From a virus, in IMG/VR virus record IMGVR_UViG_3300020213_000029, positions 1-64,000 of that record: a stretch of 64,000 bases of DNA; one strand, written 5' to 3'. Positions 1 through 64,000 of this stretch are shown here, in pieces. Made by a program: the position numbers and the translations under genes. Positions within the stretch are counted from its first letter, which is position 1; each line of letters starts with the position of its first letter. The notes beneath the pieces were generated by a model, which was not told the DNA's origin, searched no databases, and worked only from the letters and a program-made list of their open reading frames with translations.

Positions 1-1
1 C

Positions 2-139
2 TCATACGTGATGGGGCCTGAAAAGATGGGTAAAAAACTTCTTTACAAGTTTTTGCGTCGTTTTGGTCCGTTTTACTCTCTTTTCTTCGGTTTTTCTGCG
101 TTTAAAAAGTACTGTAAAAGTGCCGAAAAAAAGGCGTGA
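2..139 (+). CDS. C-terminal part of an unknown basic protein (cut by window start)
   Basis: An open frame enters from the left edge and stops at 137-139. The visible 45 residues are rich in Lys, Arg and Phe and end in KSAEKKA. I do not recognise a family. Its TGA overlaps the GTG of the next frame (GTGA), which suggests translational coupling with the methyltransferase stub. Confidence 0.45.
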   Translation, partial: SYVMGPEKMGKKLLYKFLRRFGPFYSLFFGFSAFKKYCKSAEKKA

Positions 140-300
140 AAGTCTTTGATTTGTTTTGCGGTGCTGGCGGCAGCTCTGAAGGAATGCGAGAGTTCGACCC
201 AATTGGTTTTGAAATCGACGATTTACTCGAACTACTCATATTATTCTGTCACCGCCAAAGTCGATGGAGCAGATGGGCGAGTACTCGTCGTAGTATGTAG
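136..300 (+). pseudogene. N-terminal stub of a DNA cytosine-5 methyltransferase
   Basis: From GTG 136 the protein reads VKVFDLFCGAGGSSEGM and then GFEID. This is motif I (FxGxG, SAM binding) and the acidic residue of motif II of C5-cytosine methyltransferases. The frame then loses all similarity and stops at TAG 298-300 after 54 residues. The PC catalytic loop and target-recognition region are missing, so it cannot be an active enzyme as it stands. The break lies near 260-300, where the sequence turns into unrelated DNA. I infer a gene truncated by a deletion or insertion. Confidence 0.6.
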
Positions 301-372
301 ATGTGTCGTTGATGTGATGGGCGTCGTGACCGGGACCACAAACGTCGTCGTAGTCGCCGCTCTACGTTCAAC

Positions 373-540
373 ATGGTCTTCGTTATCCAGAACACCCAGA
401 ATCGGGACTCTGCAGCGATCCATACGAAGCTTGATGCGCTCATCCATGCCATGCCCGACGCCAGTGATGAACTGACTCACATCGAAGAAGAAGACGCCGA
501 CACTATCCACGAGGCCCATCAGCACATCGGAGGAAAGTAA
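373..540 (+). pseudogene. C-terminal fragment resembling low-affinity iron permease
   Basis: From ATG 373 the 55-residue frame begins MVFVIQNTQNRDSAAIHTKL and goes on LDALIHAMPDASDEL. From memory this matches the end of the bacterial low-affinity iron permease family (last membrane segment, then QNTQNRD and LDELIRA). No upstream membrane segments are present in this frame, which has a TGA at 310-312, and no ribosome site precedes the ATG. I read it as a remnant of a bacterial gene. Translation from 373 as a small phage protein is possible but unsupported. Confidence 0.5.
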
Positions 541-541
541 A

Positions 542-670
542 GTGCCCGAAAATCCTAAAGAAGAAGTCCCCGAAGAAGTCCCTCCGGTCATAGAGCCGGA
601 TCCGGCTCATAAGGATGCCCCGGACGGGATTCAGCATCACGAAAATGAGCCTCAGCACGACGGGGGCTAA
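542..670 (+). CDS. small acidic proline-rich protein
   Basis: A 42-residue protein from GTG 542, starting MPENPKEEVPEEVPP and ending HHENEPQHDGG. A strong Shine-Dalgarno (GGAGGAAAG, 529-537) lies about 4-7 bases upstream and overlaps the end of the permease fragment, which supports this start. Low complexity, with no domain recognised. Function unknown. Confidence 0.45.
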   Translation: MPENPKEEVPEEVPPVIEPDPAHKDAPDGIQHHENEPQHDGG

Positions 671-872
671 TCACCTTTGGGCATACCAAGGCGCTGATCG
701 AGTGGATGCGGCGGGACCCATCACGCTGGCAGGTTTCCGCGCTGGAAAGTTCCCCGCGTCCACGGCGGATATGGTTGAGATCAATGCGGAGTTTGTTCTC
801 CCGGAGTAGCGTTTCCGCCTTGAAGTCAGCCAAAGTCGGGCAAGTACCTGAACCCGGCCGATGGCGTATCAC
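588..872 (-). CDS. possible small protein downstream of the protease
   Basis: The ATG at 872 overlaps the stop of the serine protease as ATGA, an arrangement used by many real genes here. The 94-residue product is basic (ETLLRENKLRIDLNHIRRG) and matches nothing I know. It overlaps the opposite-strand 542-670 gene by 83 bases, so at most one of them may matter. Kept only because of the ATGA junction. Confidence 0.25.
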   Translation of the reverse strand: MIRHRPGSGTCPTLADFKAETLLRENKLRIDLNHIRRGRGELSSAETCQRDGSRRIHSISALVCPKVISPRRAEAHFRDAESRPGHPYEPDPAL

Positions 873-1852
873 GCAGGACCCGGACCGGGTCGGCCAGTCA
901 GCGCCGAGTGTGGTTCGGTGTCAGCGTCACCCGTCGTCACAGCGATGCTCTCGATGCCGTTTTCGGCCGTGCTCTCGGTCTGCTCACGCTGCTCATCGTG
1001 CTGTCGGCGCATCTTCACCAAGTCATCCCATGCGAGCATCTCTCGGATGCGGTCTAGGGGCAGAACGATACCAAGCCCTGCCTCGTCGCCGAACGCCACA
1101 AGCATCCCCATCAGTTGGTGGAAGTGGTAGGTGCTCCCCAGCTTGAAGGCGGCCGCTTGGTCAGCAGCCTCCGGCGGCAACACGCCCTGCAACATGCCTG
1201 GGTGGGCCGTGTGAGCGAAGCACGGCGACCCGCTGAACCCGGCACGAGAACGACAGTCGATGAGATGCGCTTCCTTGGCCCGACTCTTGCCGTTGTCCCA
1301 ATCAATCGCGACGTTCGTCGCGCCGAGGTTCGCTACTCGCACCATCGGCTGCCCTCGATCGCGCATCGAGCGCACGGGATCGAGAAGTCCGACGTACAAG
1401 ACCTCCGAACCCAGGAGGATGTTGGAGCCGGAGCCGACCACCGTTCCCCCGTAAAACGGAAACCCTTGCCATACGGTCGGATCGGTGCTCGGCACCCATG
1501 CGGCAATGGCCACGTCCTCGTCGTCCTCGCGGTACCACCATGAGGGTCGGTAGCCCTTGACGAGCAGTCCGTCAGCGTTGGGCATCCAGACCTCGGCCGG
1601 GTCCTTTTCGAGCTGAACCGAGTCCGGCGGGACGCAGTGACGAGCCGTGACCAAGTAGCCGTGATCCCAAGACTCGTCACCGGGCCGCATCTCGCTTTGG
1701 ACGCGGATCAGGAAGCAGGTGCCGACCGGGCGCCCTGCGTGCACGACGAACCCGACGCAACGAGTCATCTCTCTCGTCATCGCCATATCCCGGTAAGAGT
1801 ACCTGTTTTGGCCCCGCAGTGCGTTTGTCAAGTCCATCATCACCGAGTACAT
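869..1852 (-). CDS. trypsin-like serine protease
   Basis: The 327-residue protein carries the chymotrypsin-fold triad. His is in YLVTARHCV (about residue 72), Asp in DEDVAIAAWV (about 113), and Ser in RAGFSGSPC (about 207, GxSG). No signal peptide or membrane segment is evident, so it may act inside the cell, but the target is unknown. The conserved part seems to begin near residue 23 (MAMTREMTRCVGFVV), so the true start may lie downstream of ATG 1852. The gene is visibly GC-richer than the phage DNA to its right (change near 1850-1860), consistent with recent acquisition. Confidence 0.75.
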   Translation of the reverse strand: MYSVMMDLTNALRGQNRYSYRDMAMTREMTRCVGFVVHAGRPVGTCFLIRVQSEMRPGDESWDHGYLVTARHCVPPDSVQLEKDPAEVWMPNADGLLVKGYRPSWWYREDDEDVAIAAWVPSTDPTVWQGFPFYGGTVVGSGSNILLGSEVLYVGLLDPVRSMRDRGQPMVRVANLGATNVAIDWDNGKSRAKEAHLIDCRSRAGFSGSPCFAHTAHPGMLQGVLPPEAADQAAAFKLGSTYHFHQLMGMLVAFGDEAGLGIVLPLDRIREMLAWDDLVKMRRQHDEQREQTESTAENGIESIAVTTGDADTEPHSALTGRPGPGPA

Positions 1853-1910
1853 TAATAAGTTTATTCCGTACCAGCTTTGGTATAGAATTCTCCGAAGTGA
1901 GTGTCTTCAT
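1677..1910 (-). pseudogene. phage ORF apparently truncated by the protease block
   Basis: ATG 1910 overlaps the stop of the 1907-2182 gene as ATGA. The first about 27 residues (MKTLTSENSIPKLVRNKL) look like ordinary protein. The rest becomes an Arg/Pro-rich reading of the protease gene in another frame. The change coincides with the rise in GC near 1850. I infer that the original gene was cut there. Confidence 0.35.
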
Positions 1911-2182
1911 ACCATGAACCCAGAATCGGGATTCTGCAAGGATGACTTCGAGAGGCGGGTCAACTCGTGGCGAAGACTTGTCTCGTCGCGGTCTCCACGC
2001 GCGTATTCACTGAGCAGCAGTCGGACCTCGCCCGTGAGGTCGTCGAAGAGGGGTGCTGCGGCCATCGCGTTCTGACTCTCCTGAGCGAACCAATCCACGA
2101 ATTCTGCGATCGGGAGATCGTAAAGGAGATAGTCAAAGATCCGCTTGCGTACTCGCCGCTCGTATTCCATCGAGTTACTCAC
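1907..2182 (-). CDS. small hypothetical protein
   Basis: A 91-residue charged protein (MSNSMEYERRVRKRIFDYLL at the start, ending PDSGFMV). It looks helical and has no motif I recognise. It is the last intact phage-like gene of the leftward run before the GC-rich block, and its stop overlaps the next ATG as ATGA. Confidence 0.6.
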   Translation of the reverse strand: MSNSMEYERRVRKRIFDYLLYDLPIAEFVDWFAQESQNAMAAAPLFDDLTGEVRLLLSEYARGDRDETSLRHELTRLSKSSLQNPDSGFMV

Positions 2183-2195
2183 CGCTGTACTTTTT

Positions 2196-2291
2196 TCATG
2201 CTACTACCCAGTTCTTTGGGGTATATACAGCCGGGATGCTATTACAACCCAGAACGCCTCGAAGTTGGTTCGTCTCATTAAAGTGAGTTTA
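2196..2291 (-). pseudogene. remnant of the C-terminal PxNW small-protein family
   Basis: Read leftward from a TAA at 2291-2289 the frame ends VYTPKNWVVA-stop, clearly the family tail with Ala as last residue. No ATG, GTG or TTG lies in the frame. It sits just left of a 12-bp palindrome. The gene before it (2386-2577) is followed by an ATGA-linked frame of only 11 codons. I read this as a decayed member. Confidence 0.5.
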
Positions 2292-2306
2292 TACCTCACT
2301 TTAATG
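2276..2306. repeat. perfect 12-bp inverted repeat with 7-base spacer
   Basis: CATTAAAGTGAG, then TTTATAC, then CTCACTTTAATG. The arms are perfectly complementary and AT-rich, with no U-tract on either strand. An operator or mRNA-stability hairpin is more likely than a terminator. It lies between the decayed and intact members of the leftward small-gene array. Confidence 0.6.
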
Positions 2307-2385
2307 AAAGGAGATGACAGATTGCGCCCCGTCACCGCGAGTCTCGGTCGAAATCAGCCATCAAGAACAATTCGGTAGCAATTCA

Positions 2386-2577
2386 TCATACCATTACCCA
2401 GCTGTGAGGGAGTCTGAGACTACCACGAGCGTGCGTGTTTGGACATTTCTCCACGATCCCCAAATCGCCGCTATACGACTCAAACAGTTCGTACACTGTC
2501 AGACCGTAGAATTCTTCAATATAGGTCCCGTCCGGTCGTCCGATGTAACGTGTGGTTCCGACTACTATTGGTCGCAT
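2386..2577 (-). CDS. PxNW-tail small protein (63 aa)
   Basis: It starts at ATG 2577, just after the upstream gene's TAA (2579-2581), reads MRPIVVGTTRYIGRPDGTYI and ends LRLPHSWVMV. The last residues fit the window-wide tail [L/C]-P-x-[N/S]-W-x-x-V. The body is predicted mixed beta, with one CPNTH. Function unknown. A TTG nine bases upstream is an alternative start but would overlap the previous gene. Confidence 0.6.
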   Translation of the reverse strand: MRPIVVGTTRYIGRPDGTYIEEFYGLTVYELFESYSGDLGIVEKCPNTHARGSLRLPHSWVMV

Positions 2578-2578
2578 T

Positions 2579-2788
2579 TTAGACAATTATCCAGTTCATT
2601 GGGATGTACTCCCCCTCAGACATTGTAGCATTATGCTGCTTCTGCCGCACTGCAGTTGGAGACATACAGTAGTAATCGTAGGAGTGGCAAAGGTCGCAGT
2701 ATATATTCTCGTGGATCTCAAGTTTGATCCCAAGTTTGATCCCAAGTTCGAAGTATGGAGTACTCGCACTTTGTACCGTAGAATTCAT
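2579..2788 (-). CDS. PxNW-tail small protein (69 aa)
   Basis: ATG 2788 overlaps the upstream stop as ATGA. The product starts MNSTVQSASTPYFELGIKLG and ends EGEYIPMNWIIV, the canonical family tail. An internal in-register DNA repeat (near 2719-2742) encodes GIKLGIKLE. It contains a CDLC pair. Function unknown. Confidence 0.6.
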   Translation of the reverse strand: MNSTVQSASTPYFELGIKLGIKLEIHENIYCDLCHSYDYYCMSPTAVRQKQHNATMSEGEYIPMNWIIV

Positions 2789-2976
2789 AGCTGAACGCAG
2801 TACCAGCTCTTCGGCAGCCAACTCGCTTCGATCGTGAATTCACTTTGGGGTAAATTCCCGGGATTCGACTCCAGTTCGATGACTGCCCACTCGTCGCCAG
2901 GCCACGAGTTCAGAGTAAAGGAACGAGATCCGATGTAGACCTGTCCCTGCTGGAAGTAGGCATAGGAGTAGTGCAC
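2785..2976 (-). CDS. PxNW-like small protein, extended tail (63 aa)
   Basis: First gene of the leftward array. The likely start is GTG 2976 (VHYSYAYFQQGQVYIGSRSF). The end reads EASWLPKSWYCVQL, so the LPxSW core is kept but two residues follow the usual last Val. Longer starts reach into the divergent promoter of the 3085 gene and are less likely. The body is rich in aromatic residues and probably beta. Its stop overlaps the next ATG (ATGA). Confidence 0.5.
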   Translation of the reverse strand: MHYSYAYFQQGQVYIGSRSFTLNSWPGDEWAVIELESNPGNLPQSEFTIEASWLPKSWYCVQL

Positions 2977-3014
2977 AGGACCGACTCTAGCATGCCCCCC
3001 AAAAAACTGCAAGC

Positions 3015-3043
3015 TTGACGGCCGAAGTCTTGTATGGTAGGAT
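3015..3043 (+). promoter_or_regulatory. sigma-70-type promoter of the ATPase gene
   Basis: TTGACG (3015-3020), 17-base spacer, TAGGAT (3038-3043). A start of transcription near 3050 gives a leader of about 35 bases before ATG 3085, which has an AGAAGGG ribosome site. Confidence 0.6.
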
Positions 3044-3084
3044 GAAATCCTATGACTACACACGATTCAGAAGGGTTTTAATTC

Positions 3085-4155
3085 ATGGGTGTCTTCTACA
3101 GCCCCCACTACTATCAGGTGCACCGAGCCCCTCGACCGTCCCCGGTCCGATACGGCCCCGACTTCGCTCTCCTTTCCGATATCCCTACGACCCGAGCTGT
3201 CGAAAGCCGCTGGAACGGACGCCTCCCCATCGGCGACGTCACACTAATGGTCGGCGACGGCGGGGTCGGCAAAAGCGTGCTGGCCTGCGAGATTGCCGCA
3301 AAAATAACGACGGGGATATCGCTGCCGGAAGAGACAGTCAGCTCCCCGCCCGCCCGAGCGTGTGTCATTACCCTGGAAGATTCCCTCGCCATCTGGGACG
3401 CCCGTTTCGGCGCCGCTGACGGCAACAAAAACCTGTTAGTCGTAAAAACCGAAGCGACCTCGTTTAGGGTGAGCCAGCTCGACACCCTGGAAGGAAAGTA
3501 CGGGCTCATCATCATCGACCCGGCCATTTCTCTGTGTGTCGCCGAACAGATTAGCCCGAGCAACCCCGAAAAAGTACGGGGCCTGTTCGACAACCTGAAA
3601 CGGATCGCCCGCAAACTCGACGCCCCCATCCTGGTTATCCATCACCCCAACAGCCGAGGCAACCCCCTCGGCGGACCAGCGTGGCGTGCCGCTGTACGAT
3701 CACAGCTCATCTTGGGTGAACAGCTCGACGGCACCCTCGGCCTGTTCCACGACAAACACAACTATTCCGAAAAACAACTACCGGCACAGTTCAAAAAATT
3801 TACCCGAAATAACGGCTCGTTTGGTTTGCAGTATCTGGGTGAGAATCAGGATCTGCAGCAATATGTGAAGCCGAGGCCGAAGGCGGGCGCCGATGACGGC
3901 TCCCTGAAGATCGTTGCCCACGCCCAGTGGGCCGTGGAGACGCTCAAAGAATATCGAGGCCTGATTGCCCGTAGTATGCTCGACGAGCTGTGGGCGGGGT
4001 ACAGTGGGGGCCTGAGCACTCGTACGTTGAGCATGGTGTTGGAGCGGGCCGAGAAGAAGGGGGCGATCGAGCGCCGCCTTAACGGCCGTGAGATCGTGCT
4101 GAAGGCGCTGGCCGAGTTGGACTCAATCCCCGATACGATCCCCGACGATCTGTAA
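3085..4155 (+). CDS. RepA-like AAA ATPase (RecA fold)
   Basis: The 356-residue protein has Walker A GDGGVGKS (about residues 57-64) preceded by LPIGDVTLMV. The Walker B strand is YGLIIIDPA. LVIHHPNSRGNPLGGPAWRA resembles the H-motif and sensor region of RepA/AAA_25 ATPases such as plasmid RepA helicase. The C-terminal 80 residues (SMLDELWAGYSGGLSTRTLS) look like a winged helix. I infer a role in phage replication, as helicase or helicase loader. It is transcribed rightward from its own promoter and is followed by a long hairpin. Confidence 0.7.
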   Translation: MGVFYSPHYYQVHRAPRPSPVRYGPDFALLSDIPTTRAVESRWNGRLPIGDVTLMVGDGGVGKSVLACEIAAKITTGISLPEETVSSPPARACVITLEDSLAIWDARFGAADGNKNLLVVKTEATSFRVSQLDTLEGKYGLIIIDPAISLCVAEQISPSNPEKVRGLFDNLKRIARKLDAPILVIHHPNSRGNPLGGPAWRAAVRSQLILGEQLDGTLGLFHDKHNYSEKQLPAQFKKFTRNNGSFGLQYLGENQDLQQYVKPRPKAGADDGSLKIVAHAQWAVETLKEYRGLIARSMLDELWAGYSGGLSTRTLSMVLERAEKKGAIERRLNGREIVLKALAELDSIPDTIPDDL

Positions 4156-4199
4156 GTTGAAGTTGCAATCGCTAGCGAGCACTACTTCAACTTCAACTT
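4154..4199. repeat. 12-bp inverted repeat at the end of the ATPase gene
   Basis: AAGTTGAAGTTG (4154-4165) pairs with CAACTTCAACTT (4188-4199). The loop holds the palindrome GCTAGC. The left arm starts inside the TAA stop codon. No U-run follows, so it may protect or process the mRNA rather than end it. Confidence 0.5.
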
Positions 4200-4237
4200 G
4201 CACGTAGAGTGACGGATCGACCACGGAGAGTGATCTA

Positions 4238-4423
4238 ATGGACCAAGACACCCACGACATGGTTACGGCCTACGCCCGACGCAACGTTACGTCAGACGGC
4301 TGCATCTGCGATGTCGAGATCGAACTGGTCGAAGATGAAGACGAACCGGGCCTGGTCCACGCTTTTTGCAGCCACGACAACTACTGCCCGGTGCTGATGA
4401 AAGCGAACTGGGAAAACAATTGA
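4238..4423 (+). CDS. small cysteine-containing acidic protein
   Basis: 61 residues from ATG 4238 with a GGAGAG site upstream. The pattern CICDVEIELVEDEDEPG, then CSHDNYCPVL, suggests a small metal-binding knuckle (two Cys pairs plus His). No family recognised. It ends just before the promoter of the small-gene operon. Confidence 0.6.
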   Translation: MDQDTHDMVTAYARRNVTSDGCICDVEIELVEDEDEPGLVHAFCSHDNYCPVLMKANWENN

Positions 4424-4448
4424 CGCCTCGACCAAAATAGTGTACTAT
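4420..4448 (+). promoter_or_regulatory. promoter of the rightward PxNW operon, probably leaderless
   Basis: TTGACG (4420-4425), 17-base spacer, TACTAT (4443-4448). The first ATG (4455) lies 7 bases after the -10 box, so transcription would start at or next to the A of the start codon. No ribosome site could be present on such an mRNA. Confidence 0.65.
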
Positions 4449-4454
4449 TGCGGG

Positions 4455-4685
4455 ATGAGACTTTACGCTGATGACGGGAACATGAGGGTCGATCGTGGTG
4501 CTTTTCGGCCGCAACATCACAAATATGACTGTGATGGTATTGGTCAAGATTTCGGCCGCGATGGTTTTTATAAGTTATGGCCCCACAGCGCCCGGGTGTC
4601 CCTCCCATGGATCATCGTAATATGCTGCACTAGCGCGGCCGACATCGCCAGTTCTCAGTGCCCCAAAAATTGGGTGATGGTATGA
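4455..4685 (+). CDS. PxNW-tail small protein 1 (76 aa)
   Basis: First gene of the operon. ATG 4455 is chosen because it sits where the promoter predicts transcription to start. The product begins MRLYADDGNMRVDRG and ends SSQCPKNWVMV. The body is rich in His, Asp and Gly and has a hydrophobic stretch (SLPWIIVICC). Its TGA overlaps the next ATG as ATGA (4682-4685). Function unknown. Confidence 0.6.
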   Translation: MRLYADDGNMRVDRGAFRPQHHKYDCDGIGQDFGRDGFYKLWPHSARVSLPWIIVICCTSAADIASSQCPKNWVMV

Positions 4686-4873
4686 ATATCATCGTAAGTC
4701 CGGCTCGAAGAGTTGGGCGTCGGCCGGACCTGGATTGTATTCACCATGAGCGGGGCATGAACGATCATGACTGGCATCTCTATTCGACGGACCGTGGATC
4801 GCCATCAGTTTGTGTTCAGTATGGGCATGGTCACAACATTTATAAGTGCCCCAACAACTGGGTGGTGGTATGA
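4682..4873 (+). CDS. PxNW-tail small protein 2 (63 aa)
   Basis: MNIIVSPARRVGRRPDLDC at the start and YKCPNNWVVV at the end. ATGA overlaps occur at both ends. The middle has HDWHLYSTDRG and VCVQYGHGHN, compatible with two beta strands. No homologue recognised apart from the shared tail. Confidence 0.6.
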   Translation: MNIIVSPARRVGRRPDLDCIHHERGMNDHDWHLYSTDRGSPSVCVQYGHGHNIYKCPNNWVVV

Positions 4874-5094
4874 GCCGCCGCCGAAAAACATTCGGACACC
4901 ACCAAACCGCGAGAATCGGTAACTTTATATTTGTGTCGTTCGACTATTGGCATACCCGCAAAGACCGATTCACACTGTGTCAAGCTTCAGTGGGGGCCAA
5001 GCATCAATTCACCGTCCGACGTCGGCTTGGCCCGACCAGAGGAAACGTCAACCGTGATTCGTTCATTTGCCCGAATAATTGGATCATAGTATAA
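4870..5094 (+). CDS. PxNW-tail small protein 3 (74 aa)
   Basis: A basic protein starting MSRRRKTFGHHQTARIGNF and ending SFICPNNWIIV. It starts by ATGA overlap with protein 2 and ends TAATG, so its last base is the A of the next ATG. The Arg-rich body (FTVRRRLGPTRG) could bind nucleic acid, but that is only inference. Confidence 0.6.
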   Translation: MSRRRKTFGHHQTARIGNFIFVSFDYWHTRKDRFTLCQASVGAKHQFTVRRRLGPTRGNVNRDSFICPNNWIIV

Positions 5095-5356
5095 TGAAAA
5101 TCGAAATCTTTCGAGAGTCGTGCGGCTGCGTGTTCCTGGGTGACGGGCGAGTGTGGATTCAGTTCCCCCAAAGAAATTCTCCTAATTGCGGGGCTGCCTT
5201 ATTGTTTGATAAAAGTGTCGACTACGTAGAGAGGTTCCCGAATAATTGGATCATAGTATAATGAAAATCGAAATCTTTCGAGAGTCGTGCGGCTGCGTGT
5301 TCCTGGGTGACGGGCGAGCGTGGATTCAGTTCCCCCACAGAAATTCTCCTAATTGC
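5070..5356 (+). repeat. 120-bp direct duplication spanning a tail and the next gene's start
   Basis: 5070-5189 and 5237-5356 are identical but for two bases, with a period of 167. Each unit starts at the PNNWIIV codons of one gene, crosses the TAATG junction and covers the first 32 codons of the next gene. The copied unit is thus tail plus next N-terminus, not one whole gene. Confidence 0.8.
5094..5261 (+). CDS. PxNW-tail small protein 4 (55 aa)
   Basis: MKIEIFRESCGCVFLGDGRV at the start and YVERFPNNWIIV at the end. The first 32 residues are almost the same as in protein 5 (V/A and Q/H differences), while the following residues differ. It starts in a TAATG junction and ends in another. Probable small beta protein, function unknown. 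Confidence 0.6.
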   Translation: MKIEIFRESCGCVFLGDGRVWIQFPQRNSPNCGAALLFDKSVDYVERFPNNWIIV

Positions 5357-5410
5357 TACACAATGGAGAACAACGCCGCCTGGCTCCCCAAGAACTGGGT
5401 CGTGGTATGA
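5261..5410 (+). CDS. PxNW-tail small protein 5 (49 aa)
   Basis: A near-copy of protein 4 for 32 residues, then a different segment (CYTMENNAAW) and the tail LPKNWVVV. This is the shortest member. The stop overlaps an ATG (ATGA, 5407) whose frame stops after 11 codons. A similarly short frame follows the leftward array, so both arrays end the same way. Confidence 0.6.
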   Translation: MKIEIFRESCGCVFLGDGRAWIQFPHRNSPNCYTMENNAAWLPKNWVVV

Positions 5411-5488
5411 TTTTTTACACGCAGCAAATGCTTGATTTATAAGGACAAACGGCTCGATTGTCTCAGGTCCGGCGCCGATATATGAGAT

Positions 5489-6202
5489 ATGGTCGCTTCT
5501 TCTGTCACTTCTGAATTCACACCCATTTTGGTTCCTGCTTCCGGGGTGGATAAGCCGGATCCGACAGCTGCGGTTAACGCTGCCGTCGAACGGGCGGTCA
5601 GCGCCGAACGTGACTACGTCAACGGACAAATCAAAGTCCTTGAAGAACGTTTGCGTGGCATCGATGTCGCTACTCGCTTGCTTAACGAATCCGTCAATCG
5701 AGTGCCGACGGATATACAAAAAGAGACCGCCAACCTCAGCGCCGTTGTGTTAGAAAAATTTGTTAGCATAGCCCTGCAGTTCTCAGAACGGGACACTCGC
5801 AGTGAACGAGAATCTCGTGACAATAAGGTCGCTGTTGACGCTGCGTTCGCTGCTCAGAAGGAGGCCGCTGCCAAACAAGACGAAGCGAATCAAAAAGCCA
5901 TCGACAAGTCCGAAAAGGCCACGGCCGAAACTATTACGAAACTCGGCGAACTGTTCCAGTCGACAACGGATGCGATCAACGGCAAGATCGACGATGTGAA
6001 GGTCAGGATGAATGCCCTGGAAATCTCGATGAACAGTATCATCGCTGCGGGTGGCGCAGCTAGAGACACTCGCAGCGAACACCGTCAAGGGATCTCCTCG
6101 GCCGGGCATATCATCGGCATTATTACTGGCGTGTTCGGCTTGTTGGTCTTGATTATCGGGTTGGTGTTGGCCAGTAGAGGTATTACGACTTCTTCAGGCT
6201 AG
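5489..6202 (+). CDS. coiled-coil protein with C-terminal membrane segment
   Basis: A 237-residue protein. Residues about 30-170 are rich in Ala, Glu, Lys and Gln with heptad-like spacing (AAFAAQKEAAAKQDEANQK). Residues about 205-230 form one hydrophobic membrane segment (IIGIITGVFGLLVLIIGLVL) followed by a short tail. It would be anchored in the membrane by its C-terminus with a long rod facing one side. Similar proteins sit near lysis genes in some phages, so a holin or membrane-remodelling role is possible but unproven. No signal peptide. A palindrome follows directly. Confidence 0.6.
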   Translation: MVASSVTSEFTPILVPASGVDKPDPTAAVNAAVERAVSAERDYVNGQIKVLEERLRGIDVATRLLNESVNRVPTDIQKETANLSAVVLEKFVSIALQFSERDTRSERESRDNKVAVDAAFAAQKEAAAKQDEANQKAIDKSEKATAETITKLGELFQSTTDAINGKIDDVKVRMNALEISMNSIIAAGGAARDTRSEHRQGISSAGHIIGIITGVFGLLVLIIGLVLASRGITTSSG

Positions 6203-6208
6203 TATTGC

Positions 6209-6230
6209 CCACTGTAGTATGCTACAGTGG
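6209..6230. repeat. perfect 9-bp palindrome upstream of a small operon
   Basis: CCACTGTAG, TATG, CTACAGTGG. It lies in the gap before the 6253 gene. Its centre overlaps a possible -10 element, so an operator is plausible. Confidence 0.5.
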
Positions 6231-6252
6231 CATCAACCCAAGGAGTATCAAC

Positions 6253-6417
6253 ATGAAAGAAATGGCTGCTATCACATTGACGGAGCAGGAAGTGGATTGG
6301 CTCAACAGGTATGTCGCCGAGGGTGACGACTTCGAGTTTGATAGTAATCTCGATGAATCCATTCTGCACAAACTGTGGGGCTCCTTGCCTGCCACGGCTG
6401 GTAAGAATGTCCAGTGA
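6253..6417 (+). CDS. small acidic hypothetical protein
   Basis: 54 residues from ATG 6253, chosen for its AAGGAG site 7 bases upstream. It reads MKEMAAITLTEQEVDWLNRY and is helical and acidic. Its 3' end overlaps the next gene by 11 bases. Function unknown. Confidence 0.55.
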   Translation: MKEMAAITLTEQEVDWLNRYVAEGDDFEFDSNLDESILHKLWGSLPATAGKNVQ

Positions 6418-6595
6418 GGCGTTTTCTGCGCCTACGGTACGGACATTTTTTGCGGGCGGCTGGATTTTTATCTTCGACGGATGGGCGTCGTTACAGTTCA
6501 TGCCCGGAAAAAAATTGCTATACGCACCCTATTCAGCCTCGTGGGTAGACAACAAACAGTCGTTGTCGCTCCCCGAAAACTGGATCGCAGTGTGA
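6407..6595 (+). CDS. PxNW-tail small protein 6 (62 aa)
   Basis: ATG 6407 lies inside the end of the preceding gene. The product starts MSSEAFSAPTVRTFFAGGW and ends SLSLPENWIAV, the family tail. The body is rich in aromatics (GGWIFIFDGWASLQF), consistent with beta strands. It stands alone rather than in an array. Confidence 0.6.
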   Translation: MSSEAFSAPTVRTFFAGGWIFIFDGWASLQFMPGKKLLYAPYSASWVDNKQSLSLPENWIAV

Positions 6596-6631
6596 CTTCA
6601 GTCCGGTCCCAATAGAGTCGTAGTCAATAGT

Positions 6632-6853
6632 ATGGTCGTACGTATCGATTTTAAGGACGGAACCTTCTCTTGGCATGTCGGCGACAGTGAGGTCCATTTG
6701 AACAGCGGAAACTCTGCCGAACTGGGCGTTCCCATCAAGGGGACTGCTCCCACGGAGACCGAAGCGATGAGGGCGGGCGTCGAAGCGATCCGGGAGATAA
6801 AGAAACGTCGTGAAATGGCTTCACATTACCCTAAAACCATCGAAGTTATGTAA
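6632..6853 (+). CDS. small hypothetical protein (73 aa)
   Basis: Starts MVVRIDFKDGTFSWHVG. An N-terminal beta hairpin is followed by a helix with ETEAMRAGVEAIREIKKRRE, a small alpha/beta plan seen in many phage early proteins. No family assigned. Confidence 0.5.
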   Translation: MVVRIDFKDGTFSWHVGDSEVHLNSGNSAELGVPIKGTAPTETEAMRAGVEAIREIKKRREMASHYPKTIEVM

Positions 6854-6857
6854 GATC

Positions 6858-7130
6858 ATGTATCCCGGAAACTCAGACATGGAAATTGTCGAGTTCGTTG
6901 CCTTACTCCCCCCTATTCTCCCCGGCGCTATCATTGCGCTGCGAGTCGACCCTATTGTTGACCGGCAGCACATGATGCTAAAACATCTTCACGAGGCGAT
7001 CGAAGTCCAGGTCGGCCACAACGAATTTCTGATCATCATCCTCCCCGACAGTGGGAAGATCGATGTGGTTGCAGCGACCGAGGCGCTAGCCTGGTTGCAG
7101 AACTATTTGGGAGTATGTGACAATGAGTGA
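6858..7130 (+). CDS. hypothetical protein (90 aa)
   Basis: From ATG 6858 it reads MYPGNSDMEIVEFVALLPPI. It looks like a small alpha/beta protein (LPPILPGAIIALRVDPIVD, then NEFLIIILPDSGKIDVV). It overlaps the next gene by 8 bases and shares the operon. Not recognised. Confidence 0.5.
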   Translation: MYPGNSDMEIVEFVALLPPILPGAIIALRVDPIVDRQHMMLKHLHEAIEVQVGHNEFLIIILPDSGKIDVVAATEALAWLQNYLGVCDNE

Positions 7131-7335
7131 AGCTGCCTTGCGGGAATTCGCCGAGATGGTCGTAGCACTGTGTGAACCGATGGGGCCTCCCGCCTACTCA
7201 CCGATCACTGATCCGATTCGGACCATTTTACTGAACGCTGCCAAGAAGGCTCTCAGGGAGCCCTCCGAGACCCGTGATCTTTTTGGTATCCGTCCATGGT
7301 TTCAACTCGTCAATTTTGATCCGCACTACGATTGA
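7123..7335 (+). CDS. small hypothetical protein (70 aa)
   Basis: MSEAALREFAEMVVALCEPM at the start and WFQLVNFDPHYD at the end. ATG 7123 is chosen over GTG 7117. The last 26 bases overlap the convergent zinc-ribbon gene. Confidence 0.5.
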   Translation: MSEAALREFAEMVVALCEPMGPPAYSPITDPIRTILLNAAKKALREPSETRDLFGIRPWFQLVNFDPHYD

Positions 7336-7564
7336 GCCGCTTCTTTTTTTCGCGCTTCGTTTCAGGGCGGTAAAACGGCGCCATCCAACCGGTTTCCGGT
7401 AGCCGCTCGGCAACCCATGTAGTCCCGCACTGTTCGCATTCGACGACCGTACCTTCCGGCAGGCTTCCCAGTTTCGAACCGAACGGAACGAATCGGTAAA
7501 CTGTGTCACCGATCGGACGCCCAAGTCCGAGACATACGTGCTCTTGTCGAGCAATAATTTTCAT
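7310..7564 (-). CDS. small zinc-ribbon-like protein
   Basis: 84 residues from ATG 7564 with a GGAG site 7 bases before it. CEQCGTTWVAERLPETGW provides one Cys pair, with another possible ligand in the region of HVCLGLG. The C-terminus is basic (KREKKKRLNRS). A nucleic-acid-binding role is possible. It is read leftward among rightward genes. Confidence 0.6.
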   Translation of the reverse strand: MKIIARQEHVCLGLGRPIGDTVYRFVPFGSKLGSLPEGTVVECEQCGTTWVAERLPETGWMAPFYRPETKREKKKRLNRSADQN

Positions 7565-7580
7565 GAATTAGCTCCTACTG

Positions 7581-7609
7581 TTGACGGATTGATTTTTGCG
7601 TGCTATCCT
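7581..7609 (+). promoter_or_regulatory. sigma-70-type promoter of the ParB-like gene
   Basis: TTGACG (7581-7586), 17 bases, TATCCT (7604-7609). It lies in the divergent gap between 7564 and 7649. Confidence 0.6.
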
Positions 7610-7648
7610 TACATCACTGAGTGACCAAGCAACCTTTGGAGGTATCAA

Positions 7649-8479
7649 GTGTCAACAGTAACGGGAAGCTTCCCCAATGTAATCTACGTCGACCCTCGGG
7701 ACGTGATCGTAGACCTGAGTTACCAGAGAATCCTCGATCAGCCACGAGTTGATCGGATCGTGAAAGGTTTCGACGAGAGGCTGTTCGGGGTTCCGTTCGT
7801 GTCTCGCAGGCGGGGCATACTGTACTGCGTGGATGGACAGCACCGTCTCACCGCCGCAGTGCTCAAAGGGATGAACCGGGTTCCGGTGCAGCTCGTCGAG
7901 AACCTGGAACTGCCCGAGGAAGCCTGGATGTGGGGAGCGGTCAACAACTACCGCAAACTTCACACTTCGGTGGAAGCCTTCAACGGCGCCCTTGTCGCAG
8001 GCAGCCAAGTGCACGCACAGATCAACGAGATCATCACCGATCTCGGGCTGAAAATCTCCAAGACTCGGAGCGATGAGTCGATCGGTGCAACTGGAACGCT
8101 TCTGCAAATCGAGAAGCGGGGCGGGGTTCCCTTGGTGCAAGACACCCTGACGTTGATCAAGACCGTGTGGTATCCACATAAGCTGGCGTGGGATAAACGG
8201 TTCATGGCGGGCGTCGGCATGTTCCTTCATTTCTATGAGCGGATCATCGTATGGGACGACATGGTCGATTCGTTCAAGAAGGGTCTAGCGGACAACTACA
8301 CGCCGCACCTCATCCTCACCAAAGGGGCGGAACTGGACTCCCAATCGGGGATCGCATATCAGCGCAACGAAGCGGTGGCTTTCATCCTGAAACAGGAATA
8401 CAACAAGTACGGACACCACAAGTACGGGTCGGTCAAGAAACGGGATCGGACCATAGGGAAATACAAAGGTTTCGCCTAG
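7649..8479 (+). CDS. ParB/sulfiredoxin-fold (DGQHR) protein
   Basis: 276 residues from GTG 7649, with a TTGGAGGT site 5 bases upstream. Residues about 10-75 form the ParB-like N-terminal domain: YVDPRDVIVDLSYQR at the start and the hallmark VDGQHRLTAAVLKG near residue 66. Such phage ParB-like proteins can bind nucleotides and act as nucleases or DNA-organising factors, but the exact role here is unknown. The C-terminal two thirds are helical. It has its own promoter and terminator, so it is a one-gene unit. Confidence 0.7.
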   Translation: MSTVTGSFPNVIYVDPRDVIVDLSYQRILDQPRVDRIVKGFDERLFGVPFVSRRRGILYCVDGQHRLTAAVLKGMNRVPVQLVENLELPEEAWMWGAVNNYRKLHTSVEAFNGALVAGSQVHAQINEIITDLGLKISKTRSDESIGATGTLLQIEKRGGVPLVQDTLTLIKTVWYPHKLAWDKRFMAGVGMFLHFYERIIVWDDMVDSFKKGLADNYTPHLILTKGAELDSQSGIAYQRNEAVAFILKQEYNKYGHHKYGSVKKRDRTIGKYKGFA

Positions 8480-8495
8480 CAACAAATAACTCAAC

Positions 8496-8534
8496 AAAAA
8501 AGGAGACCCGGGTCGCCCCGGGTCTCCTTTTTTT
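8496..8534 (+). terminator. strong Rho-independent terminator
   Basis: GGAGACCCGGG, loop TCGC, CCCGGGTCTCC, flanked by A6 and T7. It works in either direction in principle and ends the ParB-like unit. Confidence 0.9.
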
Positions 8535-8556
8535 ATGCCCCTTTCCCGATAATTAA

Positions 8557-8793
8557 ATGGTGCTACACTATTTGGTCGTGGGTCATTGGAGTGGATTTAA
8601 TATTGGGCAACGGAGCCCGGATGTGATCTTCTGTCAGTCGATGCTAGGACAGCCTGAAACGGGCTTCTGGTCCGCCAATGATGAAGATGCCTTCCTCGAC
8701 TGCATCGAGGAGAAGGCCAGTAATGAGTGGGAGTGCCTAGCCAGTTTCTTCCCCAGGAATTGGTTTCACCTTTTCGATTCTGCGATCTATTAG
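8557..8793 (+). CDS. divergent PxNW-like small protein (78 aa)
   Basis: Starts MVLHYLVVGHWSGFNIGQRS. Near the end it reads ASFFPRNWFHLFDSAIY, so FPxNW is kept but nine residues replace the usual Val end. It follows the terminator, as a lone gene. Membership is probable but weaker than for the others. Confidence 0.45.
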   Translation: MVLHYLVVGHWSGFNIGQRSPDVIFCQSMLGQPETGFWSANDEDAFLDCIEEKASNEWECLASFFPRNWFHLFDSAIY

Positions 8794-8803
8794 GGATTTT
8801 ACA

Positions 8804-8971
8804 GTGCGTGATATGCCCCTGTTTGATGAAGAGCCGAGTTGCTTAGAGTGCGGGGAAATAAAATTTCGAGAATCATCAATACCAGGAGTTTGTTTTGCTT
8901 GCTTTAAGTCTGTCCGAGACGAAGATACCGAGGGAGTGGAGTTCTCATATCATCGTCAAGGTATGCCCTAG
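8804..8971 (+). CDS. small two-CxxC zinc-finger protein (55 aa)
   Basis: From GTG 8804: MRDMPLFDEEPSCLECGEIK, then CFACFKSVRD. The two CxxC pairs 17 residues apart form a typical treble-clef or ribbon knuckle. AGGGA lies 9 bases upstream. The end overlaps the next gene by 77 bases in another frame. Confidence 0.55.
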   Translation: MRDMPLFDEEPSCLECGEIKFRESSIPGVCFACFKSVRDEDTEGVEFSYHRQGMP

Positions 8972-9098
8972 TCACGGCATCTACGCCCCCCTGCTGGAAG
9001 ACGATCGGTGTGACTCGTGGTGCAACTCGCTGGCGCTGTTTGCAACGTTCGCTGAGTTCTATGACGCCATCAAACCCAAGAATGTAGTGCGTTTCTGA
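8895..9098 (+). CDS. small hypothetical protein (67 aa)
   Basis: TTG 8895 is the likely start because AGGAG lies 6 bases upstream. CPSHGIYAPLLEDDRCDSWC gives two spaced Cys pairs. It ends IKPKNVVRF, reminiscent of the PxNW tail without the Trp, but I do not place it in that family. Confidence 0.45.
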   Translation: MLALSLSETKIPREWSSHIIVKVCPSHGIYAPLLEDDRCDSWCNSLALFATFAEFYDAIKPKNVVRF

Positions 9099-9099
9099 A

Positions 9100-9825
9100 A
9101 TGAACATCGATGCGTTATGGAAGCGCTACAAACACGACCCCAAAGAGGCTGATCGTAATGAGATCGCCATCTACTATATGCCTGCCGTCCGAAAAGTGGC
9201 GCAGACGATGGCGTACGGATTGCCGTCCAGTGTCGACGTGGAAGATTTGAACTCGTACGGTCTGTTCGGTCTGTTCGATGCCATCGAAAAATTCGATCCC
9301 GATAAAGGGTTCAAGTTCGAGACCTATGCGGTGCAGCGAATCCGGGGCGCTATCGTTGATTCGCTACGATCCCTCGACTGGGTGCCCCGGTCGGTGAGAT
9401 CCCGAGGGCGAACCTTGGAGACGGCACTTTCGGAAGATCCGAGACGTTCCACTGCCGGTGCCGCCGATCGGCTAGGCTGGACCGCTAAAGAGGCAAATGA
9501 TACACTAATGAACGTCCACTCCGGAAACGTAGTTTCGCTTGAAGCGAGACTAGGCGACGAAGAGACTCAGCATGGGACCAGCCTGATGTATTTCATTACT
9601 GCACTCGATACGGCAGAGGACTTCGTCAGCATCGAATATGTCGTCAACGAGGTTGCTGCAGCGATCGAAGGGCTCCCGATGCGGGAAGGCCTGATCGTGG
9701 CCCTCTACTACTATGAAGGTTTGACGCTGGCCGAGATCGGTGCTTTACTGCACGTTACTGAGAGTCGGGTCTGCCAGATCCATACCAAGATCTGTTATAC
9801 AGTTCGGCGGGAGTTGTTGAATTGA
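9100..9825 (+). CDS. FliA/WhiG-type RNA polymerase sigma factor
   Basis: 241 residues. Region 2 has DVEDLNSYGLFGLFDAIEKF, then FETYAVQRIRGAIVDSLR and WVPRSVR, which is the sigma-28 signature. Region 4 ends with the helix-turn-helix GLTLAEIGALLHVTESRVCQ. It should direct host polymerase to a subset of phage promoters. The target promoters are not known. The gene starts one base after the upstream stop and overlaps the next gene by four bases. Confidence 0.85.
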   Translation: MNIDALWKRYKHDPKEADRNEIAIYYMPAVRKVAQTMAYGLPSSVDVEDLNSYGLFGLFDAIEKFDPDKGFKFETYAVQRIRGAIVDSLRSLDWVPRSVRSRGRTLETALSEDPRRSTAGAADRLGWTAKEANDTLMNVHSGNVVSLEARLGDEETQHGTSLMYFITALDTAEDFVSIEYVVNEVAAAIEGLPMREGLIVALYYYEGLTLAEIGALLHVTESRVCQIHTKICYTVRRELLN

Positions 9826-10004
9826 GCCGAAAACGAAGGAGGATGAACGCTAAGCAGCTCATTTCCATCGACGCCGATGTCAAGACGCTTCGGAAAATGG
9901 TCAACGAGATGGAGGAGCTAGCCGAGAGTGTGCAAGGCTTCTCCGTCTTGACCCAGATGAAAAACGTGGCCATCGTGGATATTTCAGAGTACGCCCGACA
10001 ATGA
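9822..10004 (+). CDS. small hypothetical protein (up to 60 aa)
   Basis: MNAKQLISIDADVKTLRKMV is the core, a helical protein. TTG 9822 overlaps the sigma-factor stop (TTGA). ATG 9843 follows AAGGAGG with no spacer and is a poor alternative. The end overlaps the next ATG as ATGA. Confidence 0.5.
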   Translation: MSRKRRRMNAKQLISIDADVKTLRKMVNEMEELAESVQGFSVLTQMKNVAIVDISEYARQ

Positions 10005-10240
10005 AAACAAAGTACCAGTCTGCTGGCCTCGGACACATGCGGTTTCCCTGCAGTACCTGCGGGCGCATCGTCTGGAAAAATCAGGACGAAGCGAAGCGGG
10101 AAGCGAAGAGGATCCGTGCCCGCTACGGAATCCGCACTGTTGCCGAAAAATGTCGGGGCGCTCGTGCCGCCAACGGGTGGGATTGGGATTGGGGGTGCGG
10201 TTGGCATGTGGGAGTGAAGGGCTCAAAAAATAATCCTTGA
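10001..10240 (+). CDS. small basic zinc-knuckle-like protein (79 aa)
   Basis: CSTCGRIVWKNQDEAKREAK gives one CxxC, and KCRGARAANGWDWDWGCGWH supplies further Cys and His. The protein is basic with a Trp-rich end. A nucleic-acid-binding role is only a guess. It starts by ATGA overlap. Confidence 0.5.
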   Translation: MKTKYQSAGLGHMRFPCSTCGRIVWKNQDEAKREAKRIRARYGIRTVAEKCRGARAANGWDWDWGCGWHVGVKGSKNNP

Positions 10241-10265
10241 CAGCCGATAGATCTGGTAGTACAAT
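10237..10265 (+). promoter_or_regulatory. strong sigma-70 promoter of the PTH2/tRNA-like unit
   Basis: TTGACA (10237-10242), 17 bases, TACAAT (10260-10265). This is the closest match to consensus in the window. It drives the PTH2 gene and, with no terminator seen between, probably also the tRNA-like cluster. Confidence 0.75.
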
Positions 10266-10327
10266 AGACAGCATCGACAACCGAAAGGCAGAAAACATTG
10301 TAGGGCAAACCTGAACCTCATGAGAAA

Positions 10328-10651
10328 ATGTACATCCTAGCTAGGGCCGATATCGGTCCCGGCCTTCAAGCGGCGCAATCAGCTCATGCCGCTTTTCAAA
10401 TTTCAGCTGAGTATCCCCAAGTGGTCGAAGACTGGCTGAAAGATTCAAGCACAATTGTGCTGCTGTCTGTTGACAGCGAAGATCAGTTGTTGGAATGGGC
10501 TGACGTATGCCACAAGGAACGGGTCACCTATCTCCTCGTGAGAGAACCCGATCTGGGGGACGAGCACACGGCGCTGATCGTGCCTCCGTCGCATGTCGGC
10601 CCAAGATTTTCTGAGCTACCATTGCAAGGCGAGGTGGTTGTAGTGGTATAA
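10328..10651 (+). CDS. PTH2-family peptidyl-tRNA hydrolase
   Basis: 107 residues. MYILARADIGPGLQAAQSAH matches the PTH2 opening (hydrophobic strand, GxxxAQxxHA). REPDLGDEHTALIVPP matches the REPDLGxxxTA motif late in the fold. PTH2 frees amino acids or peptides from tRNA that dropped off ribosomes, and is common in archaea and eukaryotes but also found in actinobacteria and some phages. The gene ends 12 bases before a run of tRNA-like structures and shares their promoter, so a joint role in tRNA supply or repair is likely. Confidence 0.75.
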   Translation: MYILARADIGPGLQAAQSAHAAFQISAEYPQVVEDWLKDSSTIVLLSVDSEDQLLEWADVCHKERVTYLLVREPDLGDEHTALIVPPSHVGPRFSELPLQGEVVVVV

Positions 10652-10663
10652 TCAGAGAAACAT

Positions 10664-10726
10664 TCCGGGGAGAAGCGGCCAATCGGTTGCAGGCTTGTAG
10701 AAGTTCGAATCTTCACCCCGGAGCCA
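10664..10726 (+). ncRNA. tRNA-like structure 1 (two arms, CCA end)
   Basis: Acceptor-like stem TCCGGGG/CCCCGGA, then G and CCA. The T-arm GAAG-TTCGAAT-CTTC is canonical. Only one other hairpin fits between (GCGGCC-AATC-GGTTGC, 10675-10690), and its 4-base loop cannot hold an anticodon. At 63 bases it is about 13 shorter than a normal tRNA. Confidence 0.5.
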
Positions 10727-10727
10727 G

Positions 10728-10804
10728 CCTCGGCAGGGAATTCGCTATCAAGGAACGTGTAGCGGAAAGCCCTCTTTGATGTGCAGGTCATCAGCCGAGG
10801 ACCA
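10728..10804 (+). ncRNA. tRNA-like structure 2 (CCA end)
   Basis: Stem CCTCGGC/GCCGAGG, then A and CCA. T-arm-like hairpin TGATG-TGCAGGT-CATCA. The middle folds as one long hairpin (GGG...CGCTA/TAGCG...CCC) with a 12-base loop rather than D and anticodon arms. It starts one base after structure 1. Confidence 0.45.
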
Positions 10805-10805
10805 T

Positions 10806-10857
10806 GCCAGGGTCCCCGTACGGCGGGACTAGGAGTTCATTACTCGCCCTGGCTCCA
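10806..10857 (+). ncRNA. tRNA-like structure 3 (very short, CCA end)
   Basis: Stem GCCAGGG/CCCTGGC, then T and CCA. A hairpin TCCC-CGTACGGC-GGGA comes next, then a T-arm-like GAG-TTCATTA-CTC. At 52 bases with no room for a D-arm it is half a tRNA. It begins one base after structure 2. Confidence 0.45.
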
Positions 10858-10929
10858 TGCCTGAATAGTGTAGTAGCTGCACGCTCGACTCTAACTCGGG
10901 AAGGACCGGAGCGTAACCGGATCAGGCTC
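10858..10929 (+). tRNA. tRNA-like structure 4, possible CUA anticodon
   Basis: Acceptor GCCTGA/TCAGGC, D-arm GTGT-AGTAGCT-GCAC, anticodon stem CTCGA/TCGGG with 7-base loop CTCTAAC, and a T-stem CCGG/CCGG. With U33 the anticodon would be CUA, which reads UAG. Against a working tRNA: the T-loop AGCGTAA lacks the TTC core, the D-loop lacks GG, the first acceptor pair is mismatched and no CCA is encoded. Confidence 0.35.
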
Positions 10930-10934
10930 AACAT

Positions 10935-11013
10935 GGCGGGATAGTGTATGGGCACGCCCTACTCGGCGATCGAGCTTAAGGGAAGAGGTTCCGTTCGATT
11001 CGGTCTCCCGCTA
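10935..11013 (+). ncRNA. tRNA-like structure 5
   Basis: Acceptor GGCGGGA/TCCCGCT, D-stem GTGT/GCAC and a canonical T-loop TTCGATT on a three-pair stem. The anticodon region folds instead as a nested hairpin (CCCT, CTCG-GCGAT-CGAG, AGGG). No CCA is encoded. Identity cannot be assigned. Confidence 0.35.
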
Positions 11014-11040
11014 CTCCGATAAGTACCCACGGAGATTGTC

Positions 11041-11625
11041 GTGGAGATGGTGCTATACGTGGCTGAATGCGAGTTTGATGACCTGGCGGCATTCATGGCC
11101 GATCAATCACACGATCCAAGTTTTGCCGACATAGCCGACGATGAGCAAATCCGTTCGAGGCTGCTTGATGACCTAGCGGCCACGCGAGAAATCGCAGGCA
11201 TGACGCAGCTCGAAGTCGCGAGTCAGATGGGGACCACCCAGTCCGCAGTGTCCGAACTCGAAGCTGGTGAGAGCGATCCACGGCTTTCCACCCTGCAGCG
11301 CTACTCGCGAGCCGTTGGTGCGAAGTTGCACGTCGCCCCCTCAATGACTAATCGAACCAAGGTCCGACAAGCGGTTGGCCGCCTGGTGGCGGGCGCTTGT
11401 TTTGCGGATGAAGAAGTTTGTTCTGGCGCGCCCGTCAACAGTGAGGGGCAGCGTGTCATCATCCCTGTCTCGGAAGATGAGCTGCTCATCGATGTGTGCG
11501 GTCTCGTTCGGCAGGCAGGCGGCGCAGCGCTGGTCGTAGCGGTGAACCTCGAACTGTCAACTCCTCACGATGTTTACCTCATCCACAGGGTGAGCAGTGC
11601 GCCAACAAGGCCCCTCAATGACTAA
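11041..11625 (+). CDS. XRE-family helix-turn-helix regulator
   Basis: 194 residues. The helix-turn-helix is GMTQLEVASQMGTTQSAVSE (about residues 54-73), followed by SDPRLSTLQRYSRAVGAKL. The close fit to HigA-like antitoxin regulators suggests a DNA-binding repressor. No toxin gene is adjacent. Residues after about 100 (SMTNRTKVRQ...) lie on a 274-base segment bounded by 29-bp direct repeats, so the C-terminal half may be a replaceable cassette. The block is GC-rich relative to the phage. GTG 11041 is the start (AGATTGTCGTGGAGATG region), and ATG 11047 is possible. Confidence 0.7.
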   Translation: MEMVLYVAECEFDDLAAFMADQSHDPSFADIADDEQIRSRLLDDLAATREIAGMTQLEVASQMGTTQSAVSELEAGESDPRLSTLQRYSRAVGAKLHVAPSMTNRTKVRQAVGRLVAGACFADEEVCSGAPVNSEGQRVIIPVSEDELLIDVCGLVRQAGGAALVVAVNLELSTPHDVYLIHRVSSAPTRPLND

Positions 11626-11639
11626 TCGAACCAAGGTCC
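11337..11639 (+). repeat. pair of 29-bp direct repeats bounding a 274-bp cassette
   Basis: 11337-11365 and 11611-11639 are identical (beginning CCCCTCAATGACTAATCG). The first copy is read in the XRE frame. The second supplies the ATG of the next gene and the XRE stop. Recombination between them would fuse the XRE protein in frame to the second gene. Confidence 0.85.
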
Positions 11640-11803
11640 AGGTCGCCACGGATGACGACGTTAGATCCGCGGTGCGGGATAGCCTCTCGGGGTTGGGGTT
11701 GACGTTCGATGAGTTACAGGCGCAGGCGGAAGCGGATCGTTTCGACAGCGACCTCGCGAGGCGGACGTGGTTGGCAATCGCAGACCTTGCCGCTTACGCC
11801 TGA
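11618..11803 (+). CDS. small acidic helical protein (61 aa), alternative XRE C-terminus
   Basis: MTNRTKVQVATDDDVRSAVR at the start, ending TWLAIADLAAYA. The first residues are shared with an internal stretch of the XRE protein because of the 29-bp repeat. It may be a separate gene, or the original C-terminal part of the XRE gene cut off by the cassette. The end overlaps the convergent methyltransferase by 10 bases. Confidence 0.5.
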   Translation: MTNRTKVQVATDDDVRSAVRDSLSGLGLTFDELQAQAEADRFDSDLARRTWLAIADLAAYA

Positions 11804-12570
11804 CCCACCGACTTTATAATCAACTCTTCAGCTGTGAAGTTCTTCCCGATCGCTGCAGAATAGGTTGCCTTCAGCGGGCGAATCGAGTCTCGTTTGTATA
11901 GTTCGTGTATTTCTGGAGCGTTGTCATAGGACAAAAGCCAATCGTGCCCCTCATGTAGCAATGCTGCCAAATTCTCGTGATCGCTTTGTGTCAGATAGTG
12001 TTGATACATCGTCTTCCCCCGCATATAATACGGTGGGTCGACATAAAAAAAGGCGTCTTCCATCCTGGCTTTATCGATGACGTCTCGGAAATCGAGCTGC
12101 GTTACCGTGAGCCGGTCACGGAAGAGTTCCGTTGTGTCCTGTATTTGCCGGACAAGATATTCTTGCCGCCACTCCGCATCGATCTTCCATTTTCCTGTTT
12201 GATTCCATCCGCCGACCGGCGACGTGTGAGACTTTCCGCTATAAGCAGTCCGGTTCAGGTAGATCGCAGCGAAAGCGTCGTCGACCGTAGACAGTTCTCG
12301 GAACAAATCGGTAGTAGCGGTCGTGGAGAGGATACGATCACATAAGGCATCAACGTTGCCGGTAGCAACCAGTTGCCAGAACGCAGCGATCTTCGAATCC
12401 AGATCGTTCAACCATATCAAACGATCTGGATCTCGTTGAGCTACGGCGATACTGACACTGGCGCCACCGCAAAACGGTTCACAAAAAAGTGGACCCGGGG
12501 GGACGTCGTCAAGGAACAGATTGACGAGCTTTGACTTCCCCCCCGGATACCTGAAAATGTTTAGCTTCAA
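11794..12570 (-). CDS. D12-class DNA N6-adenine methyltransferase
   Basis: 258 residues, a full-length Dam-type enzyme. FRYPGGKSK (residues 6-14) and CEPFCGGAS (30-38) are the SAM-binding motifs, and the catalytic motif is VDPPYY (about 177-182). It transfers methyl to adenine, probably to shield phage DNA from host restriction or to mark it. The target site cannot be read from the sequence. It starts by a 4-base overlap with the upstream gene. Confidence 0.85.
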   Translation of the reverse strand: MKLNIFRYPGGKSKLVNLFLDDVPPGPLFCEPFCGGASVSIAVAQRDPDRLIWLNDLDSKIAAFWQLVATGNVDALCDRILSTTATTDLFRELSTVDDAFAAIYLNRTAYSGKSHTSPVGGWNQTGKWKIDAEWRQEYLVRQIQDTTELFRDRLTVTQLDFRDVIDKARMEDAFFYVDPPYYMRGKTMYQHYLTQSDHENLAALLHEGHDWLLSYDNAPEIHELYKRDSIRPLKATYSAAIGKNFTAEELIIKSVGQA

Positions 12571-12887
12571 GGGGTAAGCCAGAAGGGATCGGCTTTTCCT
12601 TCAGCGACCAGTTCCAGAGTCTTCAGGTTTGTTTTTTCGGGCCATTGCTCTCTGAATGGGACACAATGCCCAAAAAAATCCGAGTACCATGCCCGATGTC
12701 CACCCCTACTGGCATGGGGACCGTCATGACCGGCTCGGAGGCAGCAGTGCCACGACCGAGGTTTCGCCACGGACGCCCTCAAACCGCCGAATGTCAAAGC
12801 GATACTCTGACATGCGTTTGGGTGTCCGGGGTCGATAAGGTTATCGATCGGGATCTTCTCTTTGCGTCCCGATGACTGGTTCTTCAT
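12567..12887 (-). CDS. small Cys/His phage protein (106 aa)
   Basis: HCCLRAGHDGPHASRGGH, then W, matches a C-x-x-x-x-H-x-G-x-H knuckle found in many actinophage small proteins of unknown role. The leftward start is ATG 12887. It ends in ATGA overlap with the adenine methyltransferase, so the two are probably co-translated. Confidence 0.6.
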   Translation of the reverse strand: MKNQSSGRKEKIPIDNLIDPGHPNACQSIALTFGGLRASVAKPRSWHCCLRAGHDGPHASRGGHRAWYSDFFGHCVPFREQWPEKTNLKTLELVAEGKADPFWLTP

Positions 12888-12905
12888 GAGCGTTTCCTTT
12901 CGTCG

Positions 12906-13214
12906 TTAATCAAGTGGGCACAGCCCCATAGTGGTTACTGTCAGATAACAGCAGGGACACGAAGGTCGTGTAGGAATTGTCATTATAGCACTCCTGGTGC
13001 CCTTCTGTAATACCAAATGAGCACCAGGATAGGCCATATAAAACCCATCATTATATGCAAACCGCTCTACGTCATCTGCTTCTCTTAAACAATGCTGTAC
13101 GTAGGTCAAGTCTGCGCCTAATTCGCTCGCTACATCGTAGCTGCTGATCCATTGCGGAGTGTCATACTCTAATGCTGTCCTAATTCTGGTGCGGATGAAC
13201 GAGACTGTGTCCAT
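12906..13214 (-). CDS. small winged-helix-like protein
   Basis: MDTVSFIRTRIRTALEYDTP from ATG 13214. WISSYDVASELGADLTYVQH resembles a winged-helix recognition unit. The C-terminus holds CPCCYL and GLC, which could bind metal. It lies between exonuclease and methyltransferase genes in the leftward unit. Role unknown. Confidence 0.5.
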   Translation of the reverse strand: MDTVSFIRTRIRTALEYDTPQWISSYDVASELGADLTYVQHCLREADDVERFAYNDGFYMAYPGAHLVLQKGTRSAIMTIPTRPSCPCCYLTVTTMGLCPLD

Positions 13215-13235
13215 GAACGAACTCAACACTAAAAT

Positions 13236-14006
13236 TTAGAGGGGCGCTACTGAGAAGTGTTGCGGCTCCGATTTGCGGGACCGAGAATATTTGGTGCAGT
13301 CACTGCACGACCACTTTTGGAAGTGGCTGACGTTGGTGTGGTGAAATCCTCGCTTCATCAGATGTTCGCTGCCGCAGTGGGGACAGACATGCTGTCCATC
13401 GAATTCGGGGATCACCAGTCTTGGTGTGCCAGTAACGTAGGGCATGAGCGCTTCGTATACTTGTTCCAGGAGAACGACGTCCCGTCGATTATATTTTAGC
13501 ATCTTGTTCAGCGCAGTCTGGTCTCCGTGATAACAAGATTTCCACAATTGGAAGTCGGTTTTGAGCTTCTTGCCGAGGCCGAGGATTTCGCCCAGATAAT
13601 CCAACTTGTTGTACGCTAGCCGAAAGTTTCTCTTGGCCAACTTGCATGTATCGATCGACCTCTTAGGACCGATCGGCGTCAGACCGAGTACCAGAAGCCG
13701 GTTGTTGAGCATAGGTATATCGAATCTGTCGCCATTGTGAGCGACAACGACATCGGCTTCCCGGATCATCTCAGCCAATTCAAATACGATTCTGCTGTCG
13801 TTTTGGTCTATCGCCTCTTGCGGTGTGACGCAGCCGGAAGTGATCGTTTTTTCGCCGAGCCATTTAGCGGACCACGTAAGCAAGAAACTGTCGTGGATGA
13901 GACGATCATGCGTAACATACTGGTCGGTGGGATGCCATATGTGTGCCAACAGAGGCCCACTCTCGATATCGTACAGCAGCACTCTGAGCTTGGTCATTAT
14001 CGCCAA
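13236..14006 (-). CDS. DEDDy 3'-5' exonuclease (RNase H-like) with zinc finger
   Basis: 256 residues. Exo I is VLLYDIESGP (D and E), Exo II VVAHNGDRFDIPML, and Exo III YNRRDVVLLE (Y-x3-D). The order and spacing match the YprB/RNase_H_2-like exonucleases. The end adds CPHCGSEH and CSDC, a zinc finger. It probably trims DNA or RNA ends in phage replication or repair. TTG 14006 is 6 bases from a -10 box (leaderless), and ATG 13997 is an alternative. Confidence 0.75.
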   Translation of the reverse strand: MAIMTKLRVLLYDIESGPLLAHIWHPTDQYVTHDRLIHDSFLLTWSAKWLGEKTITSGCVTPQEAIDQNDSRIVFELAEMIREADVVVAHNGDRFDIPMLNNRLLVLGLTPIGPKRSIDTCKLAKRNFRLAYNKLDYLGEILGLGKKLKTDFQLWKSCYHGDQTALNKMLKYNRRDVVLLEQVYEALMPYVTGTPRLVIPEFDGQHVCPHCGSEHLMKRGFHHTNVSHFQKWSCSDCTKYSRSRKSEPQHFSVAPL

Positions 14007-14039
14007 TCAGTCATTATATTATCGTCGCGGGCTCCCGCG
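14007..14039 (-). promoter_or_regulatory. leaderless promoter with GC palindrome for the exonuclease
   Basis: On the minus strand TATAAT (14018-14013) ends 6 bases before TTG 14006. Behind it lies the perfect palindrome CGCGGGCTCCCGCG (14026-14039), placed where a -35 box or an operator would be. Confidence 0.5.
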
Positions 14040-14187
14040 TATCAGACTGATGTCCTCCATCTTAACACAGGATCTCTGTATAGTCCTTCTGTAGGGAGCC
14101 CGTTTATACGGATAAACAGAGGTACCATGTGAGCCCGACCGATCTCTGTCGATGATAGTTAGGTCGCTCAAAGAGGAGCCTTTGCCT

Positions 14188-17100
14188 GTGTCAGACTACC
14201 TTTCTTTCCGGTTGCCCGAGTCTTTTATCGAGACCTACAAGGAGGGCAAGCCAGATTGGAAGTTTGGGATTGGGGGCGGCAATTCGCTGTCAGAGCTGAC
14301 CTTTATTGGTAAGTATTCCCGCAAAAAGGGGGATGGGACGAAGGAACAGTGGTTCGATGTTTGTGAGCGTGTGATCAACGGCATGTACTCCATACTCAAG
14401 GATCACTGCACCCACCAGCGCACGCCATGGAATGAGTTCAAAGCACTCAAAAGTGCGCAGGATGCCTACGAACGAATGTATTCGTTCAAATGGTTGCCCC
14501 CTGGCCGGGGTCTGTGGATGATGGGGACGGACCTTGTCCACGGCGAAGGACACTCCAACGGTTTGCAAAATTGCTCCTTCATCAGTACCGCCAAACTGTC
14601 CACACACTCAGCGTGGGAAGCAACCGGTCCATTCATCCGAATGATGGAACAGGCAATGTGGGGCATTGGTTGTCTTGCCGAGGGTTCTATAATTATGACT
14701 TCCGATGGTCCTAAACCTATCGAGACTCTCGGTGGGGCTTGTGATGTCATCGTCGACGGAGTGAAACATCATTCCCCTACGGGGTCATGGTTCACCGGCG
14801 AAAAGAACGTTGTAGAGATCCGGACCAATGAAGGCTTTCGCCTTAAGCTGACTCCCGACCATCAGGTAAAAACAGTAATCTACCGACGCTCAACAAACAA
14901 TGTAGTCAGATGTGAATCAATCTGGAAAGAAGCACAAGCACTACTCCCGGGAGATCTAGTCGCACTGAGTCACGCCGGAGAGTATATCTGGGGAGGCGCA
15001 GGCACCTTTGATGAGGGTTATCTGGTCGGAGCCGTACTGGGGGACGGGTGGCTGGATGATGGGGGACGAGCGTTTGCCGCAGCTTACCGCAAAGATCACA
15101 ACATGGAAGGGATAAAGCGACAGTGCGAAATCAGCGGTCAGTACGTTCCCCGACGCAACTGTGCTGGGGGTTGGCGTACTAAAAACAAAGACTGCGACAT
15201 ATACTCGGTAGGATCATGGGTATTTGATTATCTGTCTAAAACTCCTAAAAATGTCAAGCCCACTGTCGAAGGGACGGGGGCTGATTTCCATATAGGGTTC
15301 CTTCGAGGGCTCTTCGATGCAGACGGATCAGTCATCGACTCCGGCCCCGAGGGTAGAGTTGTGAAGCTCACTCAAAGCAATCAAAACACATTGGAAGTCG
15401 TTCAACGCATGCTGTTAAGATTTGGAATAAGGAGCAACATAACGGTCAAGCGAGCCGAACAAGTGGAAGCCACAATTCTCGGGAAGGTGACCGTTTCAAA
15501 TCCAGCCTGGGATCTTCAAATCGGGAAAGACGGAATCTCCAAGTTTGTGGAGATGATTGGCTTCTCGGAGGGTCCGAAGTCTGAGAGATTACTCGCAATG
15601 GGAAAGGATAGGCCATACCGTAGCAAACAGCGTCTTCATGCAGCGGTCACTGAAGTCCTCGCCTTGGACGAAAAAATGCGAACCTATGACATGTCGGTTC
15701 CAGACATCCAGACGTTCGATGCGAACGGCATGCAGGTCCATAATTGTGGCAGCGACACTCGGGGTGCGGGTCGGCTCATTCTAAACCAACCCATCGACCG
15801 CACCGAGATATTTACGGTACCAGACAGCCGAGAAGGGTGGGCCGAATCTGTCGGCAAACTTCTGGAATCATTTTTCTTTAAGAATCGTCCACGTCTGGAA
15901 CACAACTATGATCTGATCCGGCCTGCTGGCTCTCCGCTGCAGCGGTTCGGTGGTTTTGCGTCGGGTCCGCAACCTTTGATCGACTGCCACGAATCGATCC
16001 GTGCCCAACTAGAAGATCGGGCGGGCGACCATATCACTAGCCGAGATATCACCGACATTATCAACAAGATCGGCAAGGCAGTACAGGCCGGTGGCACTAG
16101 GCGTAGCGCTCAGATCATGTTCGGCGACCCCGACGACAAAGACTTCGTGAACATCAAAAATTGGGAACTGGAAGAGAACGTCGAGCGAACCGGACCTGAT
16201 GGTTGGGCGTGGAATTCGAATAATTCGGTCTTCGCGGAGACCGGTATTGAGTATTCTGATCTTGTTGAAACGATCAAGATTAACGGAGAGCCCGGCCTGT
16301 TTTGGTTAGAATTGGCGAGGTCATATGGTAGAATGGTTGACCCTCCAGACGGGAAAGATTGGCGTACCGTAGGTTCTAATCCTTGCGCTGAGCAGACGCT
16401 TGAACACATGGAAGTATGCACATTAGTAGAGATGTTTCCGAACCTTCATAACGACTTCGACGATTTCAAACAAACGATTAAAGCGGCCTACCTTTATGGC
16501 AAAGCCGTTACACTGTTACCGACAACGTGGCCAGAAACAAACGAGGTCATGGCCCGCAATCGTCGGATCGGATGCTCGATGTCTGGGCTCGCCCAGTTCG
16601 TGGAAGAGCGGGGCTGGATGCAGCTCAAAACGTGGATGGACGACGGTTACAGTTTTCTGGTTCATCGAGACACAAAATACTCTGAATGGCTGGCGGTACG
16701 GGAATCCATCAAGAAGACCAGCATCAAACCGAGCGGCACAGTATCCATTGTGGCGGGTGTGACGCCGGGAGTGCATTGGCCGGTCAAATCGGGCTACTAT
16801 ATTCGTCGAATCCGCTACACGATATTCGACCCGATCGTAGACGTGCTCAAAGATGCCGGGTACGATGTCGAGCCGAGCTACGACGACCCAAGCAACACCG
16901 TCGTAGTATCCTTCCCCACTCGGGGACCGGTCATGCGGGACGAACGCAATGTCACCATCTGGGAAAAAGTAGAACTCGCTGTACTGGCGCAGCGATATTG
17001 GGCGGACAACCAGGTCAGTGCTACGATCTCATTCATGCCCCACGAAGTTGACCAAGTGGCGCACGTGTTGTCCGCCAAAGACGGGCAACTGAAAAGTATT

Positions 17101-17289
17101 TCGTTCCTGCCGATCACAGACGCAGGGACATCGCATCGGCAAGCGCCCTATGAGCCGATCGAAGCTTTCACTGCAGAGGCGATGATGGCGAAGATCAAAC
17201 CGATCAGCCTAGATCGGCTCTACGGCCGGGAATCCTTGGAGGCCCAAGGCGAACGCTTCTGTGATACCGAACGTTGCGAACTACGCTAA
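14188..17289 (+). CDS. nrdJ: class II (B12-dependent) ribonucleotide reductase with intein
   Basis: The precursor is 1033 residues from GTG 14188. That start is preferred over ATG 14152 because AGAGGAG lies 9 bases before it. After removing the 358-residue intein the enzyme has about 675 residues, normal for NrdJ. Seen motifs: LQNCSF (radical-chemistry cysteine region), the DTRGAGRLI loop, NPCAEQTLEHMEVCTLVEMF (finger loop with Cys and Glu) and a C-terminal CDTERC redox pair. It makes deoxynucleotides without oxygen or an NrdB partner. The host must supply cobalamin. Confidence 0.9.
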   Translation: MSDYLSFRLPESFIETYKEGKPDWKFGIGGGNSLSELTFIGKYSRKKGDGTKEQWFDVCERVINGMYSILKDHCTHQRTPWNEFKALKSAQDAYERMYSFKWLPPGRGLWMMGTDLVHGEGHSNGLQNCSFISTAKLSTHSAWEATGPFIRMMEQAMWGIGCLAEGSIIMTSDGPKPIETLGGACDVIVDGVKHHSPTGSWFTGEKNVVEIRTNEGFRLKLTPDHQVKTVIYRRSTNNVVRCESIWKEAQALLPGDLVALSHAGEYIWGGAGTFDEGYLVGAVLGDGWLDDGGRAFAAAYRKDHNMEGIKRQCEISGQYVPRRNCAGGWRTKNKDCDIYSVGSWVFDYLSKTPKNVKPTVEGTGADFHIGFLRGLFDADGSVIDSGPEGRVVKLTQSNQNTLEVVQRMLLRFGIRSNITVKRAEQVEATILGKVTVSNPAWDLQIGKDGISKFVEMIGFSEGPKSERLLAMGKDRPYRSKQRLHAAVTEVLALDEKMRTYDMSVPDIQTFDANGMQVHNCGSDTRGAGRLILNQPIDRTEIFTVPDSREGWAESVGKLLESFFFKNRPRLEHNYDLIRPAGSPLQRFGGFASGPQPLIDCHESIRAQLEDRAGDHITSRDITDIINKIGKAVQAGGTRRSAQIMFGDPDDKDFVNIKNWELEENVERTGPDGWAWNSNNSVFAETGIEYSDLVETIKINGEPGLFWLELARSYGRMVDPPDGKDWRTVGSNPCAEQTLEHMEVCTLVEMFPNLHNDFDDFKQTIKAAYLYGKAVTLLPTTWPETNEVMARNRRIGCSMSGLAQFVEERGWMQLKTWMDDGYSFLVHRDTKYSEWLAVRESIKKTSIKPSGTVSIVAGVTPGVHWPVKSGYYIRRIRYTIFDPIVDVLKDAGYDVEPSYDDPSNTVVVSFPTRGPVMRDERNVTIWEKVELAVLAQRYWADNQVSATISFMPHEVDQVAHVLSAKDGQLKSISFLPITDAGTSHRQAPYEPIEAFTAEAMMAKIKPISLDRLYGRESLEAQGERFCDTERCELR
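14671..15744 (+). other. intein with LAGLIDADG endonuclease in nrdJ
   Basis: Codons from Cys 14671 (CLAEGSIIMTSDGPKPIETL) to Asn 15742-15744 (MQVHN), followed by Cys+1 (CGSDTRG). The 358-residue intein has N-terminal splicing block A, two LAGLIDADG-type helices (VGAVLGDGW and LRGLFDADGS) and a C-terminal HN. The insertion falls in the conserved GIG/DTRGAG loop of the reductase active site, a usual place for inteins. Confidence 0.9.
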
Positions 17290-17371
17290 ACATCTCCTTT
17301 AGCTGTTCGTCTTATATTGCAAGTGTTGCACGAAGCCACGAGGTTATCCGGAGCAAACTCTCATAAAATAT

Positions 17372-17539
17372 TCATACGATGATCCAGTTCGACGGGAGAG
17401 CCTCATGTCTCGGGTCGCCGACGAACTCCGGCGACCTGTCTTCGGAAAAACATGAGACTGTATTCGGAATCCTGGGATCGTTTATCGCATACCGCAATCT
17501 CCAGATTCCGTCAACCGAACGCTCTGTAACAACTCTCAT
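17372..17539 (-). CDS. PxNW-tail small protein, leftward (55 aa)
   Basis: Read leftward from ATG 17539, which overlaps the zinc-ribbon stop as ATGA, the product begins MRVVTERSVDGIWRLRYAIN and ends HEALPSNWIIV. The tail, the size and the overlap all fit the family. The DNA also contains nested inverted repeats (17404-17457). It is easily missed because a longer opposite-strand frame covers it. Confidence 0.6.
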   Translation of the reverse strand: MRVVTERSVDGIWRLRYAINDPRIPNTVSCFSEDRSPEFVGDPRHEALPSNWIIV

Positions 17540-17715
17540 TCGACAGAAGGGTCCGAGTTAAGGCGCCAGTCACGGACACCGCACCGACAATGGCCCACTT
17601 GATATGCTCCACTGATAATCACCTTCCATCCGCACGCCTGACACTCGACCTCAATCAGTGTCGCCTGCAGCGCTCTTTCCTCGCTGTTCCGCACGGGAGG
17701 CGTTACCCTCCGCAT
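17536..17715 (-). CDS. zinc-ribbon small protein
   Basis: CQACGWKVIISGAYQVGHC, then RCG, forms a two-pair zinc ribbon. ATG 17715 (MRRVTPPVRNSEER) keeps overlap with the previous gene to 65 bases. GTG 17754 is also possible. Its stop overlaps the PxNW gene as ATGA. Role unknown. Confidence 0.55.
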   Translation of the reverse strand: MRRVTPPVRNSEERALQATLIEVECQACGWKVIISGAYQVGHCRCGVRDWRLNSDPSVE

Positions 17716-18001
17716 CCTTGAACCAAGTCCCGCCTTTTTGGTTTCGTCGTCCACCGATGTCCTTCGCTTCCCACAAAAATTTCTCTGGATCCACTACGAT
17801 ATACTTATTTTGGGCGAGCTTCTTGAGCCGCCCTTGCGCCACCATCATTCGCTGATAACGGTTGGCCGAAAATAATGCCACCCCCAGGTTTTCTGCCAAC
17901 TCGGACATCCCGACCGACAGATAACCTTCCCGAGTTTTGGTACGCCACATCCAGATGTGAAGAGCATGGATATCCAGTGGGGCACCCTTCACTCGACTCA
18001 A
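17651..18001 (-). CDS. winged-helix DNA-binding protein (116 aa)
   Basis: LSVGMSELAENLGVALFSAN and RYQRMMVAQGRLKKL fit a winged helix, followed by a basic tail. TTG 18001 overlaps the HU stop (TTGA), implying coupled translation. A regulator or replication-related binding protein is possible. Confidence 0.6.
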   Translation of the reverse strand: MSRVKGAPLDIHALHIWMWRTKTREGYLSVGMSELAENLGVALFSANRYQRMMVAQGRLKKLAQNKYIVVDPEKFLWEAKDIGGRRNQKGGTWFKDAEGNASRAEQRGKSAAGDTD

Positions 18002-18300
18002 TTTGCCGCTCCGTCTCCAGCGCCATTTTCGTTCAATCTTTTGGTCAGATTGGCCGATGGATGAAAGCTGACGGCGAGCCGTGCGGGCACGGTCAGCACG
18101 TCACCAGTTTTTGGATTTCGGCGGCGAGTTTGTTTGCGCTGGATGATCTCAAATTTCCCGAACCCAGTCAGTCGTACCGGGTTGCCGAGGGTCAGCTCTT
18201 CCGCTGCAAGAGCGAGCAGAGCCTGCAGTGTGCAATCAACGGCGTAGGTGTCGAGCCCGGTATCTGCAACGATTCGGGCCACCATCTCACTTCGGAACAT
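17998..18300 (-). CDS. HU/IHF-family DNA-bending protein
   Basis: 100 residues from ATG 18300, supported by GAGAGG six bases upstream. RLTGFGKFEIIQRKQTRRR, then NPKTG, is the HU beta-arm and signature, and the N-terminal helices are typical. It should bend and compact phage DNA. First gene of a leftward four-gene operon. Confidence 0.85.
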   Translation of the reverse strand: MFRSEMVARIVADTGLDTYAVDCTLQALLALAAEELTLGNPVRLTGFGKFEIIQRKQTRRRNPKTGDVLTVPARLAVSFHPSANLTKRLNENGAGDGAAN

Positions 18301-18369
18301 CTCGATCCTCTCTGTCCTCCCGTACTGTAGCACATTTATCGCTGCAGATGCAAGAAATTCCGGACTCTT

Positions 18370-18387
18370 ATAAAATTATGATATAAT
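18370..18387 (+). promoter_or_regulatory. extended -10 promoter (ATAAAATTATGATATAAT)
   Basis: TGA-TATAAT with -10 at 18382-18387, preceded by ATAAAATTA. The same string occurs before the sugar dehydrogenase gene (24929). No -35 box. Transcription would start near 18394, just before a structured leader. Confidence 0.6.
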
Positions 18388-18404
18388 CCTGCTCGTTTAA
18401 CAAC

Positions 18405-18492
18405 GTTGGACAACTCGACTGGTGAGCCAGGACTGCCTAACCCGCAAATTTACCTGCCACCTGGAAAGCTCAGTCGGCTCAGTTGTCCCAAC
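18405..18492 (+). ncRNA. structured RNA leader of unknown class
   Basis: Outer stem GGACAACT (18408-18415) with AGTTGTCC (18481-18488). Just inside, CGACT and GAGC pair with GCTC and AGTCG. The apical part closes with CCAGG/CCTGG. It is preceded by a promoter and ends about 55 bases before ATG 18549. It matches no riboswitch I recognise and is not a normal tRNA. Confidence 0.5.
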
Positions 18493-18548
18493 TTTATAAA
18501 AAGTTCGAAATCCAGTGGGACCCCCACACCCAAAACCAGGGAGACCAG

Positions 18549-18953
18549 ATGAAACAACAGCCCAGGTCAAAGCGCTACTCAGTAGTGACAGTGAAGCAAA
18601 AATTGCCGGATGGCACCGTCGTTGTTACCGACACGCAATCCCGATACAACCCCCAACAGATGAAGAAGATCGTTGGCCGGTACCAGAGGATGGAAAATGT
18701 TCCGGCAATGCTGCCTGACATGGACACCAGATCAGGTCGGAGGAATATGACCTCTGCAGCGATAATCAAAATGGCGCCGCAGGCACAGAGCAACCGTAAG
18801 GTTGCGACCTCGGGGGGTTGTAGGGGGGCAGAGCGCTCAGAGCGAAGCGAAAGCGGAGCCCCCCTACGGAAGGACCGAGCGGCCCTCCGGCACGACATCA
18901 ACCGGAAGTTCACGTTCTCGGCTTACGGGGTAAAACGGTCATGGCTCAGCTGA
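18549..18953 (+). CDS. basic hypothetical protein with an inserted repeat-like segment
   Basis: 134 residues, starting MKQQPRSKRYSVVTVKQKLP, which looks like a small basic phage protein. From about residue 81 the DNA contains two hairpins (CAACC-GTAA-GGTTG at 18791 and a 10-bp GTAGGGGGGC/GCCCCCCTAC at 18820-18867). These encode SGGCRGAERSERSESGAPLR, a string I associate with translated bacterial repeats. I infer a small mobile or REP-like insertion that kept the frame open. Confidence 0.5.
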   Translation: MKQQPRSKRYSVVTVKQKLPDGTVVVTDTQSRYNPQQMKKIVGRYQRMENVPAMLPDMDTRSGRRNMTSAAIIKMAPQAQSNRKVATSGGCRGAERSERSESGAPLRKDRAALRHDINRKFTFSAYGVKRSWLS

Positions 18954-18994
18954 GATAGTGGAGCCGTCACAGGCGGTGTGAAGGGGAATATGGG

Positions 18995-19285
18995 ATGACA
19001 AGGATGAACTGGGATCGGGTCCGCATGGAAAATAAGATGCGAACCTATGGACCGGTTTCGGCGCCGAGGTATCCTAAGGCAAATAGCCCGAGTAAATCTC
19101 CGCCGCTCCGGCCGAAACGGGTTAAGAAGCCAATGAAGCCGGTATTCCGGGCCAAGTACTTCAGTACCTGTCCGCTGTGTGGTCAAACCATCACCCCGGG
19201 AGTACCGATTAAACGGGAAGAAGAGACTACCGTACACAGTTCCTGTCTGCAGCGAAAGAAGATTGGGTTGCATCCGGCGAAGTGA
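18995..19285 (+). CDS. basic zinc-finger protein (96 aa)
   Basis: Arg/Lys/Pro-rich N-terminal 60 residues, then CPLCGQTITPGVPIKREEET, HSSC, which looks like a single zinc finger. Possibly binds DNA. No family named. Confidence 0.55.
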   Translation: MTRMNWDRVRMENKMRTYGPVSAPRYPKANSPSKSPPLRPKRVKKPMKPVFRAKYFSTCPLCGQTITPGVPIKREEETTVHSSCLQRKKIGLHPAK

Positions 19286-19302
19286 GTGGTCGATGAGTTC
19301 GT

Positions 19303-19467
19303 ATGGAACACGACGAACCCTTCGCTATCTTTCTGGCCTCCGCTTACGGGTTCGGTGCCAATTTCGGCCCGATCGGCATCTGGGTGACCGAACCCTGCGG
19401 CGAATTCACTCGACTCACCCATCTGCCCACCCCAAAAAATTGGTGCTACGTCACAATTGCTGGTTGA
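19303..19467 (+). CDS. PxNW-like small protein, extended tail (54 aa)
   Basis: MEHDEPFAIFLASAYGFGAN at the start, ending HLPTPKNWCYVTIAG. PKNW and the V after two residues are kept, then four more residues follow. Gly- and aromatic-rich body. A lone gene between the zinc-finger gene and 19501. Confidence 0.5.
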   Translation: MEHDEPFAIFLASAYGFGANFGPIGIWVTEPCGEFTRLTHLPTPKNWCYVTIAG

Positions 19468-19500
19468 CGCTGCAGCGACAAGAGAGTAAGGTATCGCCCT

Positions 19501-19875
19501 ATGGATGCTGAAATCACAGAGTTGGTCGAGAAACTTCGGGGCCGCACCGAAAAAATCGGGCTGTACGTAGAGCAGGTCGCAGTGGCCTCCCCCACTATGG
19601 TCGACCCGGAAGTGGCAGCGAAACTAGAAGCCGACGAATCGCTAAAAGATATGCTATCGTCCGGTGAGGTTTCGTTGATCCTGTTCGCCTCGTTTCGTCC
19701 GGGCGATGTAGCCTTTTCGGACCGGGTAATAAACGAGGCACGGTACCGTCAAGAACGTGAGTTCGATACGATCGTGCCGACTACTAAAGAGTTGAAGTAT
19801 GACCGGATCATGGATAAAATCAAGGACTCTGACGATGACGATGATCCGCTCGCTTTCCTAGATGAGGAGTTGTAA
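19501..19875 (+). CDS. acidic hypothetical protein (124 aa)
   Basis: MDAEITELVEKLRGRTEKIG at the start and DSDDDDDPLAFLDEEL at the end. Mostly helical with an Asp-rich tail. It shares an operon with the next two genes (two-base gap). No family recognised. Confidence 0.6.
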   Translation: MDAEITELVEKLRGRTEKIGLYVEQVAVASPTMVDPEVAAKLEADESLKDMLSSGEVSLILFASFRPGDVAFSDRVINEARYRQEREFDTIVPTTKELKYDRIMDKIKDSDDDDDPLAFLDEEL

Positions 19876-19877
19876 AA

Positions 19878-20252
19878 ATGGAATTCACGGCGAAAGCGGT
19901 GCGTACCACACCCAGAGAGGTGTGGCTGACCCGCGCCGATTGGCAGGCGGACCGAGACAAAGGGGTCGATTCGTGGTCCAACGGACTCTCGGACGTGGAG
20001 CGTGCAGCGGTACTGAAATTCGTCAGAATCGGCATGGAACAACTGTACGACTCTGTTGAGGAATGGATACCGCACGGATTGCAGATCACTGTCGGCGAAA
20101 CACTAGAGGTAACCTTCAAAATCTTTTTCACTGAGGTGCGGGATGACATTGATCGTTCGGCCATCGCGTCGTCGTTTCGGATACGGGAAGCGATCAACGG
20201 GAACGAACGAATGGTGGAAGAACTGCAGGGGTTGCATGACAGCGGAGGATGA
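19878..20252 (+). CDS. hypothetical protein (124 aa)
   Basis: MEFTAKAVRTTPREVWLTRA at the start. Contains TRADWQADRDKGVDSWSNGL and a central helix. Predicted soluble. It overlaps the next frame by 17 bases. Unknown. Confidence 0.6.
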   Translation: MEFTAKAVRTTPREVWLTRADWQADRDKGVDSWSNGLSDVERAAVLKFVRIGMEQLYDSVEEWIPHGLQITVGETLEVTFKIFFTEVRDDIDRSAIASSFRIREAINGNERMVEELQGLHDSGG

Positions 20253-20610
20253 TGCAGCTGTCGGCACTGGGGAAGGTGACCGTAACGGCATCGTGATGGA
20301 CCTTTTCCATGACAACAAGATTTTTTGTACGTCCAGCTCAACTACGTTCCAATATGCGTCCTCTAGTACGTTCCCGTACACTTCGGACAACGAGCGGGGT
20401 TTCACGTTCCCTAGTTTCACTGGGCGGAAAACTAGTCCGGATCTTGCAGCGAGAATCCGGGGACTCTACATGGAAATGCTGGATACGCCCCTCACTGCCG
20501 ACATGCTGATTGAATGGGATAAGCTGCAGGCATCCATTAAAGAAGTCGAGGCTGTAGCGAAGAAATATACTCGCCTCATCGAAAAAGAAATCGCTTCCAA
20601 GCTGGATTGA
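20236..20610 (+). CDS. hypothetical protein (up to 124 aa)
   Basis: From ATG 20236. The C-terminal half (DTPLTADMLIEWDKLQASIK) is helical and Lys/Glu-rich. The N-terminus is Ser/Thr-rich, and ATG 20296 (MDLFHDNKIF) is an alternative start. It is followed closely by two PxNW genes. Confidence 0.5.
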   Translation: MTAEDDAAVGTGEGDRNGIVMDLFHDNKIFCTSSSTTFQYASSSTFPYTSDNERGFTFPSFTGRKTSPDLAARIRGLYMEMLDTPLTADMLIEWDKLQASIKEVEAVAKKYTRLIEKEIASKLD

Positions 20611-20614
20611 GATA

Positions 20615-20785
20615 ATGATTACTTATCAGACAATTATACGAGATGTCTCCGTTATCTCTGAATCTGACTTTGACCTTGTATATTCTCGGCATCGTAAGTT
20701 TGGTCAACTGCGAGCCAAAGTCTTATGGGGCGGTGAGACCGGTGATCATTGGATTAGCCTGCCCAACAGCTGGGTCGTGGTGTGA
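20615..20785 (+). CDS. PxNW-tail small protein (56 aa)
   Basis: MITYQTIIRDVSVISESDFD at the start and HWISLPNSWVVV at the end (Ser variant of the Asn position). Predicted beta-rich. Its TGA overlaps the next ATG as TGATG. Confidence 0.6.
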   Translation: MITYQTIIRDVSVISESDFDLVYSRHRKFGQLRAKVLWGGETGDHWISLPNSWVVV

Positions 20786-20946
20786 TGCTCCTCTTGGGAT
20801 GGCGGCTTGGTATGCCTGTCATGTCCGAATATCTGGCTGGTACCACCGTTGAGTTGGTATGGTACCATCTTGGCCCAGAAGTGCGATCAAATGGGCGTAG
20901 ATCCTATGAATCCGTTTATCTTCCCAACAACTGGATAGCTGTTTAA
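20785..20946 (+). CDS. PxNW-tail small protein (53 aa)
   Basis: MLLLGWRLGMPVMSEYLAGT at the start and YESVYLPNNWIAV at the end. Coupled to the preceding member by a one-base stop/start overlap. Function unknown. Confidence 0.6.
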   Translation: MLLLGWRLGMPVMSEYLAGTTVELVWYHLGPEVRSNGRRSYESVYLPNNWIAV

Positions 20947-20978
20947 AACAATGATGATCAGTCCGATTATGCTACCAA

Positions 20979-21584
20979 ATGGGCCAAACGGGATTCAGAA
21001 CGCAGCGCACTCGGTCAAAAGGTGGACGCAGAACCGATCTTGGCGACACCTACTTCCGCTCCAGCTGGGAGTCGGATTGTGCCCGCTATCTGAACTATTT
21101 GATCACTCAGGGTACTGTTCTCTCGTGGGAGTTCGAACCAACAATATTCGAATTTCCGGTGAAACGAGGGACGACTCGTTACTTGCCCGATTTCCGCGTT
21201 GTCTTCCCTGATGGGCGCCACGAATGGTGGGAAATAAAGGGTTGGATGGACCCCGCCTCTAAGACCCGGTTGAGCCGGTTTGCCAAATACTTCCCAGAAG
21301 AAACACTCGTCCTTATAGACGCCCCCGCCTTTAAACTTATACAGACGGAATATGGTAACATCCTTCCTGGTTGGGAAAACCGGACAACGAAGAAGGTAGC
21401 TGTATGCGACTCCTCGTCGGAGCCCCCTGTGTCCGTAGGGAATGGATCATCACTGAGTGGTTCTACCACATCCTCCACGGCGTCAAAGTCCTCAATGAGT
21501 TCCAAGAAACCGAAGTCGCCTTCATCCTCCTCGGCGGAGAAACCGATCCCACGTTCACAAAAATCCAAGAAATCCTCCAAGTAG
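20979..21584 (+). CDS. PD-(D/E)XK nuclease with overprinted Ser/Lys tail
   Basis: 201 residues. The catalytic core is FRSSWESDCARYL, then YLPDFRVVFPDG and WEIKGW (PD...ExK), as in phage endonucleases and Holliday-junction-type enzymes. Residues after about 142 (SSTASKSSMSSKKPKS) are low complexity because they read the first 181 bases of the next gene in another frame. The core is complete without this tail, so I infer loss of an earlier stop. Confidence 0.7.
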   Translation: MGQTGFRTQRTRSKGGRRTDLGDTYFRSSWESDCARYLNYLITQGTVLSWEFEPTIFEFPVKRGTTRYLPDFRVVFPDGRHEWWEIKGWMDPASKTRLSRFAKYFPEETLVLIDAPAFKLIQTEYGNILPGWENRTTKKVAVCDSSSEPPVSVGNGSSLSGSTTSSTASKSSMSSKKPKSPSSSSAEKPIPRSQKSKKSSK

Positions 21585-22111
21585 TCGACCTCAATGTCTA
21601 CGTCGAATACATCGATGAGCCCCGCATAGAGGATAAACGGGATTGGGCTGAGGATCGCTATCATCGGATGGTGGCGCTGCGTAACCGGCTGTTGGGCAAG
21701 GCGAGAGGGATCGGCCCCGACTACTTTTTGAGTGTTGACACCGACGTGTTGCTGCACCCGAACTGTATAAAAAACTTGGTCGAGTCGGCACAGACGTTTG
21801 ATGTGGTCGGCGGGCGGTGTTACATGAGTTACCATAACGATGCCCCGTCGAATATGATTATCGGTAAGCTGTCCAATCAGCGAATCGATTCCCGGTTCGT
21901 GATCCCGGTCGACGTAGTGATGGCGATCAAGCTGATGAGCCCAAAAGCGTACGGTTTCGACTACCAGTACAATTATCGGGGCGAGGATCTTGGAATCGCC
22001 GAAAAGTGGAGGGAAGCGGGGCTCACGATCGGTTACGATGGACGAGTGGGCAACAAGCACTGCATGTCTCCGGACGATCTCCACAAGTTCGATGAGCGGA
22101 TCGGCTGGTAA
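21404..22111 (+). CDS. glycosyltransferase (Anp1-like, GT-A fold)
   Basis: MRLLVGAPCVRREWIITEWF at ATG 21404, which starts inside the nuclease gene. DYFLSVDTDVLLHPN is a DxD-type nucleotide-sugar site. YRGEDLGIAEKW fits an acceptor-side acidic motif. First gene of the glycan island. Sugar and acceptor unknown. Confidence 0.65.
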   Translation: MRLLVGAPCVRREWIITEWFYHILHGVKVLNEFQETEVAFILLGGETDPTFTKIQEILQVVDLNVYVEYIDEPRIEDKRDWAEDRYHRMVALRNRLLGKARGIGPDYFLSVDTDVLLHPNCIKNLVESAQTFDVVGGRCYMSYHNDAPSNMIIGKLSNQRIDSRFVIPVDVVMAIKLMSPKAYGFDYQYNYRGEDLGIAEKWREAGLTIGYDGRVGNKHCMSPDDLHKFDERIGW

Positions 22112-22875
22112 TGATAGCCACTACCGTTGTGGTGGTTAATTATCGGACGCCGGATCGGTTGCAGACCTTTGTCGACTCCTATCGGGCCACTGCGCCAGAC
22201 GATACTGAGCTGTTTGTGGTTGATGTGGACCCTGTGAGCCCGTTTGGATGGGACAACGTGCCCGGAAATTACATTATAATGACCGAGAACGACGGATATG
22301 CAGCGGCTTGTAATCTCGCATCGCAAGAAGCCAAAGGTAGCGTGCTAGCCTTCTTCAACGCCGACGTAGAACTCCTCGACGGGACCATTAGTAGAACCAC
22401 TGCCGCACTTCTCGACAATCCCGATTGGGGCGTTGCAGGACCGCTGCAGTATTCGTCCGCTGGGCGGTTGACTCACGCCGGAATCTTTGGTACTCTGGAT
22501 GCGCCGAGGCACCGTGCCTGGCAACAACCGGTGAGCGATCAATACCGGGACGTCGTCCCGGCTGTAACTGTCGCAGGATCAGCCATCTTCGTTAAAAGAG
22601 AATGCTGGCTCGACCTATTGAACTGCGATATTTGGCGTGAACAGTATCCTCAGACCTTGGGTGCGTTTCCGGACGCATGTTGGCTCTACTACGAGGATAC
22701 AATGCTCTGCTACCACGCCCATGCTCACGGATGGGGAGTCTTCTACCTTGGCAGCGCTGAATGTATCCATGAGTGGCATGTATCCATTAACAGATACGGC
22801 GACCGTCACTGTGTTGCTGAATCGCAAGCCGAATTTCGAAGATTCTGCGATAGGCATGAGATTATACATGATTAG
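22111..22875 (+). CDS. family 2 glycosyltransferase (rhamnosyltransferase-like)
   Basis: 254 residues. TTVVVVNYRTPDRLQTFVDS is a GT2 opening, LAFFNADVELLDG the DxD-equivalent, and YYEDTMLCYHAHAHGW resembles the ED-x-D region of WcaE/rhamnosyl enzymes. It begins in a TAATG overlap with the upstream gene. Confidence 0.75.
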   Translation: MIATTVVVVNYRTPDRLQTFVDSYRATAPDDTELFVVDVDPVSPFGWDNVPGNYIIMTENDGYAAACNLASQEAKGSVLAFFNADVELLDGTISRTTAALLDNPDWGVAGPLQYSSAGRLTHAGIFGTLDAPRHRAWQQPVSDQYRDVVPAVTVAGSAIFVKRECWLDLLNCDIWREQYPQTLGAFPDACWLYYEDTMLCYHAHAHGWGVFYLGSAECIHEWHVSINRYGDRHCVAESQAEFRRFCDRHEIIHD

Positions 22876-22901
22876 TTGCAAGTCATCTTTATGGGGGAAT
22901 T

Positions 22902-23648
22902 ATGGAAGAAGTGTTTGCGCTAATTATCGTAAAAAATGAGGCCCATCGATTCTTGGATTCAATCTTAGCATGGCACTCGACATTCATTGAGAATGTGTTT
23001 ATAGTCGACGATGGGTCGACCGACGAAACGGCACGCATCTGTAACAAGTACGCCGAGTGGGTGGTGCGGCGACCGGACGACGTACCGTCGTTCCTAGAAG
23101 ATGAAGCGGCCTTTCGGGGCTGGGCCTGGAAAGCCGTCGGTGACTGTCTGGAGCTAAAAGAAGACGATTGGCTCCTCCTGCTCGACGCCGACGAATATTA
23201 CATGCCGCAATGGGGTGTACAGCAAATCGGAGACGACGCCAGAAGTATCGGGGCGGACGCCATACGGTTCAAGATGCCAGAAGTATGGTTTGCTGATAGC
23301 ATGGAGAACGGTCGTCATCTCTATGTGAGAAAAGATGGTTTTTGGAACAAGAACAGGAACATCCGCATGGTGCGATATCATCGCAACGCTACATTTAAGA
23401 CGGGCGTAATGGGCGGTGGATCTGTGCCTTCAGACTACAATGGTTGCAAGATACTTGACACCAACGACGTTATCCTCCACTTCGGCTACCTGTTCCCCGA
23501 AGACAGGCTAGAAAAATATGAGCGCTACAAATTGATTGCGAACTCCCATAGTCAGGCCCATATCGATTCCATCCTGAGAATGGCCGAATTGGAGCTATGG
23601 GAAGGGCCGGAGCCGATATGGTGGCGTGGACTGTCGGAGTCGTTGTAG
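22902..23648 (+). CDS. family 2 glycosyltransferase
   Basis: FALIIVKNEAHRFLDSILAW opens it, with VDDGSTDETARICNKY and LLLLDADEYYMP (DxD). 248 residues. Close to glycosyltransferases of the KNE type found in capsule and O-antigen loci. It overlaps the next gene by 31 bases. Confidence 0.75.
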   Translation: MEEVFALIIVKNEAHRFLDSILAWHSTFIENVFIVDDGSTDETARICNKYAEWVVRRPDDVPSFLEDEAAFRGWAWKAVGDCLELKEDDWLLLLDADEYYMPQWGVQQIGDDARSIGADAIRFKMPEVWFADSMENGRHLYVRKDGFWNKNRNIRMVRYHRNATFKTGVMGGGSVPSDYNGCKILDTNDVILHFGYLFPEDRLEKYERYKLIANSHSQAHIDSILRMAELELWEGPEPIWWRGLSESL

Positions 23649-24244
23649 CAACGTTCGGATCTCGTGAGTGGAGTATTCGGGGCGACAAGCTGGCGCAAAA
23701 AAAGATCGACGAAGGCGTGAACTGCATTCATGTTCACGGCTCGACCCTGTCGGAAGCCCGCAACATTGGGGCGCTCTACATCGACACCGACTACGTGGTT
23801 TTTCTCGACGCCGACGACGACTTGGCCTCAGGCTATACGGAAGCGATGGCGGCAGCGATCGACCCGAACTGGCCTTTCGACGCCATCCTGCAGCCCTCCA
23901 CACAGGGCAGGGTTGACGGTGTCCTCGACGATTTCCCGCTGCTGATCCCCCAAGCAAATCTGTACCAGAGGAACTATTTGGTGATCGGGAGTGCCGTATG
24001 TCGTACCGATTTTCTTCATATCGGCGGGTTCCGTGAATTGCCTTGCCTCGAAGACTGGGACTGCTGGATCCGTTTGATTATAAGTGGCGCTTCTGTAAAA
24101 CGAGTGCCTGACGCAGTGTATATTGTGAATGTCATGCCCAATGGCCGGAACAGTCAGTCGATGTTGCATGGCCAGATTTATCACCAACTACAGCAGGAGT
24201 ATGCTCAGCATGCCGACACGCTCCGGCAGCACAGATATATCTAA
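23618..24244 (+). CDS. family 2-like glycosyltransferase
   Basis: ATG 23618 gives MVAWTVGVVVATFGSREW. LSEARNIGALYIDTDYVVFL, then DADDDL, is the nucleotide-sugar site. 208 residues, lacking a long C-terminal domain. Probably acts on the same glycan as its neighbours. Confidence 0.65.
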   Translation: MVAWTVGVVVATFGSREWSIRGDKLAQKKIDEGVNCIHVHGSTLSEARNIGALYIDTDYVVFLDADDDLASGYTEAMAAAIDPNWPFDAILQPSTQGRVDGVLDDFPLLIPQANLYQRNYLVIGSAVCRTDFLHIGGFRELPCLEDWDCWIRLIISGASVKRVPDAVYIVNVMPNGRNSQSMLHGQIYHQLQQEYAQHADTLRQHRYI

Positions 24245-24256
24245 GAGGCGGGAAAA

Positions 24257-24931
24257 GTGATTCAGTTTACTGTAATGGTTCCCGTCTCTAGCGTCCTTTC
24301 GCAGCGACGGAGACAACTCCTGGAGTGGACACTGGACCGATACCTCGGCTTTTGGGACGAGAACGAGCTGAAGATCGTCATCGGCACCGATGACTCGGAA
24401 CCGTTCAACCGGGCAAAGGCACGTAATATCGGATTAGCACAGGTTGACACAGAATATGTCCTGATCGCCGACGGAGACACTGCCTGCGAAGCGATGCCGG
24501 TCAACCTGGGGCTCAATCTGCTCGACGGGGGAGCCCCCTGGGTAATCCCGTACGGACACACCGACTACTATAACCTTACCGAGGACTGCACCAACAGTAT
24601 CTTGGACAATCCTATGGACCCAATTATGGATCCGCAATGGGATCACAAAATCCATTCCTGGGCCGGGCTTCTCCTGGCAAGGACTGAGGACTGCCGCAAA
24701 ATCGGTGGCTACGACGAACGATTCGACGGATGGGGATGGGAGGATTTAGCCTTCATGATTAAAATGGACCACTGTATTGGTCCTCATCGTCGCACTAACG
24801 GTCGAGCGTTACATTTGTGGCATCCTCGGGGTGATGATGAATTCGGGACCCCGCAGGAGTCGAAGAACAGAGCCCTTTTCGATAAGGAGTATCGAATCCC
24901 CTACGACTGGCACGATGAGCGCCTTCGATAA
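24257..24931 (+). CDS. glycosyltransferase with galactosyltransferase-type C-terminus
   Basis: 224 residues from GTG 24257. GTDDSEPFNRAKARNIGL and VLIADGDTAC are the donor-site segment. IGGYDERFDGWGWEDLAF matches the GGxDExFxGWGxED motif of the GT7/galactosyltransferase C-terminal family. Ends just before a new promoter. Confidence 0.75.
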   Translation: MIQFTVMVPVSSVLSQRRRQLLEWTLDRYLGFWDENELKIVIGTDDSEPFNRAKARNIGLAQVDTEYVLIADGDTACEAMPVNLGLNLLDGGAPWVIPYGHTDYYNLTEDCTNSILDNPMDPIMDPQWDHKIHSWAGLLLARTEDCRKIGGYDERFDGWGWEDLAFMIKMDHCIGPHRRTNGRALHLWHPRGDDEFGTPQESKNRALFDKEYRIPYDWHDERLR

Positions 24932-24945
24932 AATTATGATATACT
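24929..24945 (+). promoter_or_regulatory. extended -10 promoter, leaderless for the sugar dehydrogenase
   Basis: GATAAAATTATGATATACT, -10 TATACT at 24940-24945. GTG 24952 lies 6 bases downstream, so the transcript should start at or near the codon. Almost identical to the 18370 promoter. Confidence 0.65.
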
Positions 24946-24951
24946 GCGGAC

Positions 24952-26184
24952 GTGAAACTAAGTATTATTGGAGCCGGAAAATTGGGACTACCCCTGGGGG
25001 GAGTTCTCGCTGAGGCTGGGCATGAAGTAATCGTTACAGACGTTAACGATACGCTCATCGAAGCGCTCCGTACCGGCACCTATGCGTCGGTGGAACCCGA
25101 CTTGGATGATCTCCTGGCCCGCACCAAACTACAATTTACTACCGATGTCGCTGGCGCAGCCCGAGACACCGAAGTGTCGTTTATTGTCGTCCCTACTCCT
25201 TCTAATCAGAATGATGAATTCTCTAACGAGTTCGTGCTCCAAGCGATAGCCAGCATCGGCGAAGGGATCGCCGGAAAAGTAGCCGAACATACCGTTGTCC
25301 TTGTTTCCACCGTAATGCCGGGAGCGTCAACCGACATAATCATTCCCGCCTTGGAGGCACACTCTGGAAGAGAAATCGGGGTGCACCTCAATTATGCCTA
25401 CTCACCAGAATTCGTTGCCCTCGGGTCCATCATCGCCAACATGAAGAGCCCCGATTTCCTGCTGATCGGCGAAGCAAATCGGCGGGCTGGGACAGTACTG
25501 AGCTTTATCTACCACACGTACTTGGTGTACCCACAAATTGTTCGGGTATCCGTAATCGATGCAGAGATCGCAAAACTGTCGATCAACTGCTATTTAACAG
25601 TCAAGATTTCGTTCGCCAACATGATCAGCGAACTCTGTGAAGCCTTCAAAGGTGCCTCGGCCCGAGCGGTATGCGATGCCATCGGACAGGACCGTCGCAT
25701 CGGTCCTGATCTCCTTCGGGAAGGAACGGCCTCGGCCGGACCCTGCCTTCCGCGAGATCTGCGAGCCCTGTCACGGGCAATGTTCGTTCGCAACCTCCCT
25801 GATGAAATGGTATGGGCAGCGAACAGAGTCAACAAGCGACAGGTTCAACGTCTTAGAGGTATGGCGCTCTCTTTTGGTCCTAAAAAGGTTGCGGTGCTGG
25901 GAATCTCTTACAAACCGAACACATTCGTCACTGATGCTTCGGTTGGTTTAGCGTTGATGGGCTCTTTGGAGCAGAGGGGGGCGAAGGTCCAGGGTTATGA
26001 TCCAATGGCCGTGTTTCCTGGTCAAGCAGTGACCATTGGCGCCGCTTTGGCTCACGCCGATGTTGTTGTGATCACGACTGCATGGCCCGAATTCGCTGCC
26101 ATCGACTACGGCGAAACGCATGTGATAGATTGCTTTGGCATAGCGAAGTATGGACGGAATATACACCGACTGGGGTTCGGATGA
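24952..26184 (+). CDS. UDP-glucose/GDP-mannose dehydrogenase family enzyme
   Basis: 410 residues. Rossmann motif IIGAGKLGLPLGGVLAEAGH, catalytic cysteine in SAGPCLPRD (Cys265), INCYLTVKISFANM helix, and the UDP-binding C-terminal domain with ISYKPNT. It oxidises a nucleotide sugar at C6 in two NAD-dependent steps, giving an acidic sugar. The exact sugar is not shown. Short fused gene order suggests it feeds the adjacent glycosyltransferases. Confidence 0.85.
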   Translation: MKLSIIGAGKLGLPLGGVLAEAGHEVIVTDVNDTLIEALRTGTYASVEPDLDDLLARTKLQFTTDVAGAARDTEVSFIVVPTPSNQNDEFSNEFVLQAIASIGEGIAGKVAEHTVVLVSTVMPGASTDIIIPALEAHSGREIGVHLNYAYSPEFVALGSIIANMKSPDFLLIGEANRRAGTVLSFIYHTYLVYPQIVRVSVIDAEIAKLSINCYLTVKISFANMISELCEAFKGASARAVCDAIGQDRRIGPDLLREGTASAGPCLPRDLRALSRAMFVRNLPDEMVWAANRVNKRQVQRLRGMALSFGPKKVAVLGISYKPNTFVTDASVGLALMGSLEQRGAKVQGYDPMAVFPGQAVTIGAALAHADVVVITTAWPEFAAIDYGETHVIDCFGIAKYGRNIHRLGFG

Positions 26185-26984
26185 TCACGTTCCGTCAGCT
26201 GGGCCTGGCGGGGAGACTCGGGAATCAGCTGCACCAGATAGCGAGCACTATCGGTATCGCAACCGCTCTCGGCGAGTCGTGGTGTTTCCCTCAGTGGGAT
26301 TATGAACCGTTTTTCTCTATCCCCGAAGACTGGTTTGTTGACGATCCGTACGGAGAAGATGCCACCAATTATGTCCCCCATATGGATGAGCGGGCCAAAG
26401 TTTATCTTCAGGACTACGGGCTGTGGCGGGACGTGAAAGATATCGTCTTTGCAGCATTACAGCCGTCAGTGGAAGCTCAGATCGAGGTCCACAAGCATCA
26501 AGACTACCTGAATCTCCCCGGGCCGCTTCTGGTCATGCATGTGCGGCGGGGCGATAATGCGACCTCTTACCTTCGGGGGGAAGAGGGCTTTCATCCCCTG
26601 CGCCCCAGTAGTTATTACCGGGAAGCGCTGACGCTGCTAGAACACGAGAGCCTTGCCATATTCTCCGATGACATTCCTTGGTGCCGACAAGAATTCGCTG
26701 ATCTCGATGCCTTCTATTTTGTGGGTGGTAGTTCCAGAGCCAAAGAACATGAACCCGAGTATTTCACGGCACCGATTGAGGATTGGATCGATCTTACGGC
26801 TATGGAGCGAGGCGACGCCTTTATTATGTCCAACAGTAGCTACTCTTATTGGGCGGCGTTTCTGTCTGGTGTTGATGGGCCACAAATCATTTTTCCAGAC
26901 CCGTTCTTCGGACCTCGTCTGCCGTACATAAATACCGACCTGATGTTCCCGCCCGACTGGAGAAAACTGCCACATGCTCCTTGA
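26181..26984 (+). CDS. alpha-1,2-fucosyltransferase-like enzyme (GT11)
   Basis: RLGNQLHQIASTIGIA at the N-terminus, VMHVRRGDNATSY (HxRRGD) and FIMSNSSYSYWAAFLSG, the three motifs of GT11. Transfers fucose, or L-galactose in related enzymes. The latter fits the GDP-L-galactose-type epimerase nearby. It begins by ATGA overlap with the dehydrogenase. Confidence 0.8.
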   Translation: MITFRQLGLAGRLGNQLHQIASTIGIATALGESWCFPQWDYEPFFSIPEDWFVDDPYGEDATNYVPHMDERAKVYLQDYGLWRDVKDIVFAALQPSVEAQIEVHKHQDYLNLPGPLLVMHVRRGDNATSYLRGEEGFHPLRPSSYYREALTLLEHESLAIFSDDIPWCRQEFADLDAFYFVGGSSRAKEHEPEYFTAPIEDWIDLTAMERGDAFIMSNSSYSYWAAFLSGVDGPQIIFPDPFFGPRLPYINTDLMFPPDWRKLPHAP

Positions 26985-27606
26985 ATTGCCTGATCTCGTC
27001 CGAGACTTTAACCTCAATATCACCGGTATTGTCCACGTAGGAGCCCACCTCGGGGAAGAGGCTGAGGTTTACTCACGATATACCGATAACGTTTGGTGGA
27101 TCGAAGGGAACCCCGGCGTGATGGGAAAACTACAAGGTCTCCTTGCCCCATATCCGACTCATCATTTGATCAATGCATTAGTAACTAACCAAGATTACGG
27201 ACAGCGCATCTTTCATGTGAGCAACTATGACGGCATGTCGAGCAGCGTGTTTCCCTTCGGACAACTTCACCTGGACAGCTCCCCTGACACGATATTTGTT
27301 GGCGATTTAAAATTGGAAACTCGCACTCTCGACTCATTAGTGAAAGAGCATCACATCACAGGCGTGAACATGCTCTGTATGGATCTGCAAGGCGCTGAGC
27401 TTCTAGCCCTCAAAGGAGCATCAAAACTTTTGGGCGGCATCGATTATGTGTACACAGAAGTTAACGACGATTTTGTGTATGAGGGATGTGCTTTAGTGGG
27501 AGAGTTAGACGAGTTACTTTTTGGTTTTACTAGGGTAGAGACCCGATGGACCCCAGCTCGTTGGGGAGATGCTCTTTTTTGCAGGAATCATTCCGGTGAG
27601 CTTTAA
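26974..27606 (+). CDS. FkbM-family methyltransferase
   Basis: GIVHVGAHLGEEAEVYSRY is the SAM-binding motif (GAxxGxE), and TRTLDSLVKEHHITGVNMLC, then MDLQGAE, is the FkbM hallmark. It is a likely O-methyltransferase for a sugar or lipid. Overlaps the fucosyltransferase end by 11 bases. Confidence 0.75.
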   Translation: MLLELPDLVRDFNLNITGIVHVGAHLGEEAEVYSRYTDNVWWIEGNPGVMGKLQGLLAPYPTHHLINALVTNQDYGQRIFHVSNYDGMSSSVFPFGQLHLDSSPDTIFVGDLKLETRTLDSLVKEHHITGVNMLCMDLQGAELLALKGASKLLGGIDYVYTEVNDDFVYEGCALVGELDELLFGFTRVETRWTPARWGDALFCRNHSGEL

Positions 27607-28351
27607 AATTATATCGGCGGGGTGGCAATGCTCTAACTATCTTGAATGGACCTTGGCGTCCGTGGAAGAACAGTCCATCCCCGACTGGGAAATCATGATC
27701 ATCGACGACGCCTCCACGGACCCCCGTCAGGCTGAGAAAATCGTGAAGTGGTGCGAAAGTAGAGATAAACGGTGGCATTACCGGATCAACGAGATCAACC
27801 TCGGAACCCCCAGAAATCAGTACGAAGGCATTCACATGTTGAGCCCCGCACCTGAGGATGTCATCGTCTTTCTCGACCTCGACGGCGACAAGTTGGCCCA
27901 TCCTAAGGTTTTGGAGCAGCTGCGAAAGTATTATGCTGACGGAACGCTCGTAACTTACGGATCATATATACCGGTGCCGGATATGGGCACCTCTACCCCC
28001 GCCCGACCGTTCCCTGATAAGGTAGTACAGAACCGATCCTACCGGGAAGCGATCCGGGGTGGGCATACCGGGTTCAACCACCTTCGGACTATGAAAGCAA
28101 AAGTCTTCTACGCCATGCCTGAGTCGAATTTCAAGTGGAGTGACGGATCCTGGTACCTCCACGGTACTGACTACGTCTTTATGACGGCAGCGTTAGAGTT
28201 GGCTGACGGGAAATACAAGTGTATCGAAGAGGTGTTGTTGATCTATAATCATGCCAACCCCAACGCCGATTTCCGCACGAAGAGTGTACAATCGCACGCC
28301 TGCAACACCGATTATCTGCAACGCTCACCTCTCGCCCCGCTAGGAGAATAG
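27596..28351 (+). CDS. family 2 glycosyltransferase
   Basis: GTG 27596 is chosen because AGGA lies upstream and the family start is VSFKIISAGWQCSNYLEWTL. IIDDASTDPRQAEKIVKWCE and IVFLDLDGDKL are the GT2 donor site. Acceptor unknown. Confidence 0.7.
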   Translation: MSFKIISAGWQCSNYLEWTLASVEEQSIPDWEIMIIDDASTDPRQAEKIVKWCESRDKRWHYRINEINLGTPRNQYEGIHMLSPAPEDVIVFLDLDGDKLAHPKVLEQLRKYYADGTLVTYGSYIPVPDMGTSTPARPFPDKVVQNRSYREAIRGGHTGFNHLRTMKAKVFYAMPESNFKWSDGSWYLHGTDYVFMTAALELADGKYKCIEEVLLIYNHANPNADFRTKSVQSHACNTDYLQRSPLAPLGE

Positions 28352-28352
28352 T

Positions 28353-28907
28353 TTGCGCTACATGTCCGCCGAAGAACGACGAGCTGTGCTCTTGGAATAC
28401 GGCAAAAAGTATCGACTGGAAATTTTCATCGAGACAGGCACGAACACCGGTGACACTCCGTGGGCTTTGAAAGACCATTTTGTCGACCTGTATACAATCG
28501 AGTTGGACGAAAAACTGTATACCGCTGCCTCGGAACGGTTCAAAGATCTTCCTCAGGTGCGTGTTTTGCCGGGCGACTCGTCCTACGTGCTGCCCAACAT
28601 TCTCAATATCGTGCGAGGCCCGGCTCTACTGTGGCTCGACGGACATCATAGCGGCCCCGGGACTGGGCGAGGAGAGTTCGACACGCCTATCGTCAAGGAG
28701 CTGGAAGCAATATTCACCGATGATCGGCGGCATGTGATTCTGATCGACGACGCCCGAATATTTGATGGGCAACCGGAACATAATGATGAACCGCATTATG
28801 CTGATTACCCAAGCTGCGAGTGGATCGAAGATGTGGCCAAGTCTTACGGGTATGACTACGAACTGCGAGACGACATTGTGAGGCTGACGCCCCATGCGGT
28901 TGACTGA
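28353..28907 (+). CDS. class I methyltransferase-like protein
   Basis: 184 residues from TTG 28353, supported by AGGAG six bases before. ATG 28362 is an alternative. FIETGTNTGDTPWALKDHFV is the SAM motif I. WLDGHHSGPGTGRGEFDTPI and VILIDDARIFDG resemble small-molecule or sugar methyltransferases. Substrate unknown. Confidence 0.6.
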   Translation: MRYMSAEERRAVLLEYGKKYRLEIFIETGTNTGDTPWALKDHFVDLYTIELDEKLYTAASERFKDLPQVRVLPGDSSYVLPNILNIVRGPALLWLDGHHSGPGTGRGEFDTPIVKELEAIFTDDRRHVILIDDARIFDGQPEHNDEPHYADYPSCEWIEDVAKSYGYDYELRDDIVRLTPHAVD

Positions 28908-29910
28908 TTTCGCCAGCGACACTTACTCGCAGTTCGGTGAAGATGGGATGATCGAGCATATTTTCGGCATCATAGGGGAAGGCACCCGACGCTGTGTGGA
29001 GTTCGGGGCAGCGGATGGATCGTCATGCTCTAATACCCGCAAACTCTGGGAACAGGGATGGACGGCGCTTCTGGTAGAAGGGGACACCGATTGTTACGCC
29101 GCCCTCAAAGAAACATTGCTCTGGCATCCGAACTGTATTTCTGTCAACACCTATTTGACACCAACAGGACCGGAGTCTATTGACAATATTTTGGCGCAAT
29201 ATGTATTTGCTGAGGTGGACCTTATCTCGATCGATGTGGACGGTCTGGACTACGATATTTGGGCAGCGATGGACATCCGACCCCGGGTAATTTGCATCGA
29301 ATATAACCAATCGATTCCGCCCCAGTTCTCTGTTAGGCAGAAAAATCCCAGAGAGTCGTTCGGCGCTTCCGCTTTGGCGCTTGTAGATCTAGCTCATGAC
29401 AAAGGCTATGAGCTTGTCGGGATGAATAAGGCGAACCTATTCTTTGTGGTTCAAGACGAAGCACAACCATTTGTCGACTACGGTCATCTCTCGGAACTTT
29501 TCCCCTGCGAGGATCTGTGCTATGTCGCTACCGACTATCAGGGTAGACCCCTTATCCTGGGTGGCCCACCATGGGGACTCTCGGAGACCCCTTTCATCGG
29601 AGAAACTTATGGTGGATACAAAACTGTTGGTCCTTACTGGGATCTCATTAAAGTATTAGAAGCGGAAGTCGGCTCTCATGCTCTCGTCATCGGTCAAGAC
29701 TGGGAGGTTAGCCCATCGAGGGAGACGGAGGCAGGCGTCGCAGCGTATCGACGAGTCTTCGACCTGCGGAGTCCTCTCGTCATCATAGACATAGCGAACC
29801 AGGCTGATGTAGAATGTTGTCGCTGGGTGGAAACTGTGTCCAAAGAGTATGGTTTTAAAATGCGTATAATCGGAAAGGAACTTGTGGTGTTTACAAGGGA
29901 TACAGTATGA
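28894..29910 (+). CDS. FkbM-like methyltransferase with extra C-terminal domain
   Basis: SQFGEDGMIEHIFGII, then VEFGAADGSSCSNTR and VDLISIDVDGLDYDIW, are the FkbM-like core (residues about 1-200). Residues about 215-338 form a second alpha/beta domain not usual in the family (LVIIDIANQADVECCRW). It may combine methyl transfer with a second activity. It overlaps both neighbours. Confidence 0.6.
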   Translation: MRLTDFASDTYSQFGEDGMIEHIFGIIGEGTRRCVEFGAADGSSCSNTRKLWEQGWTALLVEGDTDCYAALKETLLWHPNCISVNTYLTPTGPESIDNILAQYVFAEVDLISIDVDGLDYDIWAAMDIRPRVICIEYNQSIPPQFSVRQKNPRESFGASALALVDLAHDKGYELVGMNKANLFFVVQDEAQPFVDYGHLSELFPCEDLCYVATDYQGRPLILGGPPWGLSETPFIGETYGGYKTVGPYWDLIKVLEAEVGSHALVIGQDWEVSPSRETEAGVAAYRRVFDLRSPLVIIDIANQADVECCRWVETVSKEYGFKMRIIGKELVVFTRDTV

Positions 29911-30659
29911 CGGTTTCGATTATAATTCTCAACTACAATAGTCCCGAAGTAATCAACGTTTGTCTCACAACCCTCAAGATTACTGAAGGAGTTGATTACG
30001 AAGTCGTCGTCGTAGATAACGGCAGTGACTCAGACTCTGTCGAGGCACTAAAACAACATCACGCCGAAGGGCGCATCGACACTTTAGTCCTGGAGCCGGT
30101 AAACCATTTTTTTTCGGGCGGCAATAATATTGGAGTAAAGAATATCCGAGCTGATTCAGAATTCATTTTGCTGCTCAACTCTGATGTAGGTTTTCTCCGC
30201 CCCGATTGGCTGCAAAAGGCACTGGCTTGGATGGACGGCACAATCGAATATAAGCCCACGGTTTGGGGGTTGAAACCAACGATACCGAAGTCTGGACCGA
30301 GAGACATTGTTTCCATCGGCTGGAGTCACGACGTCAACATCCAGCCCGGACGGGTACGCCCGGAAGGTTGGTGTTGTTTGATACGGCGTCATCTTTGGCA
30401 AGACATGAGCCTTGACTTTCCATTCCATTATGGATTCGAGGAAATGATCGCCAGCGTCGTGCGGGGCGGTGCCAAAATTGGGGCACTTTGTCAATACGCC
30501 CCCTATCTGGTCCACCGTGAAGGCGGAAGTGGGCGAGCCCGGACCGAGATCATTAATACCCGAGTCCCCGATATTCCTGGTTGGTTCGCCGGGCTAGAAA
30601 TAGAATCCCTCGACTTCACGCTCGGACCAGACGAGCACGATTCCTATATGAGTTGGTGA
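29907..30659 (+). CDS. family 2 glycosyltransferase
   Basis: SIIILNYNSPEVINVCLTTL opens it, with VVDNGSDSDSVEALK and LLLNSDVGFLRPD. 250 residues, rhamnosyltransferase-like. It starts by ATGA overlap with the preceding methyltransferase. Confidence 0.75.
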   Translation: MTVSIIILNYNSPEVINVCLTTLKITEGVDYEVVVVDNGSDSDSVEALKQHHAEGRIDTLVLEPVNHFFSGGNNIGVKNIRADSEFILLLNSDVGFLRPDWLQKALAWMDGTIEYKPTVWGLKPTIPKSGPRDIVSIGWSHDVNIQPGRVRPEGWCCLIRRHLWQDMSLDFPFHYGFEEMIASVVRGGAKIGALCQYAPYLVHREGGSGRARTEIINTRVPDIPGWFAGLEIESLDFTLGPDEHDSYMSW

Positions 30660-30662
30660 CCA

Positions 30663-31268
30663 ATGGACAAGTTAATCCTAGAAGAACGATACCAGAAAGC
30701 GTGCCGTGAGCCGAGCGATATTTACGAACATCTCCCCGTGTTCGTCGACGCCGTACAGGAACTAAAAGCGCAAAAGATCATCGAACTCGGCGTGCGCTAC
30801 GGGGTCTCTACACTGGCGTGGATGTATGGACTCTCCCAGCAGGGACACGGACATCTCTGGGCAGTCGACACCAGTTTTCCATTCTATATTGTTGACGACC
30901 ATGTTGTGACGAACCTCCTGGATCCACAAGGATATTTAGGGGTAGTGCCGTACTGGACTTTCATCCTCGGCAATGACACCGACACCGTGGTTCTCGACGC
31001 TCTCCCTCAAGACGTAGATATCATCCTGATCGACACCAATCACGTTTATGAAGAGACACTCGTCGAGCTAAACCTCTATTATCCTCGGGTGAAAAAAGGC
31101 GGGCGGATTTTTTTGCATGATACTGCCCTAGAAGTCACCGGCAACGACCCTGATAATAAGGTGAAGTTCCCGGTCAGGACAGCAGTGGACGAGTTCTGTG
31201 ACTCGAACGGGCTCCGTTGGACAAATAATGAGCGCTGTTATGGACTCGGCACGATTTATTGTGATTAG
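30663..31268 (+). CDS. class I SAM methyltransferase (CmcI/Methyltransf_24-like)
   Basis: 201 residues. IIELGVRYGVSTLAWMYGLS is motif I, AVDTS motif II and VDIILIDTNHVYEETLVELN the metal-dependent strand. Related enzymes methylate sugars or small molecules. Last gene before the epimerase promoter. Confidence 0.65.
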   Translation: MDKLILEERYQKACREPSDIYEHLPVFVDAVQELKAQKIIELGVRYGVSTLAWMYGLSQQGHGHLWAVDTSFPFYIVDDHVVTNLLDPQGYLGVVPYWTFILGNDTDTVVLDALPQDVDIILIDTNHVYEETLVELNLYYPRVKKGGRIFLHDTALEVTGNDPDNKVKFPVRTAVDEFCDSNGLRWTNNERCYGLGTIYCD

Positions 31269-31269
31269 C

Positions 31270-31289
31270 TGATAAAAATATGCTATAAT
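31270..31289 (+). promoter_or_regulatory. extended -10 promoter, leaderless for the epimerase
   Basis: TGATAAAAATATGCTATAAT with -10 at 31284-31289. ATG 31297 follows 7 bases later. Same design as at 18370 and 24929. Confidence 0.65.
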
Positions 31290-31296
31290 TAACTGT

Positions 31297-32271
31297 ATGG
31301 CGGCAGTAGTAGTTCTTGGTGGGGGTGGCTTCATAGGTGGACACCTAGCCCTTCGACTCCGAAATGGGCGACACGATGTCACTTGTGTAGACATAAAGCC
31401 ACTGCCTGAATGGTGTCAGGTTCTCGCTGGTGTCACCAATATAGACGTCTGTGATCTGTCGACGTATCAACAGGCACGCAAAGTGATGGAGTCTAAAGAT
31501 TTTGAGGCAGCCTTTCTTCTTGCAGCAAATATGGGCGGCATATCGTGGATAACCCATCAGCCTCTTGAGTGTATTCTGTCCGTAGATATTTCGTCCTCCT
31601 GCTTAAAGGCGGCTAGAGATACTGGAGTACGGAGGCTTTTCTACAGTTCGTCTGCATGTGCTTACCCAGTTCGGCTTCAAGCCGATGTAGATAGTCTCAG
31701 CTTGTCTGAGGATATGACTTGGCAGGGTCGAGCGGAATTCGGCTACGGCGAAGAAAAACTATTTACTGAATCGCTGTGCGAAATTTTCAATACATATTCG
31801 GACCTAGAGACTAGGGTTGCCCGTTTTCATAACATCTATGGCCCATACACCAGTTTTGACGGCGGCCGAGAGAAGGCACCTGCTGCGATCTGTCGCAAAG
31901 TTATCGAGGCCAAGCTCTCCGGGAACCATACGATCGAAATTTGGGGAGATGGGGAGCAGACCAGAAGTTTCTGTTATGTCGACGATTGTATAGCAGGCAT
32001 CATCCGGATTATGAACTCTGATTACACTCAGCCGCTCAATTTGGGAAGCTCCGAACTGGTCACGGTAAATACACTGGTGTCAATTGTCGAAGAAATTGCC
32101 GATATAAAGTTGAAACGTGTTTATAATTTGGATGCCCCTCAAGGCGTACGGGGCCGAAACTCCGATAATACCTTGATAAACCAGGTACTAAATTGGGAAC
32201 CTCGCATCAAGTTGTCCGACGGAATGAAAGCTACATATGACTGGATCTGGAGGGAAATCAACAGTGCCTGA
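31297..32271 (+). CDS. GDP-mannose 3,5-epimerase-like SDR enzyme
   Basis: 324 residues. Rossmann GGGGFIGGH (residues 8-16), SSSACAYP, and catalytic YGEEK (Y150, K154). FHNIYGPYTSFDGGREKAPA and WGDGEQTRSFCYVDDC closely follow the plant and bacterial GDP-mannose 3,5-epimerase, which makes GDP-L-galactose or GDP-L-gulose. I am less sure of the exact product. It provides a rare sugar donor for the glycan island. Its last bases overlap the GTG of a small gene. Confidence 0.8.
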   Translation: MAAVVVLGGGGFIGGHLALRLRNGRHDVTCVDIKPLPEWCQVLAGVTNIDVCDLSTYQQARKVMESKDFEAAFLLAANMGGISWITHQPLECILSVDISSSCLKAARDTGVRRLFYSSSACAYPVRLQADVDSLSLSEDMTWQGRAEFGYGEEKLFTESLCEIFNTYSDLETRVARFHNIYGPYTSFDGGREKAPAAICRKVIEAKLSGNHTIEIWGDGEQTRSFCYVDDCIAGIIRIMNSDYTQPLNLGSSELVTVNTLVSIVEEIADIKLKRVYNLDAPQGVRGRNSDNTLINQVLNWEPRIKLSDGMKATYDWIWREINSA

Positions 32272-32464
32272 ACTGCTGCAACTGGCCCTCTCAATGGGCT
32301 GCAAAATCGATAACTTCACTCTGCTTTGCAAACTAGTGATCGACGGTCGGCTCAACTGTTTCCTTATAGAAAACAGTATGGCCTGTCTTAATGTAGACGG
32401 AGTCCCCTGGGTAATGGTCGGAAGAGATATACCACAAGGTATGTTATACGAGTTTGTGGACTAA
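32264..32464 (+). CDS. small hypothetical protein (66 aa)
   Basis: GTG 32264 lies inside the epimerase end. The product reads MPELLQLALSMGCKIDNFTL and ends GMLYEFVD. It contains VPWVMV but not at its end, so it is not in the PxNW family. Not recognised. Confidence 0.5.
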   Translation: MPELLQLALSMGCKIDNFTLLCKLVIDGRLNCFLIENSMACLNVDGVPWVMVGRDIPQGMLYEFVD

Positions 32465-32465
32465 A

Positions 32466-33134
32466 ATGGCTGAAGAGGACGAAATTGGACTTGTCGACCT
32501 CGACATTATGTCGGGTGACACGAACCCCGTCGATGCGGGAATCGCCGTTATCGCCCCCAGCGGCGTAACCGTGACAGTCATGACCGAAGGGGAACGAGAA
32601 CTTTTCGAAGGGGCGGCCGAAAAATACCAGGAAGACAACAAACTCACCAATGTGACTGACCTCAAGGATCTTGACCGGATCCTGATGATGGAACTAATGA
32701 TTTATCGGTGGAGTTTCTGGGTTATCCGGGAACAAGACTATTTCGGTGAGGCCATCGACCTCGACAAGATCCAAAAATCGATTGTGGAGGTCAGCAAGGA
32801 GCTGCGGCAAGTCAAGAAGTCCATGGGGATCGACAAGATCTCTCGGGACAGAGATAAAGGCAACTCGTTGGCAGAGTTTATTGAGAATATACGTCTACGG
32901 GCCAAAGAGTTCGGTTATAAACGTAACGAAGAAGCCACGAAGGCCATCACGCTCTTCAAGGAATTGGAGGCCTTGATTGTGTTTTGGGGGAATTGTACAG
33001 ATCAGGAGAGAAAAGAGAACCACTGTCAGATGGAAGACATATTTTTGTGGATCCAAACCGTAGCGATTCCGGAGTTTGTTGCGATAGACGCTGCCTTTAG
33101 AAAACAACAATCTATGTGGATCAGAGATCTTTAG
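32466..33134 (+). CDS. hypothetical protein before the terminase, possible small terminase partner
   Basis: 222 residues from ATG 32466. Helical, acidic start (MAEEDEIGLVDLDIMSGD), then ELMIYRWSFWVIREQDYFGE and a long Lys-rich helix. Position just ahead of a helix-turn-helix gene and terL suggests a packaging role, but no motif proves it. Confidence 0.5.
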   Translation: MAEEDEIGLVDLDIMSGDTNPVDAGIAVIAPSGVTVTVMTEGERELFEGAAEKYQEDNKLTNVTDLKDLDRILMMELMIYRWSFWVIREQDYFGEAIDLDKIQKSIVEVSKELRQVKKSMGIDKISRDRDKGNSLAEFIENIRLRAKEFGYKRNEEATKAITLFKELEALIVFWGNCTDQERKENHCQMEDIFLWIQTVAIPEFVAIDAAFRKQQSMWIRDL

Positions 33135-33135
33135 C

Positions 33136-33690
33136 ATGCGGGGCAATTCTGTAGACAAACTCGACGAAGATTGGGAAGCCAAGGTAGAAACTATCGCCAA
33201 ACTGTACCCCAAGAGTGTGGCGCTCGACTGGAGCGAAGTGTTCGGCCAGGACCCGGCCATTCTAGGACGGGTCATCAACGACGTTATCAAGCTGGACCAA
33301 CGGAGAGTTGGGCGTCCCGGTAAACGGCCAAGTTTGGCCCCCAATCTCACTGCACAAAAGCTAAAGGAACTACAAGGAGAGGATCACACCAATCTACCTT
33401 TTCCTGAGGCTCTGAAGATCCTCACTATGGGGACTCCTATCAAGGATGTGCTCGGGCGGCTCCATGTGAGCCGGAGTCATCTTTATAATGTGTTCGAAAG
33501 AAAAAGTCTTCCAAGTTTGGACATCATCGAGCAAGCCGCCATCGCCTTCGGGAAACATCCCAGCTACTTCCTAGAATACAGGGTCGCATATATCGTAGGC
33601 ATCCTACAATCGAAGCTGACCAGCGTACCGGAATCCTCGATTGTCTTCTACCGGAAACTAGCAGGATACGAAGAAAAGCGTAAAAAATGA
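33136..33690 (+). CDS. helix-turn-helix protein, candidate small terminase
   Basis: 184 residues. The segment DVLGRLHVSRSHLYNVFERK is a helix-turn-helix, and KHPSYFLEYRVAYIVG recalls the ending of XRE-type DNA-binding proteins of actinophages. It overlaps terL by four bases (ATGA), so the DNA-recognising terminase subunit is a fair guess. A regulator cannot be excluded. Confidence 0.5.
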   Translation: MRGNSVDKLDEDWEAKVETIAKLYPKSVALDWSEVFGQDPAILGRVINDVIKLDQRRVGRPGKRPSLAPNLTAQKLKELQGEDHTNLPFPEALKILTMGTPIKDVLGRLHVSRSHLYNVFERKSLPSLDIIEQAAIAFGKHPSYFLEYRVAYIVGILQSKLTSVPESSIVFYRKLAGYEEKRKK

Positions 33691-36600
33691 GCGTTATAGA
33701 GGATCTGACGGAGGAGGAAGCCTATCTTTGGGCAATAATTTCCGATCCATCGGGTCTGGATTTAGCGGAGTGGTCATGGACCGACGAAGAGCAGGCAGAC
33801 GGGTGTTTCCGAGCTTGGCCATTTCAATGGAAATGGTTTAGATGCACTGATCAGCGACAGATCGATCAGATGGGTCGAGGGCTCGGGAAGAGTTTATCGA
33901 TAAAAATGCGGGCCTATGCCTTTCCGTTTTTGCATCCCGGACAAGAGATGGTTATAACGGCGCCTGAGGGTGTACACCTTGATGCGGTAACAGACAACGT
34001 AGAGACAATATTTCTGTCGTCTAGGCTTGGCGACGCCATGGTGGTAAAGGGTCGTAGTGGCATAAAACATCGCCCCTTCCACATCAACTTTGTCAACGGT
34101 TCACGTATTATGGGCCGCATACCTCAACTGTCGGGCAAGGGCTTAAAAGGGACGCACCCACTGTGGTTGGAAACTGACGAGGCCAGTGACTTCCCGGCTC
34201 AAGGCTGGGTAGAAATTATCGAGACCCTGAAGATGGGCACGCCAGGAGCTGTCTGGAGGTGTATCGCAGAAGGCCAGCTCGTTCTGACGTTTGAGGGATG
34301 GAAACCTATCGAGAAAGTTGAAGTCGGAAACTTGGTTTTGACACACAAACAAAGGTGGCGTCGTGTCATAAAAACTTGGGAGAATGATATTCAGGAATGT
34401 GTATCGACACAAGGAAACGGACATCCTGGATTGATATCAACCGCTGATCATAAGTTCTATGTGAGAGGTGTTGCTCCAGGGCATAGGCGAGGAGGCAAGC
34501 AACTCCAATCTCCCGGCTGGATCTCAGCAAAGGAATTTAAATCTTCCTGTCCCTACAGCCATTGGTCTAGTCCCACAAGCGTTCCCTGGGGGGATGGGGA
34601 AGTCCCTCCTGTCGTTGCAGAGAAGGGGTGGTACACTTCGATCGCTGATACCTCAGATCTGACGTGGCTGTGGTTGTATGGGCTTTACATAGCGGAAGGC
34701 TATGGGTGTAACTCTGACAATTCTGGACACAATCACCGACGATTTCATTGGTGCGTCAACGATGAAGAATGTGATCTCGTGGCCGAGAAGCTGGCCAGTT
34801 TGGGTTTGAAATCGCATTTTTATAGGCAAGGCAAAAGTGTTAAGGTTATAGTGGGATCCTCCGGTTTATATCACTGGCTTACAGACAATGCAGGAGTTCT
34901 GGCGCACAATAAGGAAATAGCTAAATGGGTGTTTGGTCTAAATGACATACAAAGACAGGCTATATTTGATGGTATGACTTACGGGGACGGAAGCTGGTCA
35001 CATGATAGGACCAGGTGGGAGTACGTTACGGTGTCCAAGAAGCTCGCACTCGGCATGAAGCTTCTTGGACAGTCATTGGGGTACGTCTGCAATCCACGAC
35101 ACACCGAACCCAGAGAATCAATTATAGAAGGTCGTACCGTACGGTCCAAAGAGGCGTGGTGTGTCCAAATGACCCATTTGAAGGATTATATTGCGCCTAG
35201 AACTAAGTTGTTGGATGACGGGTTGATGTGGTCCCCCATCGAAGATGGTGTCCACAGTGTCGGACCGAGAAGGGTATATGATCTAGAGGTAGAAGAGGAC
35301 CATAGTTACATCGTGGAGGGTATTGTTGTATCGAATTGTCACGGCGTTACGAGAGGAATGCGGGATCACTTCTATAAGTTTACGCAACCTGACTCCGGCT
35401 GGACCGTTCACCGAGCAACCGGCATGCATCGCCCTACATGGAATGACGAAGAACGCCAAGCAAAAATGGACATGTATGGATCAAGGGATCATCCTGACTA
35501 CCGCAGGAATATTCTAGGGCTCCATGGTGATGCCACTAACCCGCTCTTCGTTCTCCATCGCCTTATGCAGTGCGTGGATGCTGAACAGACCTCTACTTAC
35601 AACACTGATGAGTACCAGATCATCAAAATCAATAACGAGATGGTCCTTGACAGTGGTGACGATGTTCTCGACCTGCTGGATTATCCAGAAGCGCACATCA
35701 AGAAATATAAAACATTCTGGATAGGCATGGATATCGGGCTCACACTCGCCCCGTCATCGATCATGATCTTCGCCGAGGAGAACGTCAAAGGCGTATCAAA
35801 ACTGCGACTCCTGTGCCGGGTTATGTTGGAACGTATCTCTAACCCGGCCCAGGTCCAAGTGATTTTGCACACGATCGCCTTTTATAAGCCGCAGGCCTTC
35901 TCTATGGACCGAACGGGTATCGGTCTGCCCATGTTCCAAGATATTCAAAATCAAGCTGAAACCGTACCCGGGCTAAAACCGGTTCTAGATATCATTAAAG
36001 GTTACAATTTCTCATCTAAGATTTTGGTAGACTTCGACCAAACCATTGATGTCGATCAGTATACCGGGGACGCCGAGAAAGAAGCGGGCATGCATCGTAA
36101 CGTGCTTGAATACTGTGTTGATGCCGAGACGGAATGCTTCACTAAAAGTGGTTGGAAGACTCACGACCAGCTAGAAGCGTCGGAGCTTATTCTCACGCTA
36201 GATCCACAGACAAAATTGGCCGAGTGGCAGCCCGTTGAGGCAGTGAATGTTTTTGATGGAGATAGGAAGGTACTTGACGTCCAAACCAGGAGTTTCTCAA
36301 GCGTCTCTACCATGAATCACAACTGGGTAACCTTTCCTGTCTCACCCTACTCTAAGAAAGAAGCAGTTGTTTGGAATACTACCGCTGACCTGGTCAATAA
36401 CTCACGAATCATGATAATGGCCCCAGGCGCCGGTGCCACACATAAAACGATCGAGGATGCGGTCGTACGAGTTGTGGCTTGGCTCTACACGGAAGGTTGG
36501 TGGGGCCACGGGAGAACAGACAAATCGTGTGGTTTTGGTATTGCCCAGTCATTCACTGTGTACCCGGAGAAAGTGGACGACATCCGGCAAGACCTGACGG

Positions 36601-37352
36601 AAGCTATTGGGGTAAAGGGGTTTTCTGAAAGTAAAGTTAACAAGGTCGGGATGATTACGTTCTGGGTAAACGCCGAGGAAGCAAGGAAAATCGAGCGACA
36701 TATTACATATCCCGAGAAATGTCCTACACCTGCCTTTTTGTCGGCCATGACGCAGGAACAGGCGCTTGAGTTTATAAGAGTATCGATAGAGGCTGATGGA
36801 TGTGGGCGACAATTCATGCAGACAAAACGCTACCATGCAGAAGCCTTCATGACTGCGACAGTAATGGCCGGTATCCCGGCCCGAATGTCCGAAACAAAGA
36901 AAGGGACCTGGTGCGTGGAGTTATTGAAGAGGGGCTATGTCAAGCCCGTTCAGGCTGTCCGTTTGAACTCATTGTGCGCCTCGATGGAGATTCGTGAACA
37001 TACCGGCATTGTCTGGTGCCCTACGACTGCGCACGGAACCTGGCTGGCTAGACGACGGGGGACGACGTATTTTACAGGCAACTCTTCGGACAAGTTAAGG
37101 CAGATCGTGGACGAGAACCGGATGATTATACCGTGGGACAAAGAGCTGATCGCTGAATTTCAGGGCTCTACGTGGTCATATGATAAGTCGGTCATCGATA
37201 TGTATGGTCGTAGAAAGCGCTATAATAAAGGCGACTTACACAACTTGGATGCTGCCCGGATGGCCGTGCTAGGTTATGTGCAGTACGCCATCGAAGTCCT
37301 GATGAAGAAAGAGAAGCAGACCCCTGTCACTGACATCTTTCTCACCTTCTGA
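33687..37352 (+). CDS. terminase large subunit carrying two inteins
   Basis: The precursor is 1221 residues; removing 359 and 323 intein residues leaves 539, normal for TerL. ATPase: GRGLGKS (about residues 63-69), Walker B LWLETDE (about 159-165). Nuclease: WIGMDIG, SMDRTGIGLP and HNLDAARMAVLG. It cuts and pumps phage DNA into the prohead. Intein 1 lies between ATPase parts, intein 2 in the nuclease domain, so both must splice for activity. The gene opens the virion module. Confidence 0.9.
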   Translation: MSVIEDLTEEEAYLWAIISDPSGLDLAEWSWTDEEQADGCFRAWPFQWKWFRCTDQRQIDQMGRGLGKSLSIKMRAYAFPFLHPGQEMVITAPEGVHLDAVTDNVETIFLSSRLGDAMVVKGRSGIKHRPFHINFVNGSRIMGRIPQLSGKGLKGTHPLWLETDEASDFPAQGWVEIIETLKMGTPGAVWRCIAEGQLVLTFEGWKPIEKVEVGNLVLTHKQRWRRVIKTWENDIQECVSTQGNGHPGLISTADHKFYVRGVAPGHRRGGKQLQSPGWISAKEFKSSCPYSHWSSPTSVPWGDGEVPPVVAEKGWYTSIADTSDLTWLWLYGLYIAEGYGCNSDNSGHNHRRFHWCVNDEECDLVAEKLASLGLKSHFYRQGKSVKVIVGSSGLYHWLTDNAGVLAHNKEIAKWVFGLNDIQRQAIFDGMTYGDGSWSHDRTRWEYVTVSKKLALGMKLLGQSLGYVCNPRHTEPRESIIEGRTVRSKEAWCVQMTHLKDYIAPRTKLLDDGLMWSPIEDGVHSVGPRRVYDLEVEEDHSYIVEGIVVSNCHGVTRGMRDHFYKFTQPDSGWTVHRATGMHRPTWNDEERQAKMDMYGSRDHPDYRRNILGLHGDATNPLFVLHRLMQCVDAEQTSTYNTDEYQIIKINNEMVLDSGDDVLDLLDYPEAHIKKYKTFWIGMDIGLTLAPSSIMIFAEENVKGVSKLRLLCRVMLERISNPAQVQVILHTIAFYKPQAFSMDRTGIGLPMFQDIQNQAETVPGLKPVLDIIKGYNFSSKILVDFDQTIDVDQYTGDAEKEAGMHRNVLEYCVDAETECFTKSGWKTHDQLEASELILTLDPQTKLAEWQPVEAVNVFDGDRKVLDVQTRSFSSVSTMNHNWVTFPVSPYSKKEAVVWNTTADLVNNSRIMIMAPGAGATHKTIEDAVVRVVAWLYTEGWWGHGRTDKSCGFGIAQSFTVYPEKVDDIRQDLTEAIGVKGFSESKVNKVGMITFWVNAEEARKIERHITYPEKCPTPAFLSAMTQEQALEFIRVSIEADGCGRQFMQTKRYHAEAFMTATVMAGIPARMSETKKGTWCVELLKRGYVKPVQAVRLNSLCASMEIREHTGIVWCPTTAHGTWLARRRGTTYFTGNSSDKLRQIVDENRMIIPWDKELIAEFQGSTWSYDKSVIDMYGRRKRYNKGDLHNLDAARMAVLGYVQYAIEVLMKKEKQTPVTDIFLTF
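34260..35336 (+). other. intein 1 of the terminase (LAGLIDADG)
   Basis: From Cys (34260, CIAEGQLVLTFEGWKPIEKV) to Asn (35334-35336, IVEGIVVSN), next residue Cys (CHGVTRG). 359 residues. Blocks A and G with final N are clear, and LYGLYIAEGYG and FDGMTYGDGS are LAGLIDADG-type helices. Splice site after GAVWR. Confidence 0.9.
36114..37082 (+). other. intein 2 of the terminase (LAGLIDADG-like)
   Basis: From Cys (36114, CVDAETECFTKSGWKTHDQL) to Asn (37080-37082, TTYFTGN), next residue Ser (SSDKLRQ). 323 residues. WLYTEGWWGH and VSIEADGCGR are endonuclease-like helices. The +1 residue is Ser, while intein 1 has Cys, so they are different types. The site lies in the nuclease domain. Confidence 0.9.
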
Positions 37353-37638
37353 AACTCGGTGCCTGTTCTGCAGGAAGATTACCTCCGCAGTTTTTTCGGC
37401 GCCTCTGATCTCTATTCTGATCTGCGACGACTGTCTGATCTGTTCACGAGTCGCCGTACTATCCCCCTCTGCTGGTGCGTTTTACGTGACCCTGTTGGTC
37501 GACGACAACCCGATCTACTTCACACTCCTCGATATGTCCGCTTTCAATGACGACGAGGACGAATGGGTGCGGTCTCTAAACAAGATTCGGACCGATCACT
37601 TCGATATGGTCAAAGATTGTCGAAAGAAGTCGATTTAG
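37324..37638 (+). CDS. zinc-finger protein with unclear start
   Basis: In this frame the sequence encodes CLFCRKITSAVF, then LICDDCLICSRVAVL, and an acidic end (AFNDDEDEWVRSLNK). The Cys pairs and natural composition show real coding up to TAG 37636. No ATG, GTG or TTG precedes the first Cys. CTG 37324 is the only near-start. The frame overlaps the end of terL. A competing GTG 37359 frame gives an unnatural Arg-rich protein. The start is unresolved. Confidence 0.5.
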   Translation: MSLTSFSPSETRCLFCRKITSAVFSAPLISILICDDCLICSRVAVLSPSAGAFYVTLLVDDNPIYFTLLDMSAFNDDEDEWVRSLNKIRTDHFDMVKDCRKKSI

Positions 37639-37645
37639 GCGGATT

Positions 37646-37981
37646 ATGTTTACTTTAACCGACGAAAACCCGATTATCCCTAAGAGAGGGAATCTCACGG
37701 TACAGGACTTCCGTGACGAACTCGATACTTTCTTCAAAGAGATTGAGAGATTTTATCAGATGGATCCGGTGTCGATTCTGCAGCGACTTGCCGCTTACAG
37801 TGGCCGGATGTCCTACGTGAGATCCCTTATCATGCGCCAAAAAGAATCACGGGATCTGACAAATTTCAGGGTCAAAGAACTTGACCCATTTTTGGTTGAG
37901 GTCGACCGTCAGTTCCGTATCTGGTCCCGAGTCATCACCATCCAACAAGATGAATGGAAACAAGCGGCAGGGGCCTTGTAA
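37646..37981 (+). CDS. small helical protein before the portal
   Basis: 111 residues, MFTLTDENPIIPKRGNLTVQ, helical from residue 20. It stops in a TAATG overlap with the portal start. Position suggests a head-assembly part. No family recognised. Confidence 0.5.
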   Translation: MFTLTDENPIIPKRGNLTVQDFRDELDTFFKEIERFYQMDPVSILQRLAAYSGRMSYVRSLIMRQKESRDLTNFRVKELDPFLVEVDRQFRIWSRVITIQQDEWKQAAGAL

Positions 37982-39594
37982 TGGCACGGCCGAAGAAAAT
38001 CGTCCTCATCAACGAATCCGATGTCGACGACAACGACATTCTTCAGGCGATGCAAGCGAGTCCCGCTTTGGCGGCGATGACGACATGGACCCGGAACGTA
38101 CAGCGGGGCAGCCGTAGCGGCGGCATCTTTGAGCGGGATCGGTACGTCACACCGGGCGTCCTGTTCGATCAGTTCCGTGTAGCGCTCGATGCCGTCGAAT
38201 CCGATGATGTCTGCAGCGGTGCCCTGGAAACAACCGAATCGTTGATGTTCACTTCACTAGAAGTGGTCTGCGATGACGAAGATGAAGAGAATGTTTGGAA
38301 CCAGATCATTTATGATATCGAATTGGAGATCCGCTTTCGTGAAATGTGGCGGGAACTCTTTACGGTGTCGCAGTATTACGCAGCGATGCTGTGGACCAAA
38401 AAGGATTACAAGGTCCAGGGCGAAACCGACGCCGGAAACCAAAAAAAGAAACAGTACCCGGGACTGAACGTACCGTCTGCCCTTACTCTACTCGACCCGC
38501 TCAAGGTACTCCCGGTTGGCAATTTCCTTTTTGGGCAGGAACGTCTCGCCTATTTGGCTTCGCCCGATGAATCACTCAGCTTCCAGAACGTGTTGGCCGG
38601 GGACGTTACCTCCGATTTGATCGTCGCTTCCCTGCTAGAGCGAAAGATGGACAAGGACGAATACAACGCTCAGCAACTCTCGGAGGAGACGGGCGCCGTA
38701 TTTCATGACCTGTATTTGATGAACAAAGACACCGTGTTTCGTCACACGGCGACACGGCCGAGCTACGCCAAATTCGCTAGCGTCAGAATGAAATCTGTGT
38801 TCGAACTGTTGGACCTTAAGCAGCAGCTCCGACAAATGGACCGTGTGCATCTCACCGCTGCGACAAATTTCATACTTTTAATAAAGAAGGGGGAAAAGGA
38901 TTCCCCGGCGCAACAGCCCGAGCTGGCGGCGCTGAATGAGCAGGTCAGGACGTTGGCCCGGGTCCCGATTATCGTCGGTGATCACCGTTTGAATATCGAA
39001 ATCATCACGCCAAAGGTCGATGCGACGCTGCAGCCAGAGCGATACAACAACCTGGACTCTCGTATCACGTCACGGTTGTTCCAAATGTTCAGCACGGGCT
39101 CATATAGTTCAGGCACAAAGGGCGATGACTCGATCAAATTGGCCCGCATACTGGCCCGAGGGATGGAATCTCGTCGAACCGGAATGATCGCATCCATCAT
39201 GAAGAACATCATTCTTCCCACTATGGCACGGAACCCGCAGCTGAAATCCCCGCCGGAACTCAATGTGACACCGAAACGTATTGCCCTCGACTTCGATCCG
39301 CAGGTCCTCAACTACATCCTTGAAGCCCGCACCCGTGGTGATATCTCTAGGGAAACGGCGCTCGGCGAAATGGAAATCGACCAGCTCGACGAAGTCCGAA
39401 ACAGGAAACGGGAAAAGAAATACGACAAAATCTTTGAGCCTCCGGCGCTGCCTACCGCTCCCATCCCGCCCGGCGGTGCGGTTCCTGCAAAGCCCAGAAC
39501 ATCAGCAACACCGAAAGCCGGAGGTCGCAAAGGTGGGACAAACCCCAACTCCTTCACCTCCGGACCTGGGCGTGGTCCAGCTAAACCAGGATGA
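37981..39594 (+). CDS. portal protein
   Basis: 537 residues. The order right after terL, size, and segments such as SALTLLDPLKVLPVG, helical ELLDLKQQLRQMDRVHLTAA and a Pro/Gly-rich end (PIPPGGAVPAKPRTSATPKA) fit actinophage portals. Forms the ring through which DNA enters and leaves the head. ATG 37981 comes from the TAATG junction. Confidence 0.8.
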   Translation: MARPKKIVLINESDVDDNDILQAMQASPALAAMTTWTRNVQRGSRSGGIFERDRYVTPGVLFDQFRVALDAVESDDVCSGALETTESLMFTSLEVVCDDEDEENVWNQIIYDIELEIRFREMWRELFTVSQYYAAMLWTKKDYKVQGETDAGNQKKKQYPGLNVPSALTLLDPLKVLPVGNFLFGQERLAYLASPDESLSFQNVLAGDVTSDLIVASLLERKMDKDEYNAQQLSEETGAVFHDLYLMNKDTVFRHTATRPSYAKFASVRMKSVFELLDLKQQLRQMDRVHLTAATNFILLIKKGEKDSPAQQPELAALNEQVRTLARVPIIVGDHRLNIEIITPKVDATLQPERYNNLDSRITSRLFQMFSTGSYSSGTKGDDSIKLARILARGMESRRTGMIASIMKNIILPTMARNPQLKSPPELNVTPKRIALDFDPQVLNYILEARTRGDISRETALGEMEIDQLDEVRNRKREKKYDKIFEPPALPTAPIPPGGAVPAKPRTSATPKAGGRKGGTNPNSFTSGPGRGPAKPG

Positions 39595-39600
39595 GAATTG

Positions 39601-39750
39601 ATGCAACTTAACGAAGAACAACTCGCTGAAAAATGGCGTGGTCCATTCACCGGACAGCTCAATATCTTTGGTGACGAGTATAAGGAACCCTCTACCGAAC
39701 CGATAGAAACCAGTAGGGGGGAGTCTAATGACTATAGGGATCGAATCTGA
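39601..39750 (+). CDS. small protein between portal and protease (49 aa)
   Basis: MQLNEEQLAEKWRGPFTGQL at the start, ending NDYRDRI. It overlaps the start of the next gene by 23 bases. Unknown; it could be a head-assembly cofactor. Confidence 0.45.
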   Translation: MQLNEEQLAEKWRGPFTGQLNIFGDEYKEPSTEPIETSRGESNDYRDRI

Positions 39751-40555
39751 AGGCAAGCTACTTCTAATCACGGGCGATGTACATCTTTATACCGAAGACC
39801 GTGACGTGGCATCCAAATGGGCCTCCAAATATATTCACAAAAATCCCGCGCTGGCTTGGATCATTGGCAGGTACGCCGAAGCCGATCAAGCAAACTCAAA
39901 TAAACAAATGTGGTCACTGGCTGATGTACAGGCTACCCACGGGTTGATCCAAAACAGCCCCCTCAACATCTTGCACCGGCCGCACCATATTGTTGGTTCT
40001 TTCGTCGGCACCGAAGTGGTCTACCCGACAGTGGACGGTGCGGGCGACGATAGCGGTCATCCTTATATCGAAGCCCTCGCCGCCTTCTGGAAATACTATT
40101 TCCCGCAAGAATTGAAAGTGGTCGAAGCAGCATACAACGCTGGGCAACTTGCATACAGTATGGAATGCGTGGCTGAAGCTGTGTCCTGTGATGGACCCGA
40201 CGGGTGCGGTGTCGAGTTCACTTACGCCGGGCCGCAATCCAAAACTTACTGCGCCCATCTGAACGATGGAATCTCGGATAAGAAGATGAAAAACCCCCTA
40301 TGGTTGGGAGGTGCATTGATCATGCCTCCGTCGCAGCCTGGGTGGAAAGACGCTAAAGTTTCCGACATGGCGCACGATATTGAACTGGCCGACTTCGTAT
40401 ATGCGTCCCTCCAAGAAGAAGTACCGGCGGGGAATCCGAAGGTTTGGGAGATGCAGATGCTGCAGATCCTTGCGCAATATGGCAAGAAGAAAAAGAAAAA
40501 GAGCGGCAAGAAAATGATGGACGAAAAGTTCGTCCCACCATGGATGAAAAAGTGA
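39728..40555 (+). CDS. candidate capsid maturation protease
   Basis: 275 residues from ATG 39728 with an AGGGGGGAG site. Placed between portal and scaffold, where phages carry the prohead protease. HPYIEALAAFWKYYFPQELK and AYSMECVAEAVSC contain His and Ser in positions plausible for a serine protease, but I cannot confirm a catalytic set. The basic tail (KKKKKKSGKKMM) may bind scaffold. Confidence 0.5.
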   Translation: MTIGIESEGKLLLITGDVHLYTEDRDVASKWASKYIHKNPALAWIIGRYAEADQANSNKQMWSLADVQATHGLIQNSPLNILHRPHHIVGSFVGTEVVYPTVDGAGDDSGHPYIEALAAFWKYYFPQELKVVEAAYNAGQLAYSMECVAEAVSCDGPDGCGVEFTYAGPQSKTYCAHLNDGISDKKMKNPLWLGGALIMPPSQPGWKDAKVSDMAHDIELADFVYASLQEEVPAGNPKVWEMQMLQILAQYGKKKKKKSGKKMMDEKFVPPWMKK

Positions 40556-40636
40556 GTCTAAAGTATTTTAAGGTGACGGTCGAGGAAACTATCAACAAAT
40601 TCTGAGAATCGTTCAATAATTATGAACAGGGGGACG

Positions 40637-41332
40637 ATGATGGAATTAACGGAACTTAAAGCACAGCACGACAAACTGCTTGCTGAAAAACCGGAAGGCC
40701 TCGAACATGATGCCACAACTTGTCCGATATGTACAGAAGACACCGAAGGGGGTGACATGAGCACGAGTAAGACTTATACCCAGGAGGAACTCGATACGGC
40801 GATTGCAGCAGTGGTTGCACCACTACACGCACGAGTCGAAGAGTTGGCAAGCCTGGAACAGGTCAAGGTCGTTGAAGCCAAGGTGGCGGAAGCAGTCGCT
40901 CCTCTGAATGATCAGATTAGTGAACTGCAGAAGACACTCGACGTAGAAACAGCCCGTGCCGAGGCCGCTGAAAAGAATTACAGCGATCTTACGTCAAAGA
41001 TGGAAGCCGATCAAGCTGCAGACACAGCGGCGAAAGAGCGTGAGGCCATCAAGGCTGATCGACTCGCCATTGTCAAAGAAGCGGCTTCTTTTAAAGACGA
41101 ATACATCGAAAGCAACATTGAGCGCTGGACGGATCTTTCCGAAGAAGCCTTCACTGCTTGTGTCGATGATTGGAAAGCCGTAGCGGCCCAGGAGCCTGTC
41201 ACTAAAGATGACAAGGACCTGTTGGCTGTCACCGCCATGAAAGCAGTCCGCGAAGACAAAAAGGACGGGATGTCCAATATGCGGGCACTCGCCATGATGG
41301 CTTTGTCGGGCACAGATATTAAGTCAGCCTGA
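40637..41332 (+). CDS. scaffold protein
   Basis: 231 residues from ATG 40637 (AGGGGG upstream). Acidic coiled coil rich in Ala, Glu and Lys (EQVKVVEAKVAEAVAPLNDQ) with a helical end. Position between protease and capsid genes fits the internal scaffold. The N-terminal CPICTEDTEGGD is an unusual Cys pair. Confidence 0.7.
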   Translation: MMELTELKAQHDKLLAEKPEGLEHDATTCPICTEDTEGGDMSTSKTYTQEELDTAIAAVVAPLHARVEELASLEQVKVVEAKVAEAVAPLNDQISELQKTLDVETARAEAAEKNYSDLTSKMEADQAADTAAKEREAIKADRLAIVKEAASFKDEYIESNIERWTDLSEEAFTACVDDWKAVAAQEPVTKDDKDLLAVTAMKAVREDKKDGMSNMRALAMMALSGTDIKSA

Positions 41333-41341
41333 GGAGGGTAA

Positions 41342-41908
41342 ATGAGCAATTACGGACGCAATTTTGGGTTCCGGGTCCCGCCTTGGCATGGCGACCGCAG
41401 TGGTAAACATTACGCTGTGGCAGCAATTCCTGAGGGCGCCCCGGTTGTTTACAACAACGGCGCTGAAAACGCTCTCGGCTTGATGCCGATGGCGCTAGCG
41501 TCGGCCGCTGCAGCGAAACCGCTGCCCGGTCTCGGTGGTATCGCAGTGTACGAGTTTGCACCGAACGCCTTCGCCGGGGACGACGTGTACTTGACCGATT
41601 ATTCGGACAAGGGCACGATCCCTCTCGGTGCAGCGATTCAAGTGGTGCGAGGCATGGCGAACAAGGTGTGGTTCCGTAACACGGCCGCTTCCACGTTCCT
41701 CGGCCAGCGGGCTTATGCAGGTCGAGTCATGGTTGCCGGTGTGGGTATCGCTACCCCGACGGTGGCTGTGGGCGACATGCTTACGCCGGGCACCGGCAAC
41801 GACAGTGCAGGCTACTGGGCCGAAACGTCCGACACCGCCAAAGCATGGCTCATCGTCACCCGGGTAGAAAATGCCCGTGGTGAAGTCGAAGCAAAGCTCA
41901 ACTTCTGA
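41342..41908 (+). CDS. head decoration or capsid cement protein
   Basis: 188 residues, small residues and Gly/Ala-rich (LGLMPMALASAAAAKPLPGL), beta-rich C-terminus, located just before the major capsid gene. Typical actinophage order supports decoration protein. Not proven by motif. Confidence 0.6.
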   Translation: MSNYGRNFGFRVPPWHGDRSGKHYAVAAIPEGAPVVYNNGAENALGLMPMALASAAAAKPLPGLGGIAVYEFAPNAFAGDDVYLTDYSDKGTIPLGAAIQVVRGMANKVWFRNTAASTFLGQRAYAGRVMVAGVGIATPTVAVGDMLTPGTGNDSAGYWAETSDTAKAWLIVTRVENARGEVEAKLNF

Positions 41909-41924
41909 AAGGGGTGACATAACT

Positions 41925-42872
41925 ATGAAAGAAATGATCGATCTCCTCGGAAGGAATGCCCAAGAGCGAGCAGTCATCAAAGACCTTAAAGCTAAGGTCC
42001 AAGCTGAAGCTGAGGCGAACTGGGAAGATCCCAAATGGCGTCGTGACATGGCTGCGGCTATGACAGAGACCATCTTTTGGGGTTTTGAGCACGAAAACCT
42101 TCTGCCTTTGATGTCGAATGTGGAGAACGTGGGTTGGAATGATCGAGTTGCGATCAAAGAGACTCGTGGACTCCGGGCACACTGGGTTGCTCGTGGCGGT
42201 TATATCGAGAGTTCTGAGCTGCACTCAGAGATCTTTGAGCTGCCCCGGGACACCGTCGGTTTTGCTCTATTCGAATTCGAAGACAAGATCCTCGCCAATT
42301 TCGGTGAGACGCAGTCGAATATCATCCGCCTTGGTATGCAACGTCTCGACGCTGCGATCTATCAGCGGTTCTTCGCCACACTGCAAGCCGCTGTACCTTT
42401 CGGCAACTCATCGTATATTTCCGGTGCGGGCCTCAGCCTTTCTGCTCTTGTAGCAGGATTGCGGTCCGTTCGTGACGCCTCCATGGATGGCAACATCACG
42501 ATCGTCGGTCGGGCCACGATGACAGACCAAATTGTTGACGCAATTATCGGAGCCAATCAAGGCACCGGTTTCTTGCCGCAAACAAATGAGGATCTGCTTC
42601 GTCGGGGCGTGCTCGGAGTTTACCGTGGCGCCAATATCATCACCTTGAAGAACTACAAGGACGATGTCGATGTCTCATACTTCCCAGCCAACGAGTTGTG
42701 GATTATCGGACAAGACGCATCCAAGTTCGCCTACTTCGGTGACCTTAAGTCCAAGGAAATGCTTGAAGGCGACAACTGGTACTGGCATTACAGGACGAGG
42801 CGAGACTTTGGTGGCGTAGTGCATAGGCCTGACCGGATCCGTAGAATCGTGGATACCTCGATTGTTCCATAG
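41925..42872 (+). CDS. major capsid protein
   Basis: 315 residues. VGFALFEFEDKILANFGETQ, then LGMQRLDAAIYQRFFATLQA, and an end with WYWHYRTRRDFGGVVHRPDR look like the HK97-fold capsid of actinophages (E-loop region, spine helix, P-domain). It builds the head shell. Followed by a terminator, as expected for the most abundant protein. Confidence 0.8.
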   Translation: MKEMIDLLGRNAQERAVIKDLKAKVQAEAEANWEDPKWRRDMAAAMTETIFWGFEHENLLPLMSNVENVGWNDRVAIKETRGLRAHWVARGGYIESSELHSEIFELPRDTVGFALFEFEDKILANFGETQSNIIRLGMQRLDAAIYQRFFATLQAAVPFGNSSYISGAGLSLSALVAGLRSVRDASMDGNITIVGRATMTDQIVDAIIGANQGTGFLPQTNEDLLRRGVLGVYRGANIITLKNYKDDVDVSYFPANELWIIGQDASKFAYFGDLKSKEMLEGDNWYWHYRTRRDFGGVVHRPDRIRRIVDTSIVP

Positions 42873-42935
42873 CGCCTGTACTAAATAACTCAGGACTAGG
42901 TACCGATGCACCTAGTATGGAAAATAGTTTAAACA

Positions 42936-42966
42936 GAAAAGGGTCAGCCTTCGGGTTGGCCTTTTT
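42936..42966 (+). terminator. Rho-independent terminator after the capsid gene
   Basis: AAAAGG-x-TCAGCC, loop TTCG, GGTTGGCCTTTTT. Eight pairs including two G-U, with a UUCG tetraloop and T5 tail. Confidence 0.85.
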
Positions 42967-43043
42967 CATATGCTATATAGTTGTTTCTATGTTTAAAGAC
43001 AAGGATCGATTATAATCGTGATGATGATCTGCCTGAAAACGCA

Positions 43044-43080
43044 GAAGAAGGCCAGGCTCGGGGGTGTCCTGGCCTTCTTC
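43044..43080. terminator. 13-bp GC-rich hairpin, possible second terminator
   Basis: GAAGAAGGCCAGG, 11-base loop, CCTGGCCTTCTTC, perfect. A short U-poor tail follows, so it could insulate rather than terminate. It precedes the promoter of the next unit. Confidence 0.55.
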
Positions 43081-43090
43081 CTGTGTAAAC

Positions 43091-43102
43091 GCATGATATA
43101 AT
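43091..43102 (+). promoter_or_regulatory. extended -10 promoter of the tail/connector unit
   Basis: GCATGATATAAT with -10 TATAAT 43097-43102. It restarts transcription after the capsid terminators. ATG 43126 has a GAAAGGA site, so this one is not leaderless. Confidence 0.55.
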
Positions 43103-43125
43103 GTCCGGGACGAAAGGATTTTTTA

Positions 43126-43638
43126 ATGGCAGTCGAGCAATGGAAGAATCAGACACAGAGTACCGCCTTCGTGTTGAAGTTCGACCGGTATCAGAATCTT
43201 ATCTCAGAGCTGGTTTCCCCCGGTAAAACCGTGACCGTTACAAAAGAGGAACGGGAAATCAATCAGGATCGAGCGGCGTTGGACAATTTGGACGTATTCA
43301 AGAACGGCATCCTTTTGCCGGTGAAACTCGTGGACCCCGAGGATGAGCGGGAATTCGCCGAGAACCCGAACCTGATGAGCGAAGACGACTTGCGAAACCT
43401 GCTTAAGCTGAGCAAGCCCGCCTTTGTCAAACGTATCAATGAGATCAGTAACATTTACCCGTTGCTGCGGCTTGACGAGCTGGCCAAAGAGGACGATACC
43501 AAGATCACGGCCGGTGTCTCGCAGGCGCTGGCTGATCGGATCGAAGAGATGACCCCGAAATCTCCCCAGATCAAATCGTTCGCCGACGACGGACCTGTCT
43601 CCGAGGAGTTGCAGAGGCGCCGAGACGTGCGAGGCTGA
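43126..43638 (+). CDS. hypothetical virion-module protein (170 aa)
   Basis: MAVEQWKNQTQSTAFVLKFD, then a charged helical protein with EDELLKLSK-like helices (LRNLLKLSKPAFVKRINEIS). First gene after the capsid promoter, so perhaps a head-completion protein. No family recognised. Confidence 0.55.
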   Translation: MAVEQWKNQTQSTAFVLKFDRYQNLISELVSPGKTVTVTKEEREINQDRAALDNLDVFKNGILLPVKLVDPEDEREFAENPNLMSEDDLRNLLKLSKPAFVKRINEISNIYPLLRLDELAKEDDTKITAGVSQALADRIEEMTPKSPQIKSFADDGPVSEELQRRRDVRG

Positions 43639-43643
43639 CCATA

Positions 43644-43835
43644 ATGCCCGTGCTGCGCCCCCCAATGTCAATAAAAAACACGAATGGGCTCCGTATTATT
43701 ACCGAATACGTGGTGCCTCACGAGTGGGAGAAACGGTTCGTTCTTGTGCAAGCGACCGAAGAATCCACGTCTTGTGTGATCTCTTACCCCGGCCCGAGGT
43801 ACGAACTTTGTCCTCATAACTGGATCATTGTTTAA
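43644..43835 (+). CDS. PxNW-tail small protein (63 aa)
   Basis: MPVLRPPMSIKNTNGLRIIT at the start and YELCPHNWIIV at the end, canonical. This copy sits in the virion operon, far from the others, five bases after the previous gene. Its TAA is one base before the next ATG. Confidence 0.6.
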   Translation: MPVLRPPMSIKNTNGLRIITEYVVPHEWEKRFVLVQATEESTSCVISYPGPRYELCPHNWIIV

Positions 43836-43836
43836 A

Positions 43837-44163
43837 ATGGCCCCCGTCATCCTAAATCCAGAGCGTCATTGGGAATGCCCGTCGTGTGGCTACCAGCATG
43901 TGACCCACGACGCCCGGCCTCATATGCCGACTCATCCGTGCCCCAAATATAACGGATTCTCGGTGCCCCTCTCCGAAGTAACCGGGGAGAAGCTGAAGAA
44001 AAATTCGGTGCGGCATGTTATGAAACATCGAGACGACTATGTCAATAAGGAACTGGTTCGTCTCGGCCCTGACGGCAAACCTATTATGGCGTTGCGCACA
44101 GAACGTTCCGACGGCAGCAACGATACTAGAATATATGCTCCCACTGCACAGCCCGAGAGTTAA
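43837..44163 (+). CDS. zinc-ribbon protein (108 aa)
   Basis: From ATG 43837. CPSCGYQHVTHDARPHMPTH, then PCPKYNGF, gives a CxxC plus His/Cys cluster, a pattern common in actinophage virion-region proteins. Role unknown. Confidence 0.6.
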   Translation: MAPVILNPERHWECPSCGYQHVTHDARPHMPTHPCPKYNGFSVPLSEVTGEKLKKNSVRHVMKHRDDYVNKELVRLGPDGKPIMALRTERSDGSNDTRIYAPTAQPES

Positions 44164-44193
44164 TTTACGGAACTGATATACCGAGGAGATGTC

Positions 44194-44460
44194 ATGGAAT
44201 CTGTGGACTTTTTGCAAAGCGTAGTCGACTATCAACAGCGAATGTTGGACGATGCCGAGAAGGCACACGCCAAAGTTCTCATGAAGTACGCAAAGCATGC
44301 AGCGGTGAAGCTGATTATCGACGAAGAAGTCGCCAACGCAGTCGCCGACGTAGAGAAGACGAAGCAAGAGCTAAGTGCCGCAAAAGCGCAGCTGCTCGCA
44401 GTAAATGATCAACACTCGGCGGCTCGTAACGATCCGGACAGAACAGAAGGTGACATCTAA
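44194..44460 (+). CDS. small coiled-coil protein (88 aa)
   Basis: MESVDFLQSVVDYQQRMLDD, continuous helix to the end (AAKAQLLAVNDQHSAARNDP). An AGGAG site lies upstream. Ends in a TAATG overlap with the next gene. Possibly a chaperone or tail-related helper. Confidence 0.5.
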   Translation: MESVDFLQSVVDYQQRMLDDAEKAHAKVLMKYAKHAAVKLIIDEEVANAVADVEKTKQELSAAKAQLLAVNDQHSAARNDPDRTEGDI

Positions 44461-44930
44461 TGGCATGGGCAAACTCTAAAGTTTTTGCAGTCACAGTCAA
44501 GGATTCTTTGGGCGCGAATATCACTTCGTTTGATATCGAATCGAACACGTTCAAGGCCGCACTATATAATAACACTACGGCTCCTGATAATACGGTTACC
44601 GCTGCGAACACTGCGTATGCGGTCGGCCAGTGGGTTACCGGTAATGAGGTTTCTCAGGCCGGTCAGTGGGCCGTCGGCGGTGTCGCCCTCGCTTCTGTCA
44701 CTTGGGCTCTAGCCTCCGCTACGGTTACCTTTGATGCGGCGGACACCGCTTCGGGTGCTGCAGCGACGCTCGCCAACGTGTATGGCGCTCTTGTGTATGA
44801 CGACACGGTGACTACGCCCGTCGCTGACCAGGGCCTTTGTTACAATTACTTTGGTGGCGTGAACAGTGTGACATCTGGCACGTTGACTGTAGTGTGGAAT
44901 GCTTCGGGGATCGCTGCGTTTGTGTGCTGA
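44460..44930 (+). CDS. structural beta-rich protein
   Basis: 156 residues. MAWANSKVFAVTVKDSLGAN, then FKAALYNNTTAPDNTVTAAN and AYAVGQWVTGNEVSQAGQW, match a widespread phage structural family whose exact role is unclear (minor head or tail protein). No signal peptide. Confidence 0.6.
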   Translation: MAWANSKVFAVTVKDSLGANITSFDIESNTFKAALYNNTTAPDNTVTAANTAYAVGQWVTGNEVSQAGQWAVGGVALASVTWALASATVTFDAADTASGAAATLANVYGALVYDDTVTTPVADQGLCYNYFGGVNSVTSGTLTVVWNASGIAAFVC

Positions 44931-45034
44931 TCTTGGTTGAAGTCCTTCATTAAAGCGGGGGAGACCTAAGATTCAAGTAGGCCTCGTCTCTGCCCGATAA
45001 GAGGATATGAAAAGGTCTCTTGTCGGGGGCATTT

Positions 45035-45139
45035 GTGAATAACCGTTTGAAGGCCGTTTTGGCAGTCGTCGTTGCAGCGACATTGGTCTATATGCCGCTG
45101 GCGTTCGGCGCATCGTCGTCTGATGCCGACTTCAATTAA
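45035..45139 (+). CDS. very small signal-peptide-like protein (34 aa)
   Basis: From GTG 45035 with a CGGGGG site: MNNRLKAVLAVVVAATLVYM, then PLAFGASSSDADFN. A basic N-terminus, hydrophobic core and AFGA-type cleavage site make a secretion signal with a 10-residue mature tail. Ends 13 bases before the alginate lyase gene, which also starts with a signal peptide. Could be a remnant or a leader peptide. Confidence 0.45.
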   Translation: MNNRLKAVLAVVVAATLVYMPLAFGASSSDADFN

Positions 45140-45151
45140 GGAGCGTTCACG

Positions 45152-46162
45152 ATGAAGAAGCGAGTCTTGATTGCAGTTCCAGTAATTATTGCCGCATTCG
45201 CTTTCGGTGTTGGCATTGCATCGTCGAGTACACCCGATCCGCTTGGAACATGCACCGTGCGGTGGCAACTCGATGCGTCAGTGTCAGGCGATCATTCGAC
45301 CAAGACCAAAGGCACCGCGCATTTGACCGAATCGCAATGTGCAGCACTCGTGGGGGGCTCATCGTCGAGCACCACGACAACGACGACGACGAGACCAACC
45401 ACGACGACGACGACGACGAGATCAACGACGACGACGACGACGACGAGATCAACGACGACGACGACGAGACCAACCACCACTTCGTCATCGACAACGGCAC
45501 CCACGGGGACAAGTCCTTCAAACGTGCTTGACCTGCGCAACTGGAAGCTGACATTGCCGGTCAACACATCTCACGAGGGCAACCCTGACGAGATCCGCCA
45601 ACCGGAACTGACGGGGTACTCCAAGGCAGGCGTCTTCGAAGTCGGTCAGGGTGGCGTGGTGTTCACAACTCCCACCAATGGTGCCACCACCGGGGGATCG
45701 AGTTACCCTCGCACCGAACTGCGGGAGATGGCCAATAACGGCACATCGAATGCGTCGTGGTCCTCTACGAGTGGCACGCATTCAATGGCAATTACTCAAG
45801 CGATTACCCACATACCTAACGTGAAGCGCCACCTAGTTGCTGGGCAGATTCACGATTCTGGTGACGACCTGATCGTGATCCGCCTCGAAGGTACCGACCT
45901 TTTTGTTGACCACAACGGTGATCACGGCCCCACGCTCGACACCAACTATCAACTCGGCACGTTCTTCAAGATCGAGTTCCGCGTCGCCAACGGCCATGTC
46001 CTGGTGTTCTACAACGATGTGCAACGAGACGACCTCTCGGTGTCGAAGTCGGGCTTGTACTTCAAAGCAGGCGCGTACCCGCAGTCGAACCCCTCCAAGG
46101 GCGAACCTGCGTCGGCCTATGGTCAGGTCGTGATCACCAACCTCACCGTCACTCACACGTAA
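45152..46162 (+). CDS. secreted PL7-family alginate lyase
   Basis: 336 residues. Signal peptide (residues 1-24), then a short Cys-pair domain, a Thr-rich linker (about 73-120) made from repeated ACG/ACC codons, then the PL7 catalytic domain. RTELREM (187-193), QIHD (232-235) and YFKAGAYPQ (303-311) are the family motifs with catalytic Arg, Gln, His and Tyr. It cleaves alginate-like polyuronates by beta-elimination. The signal suggests export by the infected cell or anchoring, and the location among virion genes suggests a possible depolymerase. GC-rich, foreign-looking. Confidence 0.8.
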   Translation: MKKRVLIAVPVIIAAFAFGVGIASSSTPDPLGTCTVRWQLDASVSGDHSTKTKGTAHLTESQCAALVGGSSSSTTTTTTTRPTTTTTTTRSTTTTTTTRSTTTTTRPTTTSSSTTAPTGTSPSNVLDLRNWKLTLPVNTSHEGNPDEIRQPELTGYSKAGVFEVGQGGVVFTTPTNGATTGGSSYPRTELREMANNGTSNASWSSTSGTHSMAITQAITHIPNVKRHLVAGQIHDSGDDLIVIRLEGTDLFVDHNGDHGPTLDTNYQLGTFFKIEFRVANGHVLVFYNDVQRDDLSVSKSGLYFKAGAYPQSNPSKGEPASAYGQVVITNLTVTHT

Positions 46163-46170
46163 AGTCGCTT

Positions 46171-49100
46171 ATGCCAAGCCGCGGCTATTTTGCTGACAGT
46201 GGTGGTGGCGACACCACCACACAATCAGCGACGGTACAGACCGATCACCGGACGCTGACATTCACCGGTGACGCAAGCTCGACGTATTTGATCATCGGAT
46301 ACGTCGAGTCGCAGGTCGATATCAACGCGGCCCGTGACACGCAGGTCAGGCTGTACGACGACACGGCCGCCGTGTCGGTTTACGACACCAACTTTGAGTG
46401 TCGCTTGACGACGGGTGTCGAGTGGCGGCCGTTGACGTTCGCTTATCTGTTCACGACGACCGGCAGCCCGGTGCCGCAGACATTCAAGTTGCAGCACAAG
46501 TTGGAGTCGACGCTCACCAACGCCGATTCGGTGTGTCGCAACGGTTCGCTTATCGCGTTGAAATTAAACAGCGGGACAGACTTCACTGCGACGTCCGACT
46601 CAGCGGCGACGGCGACGTCGAGCCCTGGAACGTGGACTGACTACACGACATCGTTGACGTTCACCGCTACGTCCGACGACTACCTGATTATCGCTGTTGC
46701 CCGTTGCGCATACTCAGCGACGACGAACGGTGCCCGCATCCGAATGTTGTGCGAGGACACCACGACCGGCGTCGCTGACACCGAGTGGGTTCCGTCGGAT
46801 TCCACGACCAAAGTCACCTATGCGGCGATGGTGAAACGCACACTGACGGCAGGGTCGGTGACGTTCAAGTTGCAGCACTCTCGGGCTGTCGCCGGGTCGG
46901 GCACATCGACGCTCGACTTCGTCCGCTACGTGGCGTTGCGGCTCTCCGATTTCGATTCGACGCAAGTCACGCAAGACACCGGCGCCGACACGACGACGAG
47001 CGCGACGTACGCCGACCTCGGCGACACGCACACGCAGACGTTGACGAGCGGCATCGACTATTTGATGCTCGCCTCGGCGAACTCGACGATCGACACGACT
47101 TCGGTCACGTTCGGTCTGAAAGTCACCGACGGCACCACAACGTTCGCGGAACCTGCGGTGAGTCCAGGTGTCACCGGCAAAGGCTTCGCTGCGGTCGTCC
47201 CGAAGATCATCTCGGGGTCTGGGTCGTCGACGACTCACAAGGTGCAAGGCATCTCTAACGGCACTGCGACACTGACGTTGGCTGAGCATCGCATCGCGAT
47301 GCTGCAAGTCGAAGCCGCGGTCGCCAATGCTGCTGCGCAGCTTGCTACGGCCACTGCCCTTAATCCCAGTGTCGCTACAACGATTCTCGTTAATGCGGGA
47401 GTGGCATCTACGGTAATTACCAGTTCCGACACTACAGTCACAACAGTGGCTCAGGCTTCCGCTGGTGTGGCTTCCATTTCGGTAGCTGCTTATGATGGGC
47501 ATGATACTGTTTTCTTTACTACAGTTCTCGCTTCTGGAACTGCTACAGGCAATAACACAACCAGTACGGCCTCTACCAATACTAATCTTGCAACAGCCTC
47601 TGTAGCTGCTCGGGATGCGACAGCAGCGACGACGGCTGCCACTAACGCCAACGCTGGGGTGCCCTCAGGAACGGTCACCGGCAATAATGCTACTGTTCTC
47701 ATAGCTGTCGTCGCCTCGGCTGGTGTGGCTTCCATTTCGGTAGCTGCTTATGATGGGCATGATACTGTTTTCTTTACTACAGTTCTCGCTTCTGGAACTG
47801 CTACAGGCAATAACACAACCAGTACGGCCTCTACCAATACTAATCTTGCAACAGCCTCTGTAGCTGCTCGGGATGCGACAGCAGCGACGACGGCTGCCAC
47901 TAACGCCAACGCTGGGGTGCCCTCAGGAACGGTCACCGGCAATAATGCTACTGTTCTCATAGCTGTCGTCGCCTCGGCTGGTGTGGCCTCGGTCACTACA
48001 GCGGCATATAGTGCTACGTCGACGATTGTTGCGATCGAAACCACTGCCACTATCACTGCTACGGCCTTCGACGGTACGACCACTACACTCACGGTTACCA
48101 ATGTCCCCGCCGGAGTAGCCTCTCTAGCAGTTCAGGCTAGGGATTCAACTACGAATGTGGGCGCTGGTCAGAATGTGGCGACCACTACAGCTCTCGCCCA
48201 CACTCCTAGCGATTCAATCAGGGCGCTAACCGGTCTCAGCTCGGCAAGTCCGATCGCTTATGATGCTACACAGGTCCCGTCCTCGCATGTCTACGCTGAG
48301 GCGACTACCGCCAGCCCGGCAGCCCTTGGTCTCACGGGAAGTTTACAAGTAAATGCGGAACTGATCTCCGGGACTGGTGTCGCCTACGATGCCACCACGG
48401 TTTCCGTTCCCTACGTCTACGCCAATGCCGGACTGGCGACGGCCAATCCTCTAGGTTATAACGCTTCCGCAAATATTATCGCCGTCGAAGCCGCTTATGT
48501 TGTCCCTACGTCCTACAGCCTCTCAGCTGCCGTCCAAACCGCCACTGCAACCGCTACTGTCAGCCCCATCGCCAACAACATACGGACTTACGTAGCCACT
48601 ACGGCATTTGTTCTCCTCGGAACCTACAATGCCACCGTCGACCTTAATACTAATCCTCTTTTTGGCACTGGCACGGGTAGTGGCATCGACCAAACGGCAG
48701 TGGTCTCCACCAGACCTGATTCGATTCCAGTATCAATAACTGCCTATGACGGTACAACTGACAATAATCTCATTTATTCGTATGCATATGCAGAGGCGGC
48801 TAGTCTCACCGCTAGCGCCGCAAATTCCACTACCAGCGTCGCCTCACGCCCAGATGTAGCGGTCGTTGTTTCGACAGCCTTACCTATCCTGTCTCGCTAC
48901 GTTTCGGCGGGCGCAGCGAGCGTAACAATTGCCGCTCCTGATGGACGTAATGCAATAGCAATGCCCGCCGGACGGGGCACCAGCTCTCCCACGGCCTACA
49001 CGATCACGGCGGTAAATACCGGCGATCACGTCTCCGCCCTGGCACAACCAGCAGAAGTCGTGCTCGGGACATTTAATACCACTACACAAGTCGGCGCCGG

Positions 49101-49494
49101 GATCACTACGGGCCAAGCATCTGTTCAGGCCCGAGATAGTAGAGGAAGTAGTGCCGTGACTGGTGCCGTGGCTCAAACCGTCATCACGGGTTACGCCATC
49201 GGCTGGGCAGGCGGGCTGAAGCCAGGGACAGGACTGGTCAATCCGCAGCCATTTACCCCCAACGTACTGCAAGTCCTGTCCGGCGATATTGCGACGGTTT
49301 CAACTATAGCGAACTCCATTAGGGGCTCTGCCGGAGCATCGTCGTATCCGTCAATAAGTCTCGCTACGAGCTACCAAACCAGAATCGCTGGGGGGCGAAG
49401 GATCGTTACTACCCAGTTCATCAGCAGTTTGGAAGTCGTTGAGATCGTCAGCGTCATCGAGGTCACTGGCGTTATGGCGGCGGTAGAGAATTAA
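46171..49494 (+). CDS. giant tail-fibre-like Ala/Thr/Ser repeat protein (1107 aa)
   Basis: Residues about 1-390 are beta-rich domains (FKLQHKLESTLTNADSVC). The rest is low complexity, about half Ala/Thr/Ser/Val, in repeats such as AGVASISVAAYDGH. It includes an exact 258-bp tandem duplication (86 residues). The C-terminus has VEIVSVIEVTGV, resembling the end of the 50904 protein. Likely an adhesive fibre. The first third is GC-rich like the alginate lyase, the rest is more phage-like, so it looks like a fusion. Confidence 0.6.
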   Translation: MPSRGYFADSGGGDTTTQSATVQTDHRTLTFTGDASSTYLIIGYVESQVDINAARDTQVRLYDDTAAVSVYDTNFECRLTTGVEWRPLTFAYLFTTTGSPVPQTFKLQHKLESTLTNADSVCRNGSLIALKLNSGTDFTATSDSAATATSSPGTWTDYTTSLTFTATSDDYLIIAVARCAYSATTNGARIRMLCEDTTTGVADTEWVPSDSTTKVTYAAMVKRTLTAGSVTFKLQHSRAVAGSGTSTLDFVRYVALRLSDFDSTQVTQDTGADTTTSATYADLGDTHTQTLTSGIDYLMLASANSTIDTTSVTFGLKVTDGTTTFAEPAVSPGVTGKGFAAVVPKIISGSGSSTTHKVQGISNGTATLTLAEHRIAMLQVEAAVANAAAQLATATALNPSVATTILVNAGVASTVITSSDTTVTTVAQASAGVASISVAAYDGHDTVFFTTVLASGTATGNNTTSTASTNTNLATASVAARDATAATTAATNANAGVPSGTVTGNNATVLIAVVASAGVASISVAAYDGHDTVFFTTVLASGTATGNNTTSTASTNTNLATASVAARDATAATTAATNANAGVPSGTVTGNNATVLIAVVASAGVASVTTAAYSATSTIVAIETTATITATAFDGTTTTLTVTNVPAGVASLAVQARDSTTNVGAGQNVATTTALAHTPSDSIRALTGLSSASPIAYDATQVPSSHVYAEATTASPAALGLTGSLQVNAELISGTGVAYDATTVSVPYVYANAGLATANPLGYNASANIIAVEAAYVVPTSYSLSAAVQTATATATVSPIANNIRTYVATTAFVLLGTYNATVDLNTNPLFGTGTGSGIDQTAVVSTRPDSIPVSITAYDGTTDNNLIYSYAYAEAASLTASAANSTTSVASRPDVAVVVSTALPILSRYVSAGAASVTIAAPDGRNAIAMPAGRGTSSPTAYTITAVNTGDHVSALAQPAEVVLGTFNTTTQVGAGITTGQASVQARDSRGSSAVTGAVAQTVITGYAIGWAGGLKPGTGLVNPQPFTPNVLQVLSGDIATVSTIANSIRGSAGASSYPSISLATSYQTRIAGGRRIVTTQFISSLEVVEIVSVIEVTGVMAAVEN
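47461..47976 (+). repeat. exact 258-bp tandem duplication inside the fibre gene
   Basis: Copies 47461-47718 and 47719-47976 look identical (86 codons each), beginning GCTGGTGTGGCTTCC. A third, diverged copy begins at 47977. The number of units can vary without breaking the frame. Confidence 0.8.
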
Positions 49495-49544
49495 TACATT
49501 TTTTAGCGGACAAAGGCGAAATTACTATATAGAGAGGAGGGCAA

Positions 49545-50489
49545 ATGTGGGGCATGCTTGACAAAGGCACAGGACTGAACAACCTACAATCGATACTTTT
49601 TGCTGGCTATCTTGATGTTGTTATGGATGGAATCAACGGGATCAACTGCGTTGTTAGTGGGTGTACGGTCGGCAGCTCGGCCGGAATGACTCCATCTGTT
49701 TCCAAAGGCGCCGTCGTGAGTAACGGCACCCTATTCGCCGTTGCGGCAGGGAACGCTACTATCACTACTGCTGATGGCACGAACCCACGGCTTGATCTGG
49801 TGGTAATTACTAGCGCTGGCGCCATCGCCGTGCGTGCTGGTGCTGCGGCAGCAAGCCCCAAGCCACCGACTCGGACACTGAACGATGTCGTACTCGCCGT
49901 CGTATATGTGCCAGCAAACAGCACCGCAATCGCTGCAAACCAGCTTGTTGAACTCCGCATGGTCAGAGACCGCAACGTTACACTGAAACGTACTACTGCT
50001 GCCGTGACATTCAATACTAACTCAACGATTCAGACCTACTTTACTGTAACATTACCGAGTGGATTATTTCTGGCGGGCAAACAAGTGCGAGTGCGGTGTG
50101 GTGGGAACTATTTGTCCAACTCTGGTACGCCTACCTGGACCTTGACGATTGCCTATGGGGGATCGACCTTATTCACGGACGTGACGACAGCGACAACGTC
50201 CGATACTGATAGAGGGGCATGGGGGGTTGATTTCGTATTGAACGCCAGCGGAAATGCGGCACAGCAGGCAGCCGGGCACGTGTTGTTCCAAACCCCCGGA
50301 GTAAAAGCGGCTGCGCCCGCAGGCATCGGCGACATGGGAGTGACCACATCCTTAAGTCTTCCTTTCAGGGGCACTTCGGCGGTGGATAGTGATGCTGGTA
50401 ATCAAGATTTGACCGTGCAATGGACTATGAGTGGGTCCAATGTGTCAGTTGAAACCGTTATGGATTACGGCTACGCAGAGCTGATCTGA
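49545..50489 (+). CDS. structural protein, probable baseplate or tail spike (314 aa)
   Basis: MWGMLDKGTGLNNLQSILFA, then beta-rich segments with SVSKGAVVSNGTLFAVAAGN and AGKQVRVRCGGNYL. Similar proteins carry receptor-binding or baseplate domains. Ribosome site GAGAGGAGG lies upstream. Not assignable further. Confidence 0.55.
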   Translation: MWGMLDKGTGLNNLQSILFAGYLDVVMDGINGINCVVSGCTVGSSAGMTPSVSKGAVVSNGTLFAVAAGNATITTADGTNPRLDLVVITSAGAIAVRAGAAAASPKPPTRTLNDVVLAVVYVPANSTAIAANQLVELRMVRDRNVTLKRTTAAVTFNTNSTIQTYFTVTLPSGLFLAGKQVRVRCGGNYLSNSGTPTWTLTIAYGGSTLFTDVTTATTSDTDRGAWGVDFVLNASGNAAQQAAGHVLFQTPGVKAAAPAGIGDMGVTTSLSLPFRGTSAVDSDAGNQDLTVQWTMSGSNVSVETVMDYGYAELI

Positions 50490-50490
50490 C

Positions 50491-50907
50491 ATGGGTGCAT
50501 TCCGTGACGCCATTACCGCAGCCCTCGCTGTCGGCACACTGACAGAAGAAGAACGTCGTCTCGCTGTGCGGCGTATTAAGGGACAGGCACTGTTCGATAA
50601 CCTTCCTGCTCTGCCTTACGTTATCGACCTGTCCGGCAATAATTCCATTACGGTCGAGTCGGCATCCTGGAACGATCCCGTCCTGACTGTCGTGTTGTCG
50701 GCGATCCGCCGGGGTCAACCGGCAGTACTCGACAATCCGTTCGTGTTTATAAATCCGCCGATCCATGTACTCGACGCAACAGGTGATTTATCTCGGGAAG
50801 TCCGGGACCGTGCCGGAATGCTTCTACGCACCGACGTATATGCGGAACGACCGTTGCTGGCACTTCGGCGGGTCATCACTGACGCAGTGAGGCTACAGAC
50901 CGGATGA
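50491..50907 (+). CDS. small virion-module protein (138 aa)
   Basis: MGAFRDAITAALAVGTLTEE, helical start, then a beta-rich part (LPALPYVIDLSGNNSITVES). It overlaps the next gene by four bases (ATGA). Possibly an assembly helper of the fibre. Confidence 0.45.
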   Translation: MGAFRDAITAALAVGTLTEEERRLAVRRIKGQALFDNLPALPYVIDLSGNNSITVESASWNDPVLTVVLSAIRRGQPAVLDNPFVFINPPIHVLDATGDLSREVRDRAGMLLRTDVYAERPLLALRRVITDAVRLQTG

Positions 50908-53900
50908 CTACGACCACGGTGTTCGGGGACGCCGCCGATTGCGGGATCACATCGTACGACGACACCTACTCGGTGGCTCGTGACCATGGCGGGCTCGACG
51001 AAGGATTGAGTCCGGCTTCGTTGGACGGCTTCGTCGGACAGAACTTCGCTACTCCGACCTACTACTGTAGCCAGGACTTTCAGGGGTTTGATACGTCGAG
51101 CATCCCCGACACCGATTCGGTGTCGGCCGCCGTACTTTCGCTCAAGGGGTCGAACGACAACGATCTTAGCGATCTATTAACCGTTGAGGCACGCTCGTAC
51201 GACTGGGGCGCCACGGTCGACCTCACCGACTTCCGTACCGGTTCTGAACTGAATGTGTTGACCTCGTGTGCGACGGCTGGGCCTAGTACCTTCACGACGG
51301 GTTACATCGACTTCAGCTCTACCGGGTCGATGCCTGCAGCGATCAACAAGACCGGGTTTACCCGGTTCGTGTTGTGTGGGGCTCGCAACGTCGGTACAGG
51401 TACCGCTCCCTCAGGTGAAGAGTATTGGCAGTTGATCAGTGCTGACCAGACAGGGACAGTCGACGATCCAAAACTGGTGGTCACTCACACAGGTGCCATT
51501 CAAGCAAACGCTGAGGTCTCTTCCGTTACTGTCATCGGACGAGATGCGATCGCCAAGATCAAGCCGTCGTCGTCCAGTTCCAGCACAACCCCCTCGGCGC
51601 TGGATGCTACCACACGAGTCAACGTCGTCTACGAAGACGGGTTGACCATCGGATCATCCTTCTCTCACGTCGGTTCGTCATATATCGGCGCACCTGATTT
51701 ATTCGCAGCGCTAGCGGGCATGGCCTCAACAGTTATAACGGCAAATCCCTCTACGGTAGGGGCCAGAGCTTCCATTCAAGTCGCTTCATCGACTGTTGTC
51801 TCATACAACTCCACGACAGTTATTCAGAAACTTGTAAACGCCGAAGCTGCCATTGTTCTAGGGGTCGGCCGGGATGCAGCGGACTATATAAGCGTTAAAC
51901 CTACGTTGTCGTCTTTGGCGGCGTCAGCAAGCAATGCCTCTATCAGTACCACTTCCCAGACCCAGGCTACCGCTGGTATGGCAACGAGCACGGCTTCGAG
52001 CAGTGTTGCGGCACTTCGAATTCAGTTCATCTCAGGCACAAGTCAAACTACCATATCTGGGCTGACAGGTAGCGGACGGAGTTCCTTTACAGCGTCCCTC
52101 TCCTCGTCGTTGTCCGCCACCACTACAAACGCCACCGGCAGCATCACAGTCCCAGCGGCCACAGCGTCGACTCTGGTTGTCGCCGGTCCGGGCGCAGCGC
52201 TGGCCAACATCTCGATTTCACCGGTGCCGAGTAGTGGCTCGGTCACCGGAACGGCATTTGGTATCACGGGATCCAATCGACTCAACACTCCGCTGATTTC
52301 GCTCCCTGTCTCTGCGTACACAACCGTAACAACGACGGCCTTCCAGGCGGGTGTGGCCTCTGTGTCAGCGACGTCCTACAATGTTGCACCGAAAGTCATT
52401 GCGAATATAGGGGTAAGCATTGAGACCAGCACCGGCAACAATAGCATCAGTTCGGTCGTCCCGAAACCGGGCGCTGCTAGCGTAACGTCTTCTTCCTCCA
52501 ACGGAATTGGGACCAAGGTCAGTGCCCTAGGGGCTTCCATCATCACAGTATCTGTCTCCGGAATCGATGCATCTGTCGCTACTGCAGATCGCATTATCGT
52601 ATCAGCGAGCCTTGCCACTCTTACGATCACCGCTTACAATGAAACTTCCAACGTTAATGCCACTCAGGCAACCGCTTCCCTGGCAGGGACTTCCTACAGT
52701 GTTCCAATCGGTCTCGGACCCAATACGACGACTGCGGCCGCTAATGGGACGGCCAGCAGTCTCACCATTAAGGTTTCTCCATCGGCGTCCATAGCGTCCA
52801 GTCTTGATACTGCCTATATCCCAGGATGGGCGACCTCGACGTCCGCTCTGGGTAGCTCTGTCAGTATATCAAGTGGGGCTATAGGAGACAATCTCAGTAC
52901 TTCAACTGGAAACGGCCAGGTTTCGATATCGGGAGCGAACTCGAAGATCTTCGTGTCGGTCGCCCCGCCTGTAGCATCGACCACACCGACCGCCTACAAT
53001 ACTACGTCCAAGGGCGTTGCGGTATCAGGAGCAGCTTCTATGTTGTCCACTGCGGTCAACACTGCCAACGCAGTGCGAACCTCGCCAACGTTGGCGTCCG
53101 CAAGTGGCGCAGCAAACAATATCCGTTCGGACAGTATGGCGGGAGCGCAAACCGCAACCAGCTCTGTTGTCAGTAACAATCATACGTCCACGACAGGCCC
53201 TACAGAAACTGTGGCATCCGCTACAGTCTCTGGTTTGACTATCTCCGCTGGGATTCGACCAAGCTCCAGTGTGGGGCAGGTATCCAGTTCTGGTAACGAT
53301 ATCAAAGCGGCGGTAGCTCCGGTCCCTGGAGTAGGACTCATCACTGTAACAGCTTACACCACTTCCAGCGTGTCGGCACAGGCGGGCATCTCGTCGTCCG
53401 CCGTGGAAGTGATTGCCCATAGCGGAAACGTTGCCACTGCCGATTATATTGTCGTGCAGGCACAGGCCGCAGCCCTCTCGGCTGCTGGCAGTGACACGAT
53501 AGCGAACATCGTTACGTCTCAAACACTCGCTGCCGCAATCGGGGCATCTTATGGGTCACCGGTAGCAGTACAAACCAACACTGGGGCCACTACCGTTGTG
53601 GTGTCGGCCCAGAATGTGAGCGGGCTCAACCAGAGCCAAATAGCGGCCGGAATAGCCTCAGTAGCAGCCGTAGCGCAGGACGCAACGCAGCGGATGGAGA
53701 CCAACCCGACCAATATATCCGTTCTCGCTGCAGCGGAAAACTCTGAGGCACAAAATAGTATCAATGCCGGACTATCTGCCATTACTGCTACGGCACACAA
53801 CGCTACTATAGCTCTGATAGAGATCACATCACCGGTCTACGCAGATTCTGCCATCGGGACAACTAATGCCCACAACATTGGAGCGATCGTTTCATCCGGG

Positions 53901-54131
53901 ATAAACTTTGCCCAGACTACGATCGTCGCCGACCCCATTGTGTGGGCTGTAGGGGTGCGTATCTATTCGGGGGCGCCCTCGATCTGTACCCCGTTCAGCT
54001 ACCCGACACGTGTACTCGGTCCCCGCCGTTCTATTGCGGGGCGCCAAATCATTACCTCTACCGAGACCGTTGAACTGGTGAGCGTGATCGAGTTCGCCAA
54101 AATGTCACCCGTGGTCACTGTTGTTGGATAG
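50904..54131 (+). CDS. giant Ser/Thr/Ala-rich repeat fibre protein (1075 aa)
   Basis: Residues about 1-195 resemble a DNRLRE-like beta-sandwich (DTYSVARDHGGLDEG, then QDFQGFDTSSIPDTDSVSAA). The remaining about 880 residues are degenerate repeats of about 45 residues (TAYNETSNVNATQATASLAG). It ends VELVSVIEFAKM, like the other giant protein. Predicted fibre with adhesive tip. No domain gives the ligand. Confidence 0.6.
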   Translation: MTTTTVFGDAADCGITSYDDTYSVARDHGGLDEGLSPASLDGFVGQNFATPTYYCSQDFQGFDTSSIPDTDSVSAAVLSLKGSNDNDLSDLLTVEARSYDWGATVDLTDFRTGSELNVLTSCATAGPSTFTTGYIDFSSTGSMPAAINKTGFTRFVLCGARNVGTGTAPSGEEYWQLISADQTGTVDDPKLVVTHTGAIQANAEVSSVTVIGRDAIAKIKPSSSSSSTTPSALDATTRVNVVYEDGLTIGSSFSHVGSSYIGAPDLFAALAGMASTVITANPSTVGARASIQVASSTVVSYNSTTVIQKLVNAEAAIVLGVGRDAADYISVKPTLSSLAASASNASISTTSQTQATAGMATSTASSSVAALRIQFISGTSQTTISGLTGSGRSSFTASLSSSLSATTTNATGSITVPAATASTLVVAGPGAALANISISPVPSSGSVTGTAFGITGSNRLNTPLISLPVSAYTTVTTTAFQAGVASVSATSYNVAPKVIANIGVSIETSTGNNSISSVVPKPGAASVTSSSSNGIGTKVSALGASIITVSVSGIDASVATADRIIVSASLATLTITAYNETSNVNATQATASLAGTSYSVPIGLGPNTTTAAANGTASSLTIKVSPSASIASSLDTAYIPGWATSTSALGSSVSISSGAIGDNLSTSTGNGQVSISGANSKIFVSVAPPVASTTPTAYNTTSKGVAVSGAASMLSTAVNTANAVRTSPTLASASGAANNIRSDSMAGAQTATSSVVSNNHTSTTGPTETVASATVSGLTISAGIRPSSSVGQVSSSGNDIKAAVAPVPGVGLITVTAYTTSSVSAQAGISSSAVEVIAHSGNVATADYIVVQAQAAALSAAGSDTIANIVTSQTLAAAIGASYGSPVAVQTNTGATTVVVSAQNVSGLNQSQIAAGIASVAAVAQDATQRMETNPTNISVLAAAENSEAQNSINAGLSAITATAHNATIALIEITSPVYADSAIGTTNAHNIGAIVSSGINFAQTTIVADPIVWAVGVRIYSGAPSICTPFSYPTRVLGPRRSIAGRQIITSTETVELVSVIEFAKMSPVVTVVG

Positions 54132-54201
54132 GATATTATTCATTTGATGCATAACCCCATTTGGGATGACGAAATGATTTACATAGAGGAGGTGTGTTAA
54201 A

Positions 54202-54522
54202 ATCGTCCTGTACGTGGGAGAAACCATCTTGATTAAACACACTGCGTTGTTCGATGACGTGCCCCTCACTGCCGCCGACGTACAGCTTGTGACGATCACC
54301 ATCTATAATGCCGCCGAACAAGTTGTTGAGCCAGAGATTCCCATGACATGGAACGCCGCCAAAACAAGATGGGAGTTCGGGTGGGATACGTCTCCGGGTA
54401 TGTCTCCCGGGGGTGTGCCGTTAGCCCCGGGGCGTTATCGACTAAAGGTTTATATATTGAGTGTAGATGGGGCCGAAAATTTCGAGTGGGCCAAGATCCG
54501 GTTGAAGGCTAGTCCTATATGA
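54202..54522 (+). CDS. small beta protein, probable ATC or GTG start
   Basis: AGGAGG (54187-54192) lies 9 bases before ATC 54202, giving IVLYVGETILIKHTALFDDV. The first GTG (54214) would be 21 bases away. The body (APGRYRLKVYILSVDGAENF) is a beta-sandwich-like small protein. The start is uncertain and may be non-AUG. Confidence 0.5.
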   Translation: MVLYVGETILIKHTALFDDVPLTAADVQLVTITIYNAAEQVVEPEIPMTWNAAKTRWEFGWDTSPGMSPGGVPLAPGRYRLKVYILSVDGAENFEWAKIRLKASPI

Positions 54523-54558
54523 AGACAACACTTGACCAGAAATTTGTGGAGCTGGACG

Positions 54559-55089
54559 ATGGCAGTTGACCTTTCTGATCTTGTCGATCTTCTACGCTCG
54601 GAGGTAGACGTCCCGGGCACTGACTCGTTTCCGCTGGCAGTCGAGGATGATTGGATAAATCAGCTCAGTTCCGGATTTTGGGAGACGGTGCTCGACGGGA
54701 TAACGACAGGCTACACCGAACTAGAAGGAATCGTTACCCCCATCACGGGGACCACCGATCTCAGTCGTGAACTGCAGCAACTCGTCATCATGTATGCCGG
54801 GGTCCGGGTCATTCGGAACAAGATTATGAACCTGAACTCGGTGTTTAAAGCCAAAGCTGGCCCCGTAGAATTTCAGGTAGAGCATTCAGCTACAGTACTG
54901 CGAGGCGTGCTCGACGAACTGGTCCGCAGGCGCAACCTTATCTTGCGGCGCCTATCGGATGTTGGTGTCACACAATCCTACTACATCGACGCAGTGCTGG
55001 CCCGGACTGAATCGTTAAGGCTCGGGGATACAACTTGGGTGGACTACGGTGGTGGAGGATCTTCCACCAGCTATGACAACGTCTGGTAA
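54559..55089 (+). CDS. head-tail connector candidate (176 aa)
   Basis: MAVDLSDLVDLLRSEVDVPG, helical with FPLAVEDDWINQLSSGFWET, and LQQLVIMYAGVRVIRNKIMN. Size and position fit the adaptor that binds the portal in many siphoviruses. Not certain. Confidence 0.55.
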   Translation: MAVDLSDLVDLLRSEVDVPGTDSFPLAVEDDWINQLSSGFWETVLDGITTGYTELEGIVTPITGTTDLSRELQQLVIMYAGVRVIRNKIMNLNSVFKAKAGPVEFQVEHSATVLRGVLDELVRRRNLILRRLSDVGVTQSYYIDAVLARTESLRLGDTTWVDYGGGGSSTSYDNVW

Positions 55090-55094
55090 TCCCT

Positions 55095-55553
55095 GTGGCT
55101 GCCGTAAGTGATCCCAGTTTCTCCGGATTCGACCCCGCCGAATTCAGGTCCAAAATAAAATCCACAATGCGGATGGGTCTTCCAACTGACCCTACCTTGC
55201 GCCCCATTTTTAAATGGACCGTCGGCAGAACGTTTACTGCAGCGGACGCCGGTGGCTCGCCGTGGAACTTTGGCTCCACACCAGTCACGACAACCACTCA
55301 CGTCGACGTGAGCCCCGATTGCGCCGTTGAGTTCGTTCCCAGAGCGACACTGGCGGGCGGCACGTCTATCGGGCATTTCGATACGCCACGGGTGATTATC
55401 ACTATTTTAGATGTGGATTTCCCGTCGATCGAGGGGGCCGATACTGTACTCCTTGGACAGAATTTGTACCACGTAGATTTTGTGGCCCCGCCCACGGGGC
55501 TCTTTTCCGTGACTGTGTTCTCAATTCATTTAAGCGCTGTCGATGAGTCATGA
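55095..55553 (+). CDS. head-closure or stopper candidate (152 aa)
   Basis: From GTG 55095. Beta-rich with VGRTFTAADAGGSPWNFGST and VLLGQNLYHVDFVAPP. It lies in the neck gene order after the connector. Overlaps the next gene by four bases. Confidence 0.5.
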   Translation: MAAVSDPSFSGFDPAEFRSKIKSTMRMGLPTDPTLRPIFKWTVGRTFTAADAGGSPWNFGSTPVTTTTHVDVSPDCAVEFVPRATLAGGTSIGHFDTPRVIITILDVDFPSIEGADTVLLGQNLYHVDFVAPPTGLFSVTVFSIHLSAVDES

Positions 55554-56068
55554 GTAATTATGTCGGCGGGCTACGCGATCGTCTCATCCTAGAAAGCCTG
55601 CGTTATCACGTTAACGGTGGCTTGAATTACCTCGGCTGGCTAGGTACCGGACGTCCCCACCTACCAGTACAGCTCATTACCGAGCCAATCGAACCCCTCA
55701 CGGAAATCTTACCTAATGTTATCTCAATCTGTGAAGAGGGTGTCGATGAGATAGAAGCCGAAACCGGTTCCAACCTCACAGAATTTAGGTGGCAGTATGC
55801 CATCGATATCTATGCCGAAAGTTCCGCCGTGGGTCGCCATCTTTGGGGCGACGTCAAAAGTATTCTTGAGGGACGTTTCTCAAGCTATTCGGGCCGACCT
55901 CAGATCTCCGTTCTTGACTGGTCGGCCGCCACCCCGACTCAGATCTTTGTATGCCAAATCGAAAACGTGGTGGGCGGACGGCAAAGGAATTATCAAAAAT
56001 CTTTTGAGAAATATTGGTGGACTTTGGTTTTTGAGCTGATTGATTTTTATGCGTCCGACGAAGACTGA
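55550..56068 (+). CDS. tail-terminator or neck candidate (172 aa)
   Basis: MSNYVGGLRDRLILESLRYH, alpha/beta with RWQYAIDIYAESSAVGRHLW and an aromatic end (KYWWTLVFELIDFYASDED). Placement before tail genes agrees with a terminator or neck role. Confidence 0.5.
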   Translation: MSNYVGGLRDRLILESLRYHVNGGLNYLGWLGTGRPHLPVQLITEPIEPLTEILPNVISICEEGVDEIEAETGSNLTEFRWQYAIDIYAESSAVGRHLWGDVKSILEGRFSSYSGRPQISVLDWSAATPTQIFVCQIENVVGGRQRNYQKSFEKYWWTLVFELIDFYASDED

Positions 56069-56087
56069 CCTCTGATTAGGGACCCTA

Positions 56088-56357
56088 ATGGAAGAAGTGG
56101 TCAGGAGTCTTATAGAAAAACGCTGCCGCCGTACCATCACCGCTATCCTTTCCGCAAAAGAACGAGATTTAGATGGGTACCTCCCCGACGAAATCAGCCA
56201 AAGTTACAGAAAGGTCGTGTTGGATTCAGTTAACGATTTTCACAACTTCGTTAGCGACATTCTTCGGTCCTATGACAACGGCACGGTAACGCTCAACGAA
56301 ATTTACCTTAAGAAGATCGACGAAATATACGATCTATTGAGCGATGGCGACGAGTAA
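56088..56357 (+). CDS. small helical hypothetical protein (89 aa)
   Basis: MEEVVRSLIEKRCRRTITAI, charged helical. It overlaps the next gene by 14 bases. No function assigned. Confidence 0.5.
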   Translation: MEEVVRSLIEKRCRRTITAILSAKERDLDGYLPDEISQSYRKVVLDSVNDFHNFVSDILRSYDNGTVTLNEIYLKKIDEIYDLLSDGDE

Positions 56358-57300
56358 CAGTCAGTACCTTTTCAACGTAGCGGCCAAAGACATATTGGCT
56401 CAGGCCAATCGTAGCGCGTCGGCTGAGAGTCAGAGGGCGCTTAAGGCGTTCGTTACTGTGTTCACTAGCGCCGTCGAACGGTCCCAGAAGACTCGGATCA
56501 CCAGCCTCTACCAGGCGGTCGCTGCGGAAGCGACCACTTCGATCGTGCGGGCCTATCAGCGCAGACCGTACAAGACACGATCCTCGATCGAAAATATCCC
56601 GTACCGTAACGAGCATCGGTATTCGGGCGGCAAGTTGTTGGCGGCACTCGGATCACCCGCCATGTACAACGTGACAGCGACCGGCATCAAATTCATCAAC
56701 ACGCAGCACCTGAGATCATCGGCGGCGCAGTGGAAACGGTTGAACTTCGGTGCTGGATCACGAGGCAGCCAAACCCCACCCGGACGCCACTATAAGATGC
56801 GAATTTTCGGGCAAGTACTTCCCGGCGACTTCGGCCTATTCGATATAGGACCGGAGCCGTCATTCAAACTGCCGCCAGGATACTGGTCCTCGCAGTTCCC
56901 CGGCAAAGCTCCCGTGGGCTGGGATCCATCCCGTCGAGGGCACGACTTCTTTATCCTCGGGTCGCCGGTTGGACCTGTTAGAGGCGAAACCAGTTCTCAG
57001 CGGGGCAGGAAAATCGGTCAGGTCATGCGCCGGGCTCCAACGACCAGTCTCGGTATCCAGGGATCCCGATTCCTGGACGTCGGCGTCGGGCGCCTCGTGC
57101 AGCTATTCCCCGTAGTGTTGGAAGGGCTGCTGCGTGAATGGTTCGCTGAAGCGAAAGCCGGAGGTGGGCCAGTATTTAAATCGACGGTCGTGCCGTCGGG
57201 CAGAACCATAGCGGAAGTGAATCGATTTAGCGCTCAAATCAAACAGCAACGTGATCAGAACATCCGGATACGAAACTTCTCGGGCGGGCTCTTTAGTTAA
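56344..57300 (+). CDS. virion protein, neck or minor tail (318 aa)
   Basis: The N-terminal helix region (AESQRALKAFVTVFTSAVER) is followed by a beta/Gly-rich C-terminal region (GFLDVGVGRLVQLFPV-like). It lies directly before the homing endonuclease and major tail genes. It may be a minor tail protein, without proof. Confidence 0.5.
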   Translation: MATSNSQYLFNVAAKDILAQANRSASAESQRALKAFVTVFTSAVERSQKTRITSLYQAVAAEATTSIVRAYQRRPYKTRSSIENIPYRNEHRYSGGKLLAALGSPAMYNVTATGIKFINTQHLRSSAAQWKRLNFGAGSRGSQTPPGRHYKMRIFGQVLPGDFGLFDIGPEPSFKLPPGYWSSQFPGKAPVGWDPSRRGHDFFILGSPVGPVRGETSSQRGRKIGQVMRRAPTTSLGIQGSRFLDVGVGRLVQLFPVVLEGLLREWFAEAKAGGGPVFKSTVVPSGRTIAEVNRFSAQIKQQRDQNIRIRNFSGGLFS

Positions 57301-57363
57301 CGTAGATCAGGTTCGATATAAATGTAGTAACCTGTGGAGAACACTGCATAGAAGGCTATCCAT

Positions 57364-58047
57364 TTGACCTACATTTACGCTTTGCGAGATGAAACTGGTA
57401 TCAGGTATGTTGGCAAGGCCGACGTACCCGTTGAGCGTGCTCGTCAACACTGGAATGGCAAAAACCAGTACAAGACGATCAAGAATTCGTGGCTCAAATC
57501 GCTCGCTGGCCCTCCCACTGTGCAAATTTTGCAAGAGGTTGAGGATCACGAATGGCAGGCCGCCGAAACCGACTGGATTCTTCAGCTACGTGATTATGGC
57601 TGTCGTCTAACTAATGGGACAAACGGCGGTGATGGCGGGGCAGTTACAGACCCGGATGCAAGGGCTCGTACTCGGGCTGCGCACGTTGGTAAGGTGGCCT
57701 CAGAAGAAACCCGCCGCAAGATGAGCGAGGCCCAGAAGCGGCGCCTTGAAGACCCTGCCGAACGGGAGAAGCTACGCAAGACAGCTCTAAAAATTGGGTT
57801 AAAACCACCGCCGCCGTTGACCGGCGAGGCGAGCAACCTAGCCAAGTTCTCGGATGCTGCAGTTGTCGATATACGTATGCGTCATTGTAACGGCGAAACG
57901 CTCAAGCAGTTGGCTGAAAGGTTTGCTACAAGCAAGACCTACATCAGCCTTGTTGTCACCGGTAAAACCAGGAAGGACGCCGGTGGTCCTACTCGGGAGG
58001 CAACTTCCCGTGGTGGATACAAGGGCAATAAACGGAGTCTTTTGTGA
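57364..58047 (+). CDS. GIY-YIG homing endonuclease with NUMOD motifs
   Basis: 227 residues from TTG 57364. YIYALRDETGIRYVGKA is the GIY-YIG start, RARQHWNGKNQ holds the catalytic Arg, and AAETDWILQL the Glu. SEETRRKMSEAQKRR is a NUMOD3-type module and FATSKTYISLVVTGK a DNA-binding helix-turn-helix. A free-standing mobile gene between two tail genes. It cuts homologous phage genomes lacking it. Confidence 0.85.
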   Translation: MTYIYALRDETGIRYVGKADVPVERARQHWNGKNQYKTIKNSWLKSLAGPPTVQILQEVEDHEWQAAETDWILQLRDYGCRLTNGTNGGDGGAVTDPDARARTRAAHVGKVASEETRRKMSEAQKRRLEDPAEREKLRKTALKIGLKPPPPLTGEASNLAKFSDAAVVDIRMRHCNGETLKQLAERFATSKTYISLVVTGKTRKDAGGPTREATSRGGYKGNKRSLL

Positions 58048-58091
58048 GTTTAATCACTGCGAAAATGCAGTCTGACTAGGAGGTTACTGCC

Positions 58092-59363
58092 ATTTCAACC
58101 AAGGGGGGCTCGATCCTGCATGACATTAATGGATATGTGGTCGATAGAATACAGAGTGGAGGCGCGGCGAGCATAAATCAGGCGCAGGAAAAGATTTATG
58201 AACTCGGTAACTTCAACTCGGTTGCCACTATCCGTGACATTCCCGACTTGACGTTTGATGTTGAGTCGTTCGACATGACCTGCGAGTTTGAGGCCCTGTT
58301 GACGGGTGCGATTTTCGCCGCCTCGTCTGGTACCGGTACTACTGCCGGTTCTCTCCCTATGGGGACGGCGTTCGATTTCGCTAACGCATTGCCGATCGAT
58401 GTCATTTCACCGTTCAAGTCCAACACTGGGGCCTACGACATTGTCGACAGCGTCGCTATCCCGTATCTCACTTTGGAGCGGGCCACATATCGTTTCGGGG
58501 TGCGTCAAAGTTCGACGCAACAGTTCTCCCTTCGTGGTGACTCGATCATGTATATCCCGGGTCAGGCTATGTACAAGGAGTACGCCTATACGGGCGCAGC
58601 GACGTACGCTTTTGGTCAGACGGCCATCATCTACACCGAGGCTGGTGTGGCCCTGTACGCTCTTTGCGTTACGGCCCTGAAGCGTTCCACGCACGTCGCG
58701 AAGCGTTTGTTTATCGGTGACGATTACACGAATACTACAACCGGTTTCACTGTTACTGCAGCGGGAGCCCTGGCTGCCCCGACCGCTACGTACGACAAGA
58801 TCGCCGTGGTTTACGGTACGGCGTCTATTACGGCCCTGTATCCGCAGTCGGTTCATGCTGGTATTACCGGTGTAGCGCTGACGACGAGTCCGGCCGCCGT
58901 CCGAGGCAAGGACATCGATGTGTATATCGGTACCAACGCCGCCACTCCGGTCTATACCCGGTGGACGTCGGTGCAGTCTATCGAAGTCACCCGATCGGTA
59001 AACCTTGAGGCCGACGAAGAGTTGGGCAACCCTCACTATGTCACACAGGATTATGTGACTGCGGATGTGGCCGGTACGCTCAACTTGAAGCCCCGTGATG
59101 TGGCCGAACTTTTCACGAAGATCGCCACGATCGCCGATGTCGCTACCAACGTCATCGCCGGTCCGTTCACGTCGGCGACCTTGCCGCTGCAGATCCAAAT
59201 CTCGGATCCCGATTTGGGTACCGTCCTCAAGACGCTCTACATCCCTGATGCACGGTTCACGATGCCCGGTATTCAGGGTCGAGCAAACTCCAAGCTGGAG
59301 ACCTCTATTCCGTTCACTTCGGACAGTGGACAATTGTTAATCTATAAAGGTTTGAAACCTTGA
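58092..59363 (+). CDS. major tail tube protein with apparent ATT start
   Basis: AGGAGG (58078-58083) lies 8 bases before ATT 58092. From there ISTKGGSILHDINGYVVDRI continues into IYELGNFNSVATIRDIPDL, a tail-tube beginning. The track-style start GTG 58137 would cut 15 natural residues and has no ribosome site. 423 residues, beta-rich (TRWTSVQSIEVTRSVNL). It forms the tail tube around the tape measure. Confidence 0.65.
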   Translation: MSTKGGSILHDINGYVVDRIQSGGAASINQAQEKIYELGNFNSVATIRDIPDLTFDVESFDMTCEFEALLTGAIFAASSGTGTTAGSLPMGTAFDFANALPIDVISPFKSNTGAYDIVDSVAIPYLTLERATYRFGVRQSSTQQFSLRGDSIMYIPGQAMYKEYAYTGAATYAFGQTAIIYTEAGVALYALCVTALKRSTHVAKRLFIGDDYTNTTTGFTVTAAGALAAPTATYDKIAVVYGTASITALYPQSVHAGITGVALTTSPAAVRGKDIDVYIGTNAATPVYTRWTSVQSIEVTRSVNLEADEELGNPHYVTQDYVTADVAGTLNLKPRDVAELFTKIATIADVATNVIAGPFTSATLPLQIQISDPDLGTVLKTLYIPDARFTMPGIQGRANSKLETSIPFTSDSGQLLIYKGLKP

Positions 59364-59544
59364 TGGTTTAACATCCTGGGTGTTTATTAAACAGTAAGGG
59401 GATCCGGAACTCTGGGTCAAACCTCAATATGCCTGACAGCGGGTCGATGATATAGTCAGGTTTATTGTGTTACACTACAGGCAATTAGTGGAACACGAAT
59501 TGGGCAGTACGGGTCCCTGAGGGGGCATTGAAGGGAAGTAGGAA
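59364..59544 (+). promoter_or_regulatory. non-coding gap between tube and chaperone genes
   Basis: 181 bases with no convincing gene. A TTTATT near 59460 and TACACT near 59472 are weak promoter elements, and AGGGAAG lies before ATG 59545. Confidence 0.3.
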
Positions 59545-60288
59545 ATGGCTAAACGTCTGACCGACCTGTTTAAGGTCGGCCGCAAAGTCGTATTTGAAGA
59601 AGGCGACACTGTTATTGAGATTTGGCTACAGAAGCTGATCCCCTCTGAGACTGCGCAAGCGATCGATCGAGCGTCGGCTAAGCGGGCAAAGTTTTTAACA
59701 GTGAAGTCTGCGTCCGCCGACGAGGAGGCCGTGGAGTATCAGCGGTCGGAGTTGCGGCGTATCTACACTACACGGGACGAGCAACTCTCTCTGGCTGCAG
59801 CGGAAGACCTTGCCCGTGCCCAAGAATCGGTGGAGGCAGAGATAGCCGCCGAAGAGGAGTGGAGCACGGACGACTATTTCAACGGCCTTAAGGAGGCGTG
59901 GGAGTCCGAGGTCGAGGCCCGTATCCAAGAGGGCTCCGAAAGCCCCGAAGATCAACGAGTCTTCGCTGAACTGAAACGGTTCAACGACCAAGTCGAGAAG
60001 GCTTACAGTGAGCGGGAAGCGGACATCCTCCGAGATTTCAAGAGTTTGAGCGAAACTGCGTTGGAGGATAAGGCGTTCTCGGTATTTGTCGACGGTCAGG
60101 CGGACGGCGTGTGGCTGCGGGAGTACCGGGATTGTCAGGTGTGGCTCGGGACCCGAGACCCTGCCGACCATTCTAAATTGTATTTCCGGGATCGGGTCGA
60201 AGTCAGTTCTCTTTCGATGGAAGTGTTGGGCAAGTTGATCAGCGAATATGTCGAGCTGGAAGTACCACCCCCCGAGGGAAAAGAATAG
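59545..60288 (+). CDS. tail assembly chaperone (G-like)
   Basis: 247 residues, MAKRLTDLFKVGRKVVFEEG, then a helical acidic C-terminal half (EEEWSTDDYFNGLKEAWESE). Position just before the tape measure and the frameshift site is that of the lambda G protein family, which recruits tape measure for tail assembly. Confidence 0.75.
   Translation: MAKRLTDLFKVGRKVVFEEGDTVIEIWLQKLIPSETAQAIDRASAKRAKFLTVKSASADEEAVEYQRSELRRIYTTRDEQLSLAAAEDLARAQESVEAEIAAEEEWSTDDYFNGLKEAWESEVEARIQEGSESPEDQRVFAELKRFNDQVEKAYSEREADILRDFKSLSETALEDKAFSVFVDGQADGVWLREYRDCQVWLGTRDPADHSKLYFRDRVEVSSLSMEVLGKLISEYVELEVPPPEGKE
60276..60282 (+). promoter_or_regulatory. -1 programmed frameshift site GGGAAAA
   Basis: Codons GAG-GGA-AAA-GAA-TAG read as G-GGA-AAA, an X-XXY-YYZ heptamer, 4 bases before the stop. 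The -1 frame is open from here to 60611. Lambda uses the related GGGAAAG for the same pair of genes. A C-run just upstream (60269-60273) is a second possible slip point. Confidence 0.8.
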
Positions 60289-60611
60289 CTGGCAGCCCCA
60301 CTTTTCTCCGCCAGGTTGGCATAGCAAAAAATATGGGCGGGCTCAGTATTTTTTGGTCGGGACCAGTGTCTGAGATCCCTACGGATTTATCACTAGCTAT
60401 CAATCATGCGTTGCGGATTGTTAGTTGGCAGGAGAATTTGATGACCGAAGAGATGCCGCCGGTGTGGATGTGGCCGTTGGAATGGGAGCTGGACCTTTGG
60501 TTTGAGGACGTGCAGCGTCAACGGGAGCTGAGATATAACCCGGACGGGGCGGATGATCGGGAAGAGCCGGAGATGATGCACAACGAGTTGGCAGATCGCT
60601 TCCGGAGATGA
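60282..60611 (+). CDS. frameshift extension of the tail chaperone (GT-like part)
   Basis: Open in the -1 frame across the junction, about 109 codons. Internal ATG 60333 (MGGLSIFWSGPVSEIPTDLS) is probably not the real start. Contains MWPLEWELDLWFEDVQRQRE. Fused to the 59545 protein it makes the longer chaperone form. Confidence 0.75.
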   Translation, partial: RIAGSPTFLRQVGIAKNMGGLSIFWSGPVSEIPTDLSLAINHALRIVSWQENLMTEEMPPVWMWPLEWELDLWFEDVQRQRELRYNPDGADDREEPEMMHNELADRFRR

Positions 60612-60667
60612 ATTGTTTATCTCGATTCGTCGATGAATAACTATAACGGGATAAAGGGGGTGTTTGA

Positions 60668-63600
60668 ATGCCGGATGCCAGGTCTACTTATGTAGTCGAG
60701 CTTCGGCTTCAGACGACCCAGTTCAACGCTGCGCTGGCGGCACTTCATCAGAAACTGAATGTTTCCGCTCTCCCTACATTGCGAGGGACTCCGGAGCAAA
60801 TTGGGTCGCAAGTTGGTGAGCTACGTTCTGTAATAGCGCACCAGGAAGCGGCAGCCAATAGACTCTATAACCCTACTAGTCCCAAAATCAAAACGGCTGA
60901 AAGGCGACGAGCCCAAGAATTTGTCGAGTCCTCTTATGATATCCCCAAGGCCGTTACCAAGGACCCGAGGTATGCTGAGGCCGTAATTCGATCTCAGACT
61001 GATACCACTAGGTCTTTAAACAGGGTGGCTCAGGAAAGAGGCGCCTATAACGAGAACGCCCTAAGAGATCTTCAGCTCTTAAGAGCTGCGTCTCAAGAGG
61101 CAACAGGCGCTGAACTTCAGACGTTGAAGCTTGTCCAGACGACGTCGCTGAAAAACCTGAAACTCAACGAGGAGGGTGAGGCTAGAGGCTCGTTGTCGAG
61201 CCGAGGGGCGGGGGAATCTCAGCAGACGCTAGCCCGGGCACAAAAATCATTTTATGATAGGGAATTGGCTCAATACCAGGTTGCCGCCTCTTCTTTGGGT
61301 GGGGTACAACAGAGTCTCACACCGGCGCAAGGTAGAGGGCAGGCTTTAAATAGCACTACGAGGTTTAACGAACAAGCCGCAGCGGCGGAACGGGTCGCCC
61401 GAGCGGCCGAGCTAGAAACATATGGTATTCGGGCCTCTAACGCAGCAACTCAAAAAGGCGTTCTCCTCGGCGGTGTAGCGAGCGGCAAGCAGCTTGCCAC
61501 GAGTACCGCCGGATTCGATTCTTCGGTAGCGAAAGCAGCAGCGGCCGCCCGAGCGGCCGAGCTACAACATTATCAGGTGCGTGTCTCGAACGCGTACACA
61601 CAAAAAGAAGGTCTAATATCTAACAGCCTCGCCGAGAAGCAAGCCTTGGCGAGTAGGGTTGCATTTAATGCTCAGGCTGTTAAAGATGACAAGATCGCCG
61701 TCGCCGAAGAATCCAAGGCGGCAAGGGCTCGGGTTTTAGCGGCTCGGCAGTCCTACGGGCAGCCACAAGGTACCTTTAGCCGTTTTATTAATACTGTTCG
61801 GGGTGGTCCGGGGGCTGCGACAGGACAACAGGGGGCCGCAGCGTTCTTCGGTTCCGGTCTCGCAGGCGTGGCCCGCTATGCGTTGCCTTCTGCGGCAGCG
61901 TTCGGCACCGCTAGAGCCATTTCGGGTTCCATAAAAGAAGCATCAGAACTCGAACGACAGTTCACATTGATTCGGGGACAATTCGACGCTACTTTTGGGT
62001 CGGAAGGAAAGGCGAAGTTCCAGGCGTTCCGCGCAGAAATTCTTGGGGTCGCACGGGACACCGGTTTGGCTGCCTCGGAAGTCGCCAACATCGGGTTCCA
62101 ACTCCAGGGCGCTTTCGGTAAGGGCGTGGAGATTGGCGGCGTAAGTGGCAGTGAATTGGTCGGAGATCAGTTGCGGGCTTCGGCTGAGATTTCTAGGGTC
62201 ACGGGGCTAAGTCAAAAAGAGGTCGTCGACAGCCTTACTGCAGCGAGCCTGAACTTTAACGCTTCGTTCCGAGAGATCGGCGATACAACCCTGTTTCTGC
62301 AAGACCGTTTCGGTGTTCTTGCCAAAGAGATCATCCCCTTCCTTGGTGACATTGCCCCGGTCGCCCGGGAAGCTGGGTTTAGCCTCAAAGAGTTCGCATC
62401 GATCGCTGCGATCACACAGCAGCAGAGCGGTAGGAGCGGCGCTGCACTGGCGGAGGCGTTCGGTCGTGTTCTTCCTCAGATTAACGAGCAGCGGTTGGCT
62501 TTGGTCCAATTCGCCTCTCGCACCCCTCAACTCAACACTCCAGACATAGTTCAGACCTTTGCAGCGGGTTCGGTGCGGGATATTTTTATAGAGCTTGCCG
62601 AAATCTTCCCCAAATTGGATCAGTCTTCGAGAGACTTCCTACTCAACTTGATCGGTGGACGCCGTGAAACACAGTCGATCATCGCTGCGTTGGCCGGGGG
62701 TAAGCTCGATGAGACGATCGGTTCATTGTCAGGTTCCGCCGGGACATTGGACAAGCGCTTTAAAGAGGTCAGCAAATCCTTACAGGAAGTCTTGGCCCGA
62801 GCCCAGGAAACGTTCCGGCAATTGGGCGTCGCAGTGTTCGAAGGCGGCCTCGGCGATGCACTGAAAGAGCTGGCGACCCTTCTTGCTCTCCTGGCTAAAG
62901 CTTTGATCGGCGTAGCGAATGTGGTGGGGGAAATCGACCAAGCCTTCGGTGGGTTCGGTATTGAAATTGCTCTCGCCGCCGTAGCAATGACTAAGCTCGT
63001 CAAGATCTATAAAGAATTTATGGCTCTTCGTGCGGCGGGGGCGTTGTCGGGTGGCATTGCTGGCTTCTCTCTTACTGGCAGTGGGACGTCAGCTCGTCAA
63101 ACAGCCGCTAATATTAATGCCCCAATTGTTGCAACCGCTGCACCGCTGACGGGGAGAACTCCTAATGTCGGCAATAAGGGGGGCATTACTCTCGGTGGAA
63201 TTGGCACAACGCTCGGTATACTTGCAGCGACGCAGGTCTATTCTTACTATAAGAACAAGGAAGCTCAAGACAAAGCCGACTTTGAGGAAGGATACAAGAA
63301 GGAGCTAGAGCGACTACAAGGCAAGAGTACTGAGGAACTTGCACAAGCCGACAGAGCACCGATCGATCCGAGCGCTCCAGGTGGGGCAAAGGAGGCGGTT
63401 AGGCGTCTCTCAGAAAAAGATAGCGACAAGAAGTACACGACCGATGAACAGGGACGAGTTTGGAGTACAGAAGAAAGAGCCCTCTTCACCGCTTATAATA
63501 AAAGATTGGTCGAAGAGCAGTATAGCGCAATCATTAACGCCATTACCGCCGATCCGCAGGCGCTTATCGATTCCATTAAAGCCGATCCTTCTACTCTAAA

Positions 63601-64000
63601 TGCACTAAGAACTGCAACTACAAGCGGGGAAGCTCCCTACAGGCTTCCCAAGCAGTTGGATAGCGTTGACGCTCTCAAAGGTGTCCCCGCAAAGGCACTC
63701 GCCGGAGACAAAGACGCTCTCGCTTTCTTGGCAAAACTAAAGCCATACTCGGGCAATATTGGTGCCCTGACGCAAGCTCAAAATAAAGTCGATTTAACGG
63801 TTGCTACGGCGCAGTCAGAAAAGCGGGCGGTTGACCTCGCCGCTCTTCAGGAATCCTACAATGCTGGAGAAATTGGACTAGCACAATTTCTCACACAACT
63901 TGATGCCCAAATAAAGGCCGAAACGCTCGCTGTCGATTTTATCACTTCCAGGGGTGGTGATGCCAGTAAAGAAATAAAGGCACTTAGTAGCGATATCAAA
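60668..64000 (+). CDS. tail tape measure protein (cut by window end)
   Basis: Starts at ATG 60668 (AAAGGGGGTG upstream) and stays open for 1111 codons to the window edge. Long helical start, then the TP901-type tape-measure domain (about residues 420-760: RDTGLAASEVANIGFQLQGA, then AREAGFSLKEFASIAAITQQ), hydrophobic stretches and a further helical tail. It fixes tail length and is ejected with DNA. The end lies outside the window. Confidence 0.9.
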   Translation, partial: MPDARSTYVVELRLQTTQFNAALAALHQKLNVSALPTLRGTPEQIGSQVGELRSVIAHQEAAANRLYNPTSPKIKTAERRRAQEFVESSYDIPKAVTKDPRYAEAVIRSQTDTTRSLNRVAQERGAYNENALRDLQLLRAASQEATGAELQTLKLVQTTSLKNLKLNEEGEARGSLSSRGAGESQQTLARAQKSFYDRELAQYQVAASSLGGVQQSLTPAQGRGQALNSTTRFNEQAAAAERVARAAELETYGIRASNAATQKGVLLGGVASGKQLATSTAGFDSSVAKAAAAARAAELQHYQVRVSNAYTQKEGLISNSLAEKQALASRVAFNAQAVKDDKIAVAEESKAARARVLAARQSYGQPQGTFSRFINTVRGGPGAATGQQGAAAFFGSGLAGVARYALPSAAAFGTARAISGSIKEASELERQFTLIRGQFDATFGSEGKAKFQAFRAEILGVARDTGLAASEVANIGFQLQGAFGKGVEIGGVSGSELVGDQLRASAEISRVTGLSQKEVVDSLTAASLNFNASFREIGDTTLFLQDRFGVLAKEIIPFLGDIAPVAREAGFSLKEFASIAAITQQQSGRSGAALAEAFGRVLPQINEQRLALVQFASRTPQLNTPDIVQTFAAGSVRDIFIELAEIFPKLDQSSRDFLLNLIGGRRETQSIIAALAGGKLDETIGSLSGSAGTLDKRFKEVSKSLQEVLARAQETFRQLGVAVFEGGLGDALKELATLLALLAKALIGVANVVGEIDQAFGGFGIEIALAAVAMTKLVKIYKEFMALRAAGALSGGIAGFSLTGSGTSARQTAANINAPIVATAAPLTGRTPNVGNKGGITLGGIGTTLGILAATQVYSYYKNKEAQDKADFEEGYKKELERLQGKSTEELAQADRAPIDPSAPGGAKEAVRRLSEKDSDKKYTTDEQGRVWSTEERALFTAYNKRLVEEQYSAIINAITADPQALIDSIKADPSTLNALRTATTSGEAPYRLPKQLDSVDALKGVPAKALAGDKDALAFLAKLKPYSGNIGALTQAQNKVDLTVATAQSEKRAVDLAALQESYNAGEIGLAQFLTQLDAQIKAETLAVDFITSRGGDASKEIKALSSDIK

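Follow-up and report, generated by a model that had tools for sequence, protein, structure and literature searches.

The question raised by this stretch of viral DNA is why a dozen small, mutually unlike proteins should all end in the same short peptide. The window (the whole stretch analysed, 64,000 nucleotides from a virus record 69,651 bases long) harbors, distributed over its two strands, 12 short ORFs of 49-76 aa that terminate exactly in [LCFI]-P-x-[NS]-W-[IV]-[IVMA]-V-stop, together with three looser variants, one remnant and one tandem duplication. They are listed below and are referred to hereafter by their lower coordinate.

2785-2976 (-), variant member, 63 aa, GTG start, ending WLPKSWYCVQL; at the head of the minus-strand array, with an ATGA overlap with 2579
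2579-2788 (-), member, 69 aa, ending IPMNWIIV (exact motif)
2386-2577 (-), member, 63 aa, ending LPHSWVMV (exact motif); body similar to that of 4682
2196-2288 (-), remnant with the tail TPKNWVVA
4455-4685 (+), member, 76 aa, ending CPKNWVMV (exact motif); first gene of the plus-strand array
4682-4873 (+), member, 63 aa, ending CPNNWVVV (exact motif); start within the ATGA of the 4455 stop
4870-5094 (+), member, 74 aa, ending CPNNWIIV (exact motif); start within the ATGA of the 4682 stop
5094-5261 (+), member, 55 aa, ending FPNNWIIV (exact motif); start within the TAATG of the 4870 stop
5261-5410 (+), member, 49 aa, ending LPKNWVVV (exact motif); 98% identity to 5094 over the first 96 nt, followed by a different C-terminal part
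5070-5356 (+), imperfect tandem duplication (5070-5189 and 5237-5356) of a tail plus the N-terminal half of the next gene
6407-6595 (+), member, 62 aa, ending LPENWIAV (exact motif)
8557-8793 (+), doubtful variant, 78 aa, ending FPRNWFHLFDSAIY (looser motif)
17372-17539 (-), member, 55 aa, ending LPSNWIIV (exact motif); full-length alignment with 43644 at 31% identity
19303-19467 (+), possible variant member, 54 aa, ending TPKNWCYVTIAG (looser motif)
20615-20785 (+), member, 56 aa, ending LPNSWVVV (exact motif)
20785-20946 (+), member, 53 aa, ending LPNNWIAV (exact motif); start at the 20615 stop
43644-43835 (+), member, 63 aa, ending CPHNWIIV (exact motif); homology to 17372 from ~43689

The DNA pattern CCNNNNARYTGGRTNRYNGTNTRA was matched 12 times in the 64-kb window, as compared to an average of 0.00 matches over 100 dinucleotide shuffles; across the entire record it again gave 12 matches, and the reversed pattern gave 0. 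An unbiased clustering of the C-termini of all ORFs in the genome recovered one 12-member cluster composed of exactly these 12 ORFs (the next clusters listed had 2 members each), and in a control of 75 other viral stretches (0.97 Mb) the biggest C-terminus cluster had 3 members (in 61 of the 75 stretches it had 1). Since the open frames upstream of the 12 tails are much longer than expected by chance (joint P ~10^-13.7), and since several tail genes begin inside the ATGA or TAATG found at the stop of the preceding gene (i.e. in tight operons), the tail ORFs are genuine genes, in which the peptide is the conserved part.

The initial annotation had counted at least 13 intact genes with the shared tail, a figure of which the 12 exact ones stand; three genes that it had described as less exact (2785, 19303 and 8557) do not end in V, but carry respectively 2 (LPKSWYCVQL), 4 and 6 residues beyond the motif. 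The stop thus falls directly after V in 12 of the 15 ORFs (12 exact and 3 looser), and the 3 near-C-terminal variants of the looser motif compare with 0.47 expected from its density elsewhere. Its place at the start of the minus-strand array and its ATGA overlap with 2579 make 2785 convincing as a member, and it probably belongs to the tail family; the membership of 8557 and 19303 is doubtful. The copy at 2196 (-), with the tail TPKNWVVA, is a remnant, as had been proposed. Between 2386 and this remnant lies a perfect 12-bp inverted repeat (CATTAAAGTGAG, 7-bp spacer, 2276-2306), the sole exact copy in the window.

With regard to the virus itself, its terminase and head protein match those of Caudovirales GX15bay (at 45% and 50-52%), and the closest relatives found in IMG/VR have terminases that are 57-64% identical. 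Because the ribonucleotide reductase and the primase lean towards actinobacteriophages, the host may perhaps be an actinobacterium. The gene for the terminase large subunit (33687-37352, +) has two in-frame insertions (approximately residues 193-550 and 813-1121) that are absent from the GX15bay terminase and look like inteins, and the ribonucleotide reductase gene (14152-17289, +) contains an intein-like internal insertion starting near CLAEGSIIMTSDG. Furthermore, we observed a long direct repeat with ~260-bp spacing (47461-47987, +) within a 1107-aa gene (46171-49494), and a DNA methyltransferase gene (11794-12411, -; E 5.5e-45 to the PADLOC model PD-Lambda-5_B).

In line with the initial annotation, which knew of no described family of this kind, none was found in the Pfam, NCBIfam, PHROGs, PDB, phage or plasmid searches. 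Profile searches of Pfam, NCBIfam and PHROGs gave isolated weak matches only (best E 0.0027, for 1 of 14 members), and tblastn of all bodies against 50,697 phage records and 72,556 plasmids returned nothing (the positive control, a head-protein fragment, worked). Scans of IMG/VR and GTDB with the tail pattern yielded no homologue: there was one match per stretch, consistent with chance, the matches lay mostly at the ends of short frames (median 27.5 codons), and loci with a second, looser tail match proved to be a single conserved region recurring in many contigs. The tail was likewise absent from 11 terminase relatives and 4 head-protein relatives (several of 40-137 kb, several fragments), although very close records may have escaped these searches, and literature searches for such a family found nothing relevant. 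A PDB profile match to NKG2-D (PCPKNWIC) was local, with an E of 0.85, and was set aside as a chance match. The ORF at 26001-26984 (+) ends in FPPDWRKLPHAP, a similar protein in the terminase relative L067 ends in FPEDWRKLPHVI and one in L094 in YPENWIIV; these three look like one kind of glycosyltransferase, and the resemblance of their endings to the tail is loose and probably unrelated. On the basis of sequence, we read the tail family as lineage-specific and paralogous, its bodies changing fast while the C-terminal peptide stays fixed. Moreover, 43644 directly follows a head-region gene (43126-43638) that is conserved in relatives, a placement such as an inserted accessory gene would show.

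Codon-position and stop-anchored information was calculated on 11 tails, with one of the 5094/5261 duplicates left out. The first and second codon positions hold 1.50 and 1.68 bits, as compared to 0.68 bits at the third, and the DNA flanking the tails is at background level. As the third position varies while the first two do not, it is the peptide that is conserved and not a DNA repeat, and the earlier proposal that selection acts on the peptide is upheld. In the alignment anchored at the stop, positions -1 to -8 hold 2.57-5.35 bits each, position -9 holds 1.19, and the residues upstream are near the chance value (1.26 +/- 0.25 bits), the clearest exception being position -20 (1.94 bits, with several Cys). 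This sharply bounded block of eight residues favours a peptide signal and resembles a short linear motif. Furthermore, each of the 11 non-duplicate members ends in four hydrophobic residues, without the polar face that is expected of an exposed edge strand.

The bodies had been described as mostly not alignable. This holds for their summed pair similarity, which is at chance once the tails are removed (z = 1.05 anchored, -0.7 local), but not for all pairs, some of which are related, so that the bodies are not simply unrelated. The similar pairs (tails removed) are 17372/43644 (z 4.3), 2386/4682 (z 4.0) and 6407/5094 (z 2.7), that is, 3 pairs at z >= 2.5 where 1.2 were expected, which amounts to modest evidence of relatedness; with tails included, 17372 and 43644 align over 55 residues (tblastn E ~2e-4). 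To judge from their sequences, 5094 and 5261 are a recent tandem duplicate, and the 12 tails are therefore not all independent: the first 32 residues are the same save two substitutions, the remaining body differs in sequence and length, and the tail is present in both. In composition the bodies are rich in aromatic residues (F/Y/W 13.2% vs 8.0%) and poor in helix formers (24% vs 34%), to an extent matched by 0 of 20,000 random draws from the other proteins of the phage. Since such a composition is expected of small beta-rich proteins, the family is probably beta-rich, and at least partly paralogous. The possibility that the bodies are random noncoding ORFs bearing a tail was rejected, as their low R/P/S and high aromatic content is unlike noncoding translation and their frames are too open for chance; their coding-type composition is intermediate between that of real and spurious ORFs.

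Structure prediction of the members, a check that the initial annotation had proposed, gave two models of low confidence: AlphaFold on the 14-member alignment produced one hairpin (pLDDT 49), and the single-sequence model of 2785 (pLDDT 59) is all beta, with the tail as its final strand. None of the Foldseek matches was significant (best E 0.88 in PDB and 0.78 in BFVD). The few whole-model matches below 4 A included small beta-barrel domains of Mu/TnsB-type transposases; with E values of 1.9 or above, these offer at most a lead. The P-x-N-[WY]-hydrophobic pattern of the tail resembles the end of eukaryotic SH3 domains; a check for an SH3-like beta-barrel had before it the low-confidence all-beta model and the lack of a significant fold match, and the members gave no SH3 or other convincing match in Pfam.

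Taken together, these observations lead us to favour, with a probability of roughly 0.45, the reading that through the tail, fast-diverging and probably beta-rich bodies dock to or assemble with a single partner common to them all. The W-hydrophobic-hydrophobic-V end would insert into this shared partner, for which the candidates would be a phage protein (for instance the head, or a factor of replication or transcription) or a single protein of the host, and the bodies would supply varying activities. Most plausibly these would be accessory ones in host takeover or counter-defence, which is a guess based on how small phage genes that evolve fast tend to behave. We prefer docking over a structural strand because of the sharp limits of conservation, the end that is hydrophobic on both faces, and the exchange of part of the body with the tail kept in 5094/5261. 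The termination at V in most of the ORFs, the free third codon positions, the tight operons and the absence of the tail from the relatives examined are also in its favour. On the other hand, the variants bear 2-6 extra residues, so that the terminal carboxylate perhaps need not be free; one fold ending in the tail would likewise produce related pairs and a common composition; and the single-sequence model of 2785 places the tail in a last strand.

The same points speak for a second reading, in which the tail would be the last beta-strand, together with the turn before it, of a single small beta fold that evolves fast, and would be kept only for core packing. We grant this reading, which the initial annotation had raised, a considerable if minority chance because three body pairs are distantly related and the composition is common to all; the duplicate pair, the model of 2785 and the variants with additional C-terminal residues agree with it. 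A fold family should, however, keep other core positions, and here the body is near chance, with only the Cys-containing -20 column clearly above it. The summed body similarity, the abrupt edges of the conserved block, the unlike C-terminal parts (tail excluded) of 5094 and 5261, and the want of a significant fold match or of an SH3 or other convincing Pfam match likewise count against it. The docking tail and the structural last strand are not fully exclusive.

We consider it unlikely that the tail is a C-terminal degradation signal conferring a short life, with a Tsp/Prc-type or Clp protease, or else a factor of the phage, as its reader. Tsp reads non-polar C-termini, and a hydrophobic free C-terminus is indeed found here on many small proteins, but the C-degrons known from bacteria are less strict and work without an invariant P-x-N-W, and the ends of the variants are extended. 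A gene for a trypsin-like protease (869-1852, -; weak Trypsin_2 match) is situated downstream of the minus-strand array of tail genes; no PDZ domain was found in it, and a tail-reading protease is a lead only. Very improbable, and largely refuted by the codon-position periodicity, is a conserved DNA or RNA element (a recombination site, or a ribosome-binding or coupling signal) that is translated incidentally: the ATGA or TAATG at the tail often holds the start of the following gene and one duplication starts at a tail, but third codon positions are free, the flanks hold no conserved DNA, the motif is kept at gene ends that have no following gene, and there is no Rfam match. The same periodicity, unconserved flanks and lack of an Rfam match led us to reject a DNA repeat, an RNA element and an integron-like cassette as candidates, and promoter-like sites occur in numbers near chance.

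Small phage genes are often without recognisable relatives or any functional handle, and a peptide common to a dozen unlike proteins is such a handle: one tail partner, if identified, could serve for the whole set, and should the bodies turn out to act in counter-defence or takeover, the tag would serve for finding more such factors in related phages. Moreover, the set offers a clean natural case in which a short motif is conserved on proteins that otherwise evolve until they are unrecognisable. Among known systems, the start-associated sequences of cluster K mycobacteriophages are also a short element that recurs at the boundaries of many phage genes; there, however, the conserved unit is DNA upstream of starts, whereas here it is a peptide at stops, with the third codon position nearly free. 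The cargo-loading peptides of encapsulins are short, C-terminal and found on diverse proteins, and dock cargo into an HK97-fold shell; their sequence differs from that of the tail, their cargo consists of enzymes, and any docking of the tail into a shell would be putative. The closest parallel is provided by the internal proteins of T4 (IPI and its relatives) with their capsid targeting sequence (CTS), the likeness being that within one phage, small proteins of otherwise diverse sequence share a short peptide (the targeting role being putative in our case). The CTS of T4 is N-terminal, whereas the conserved block described here is C-terminal and hydrophobic, the virus is unrelated, and any packaging or cleavage of the present proteins would be hypothetical. 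It is possible, although less likely than not, that a transferable C-terminal docking tag joins a rapidly shifting array of small proteins to one partner and that new combinations arise by recombination at the tag or close to it; such a tag system would be the C-terminal counterpart of the capsid-targeting system of T4. The T4 internal proteins are small and very diverse, with only the short targeting peptide conserved among them, and their bodies are adapted to different host restriction enzymes (PMC3012670). By analogy, the tail set may work as these proteins do, yet we do not file it as a part of that family.
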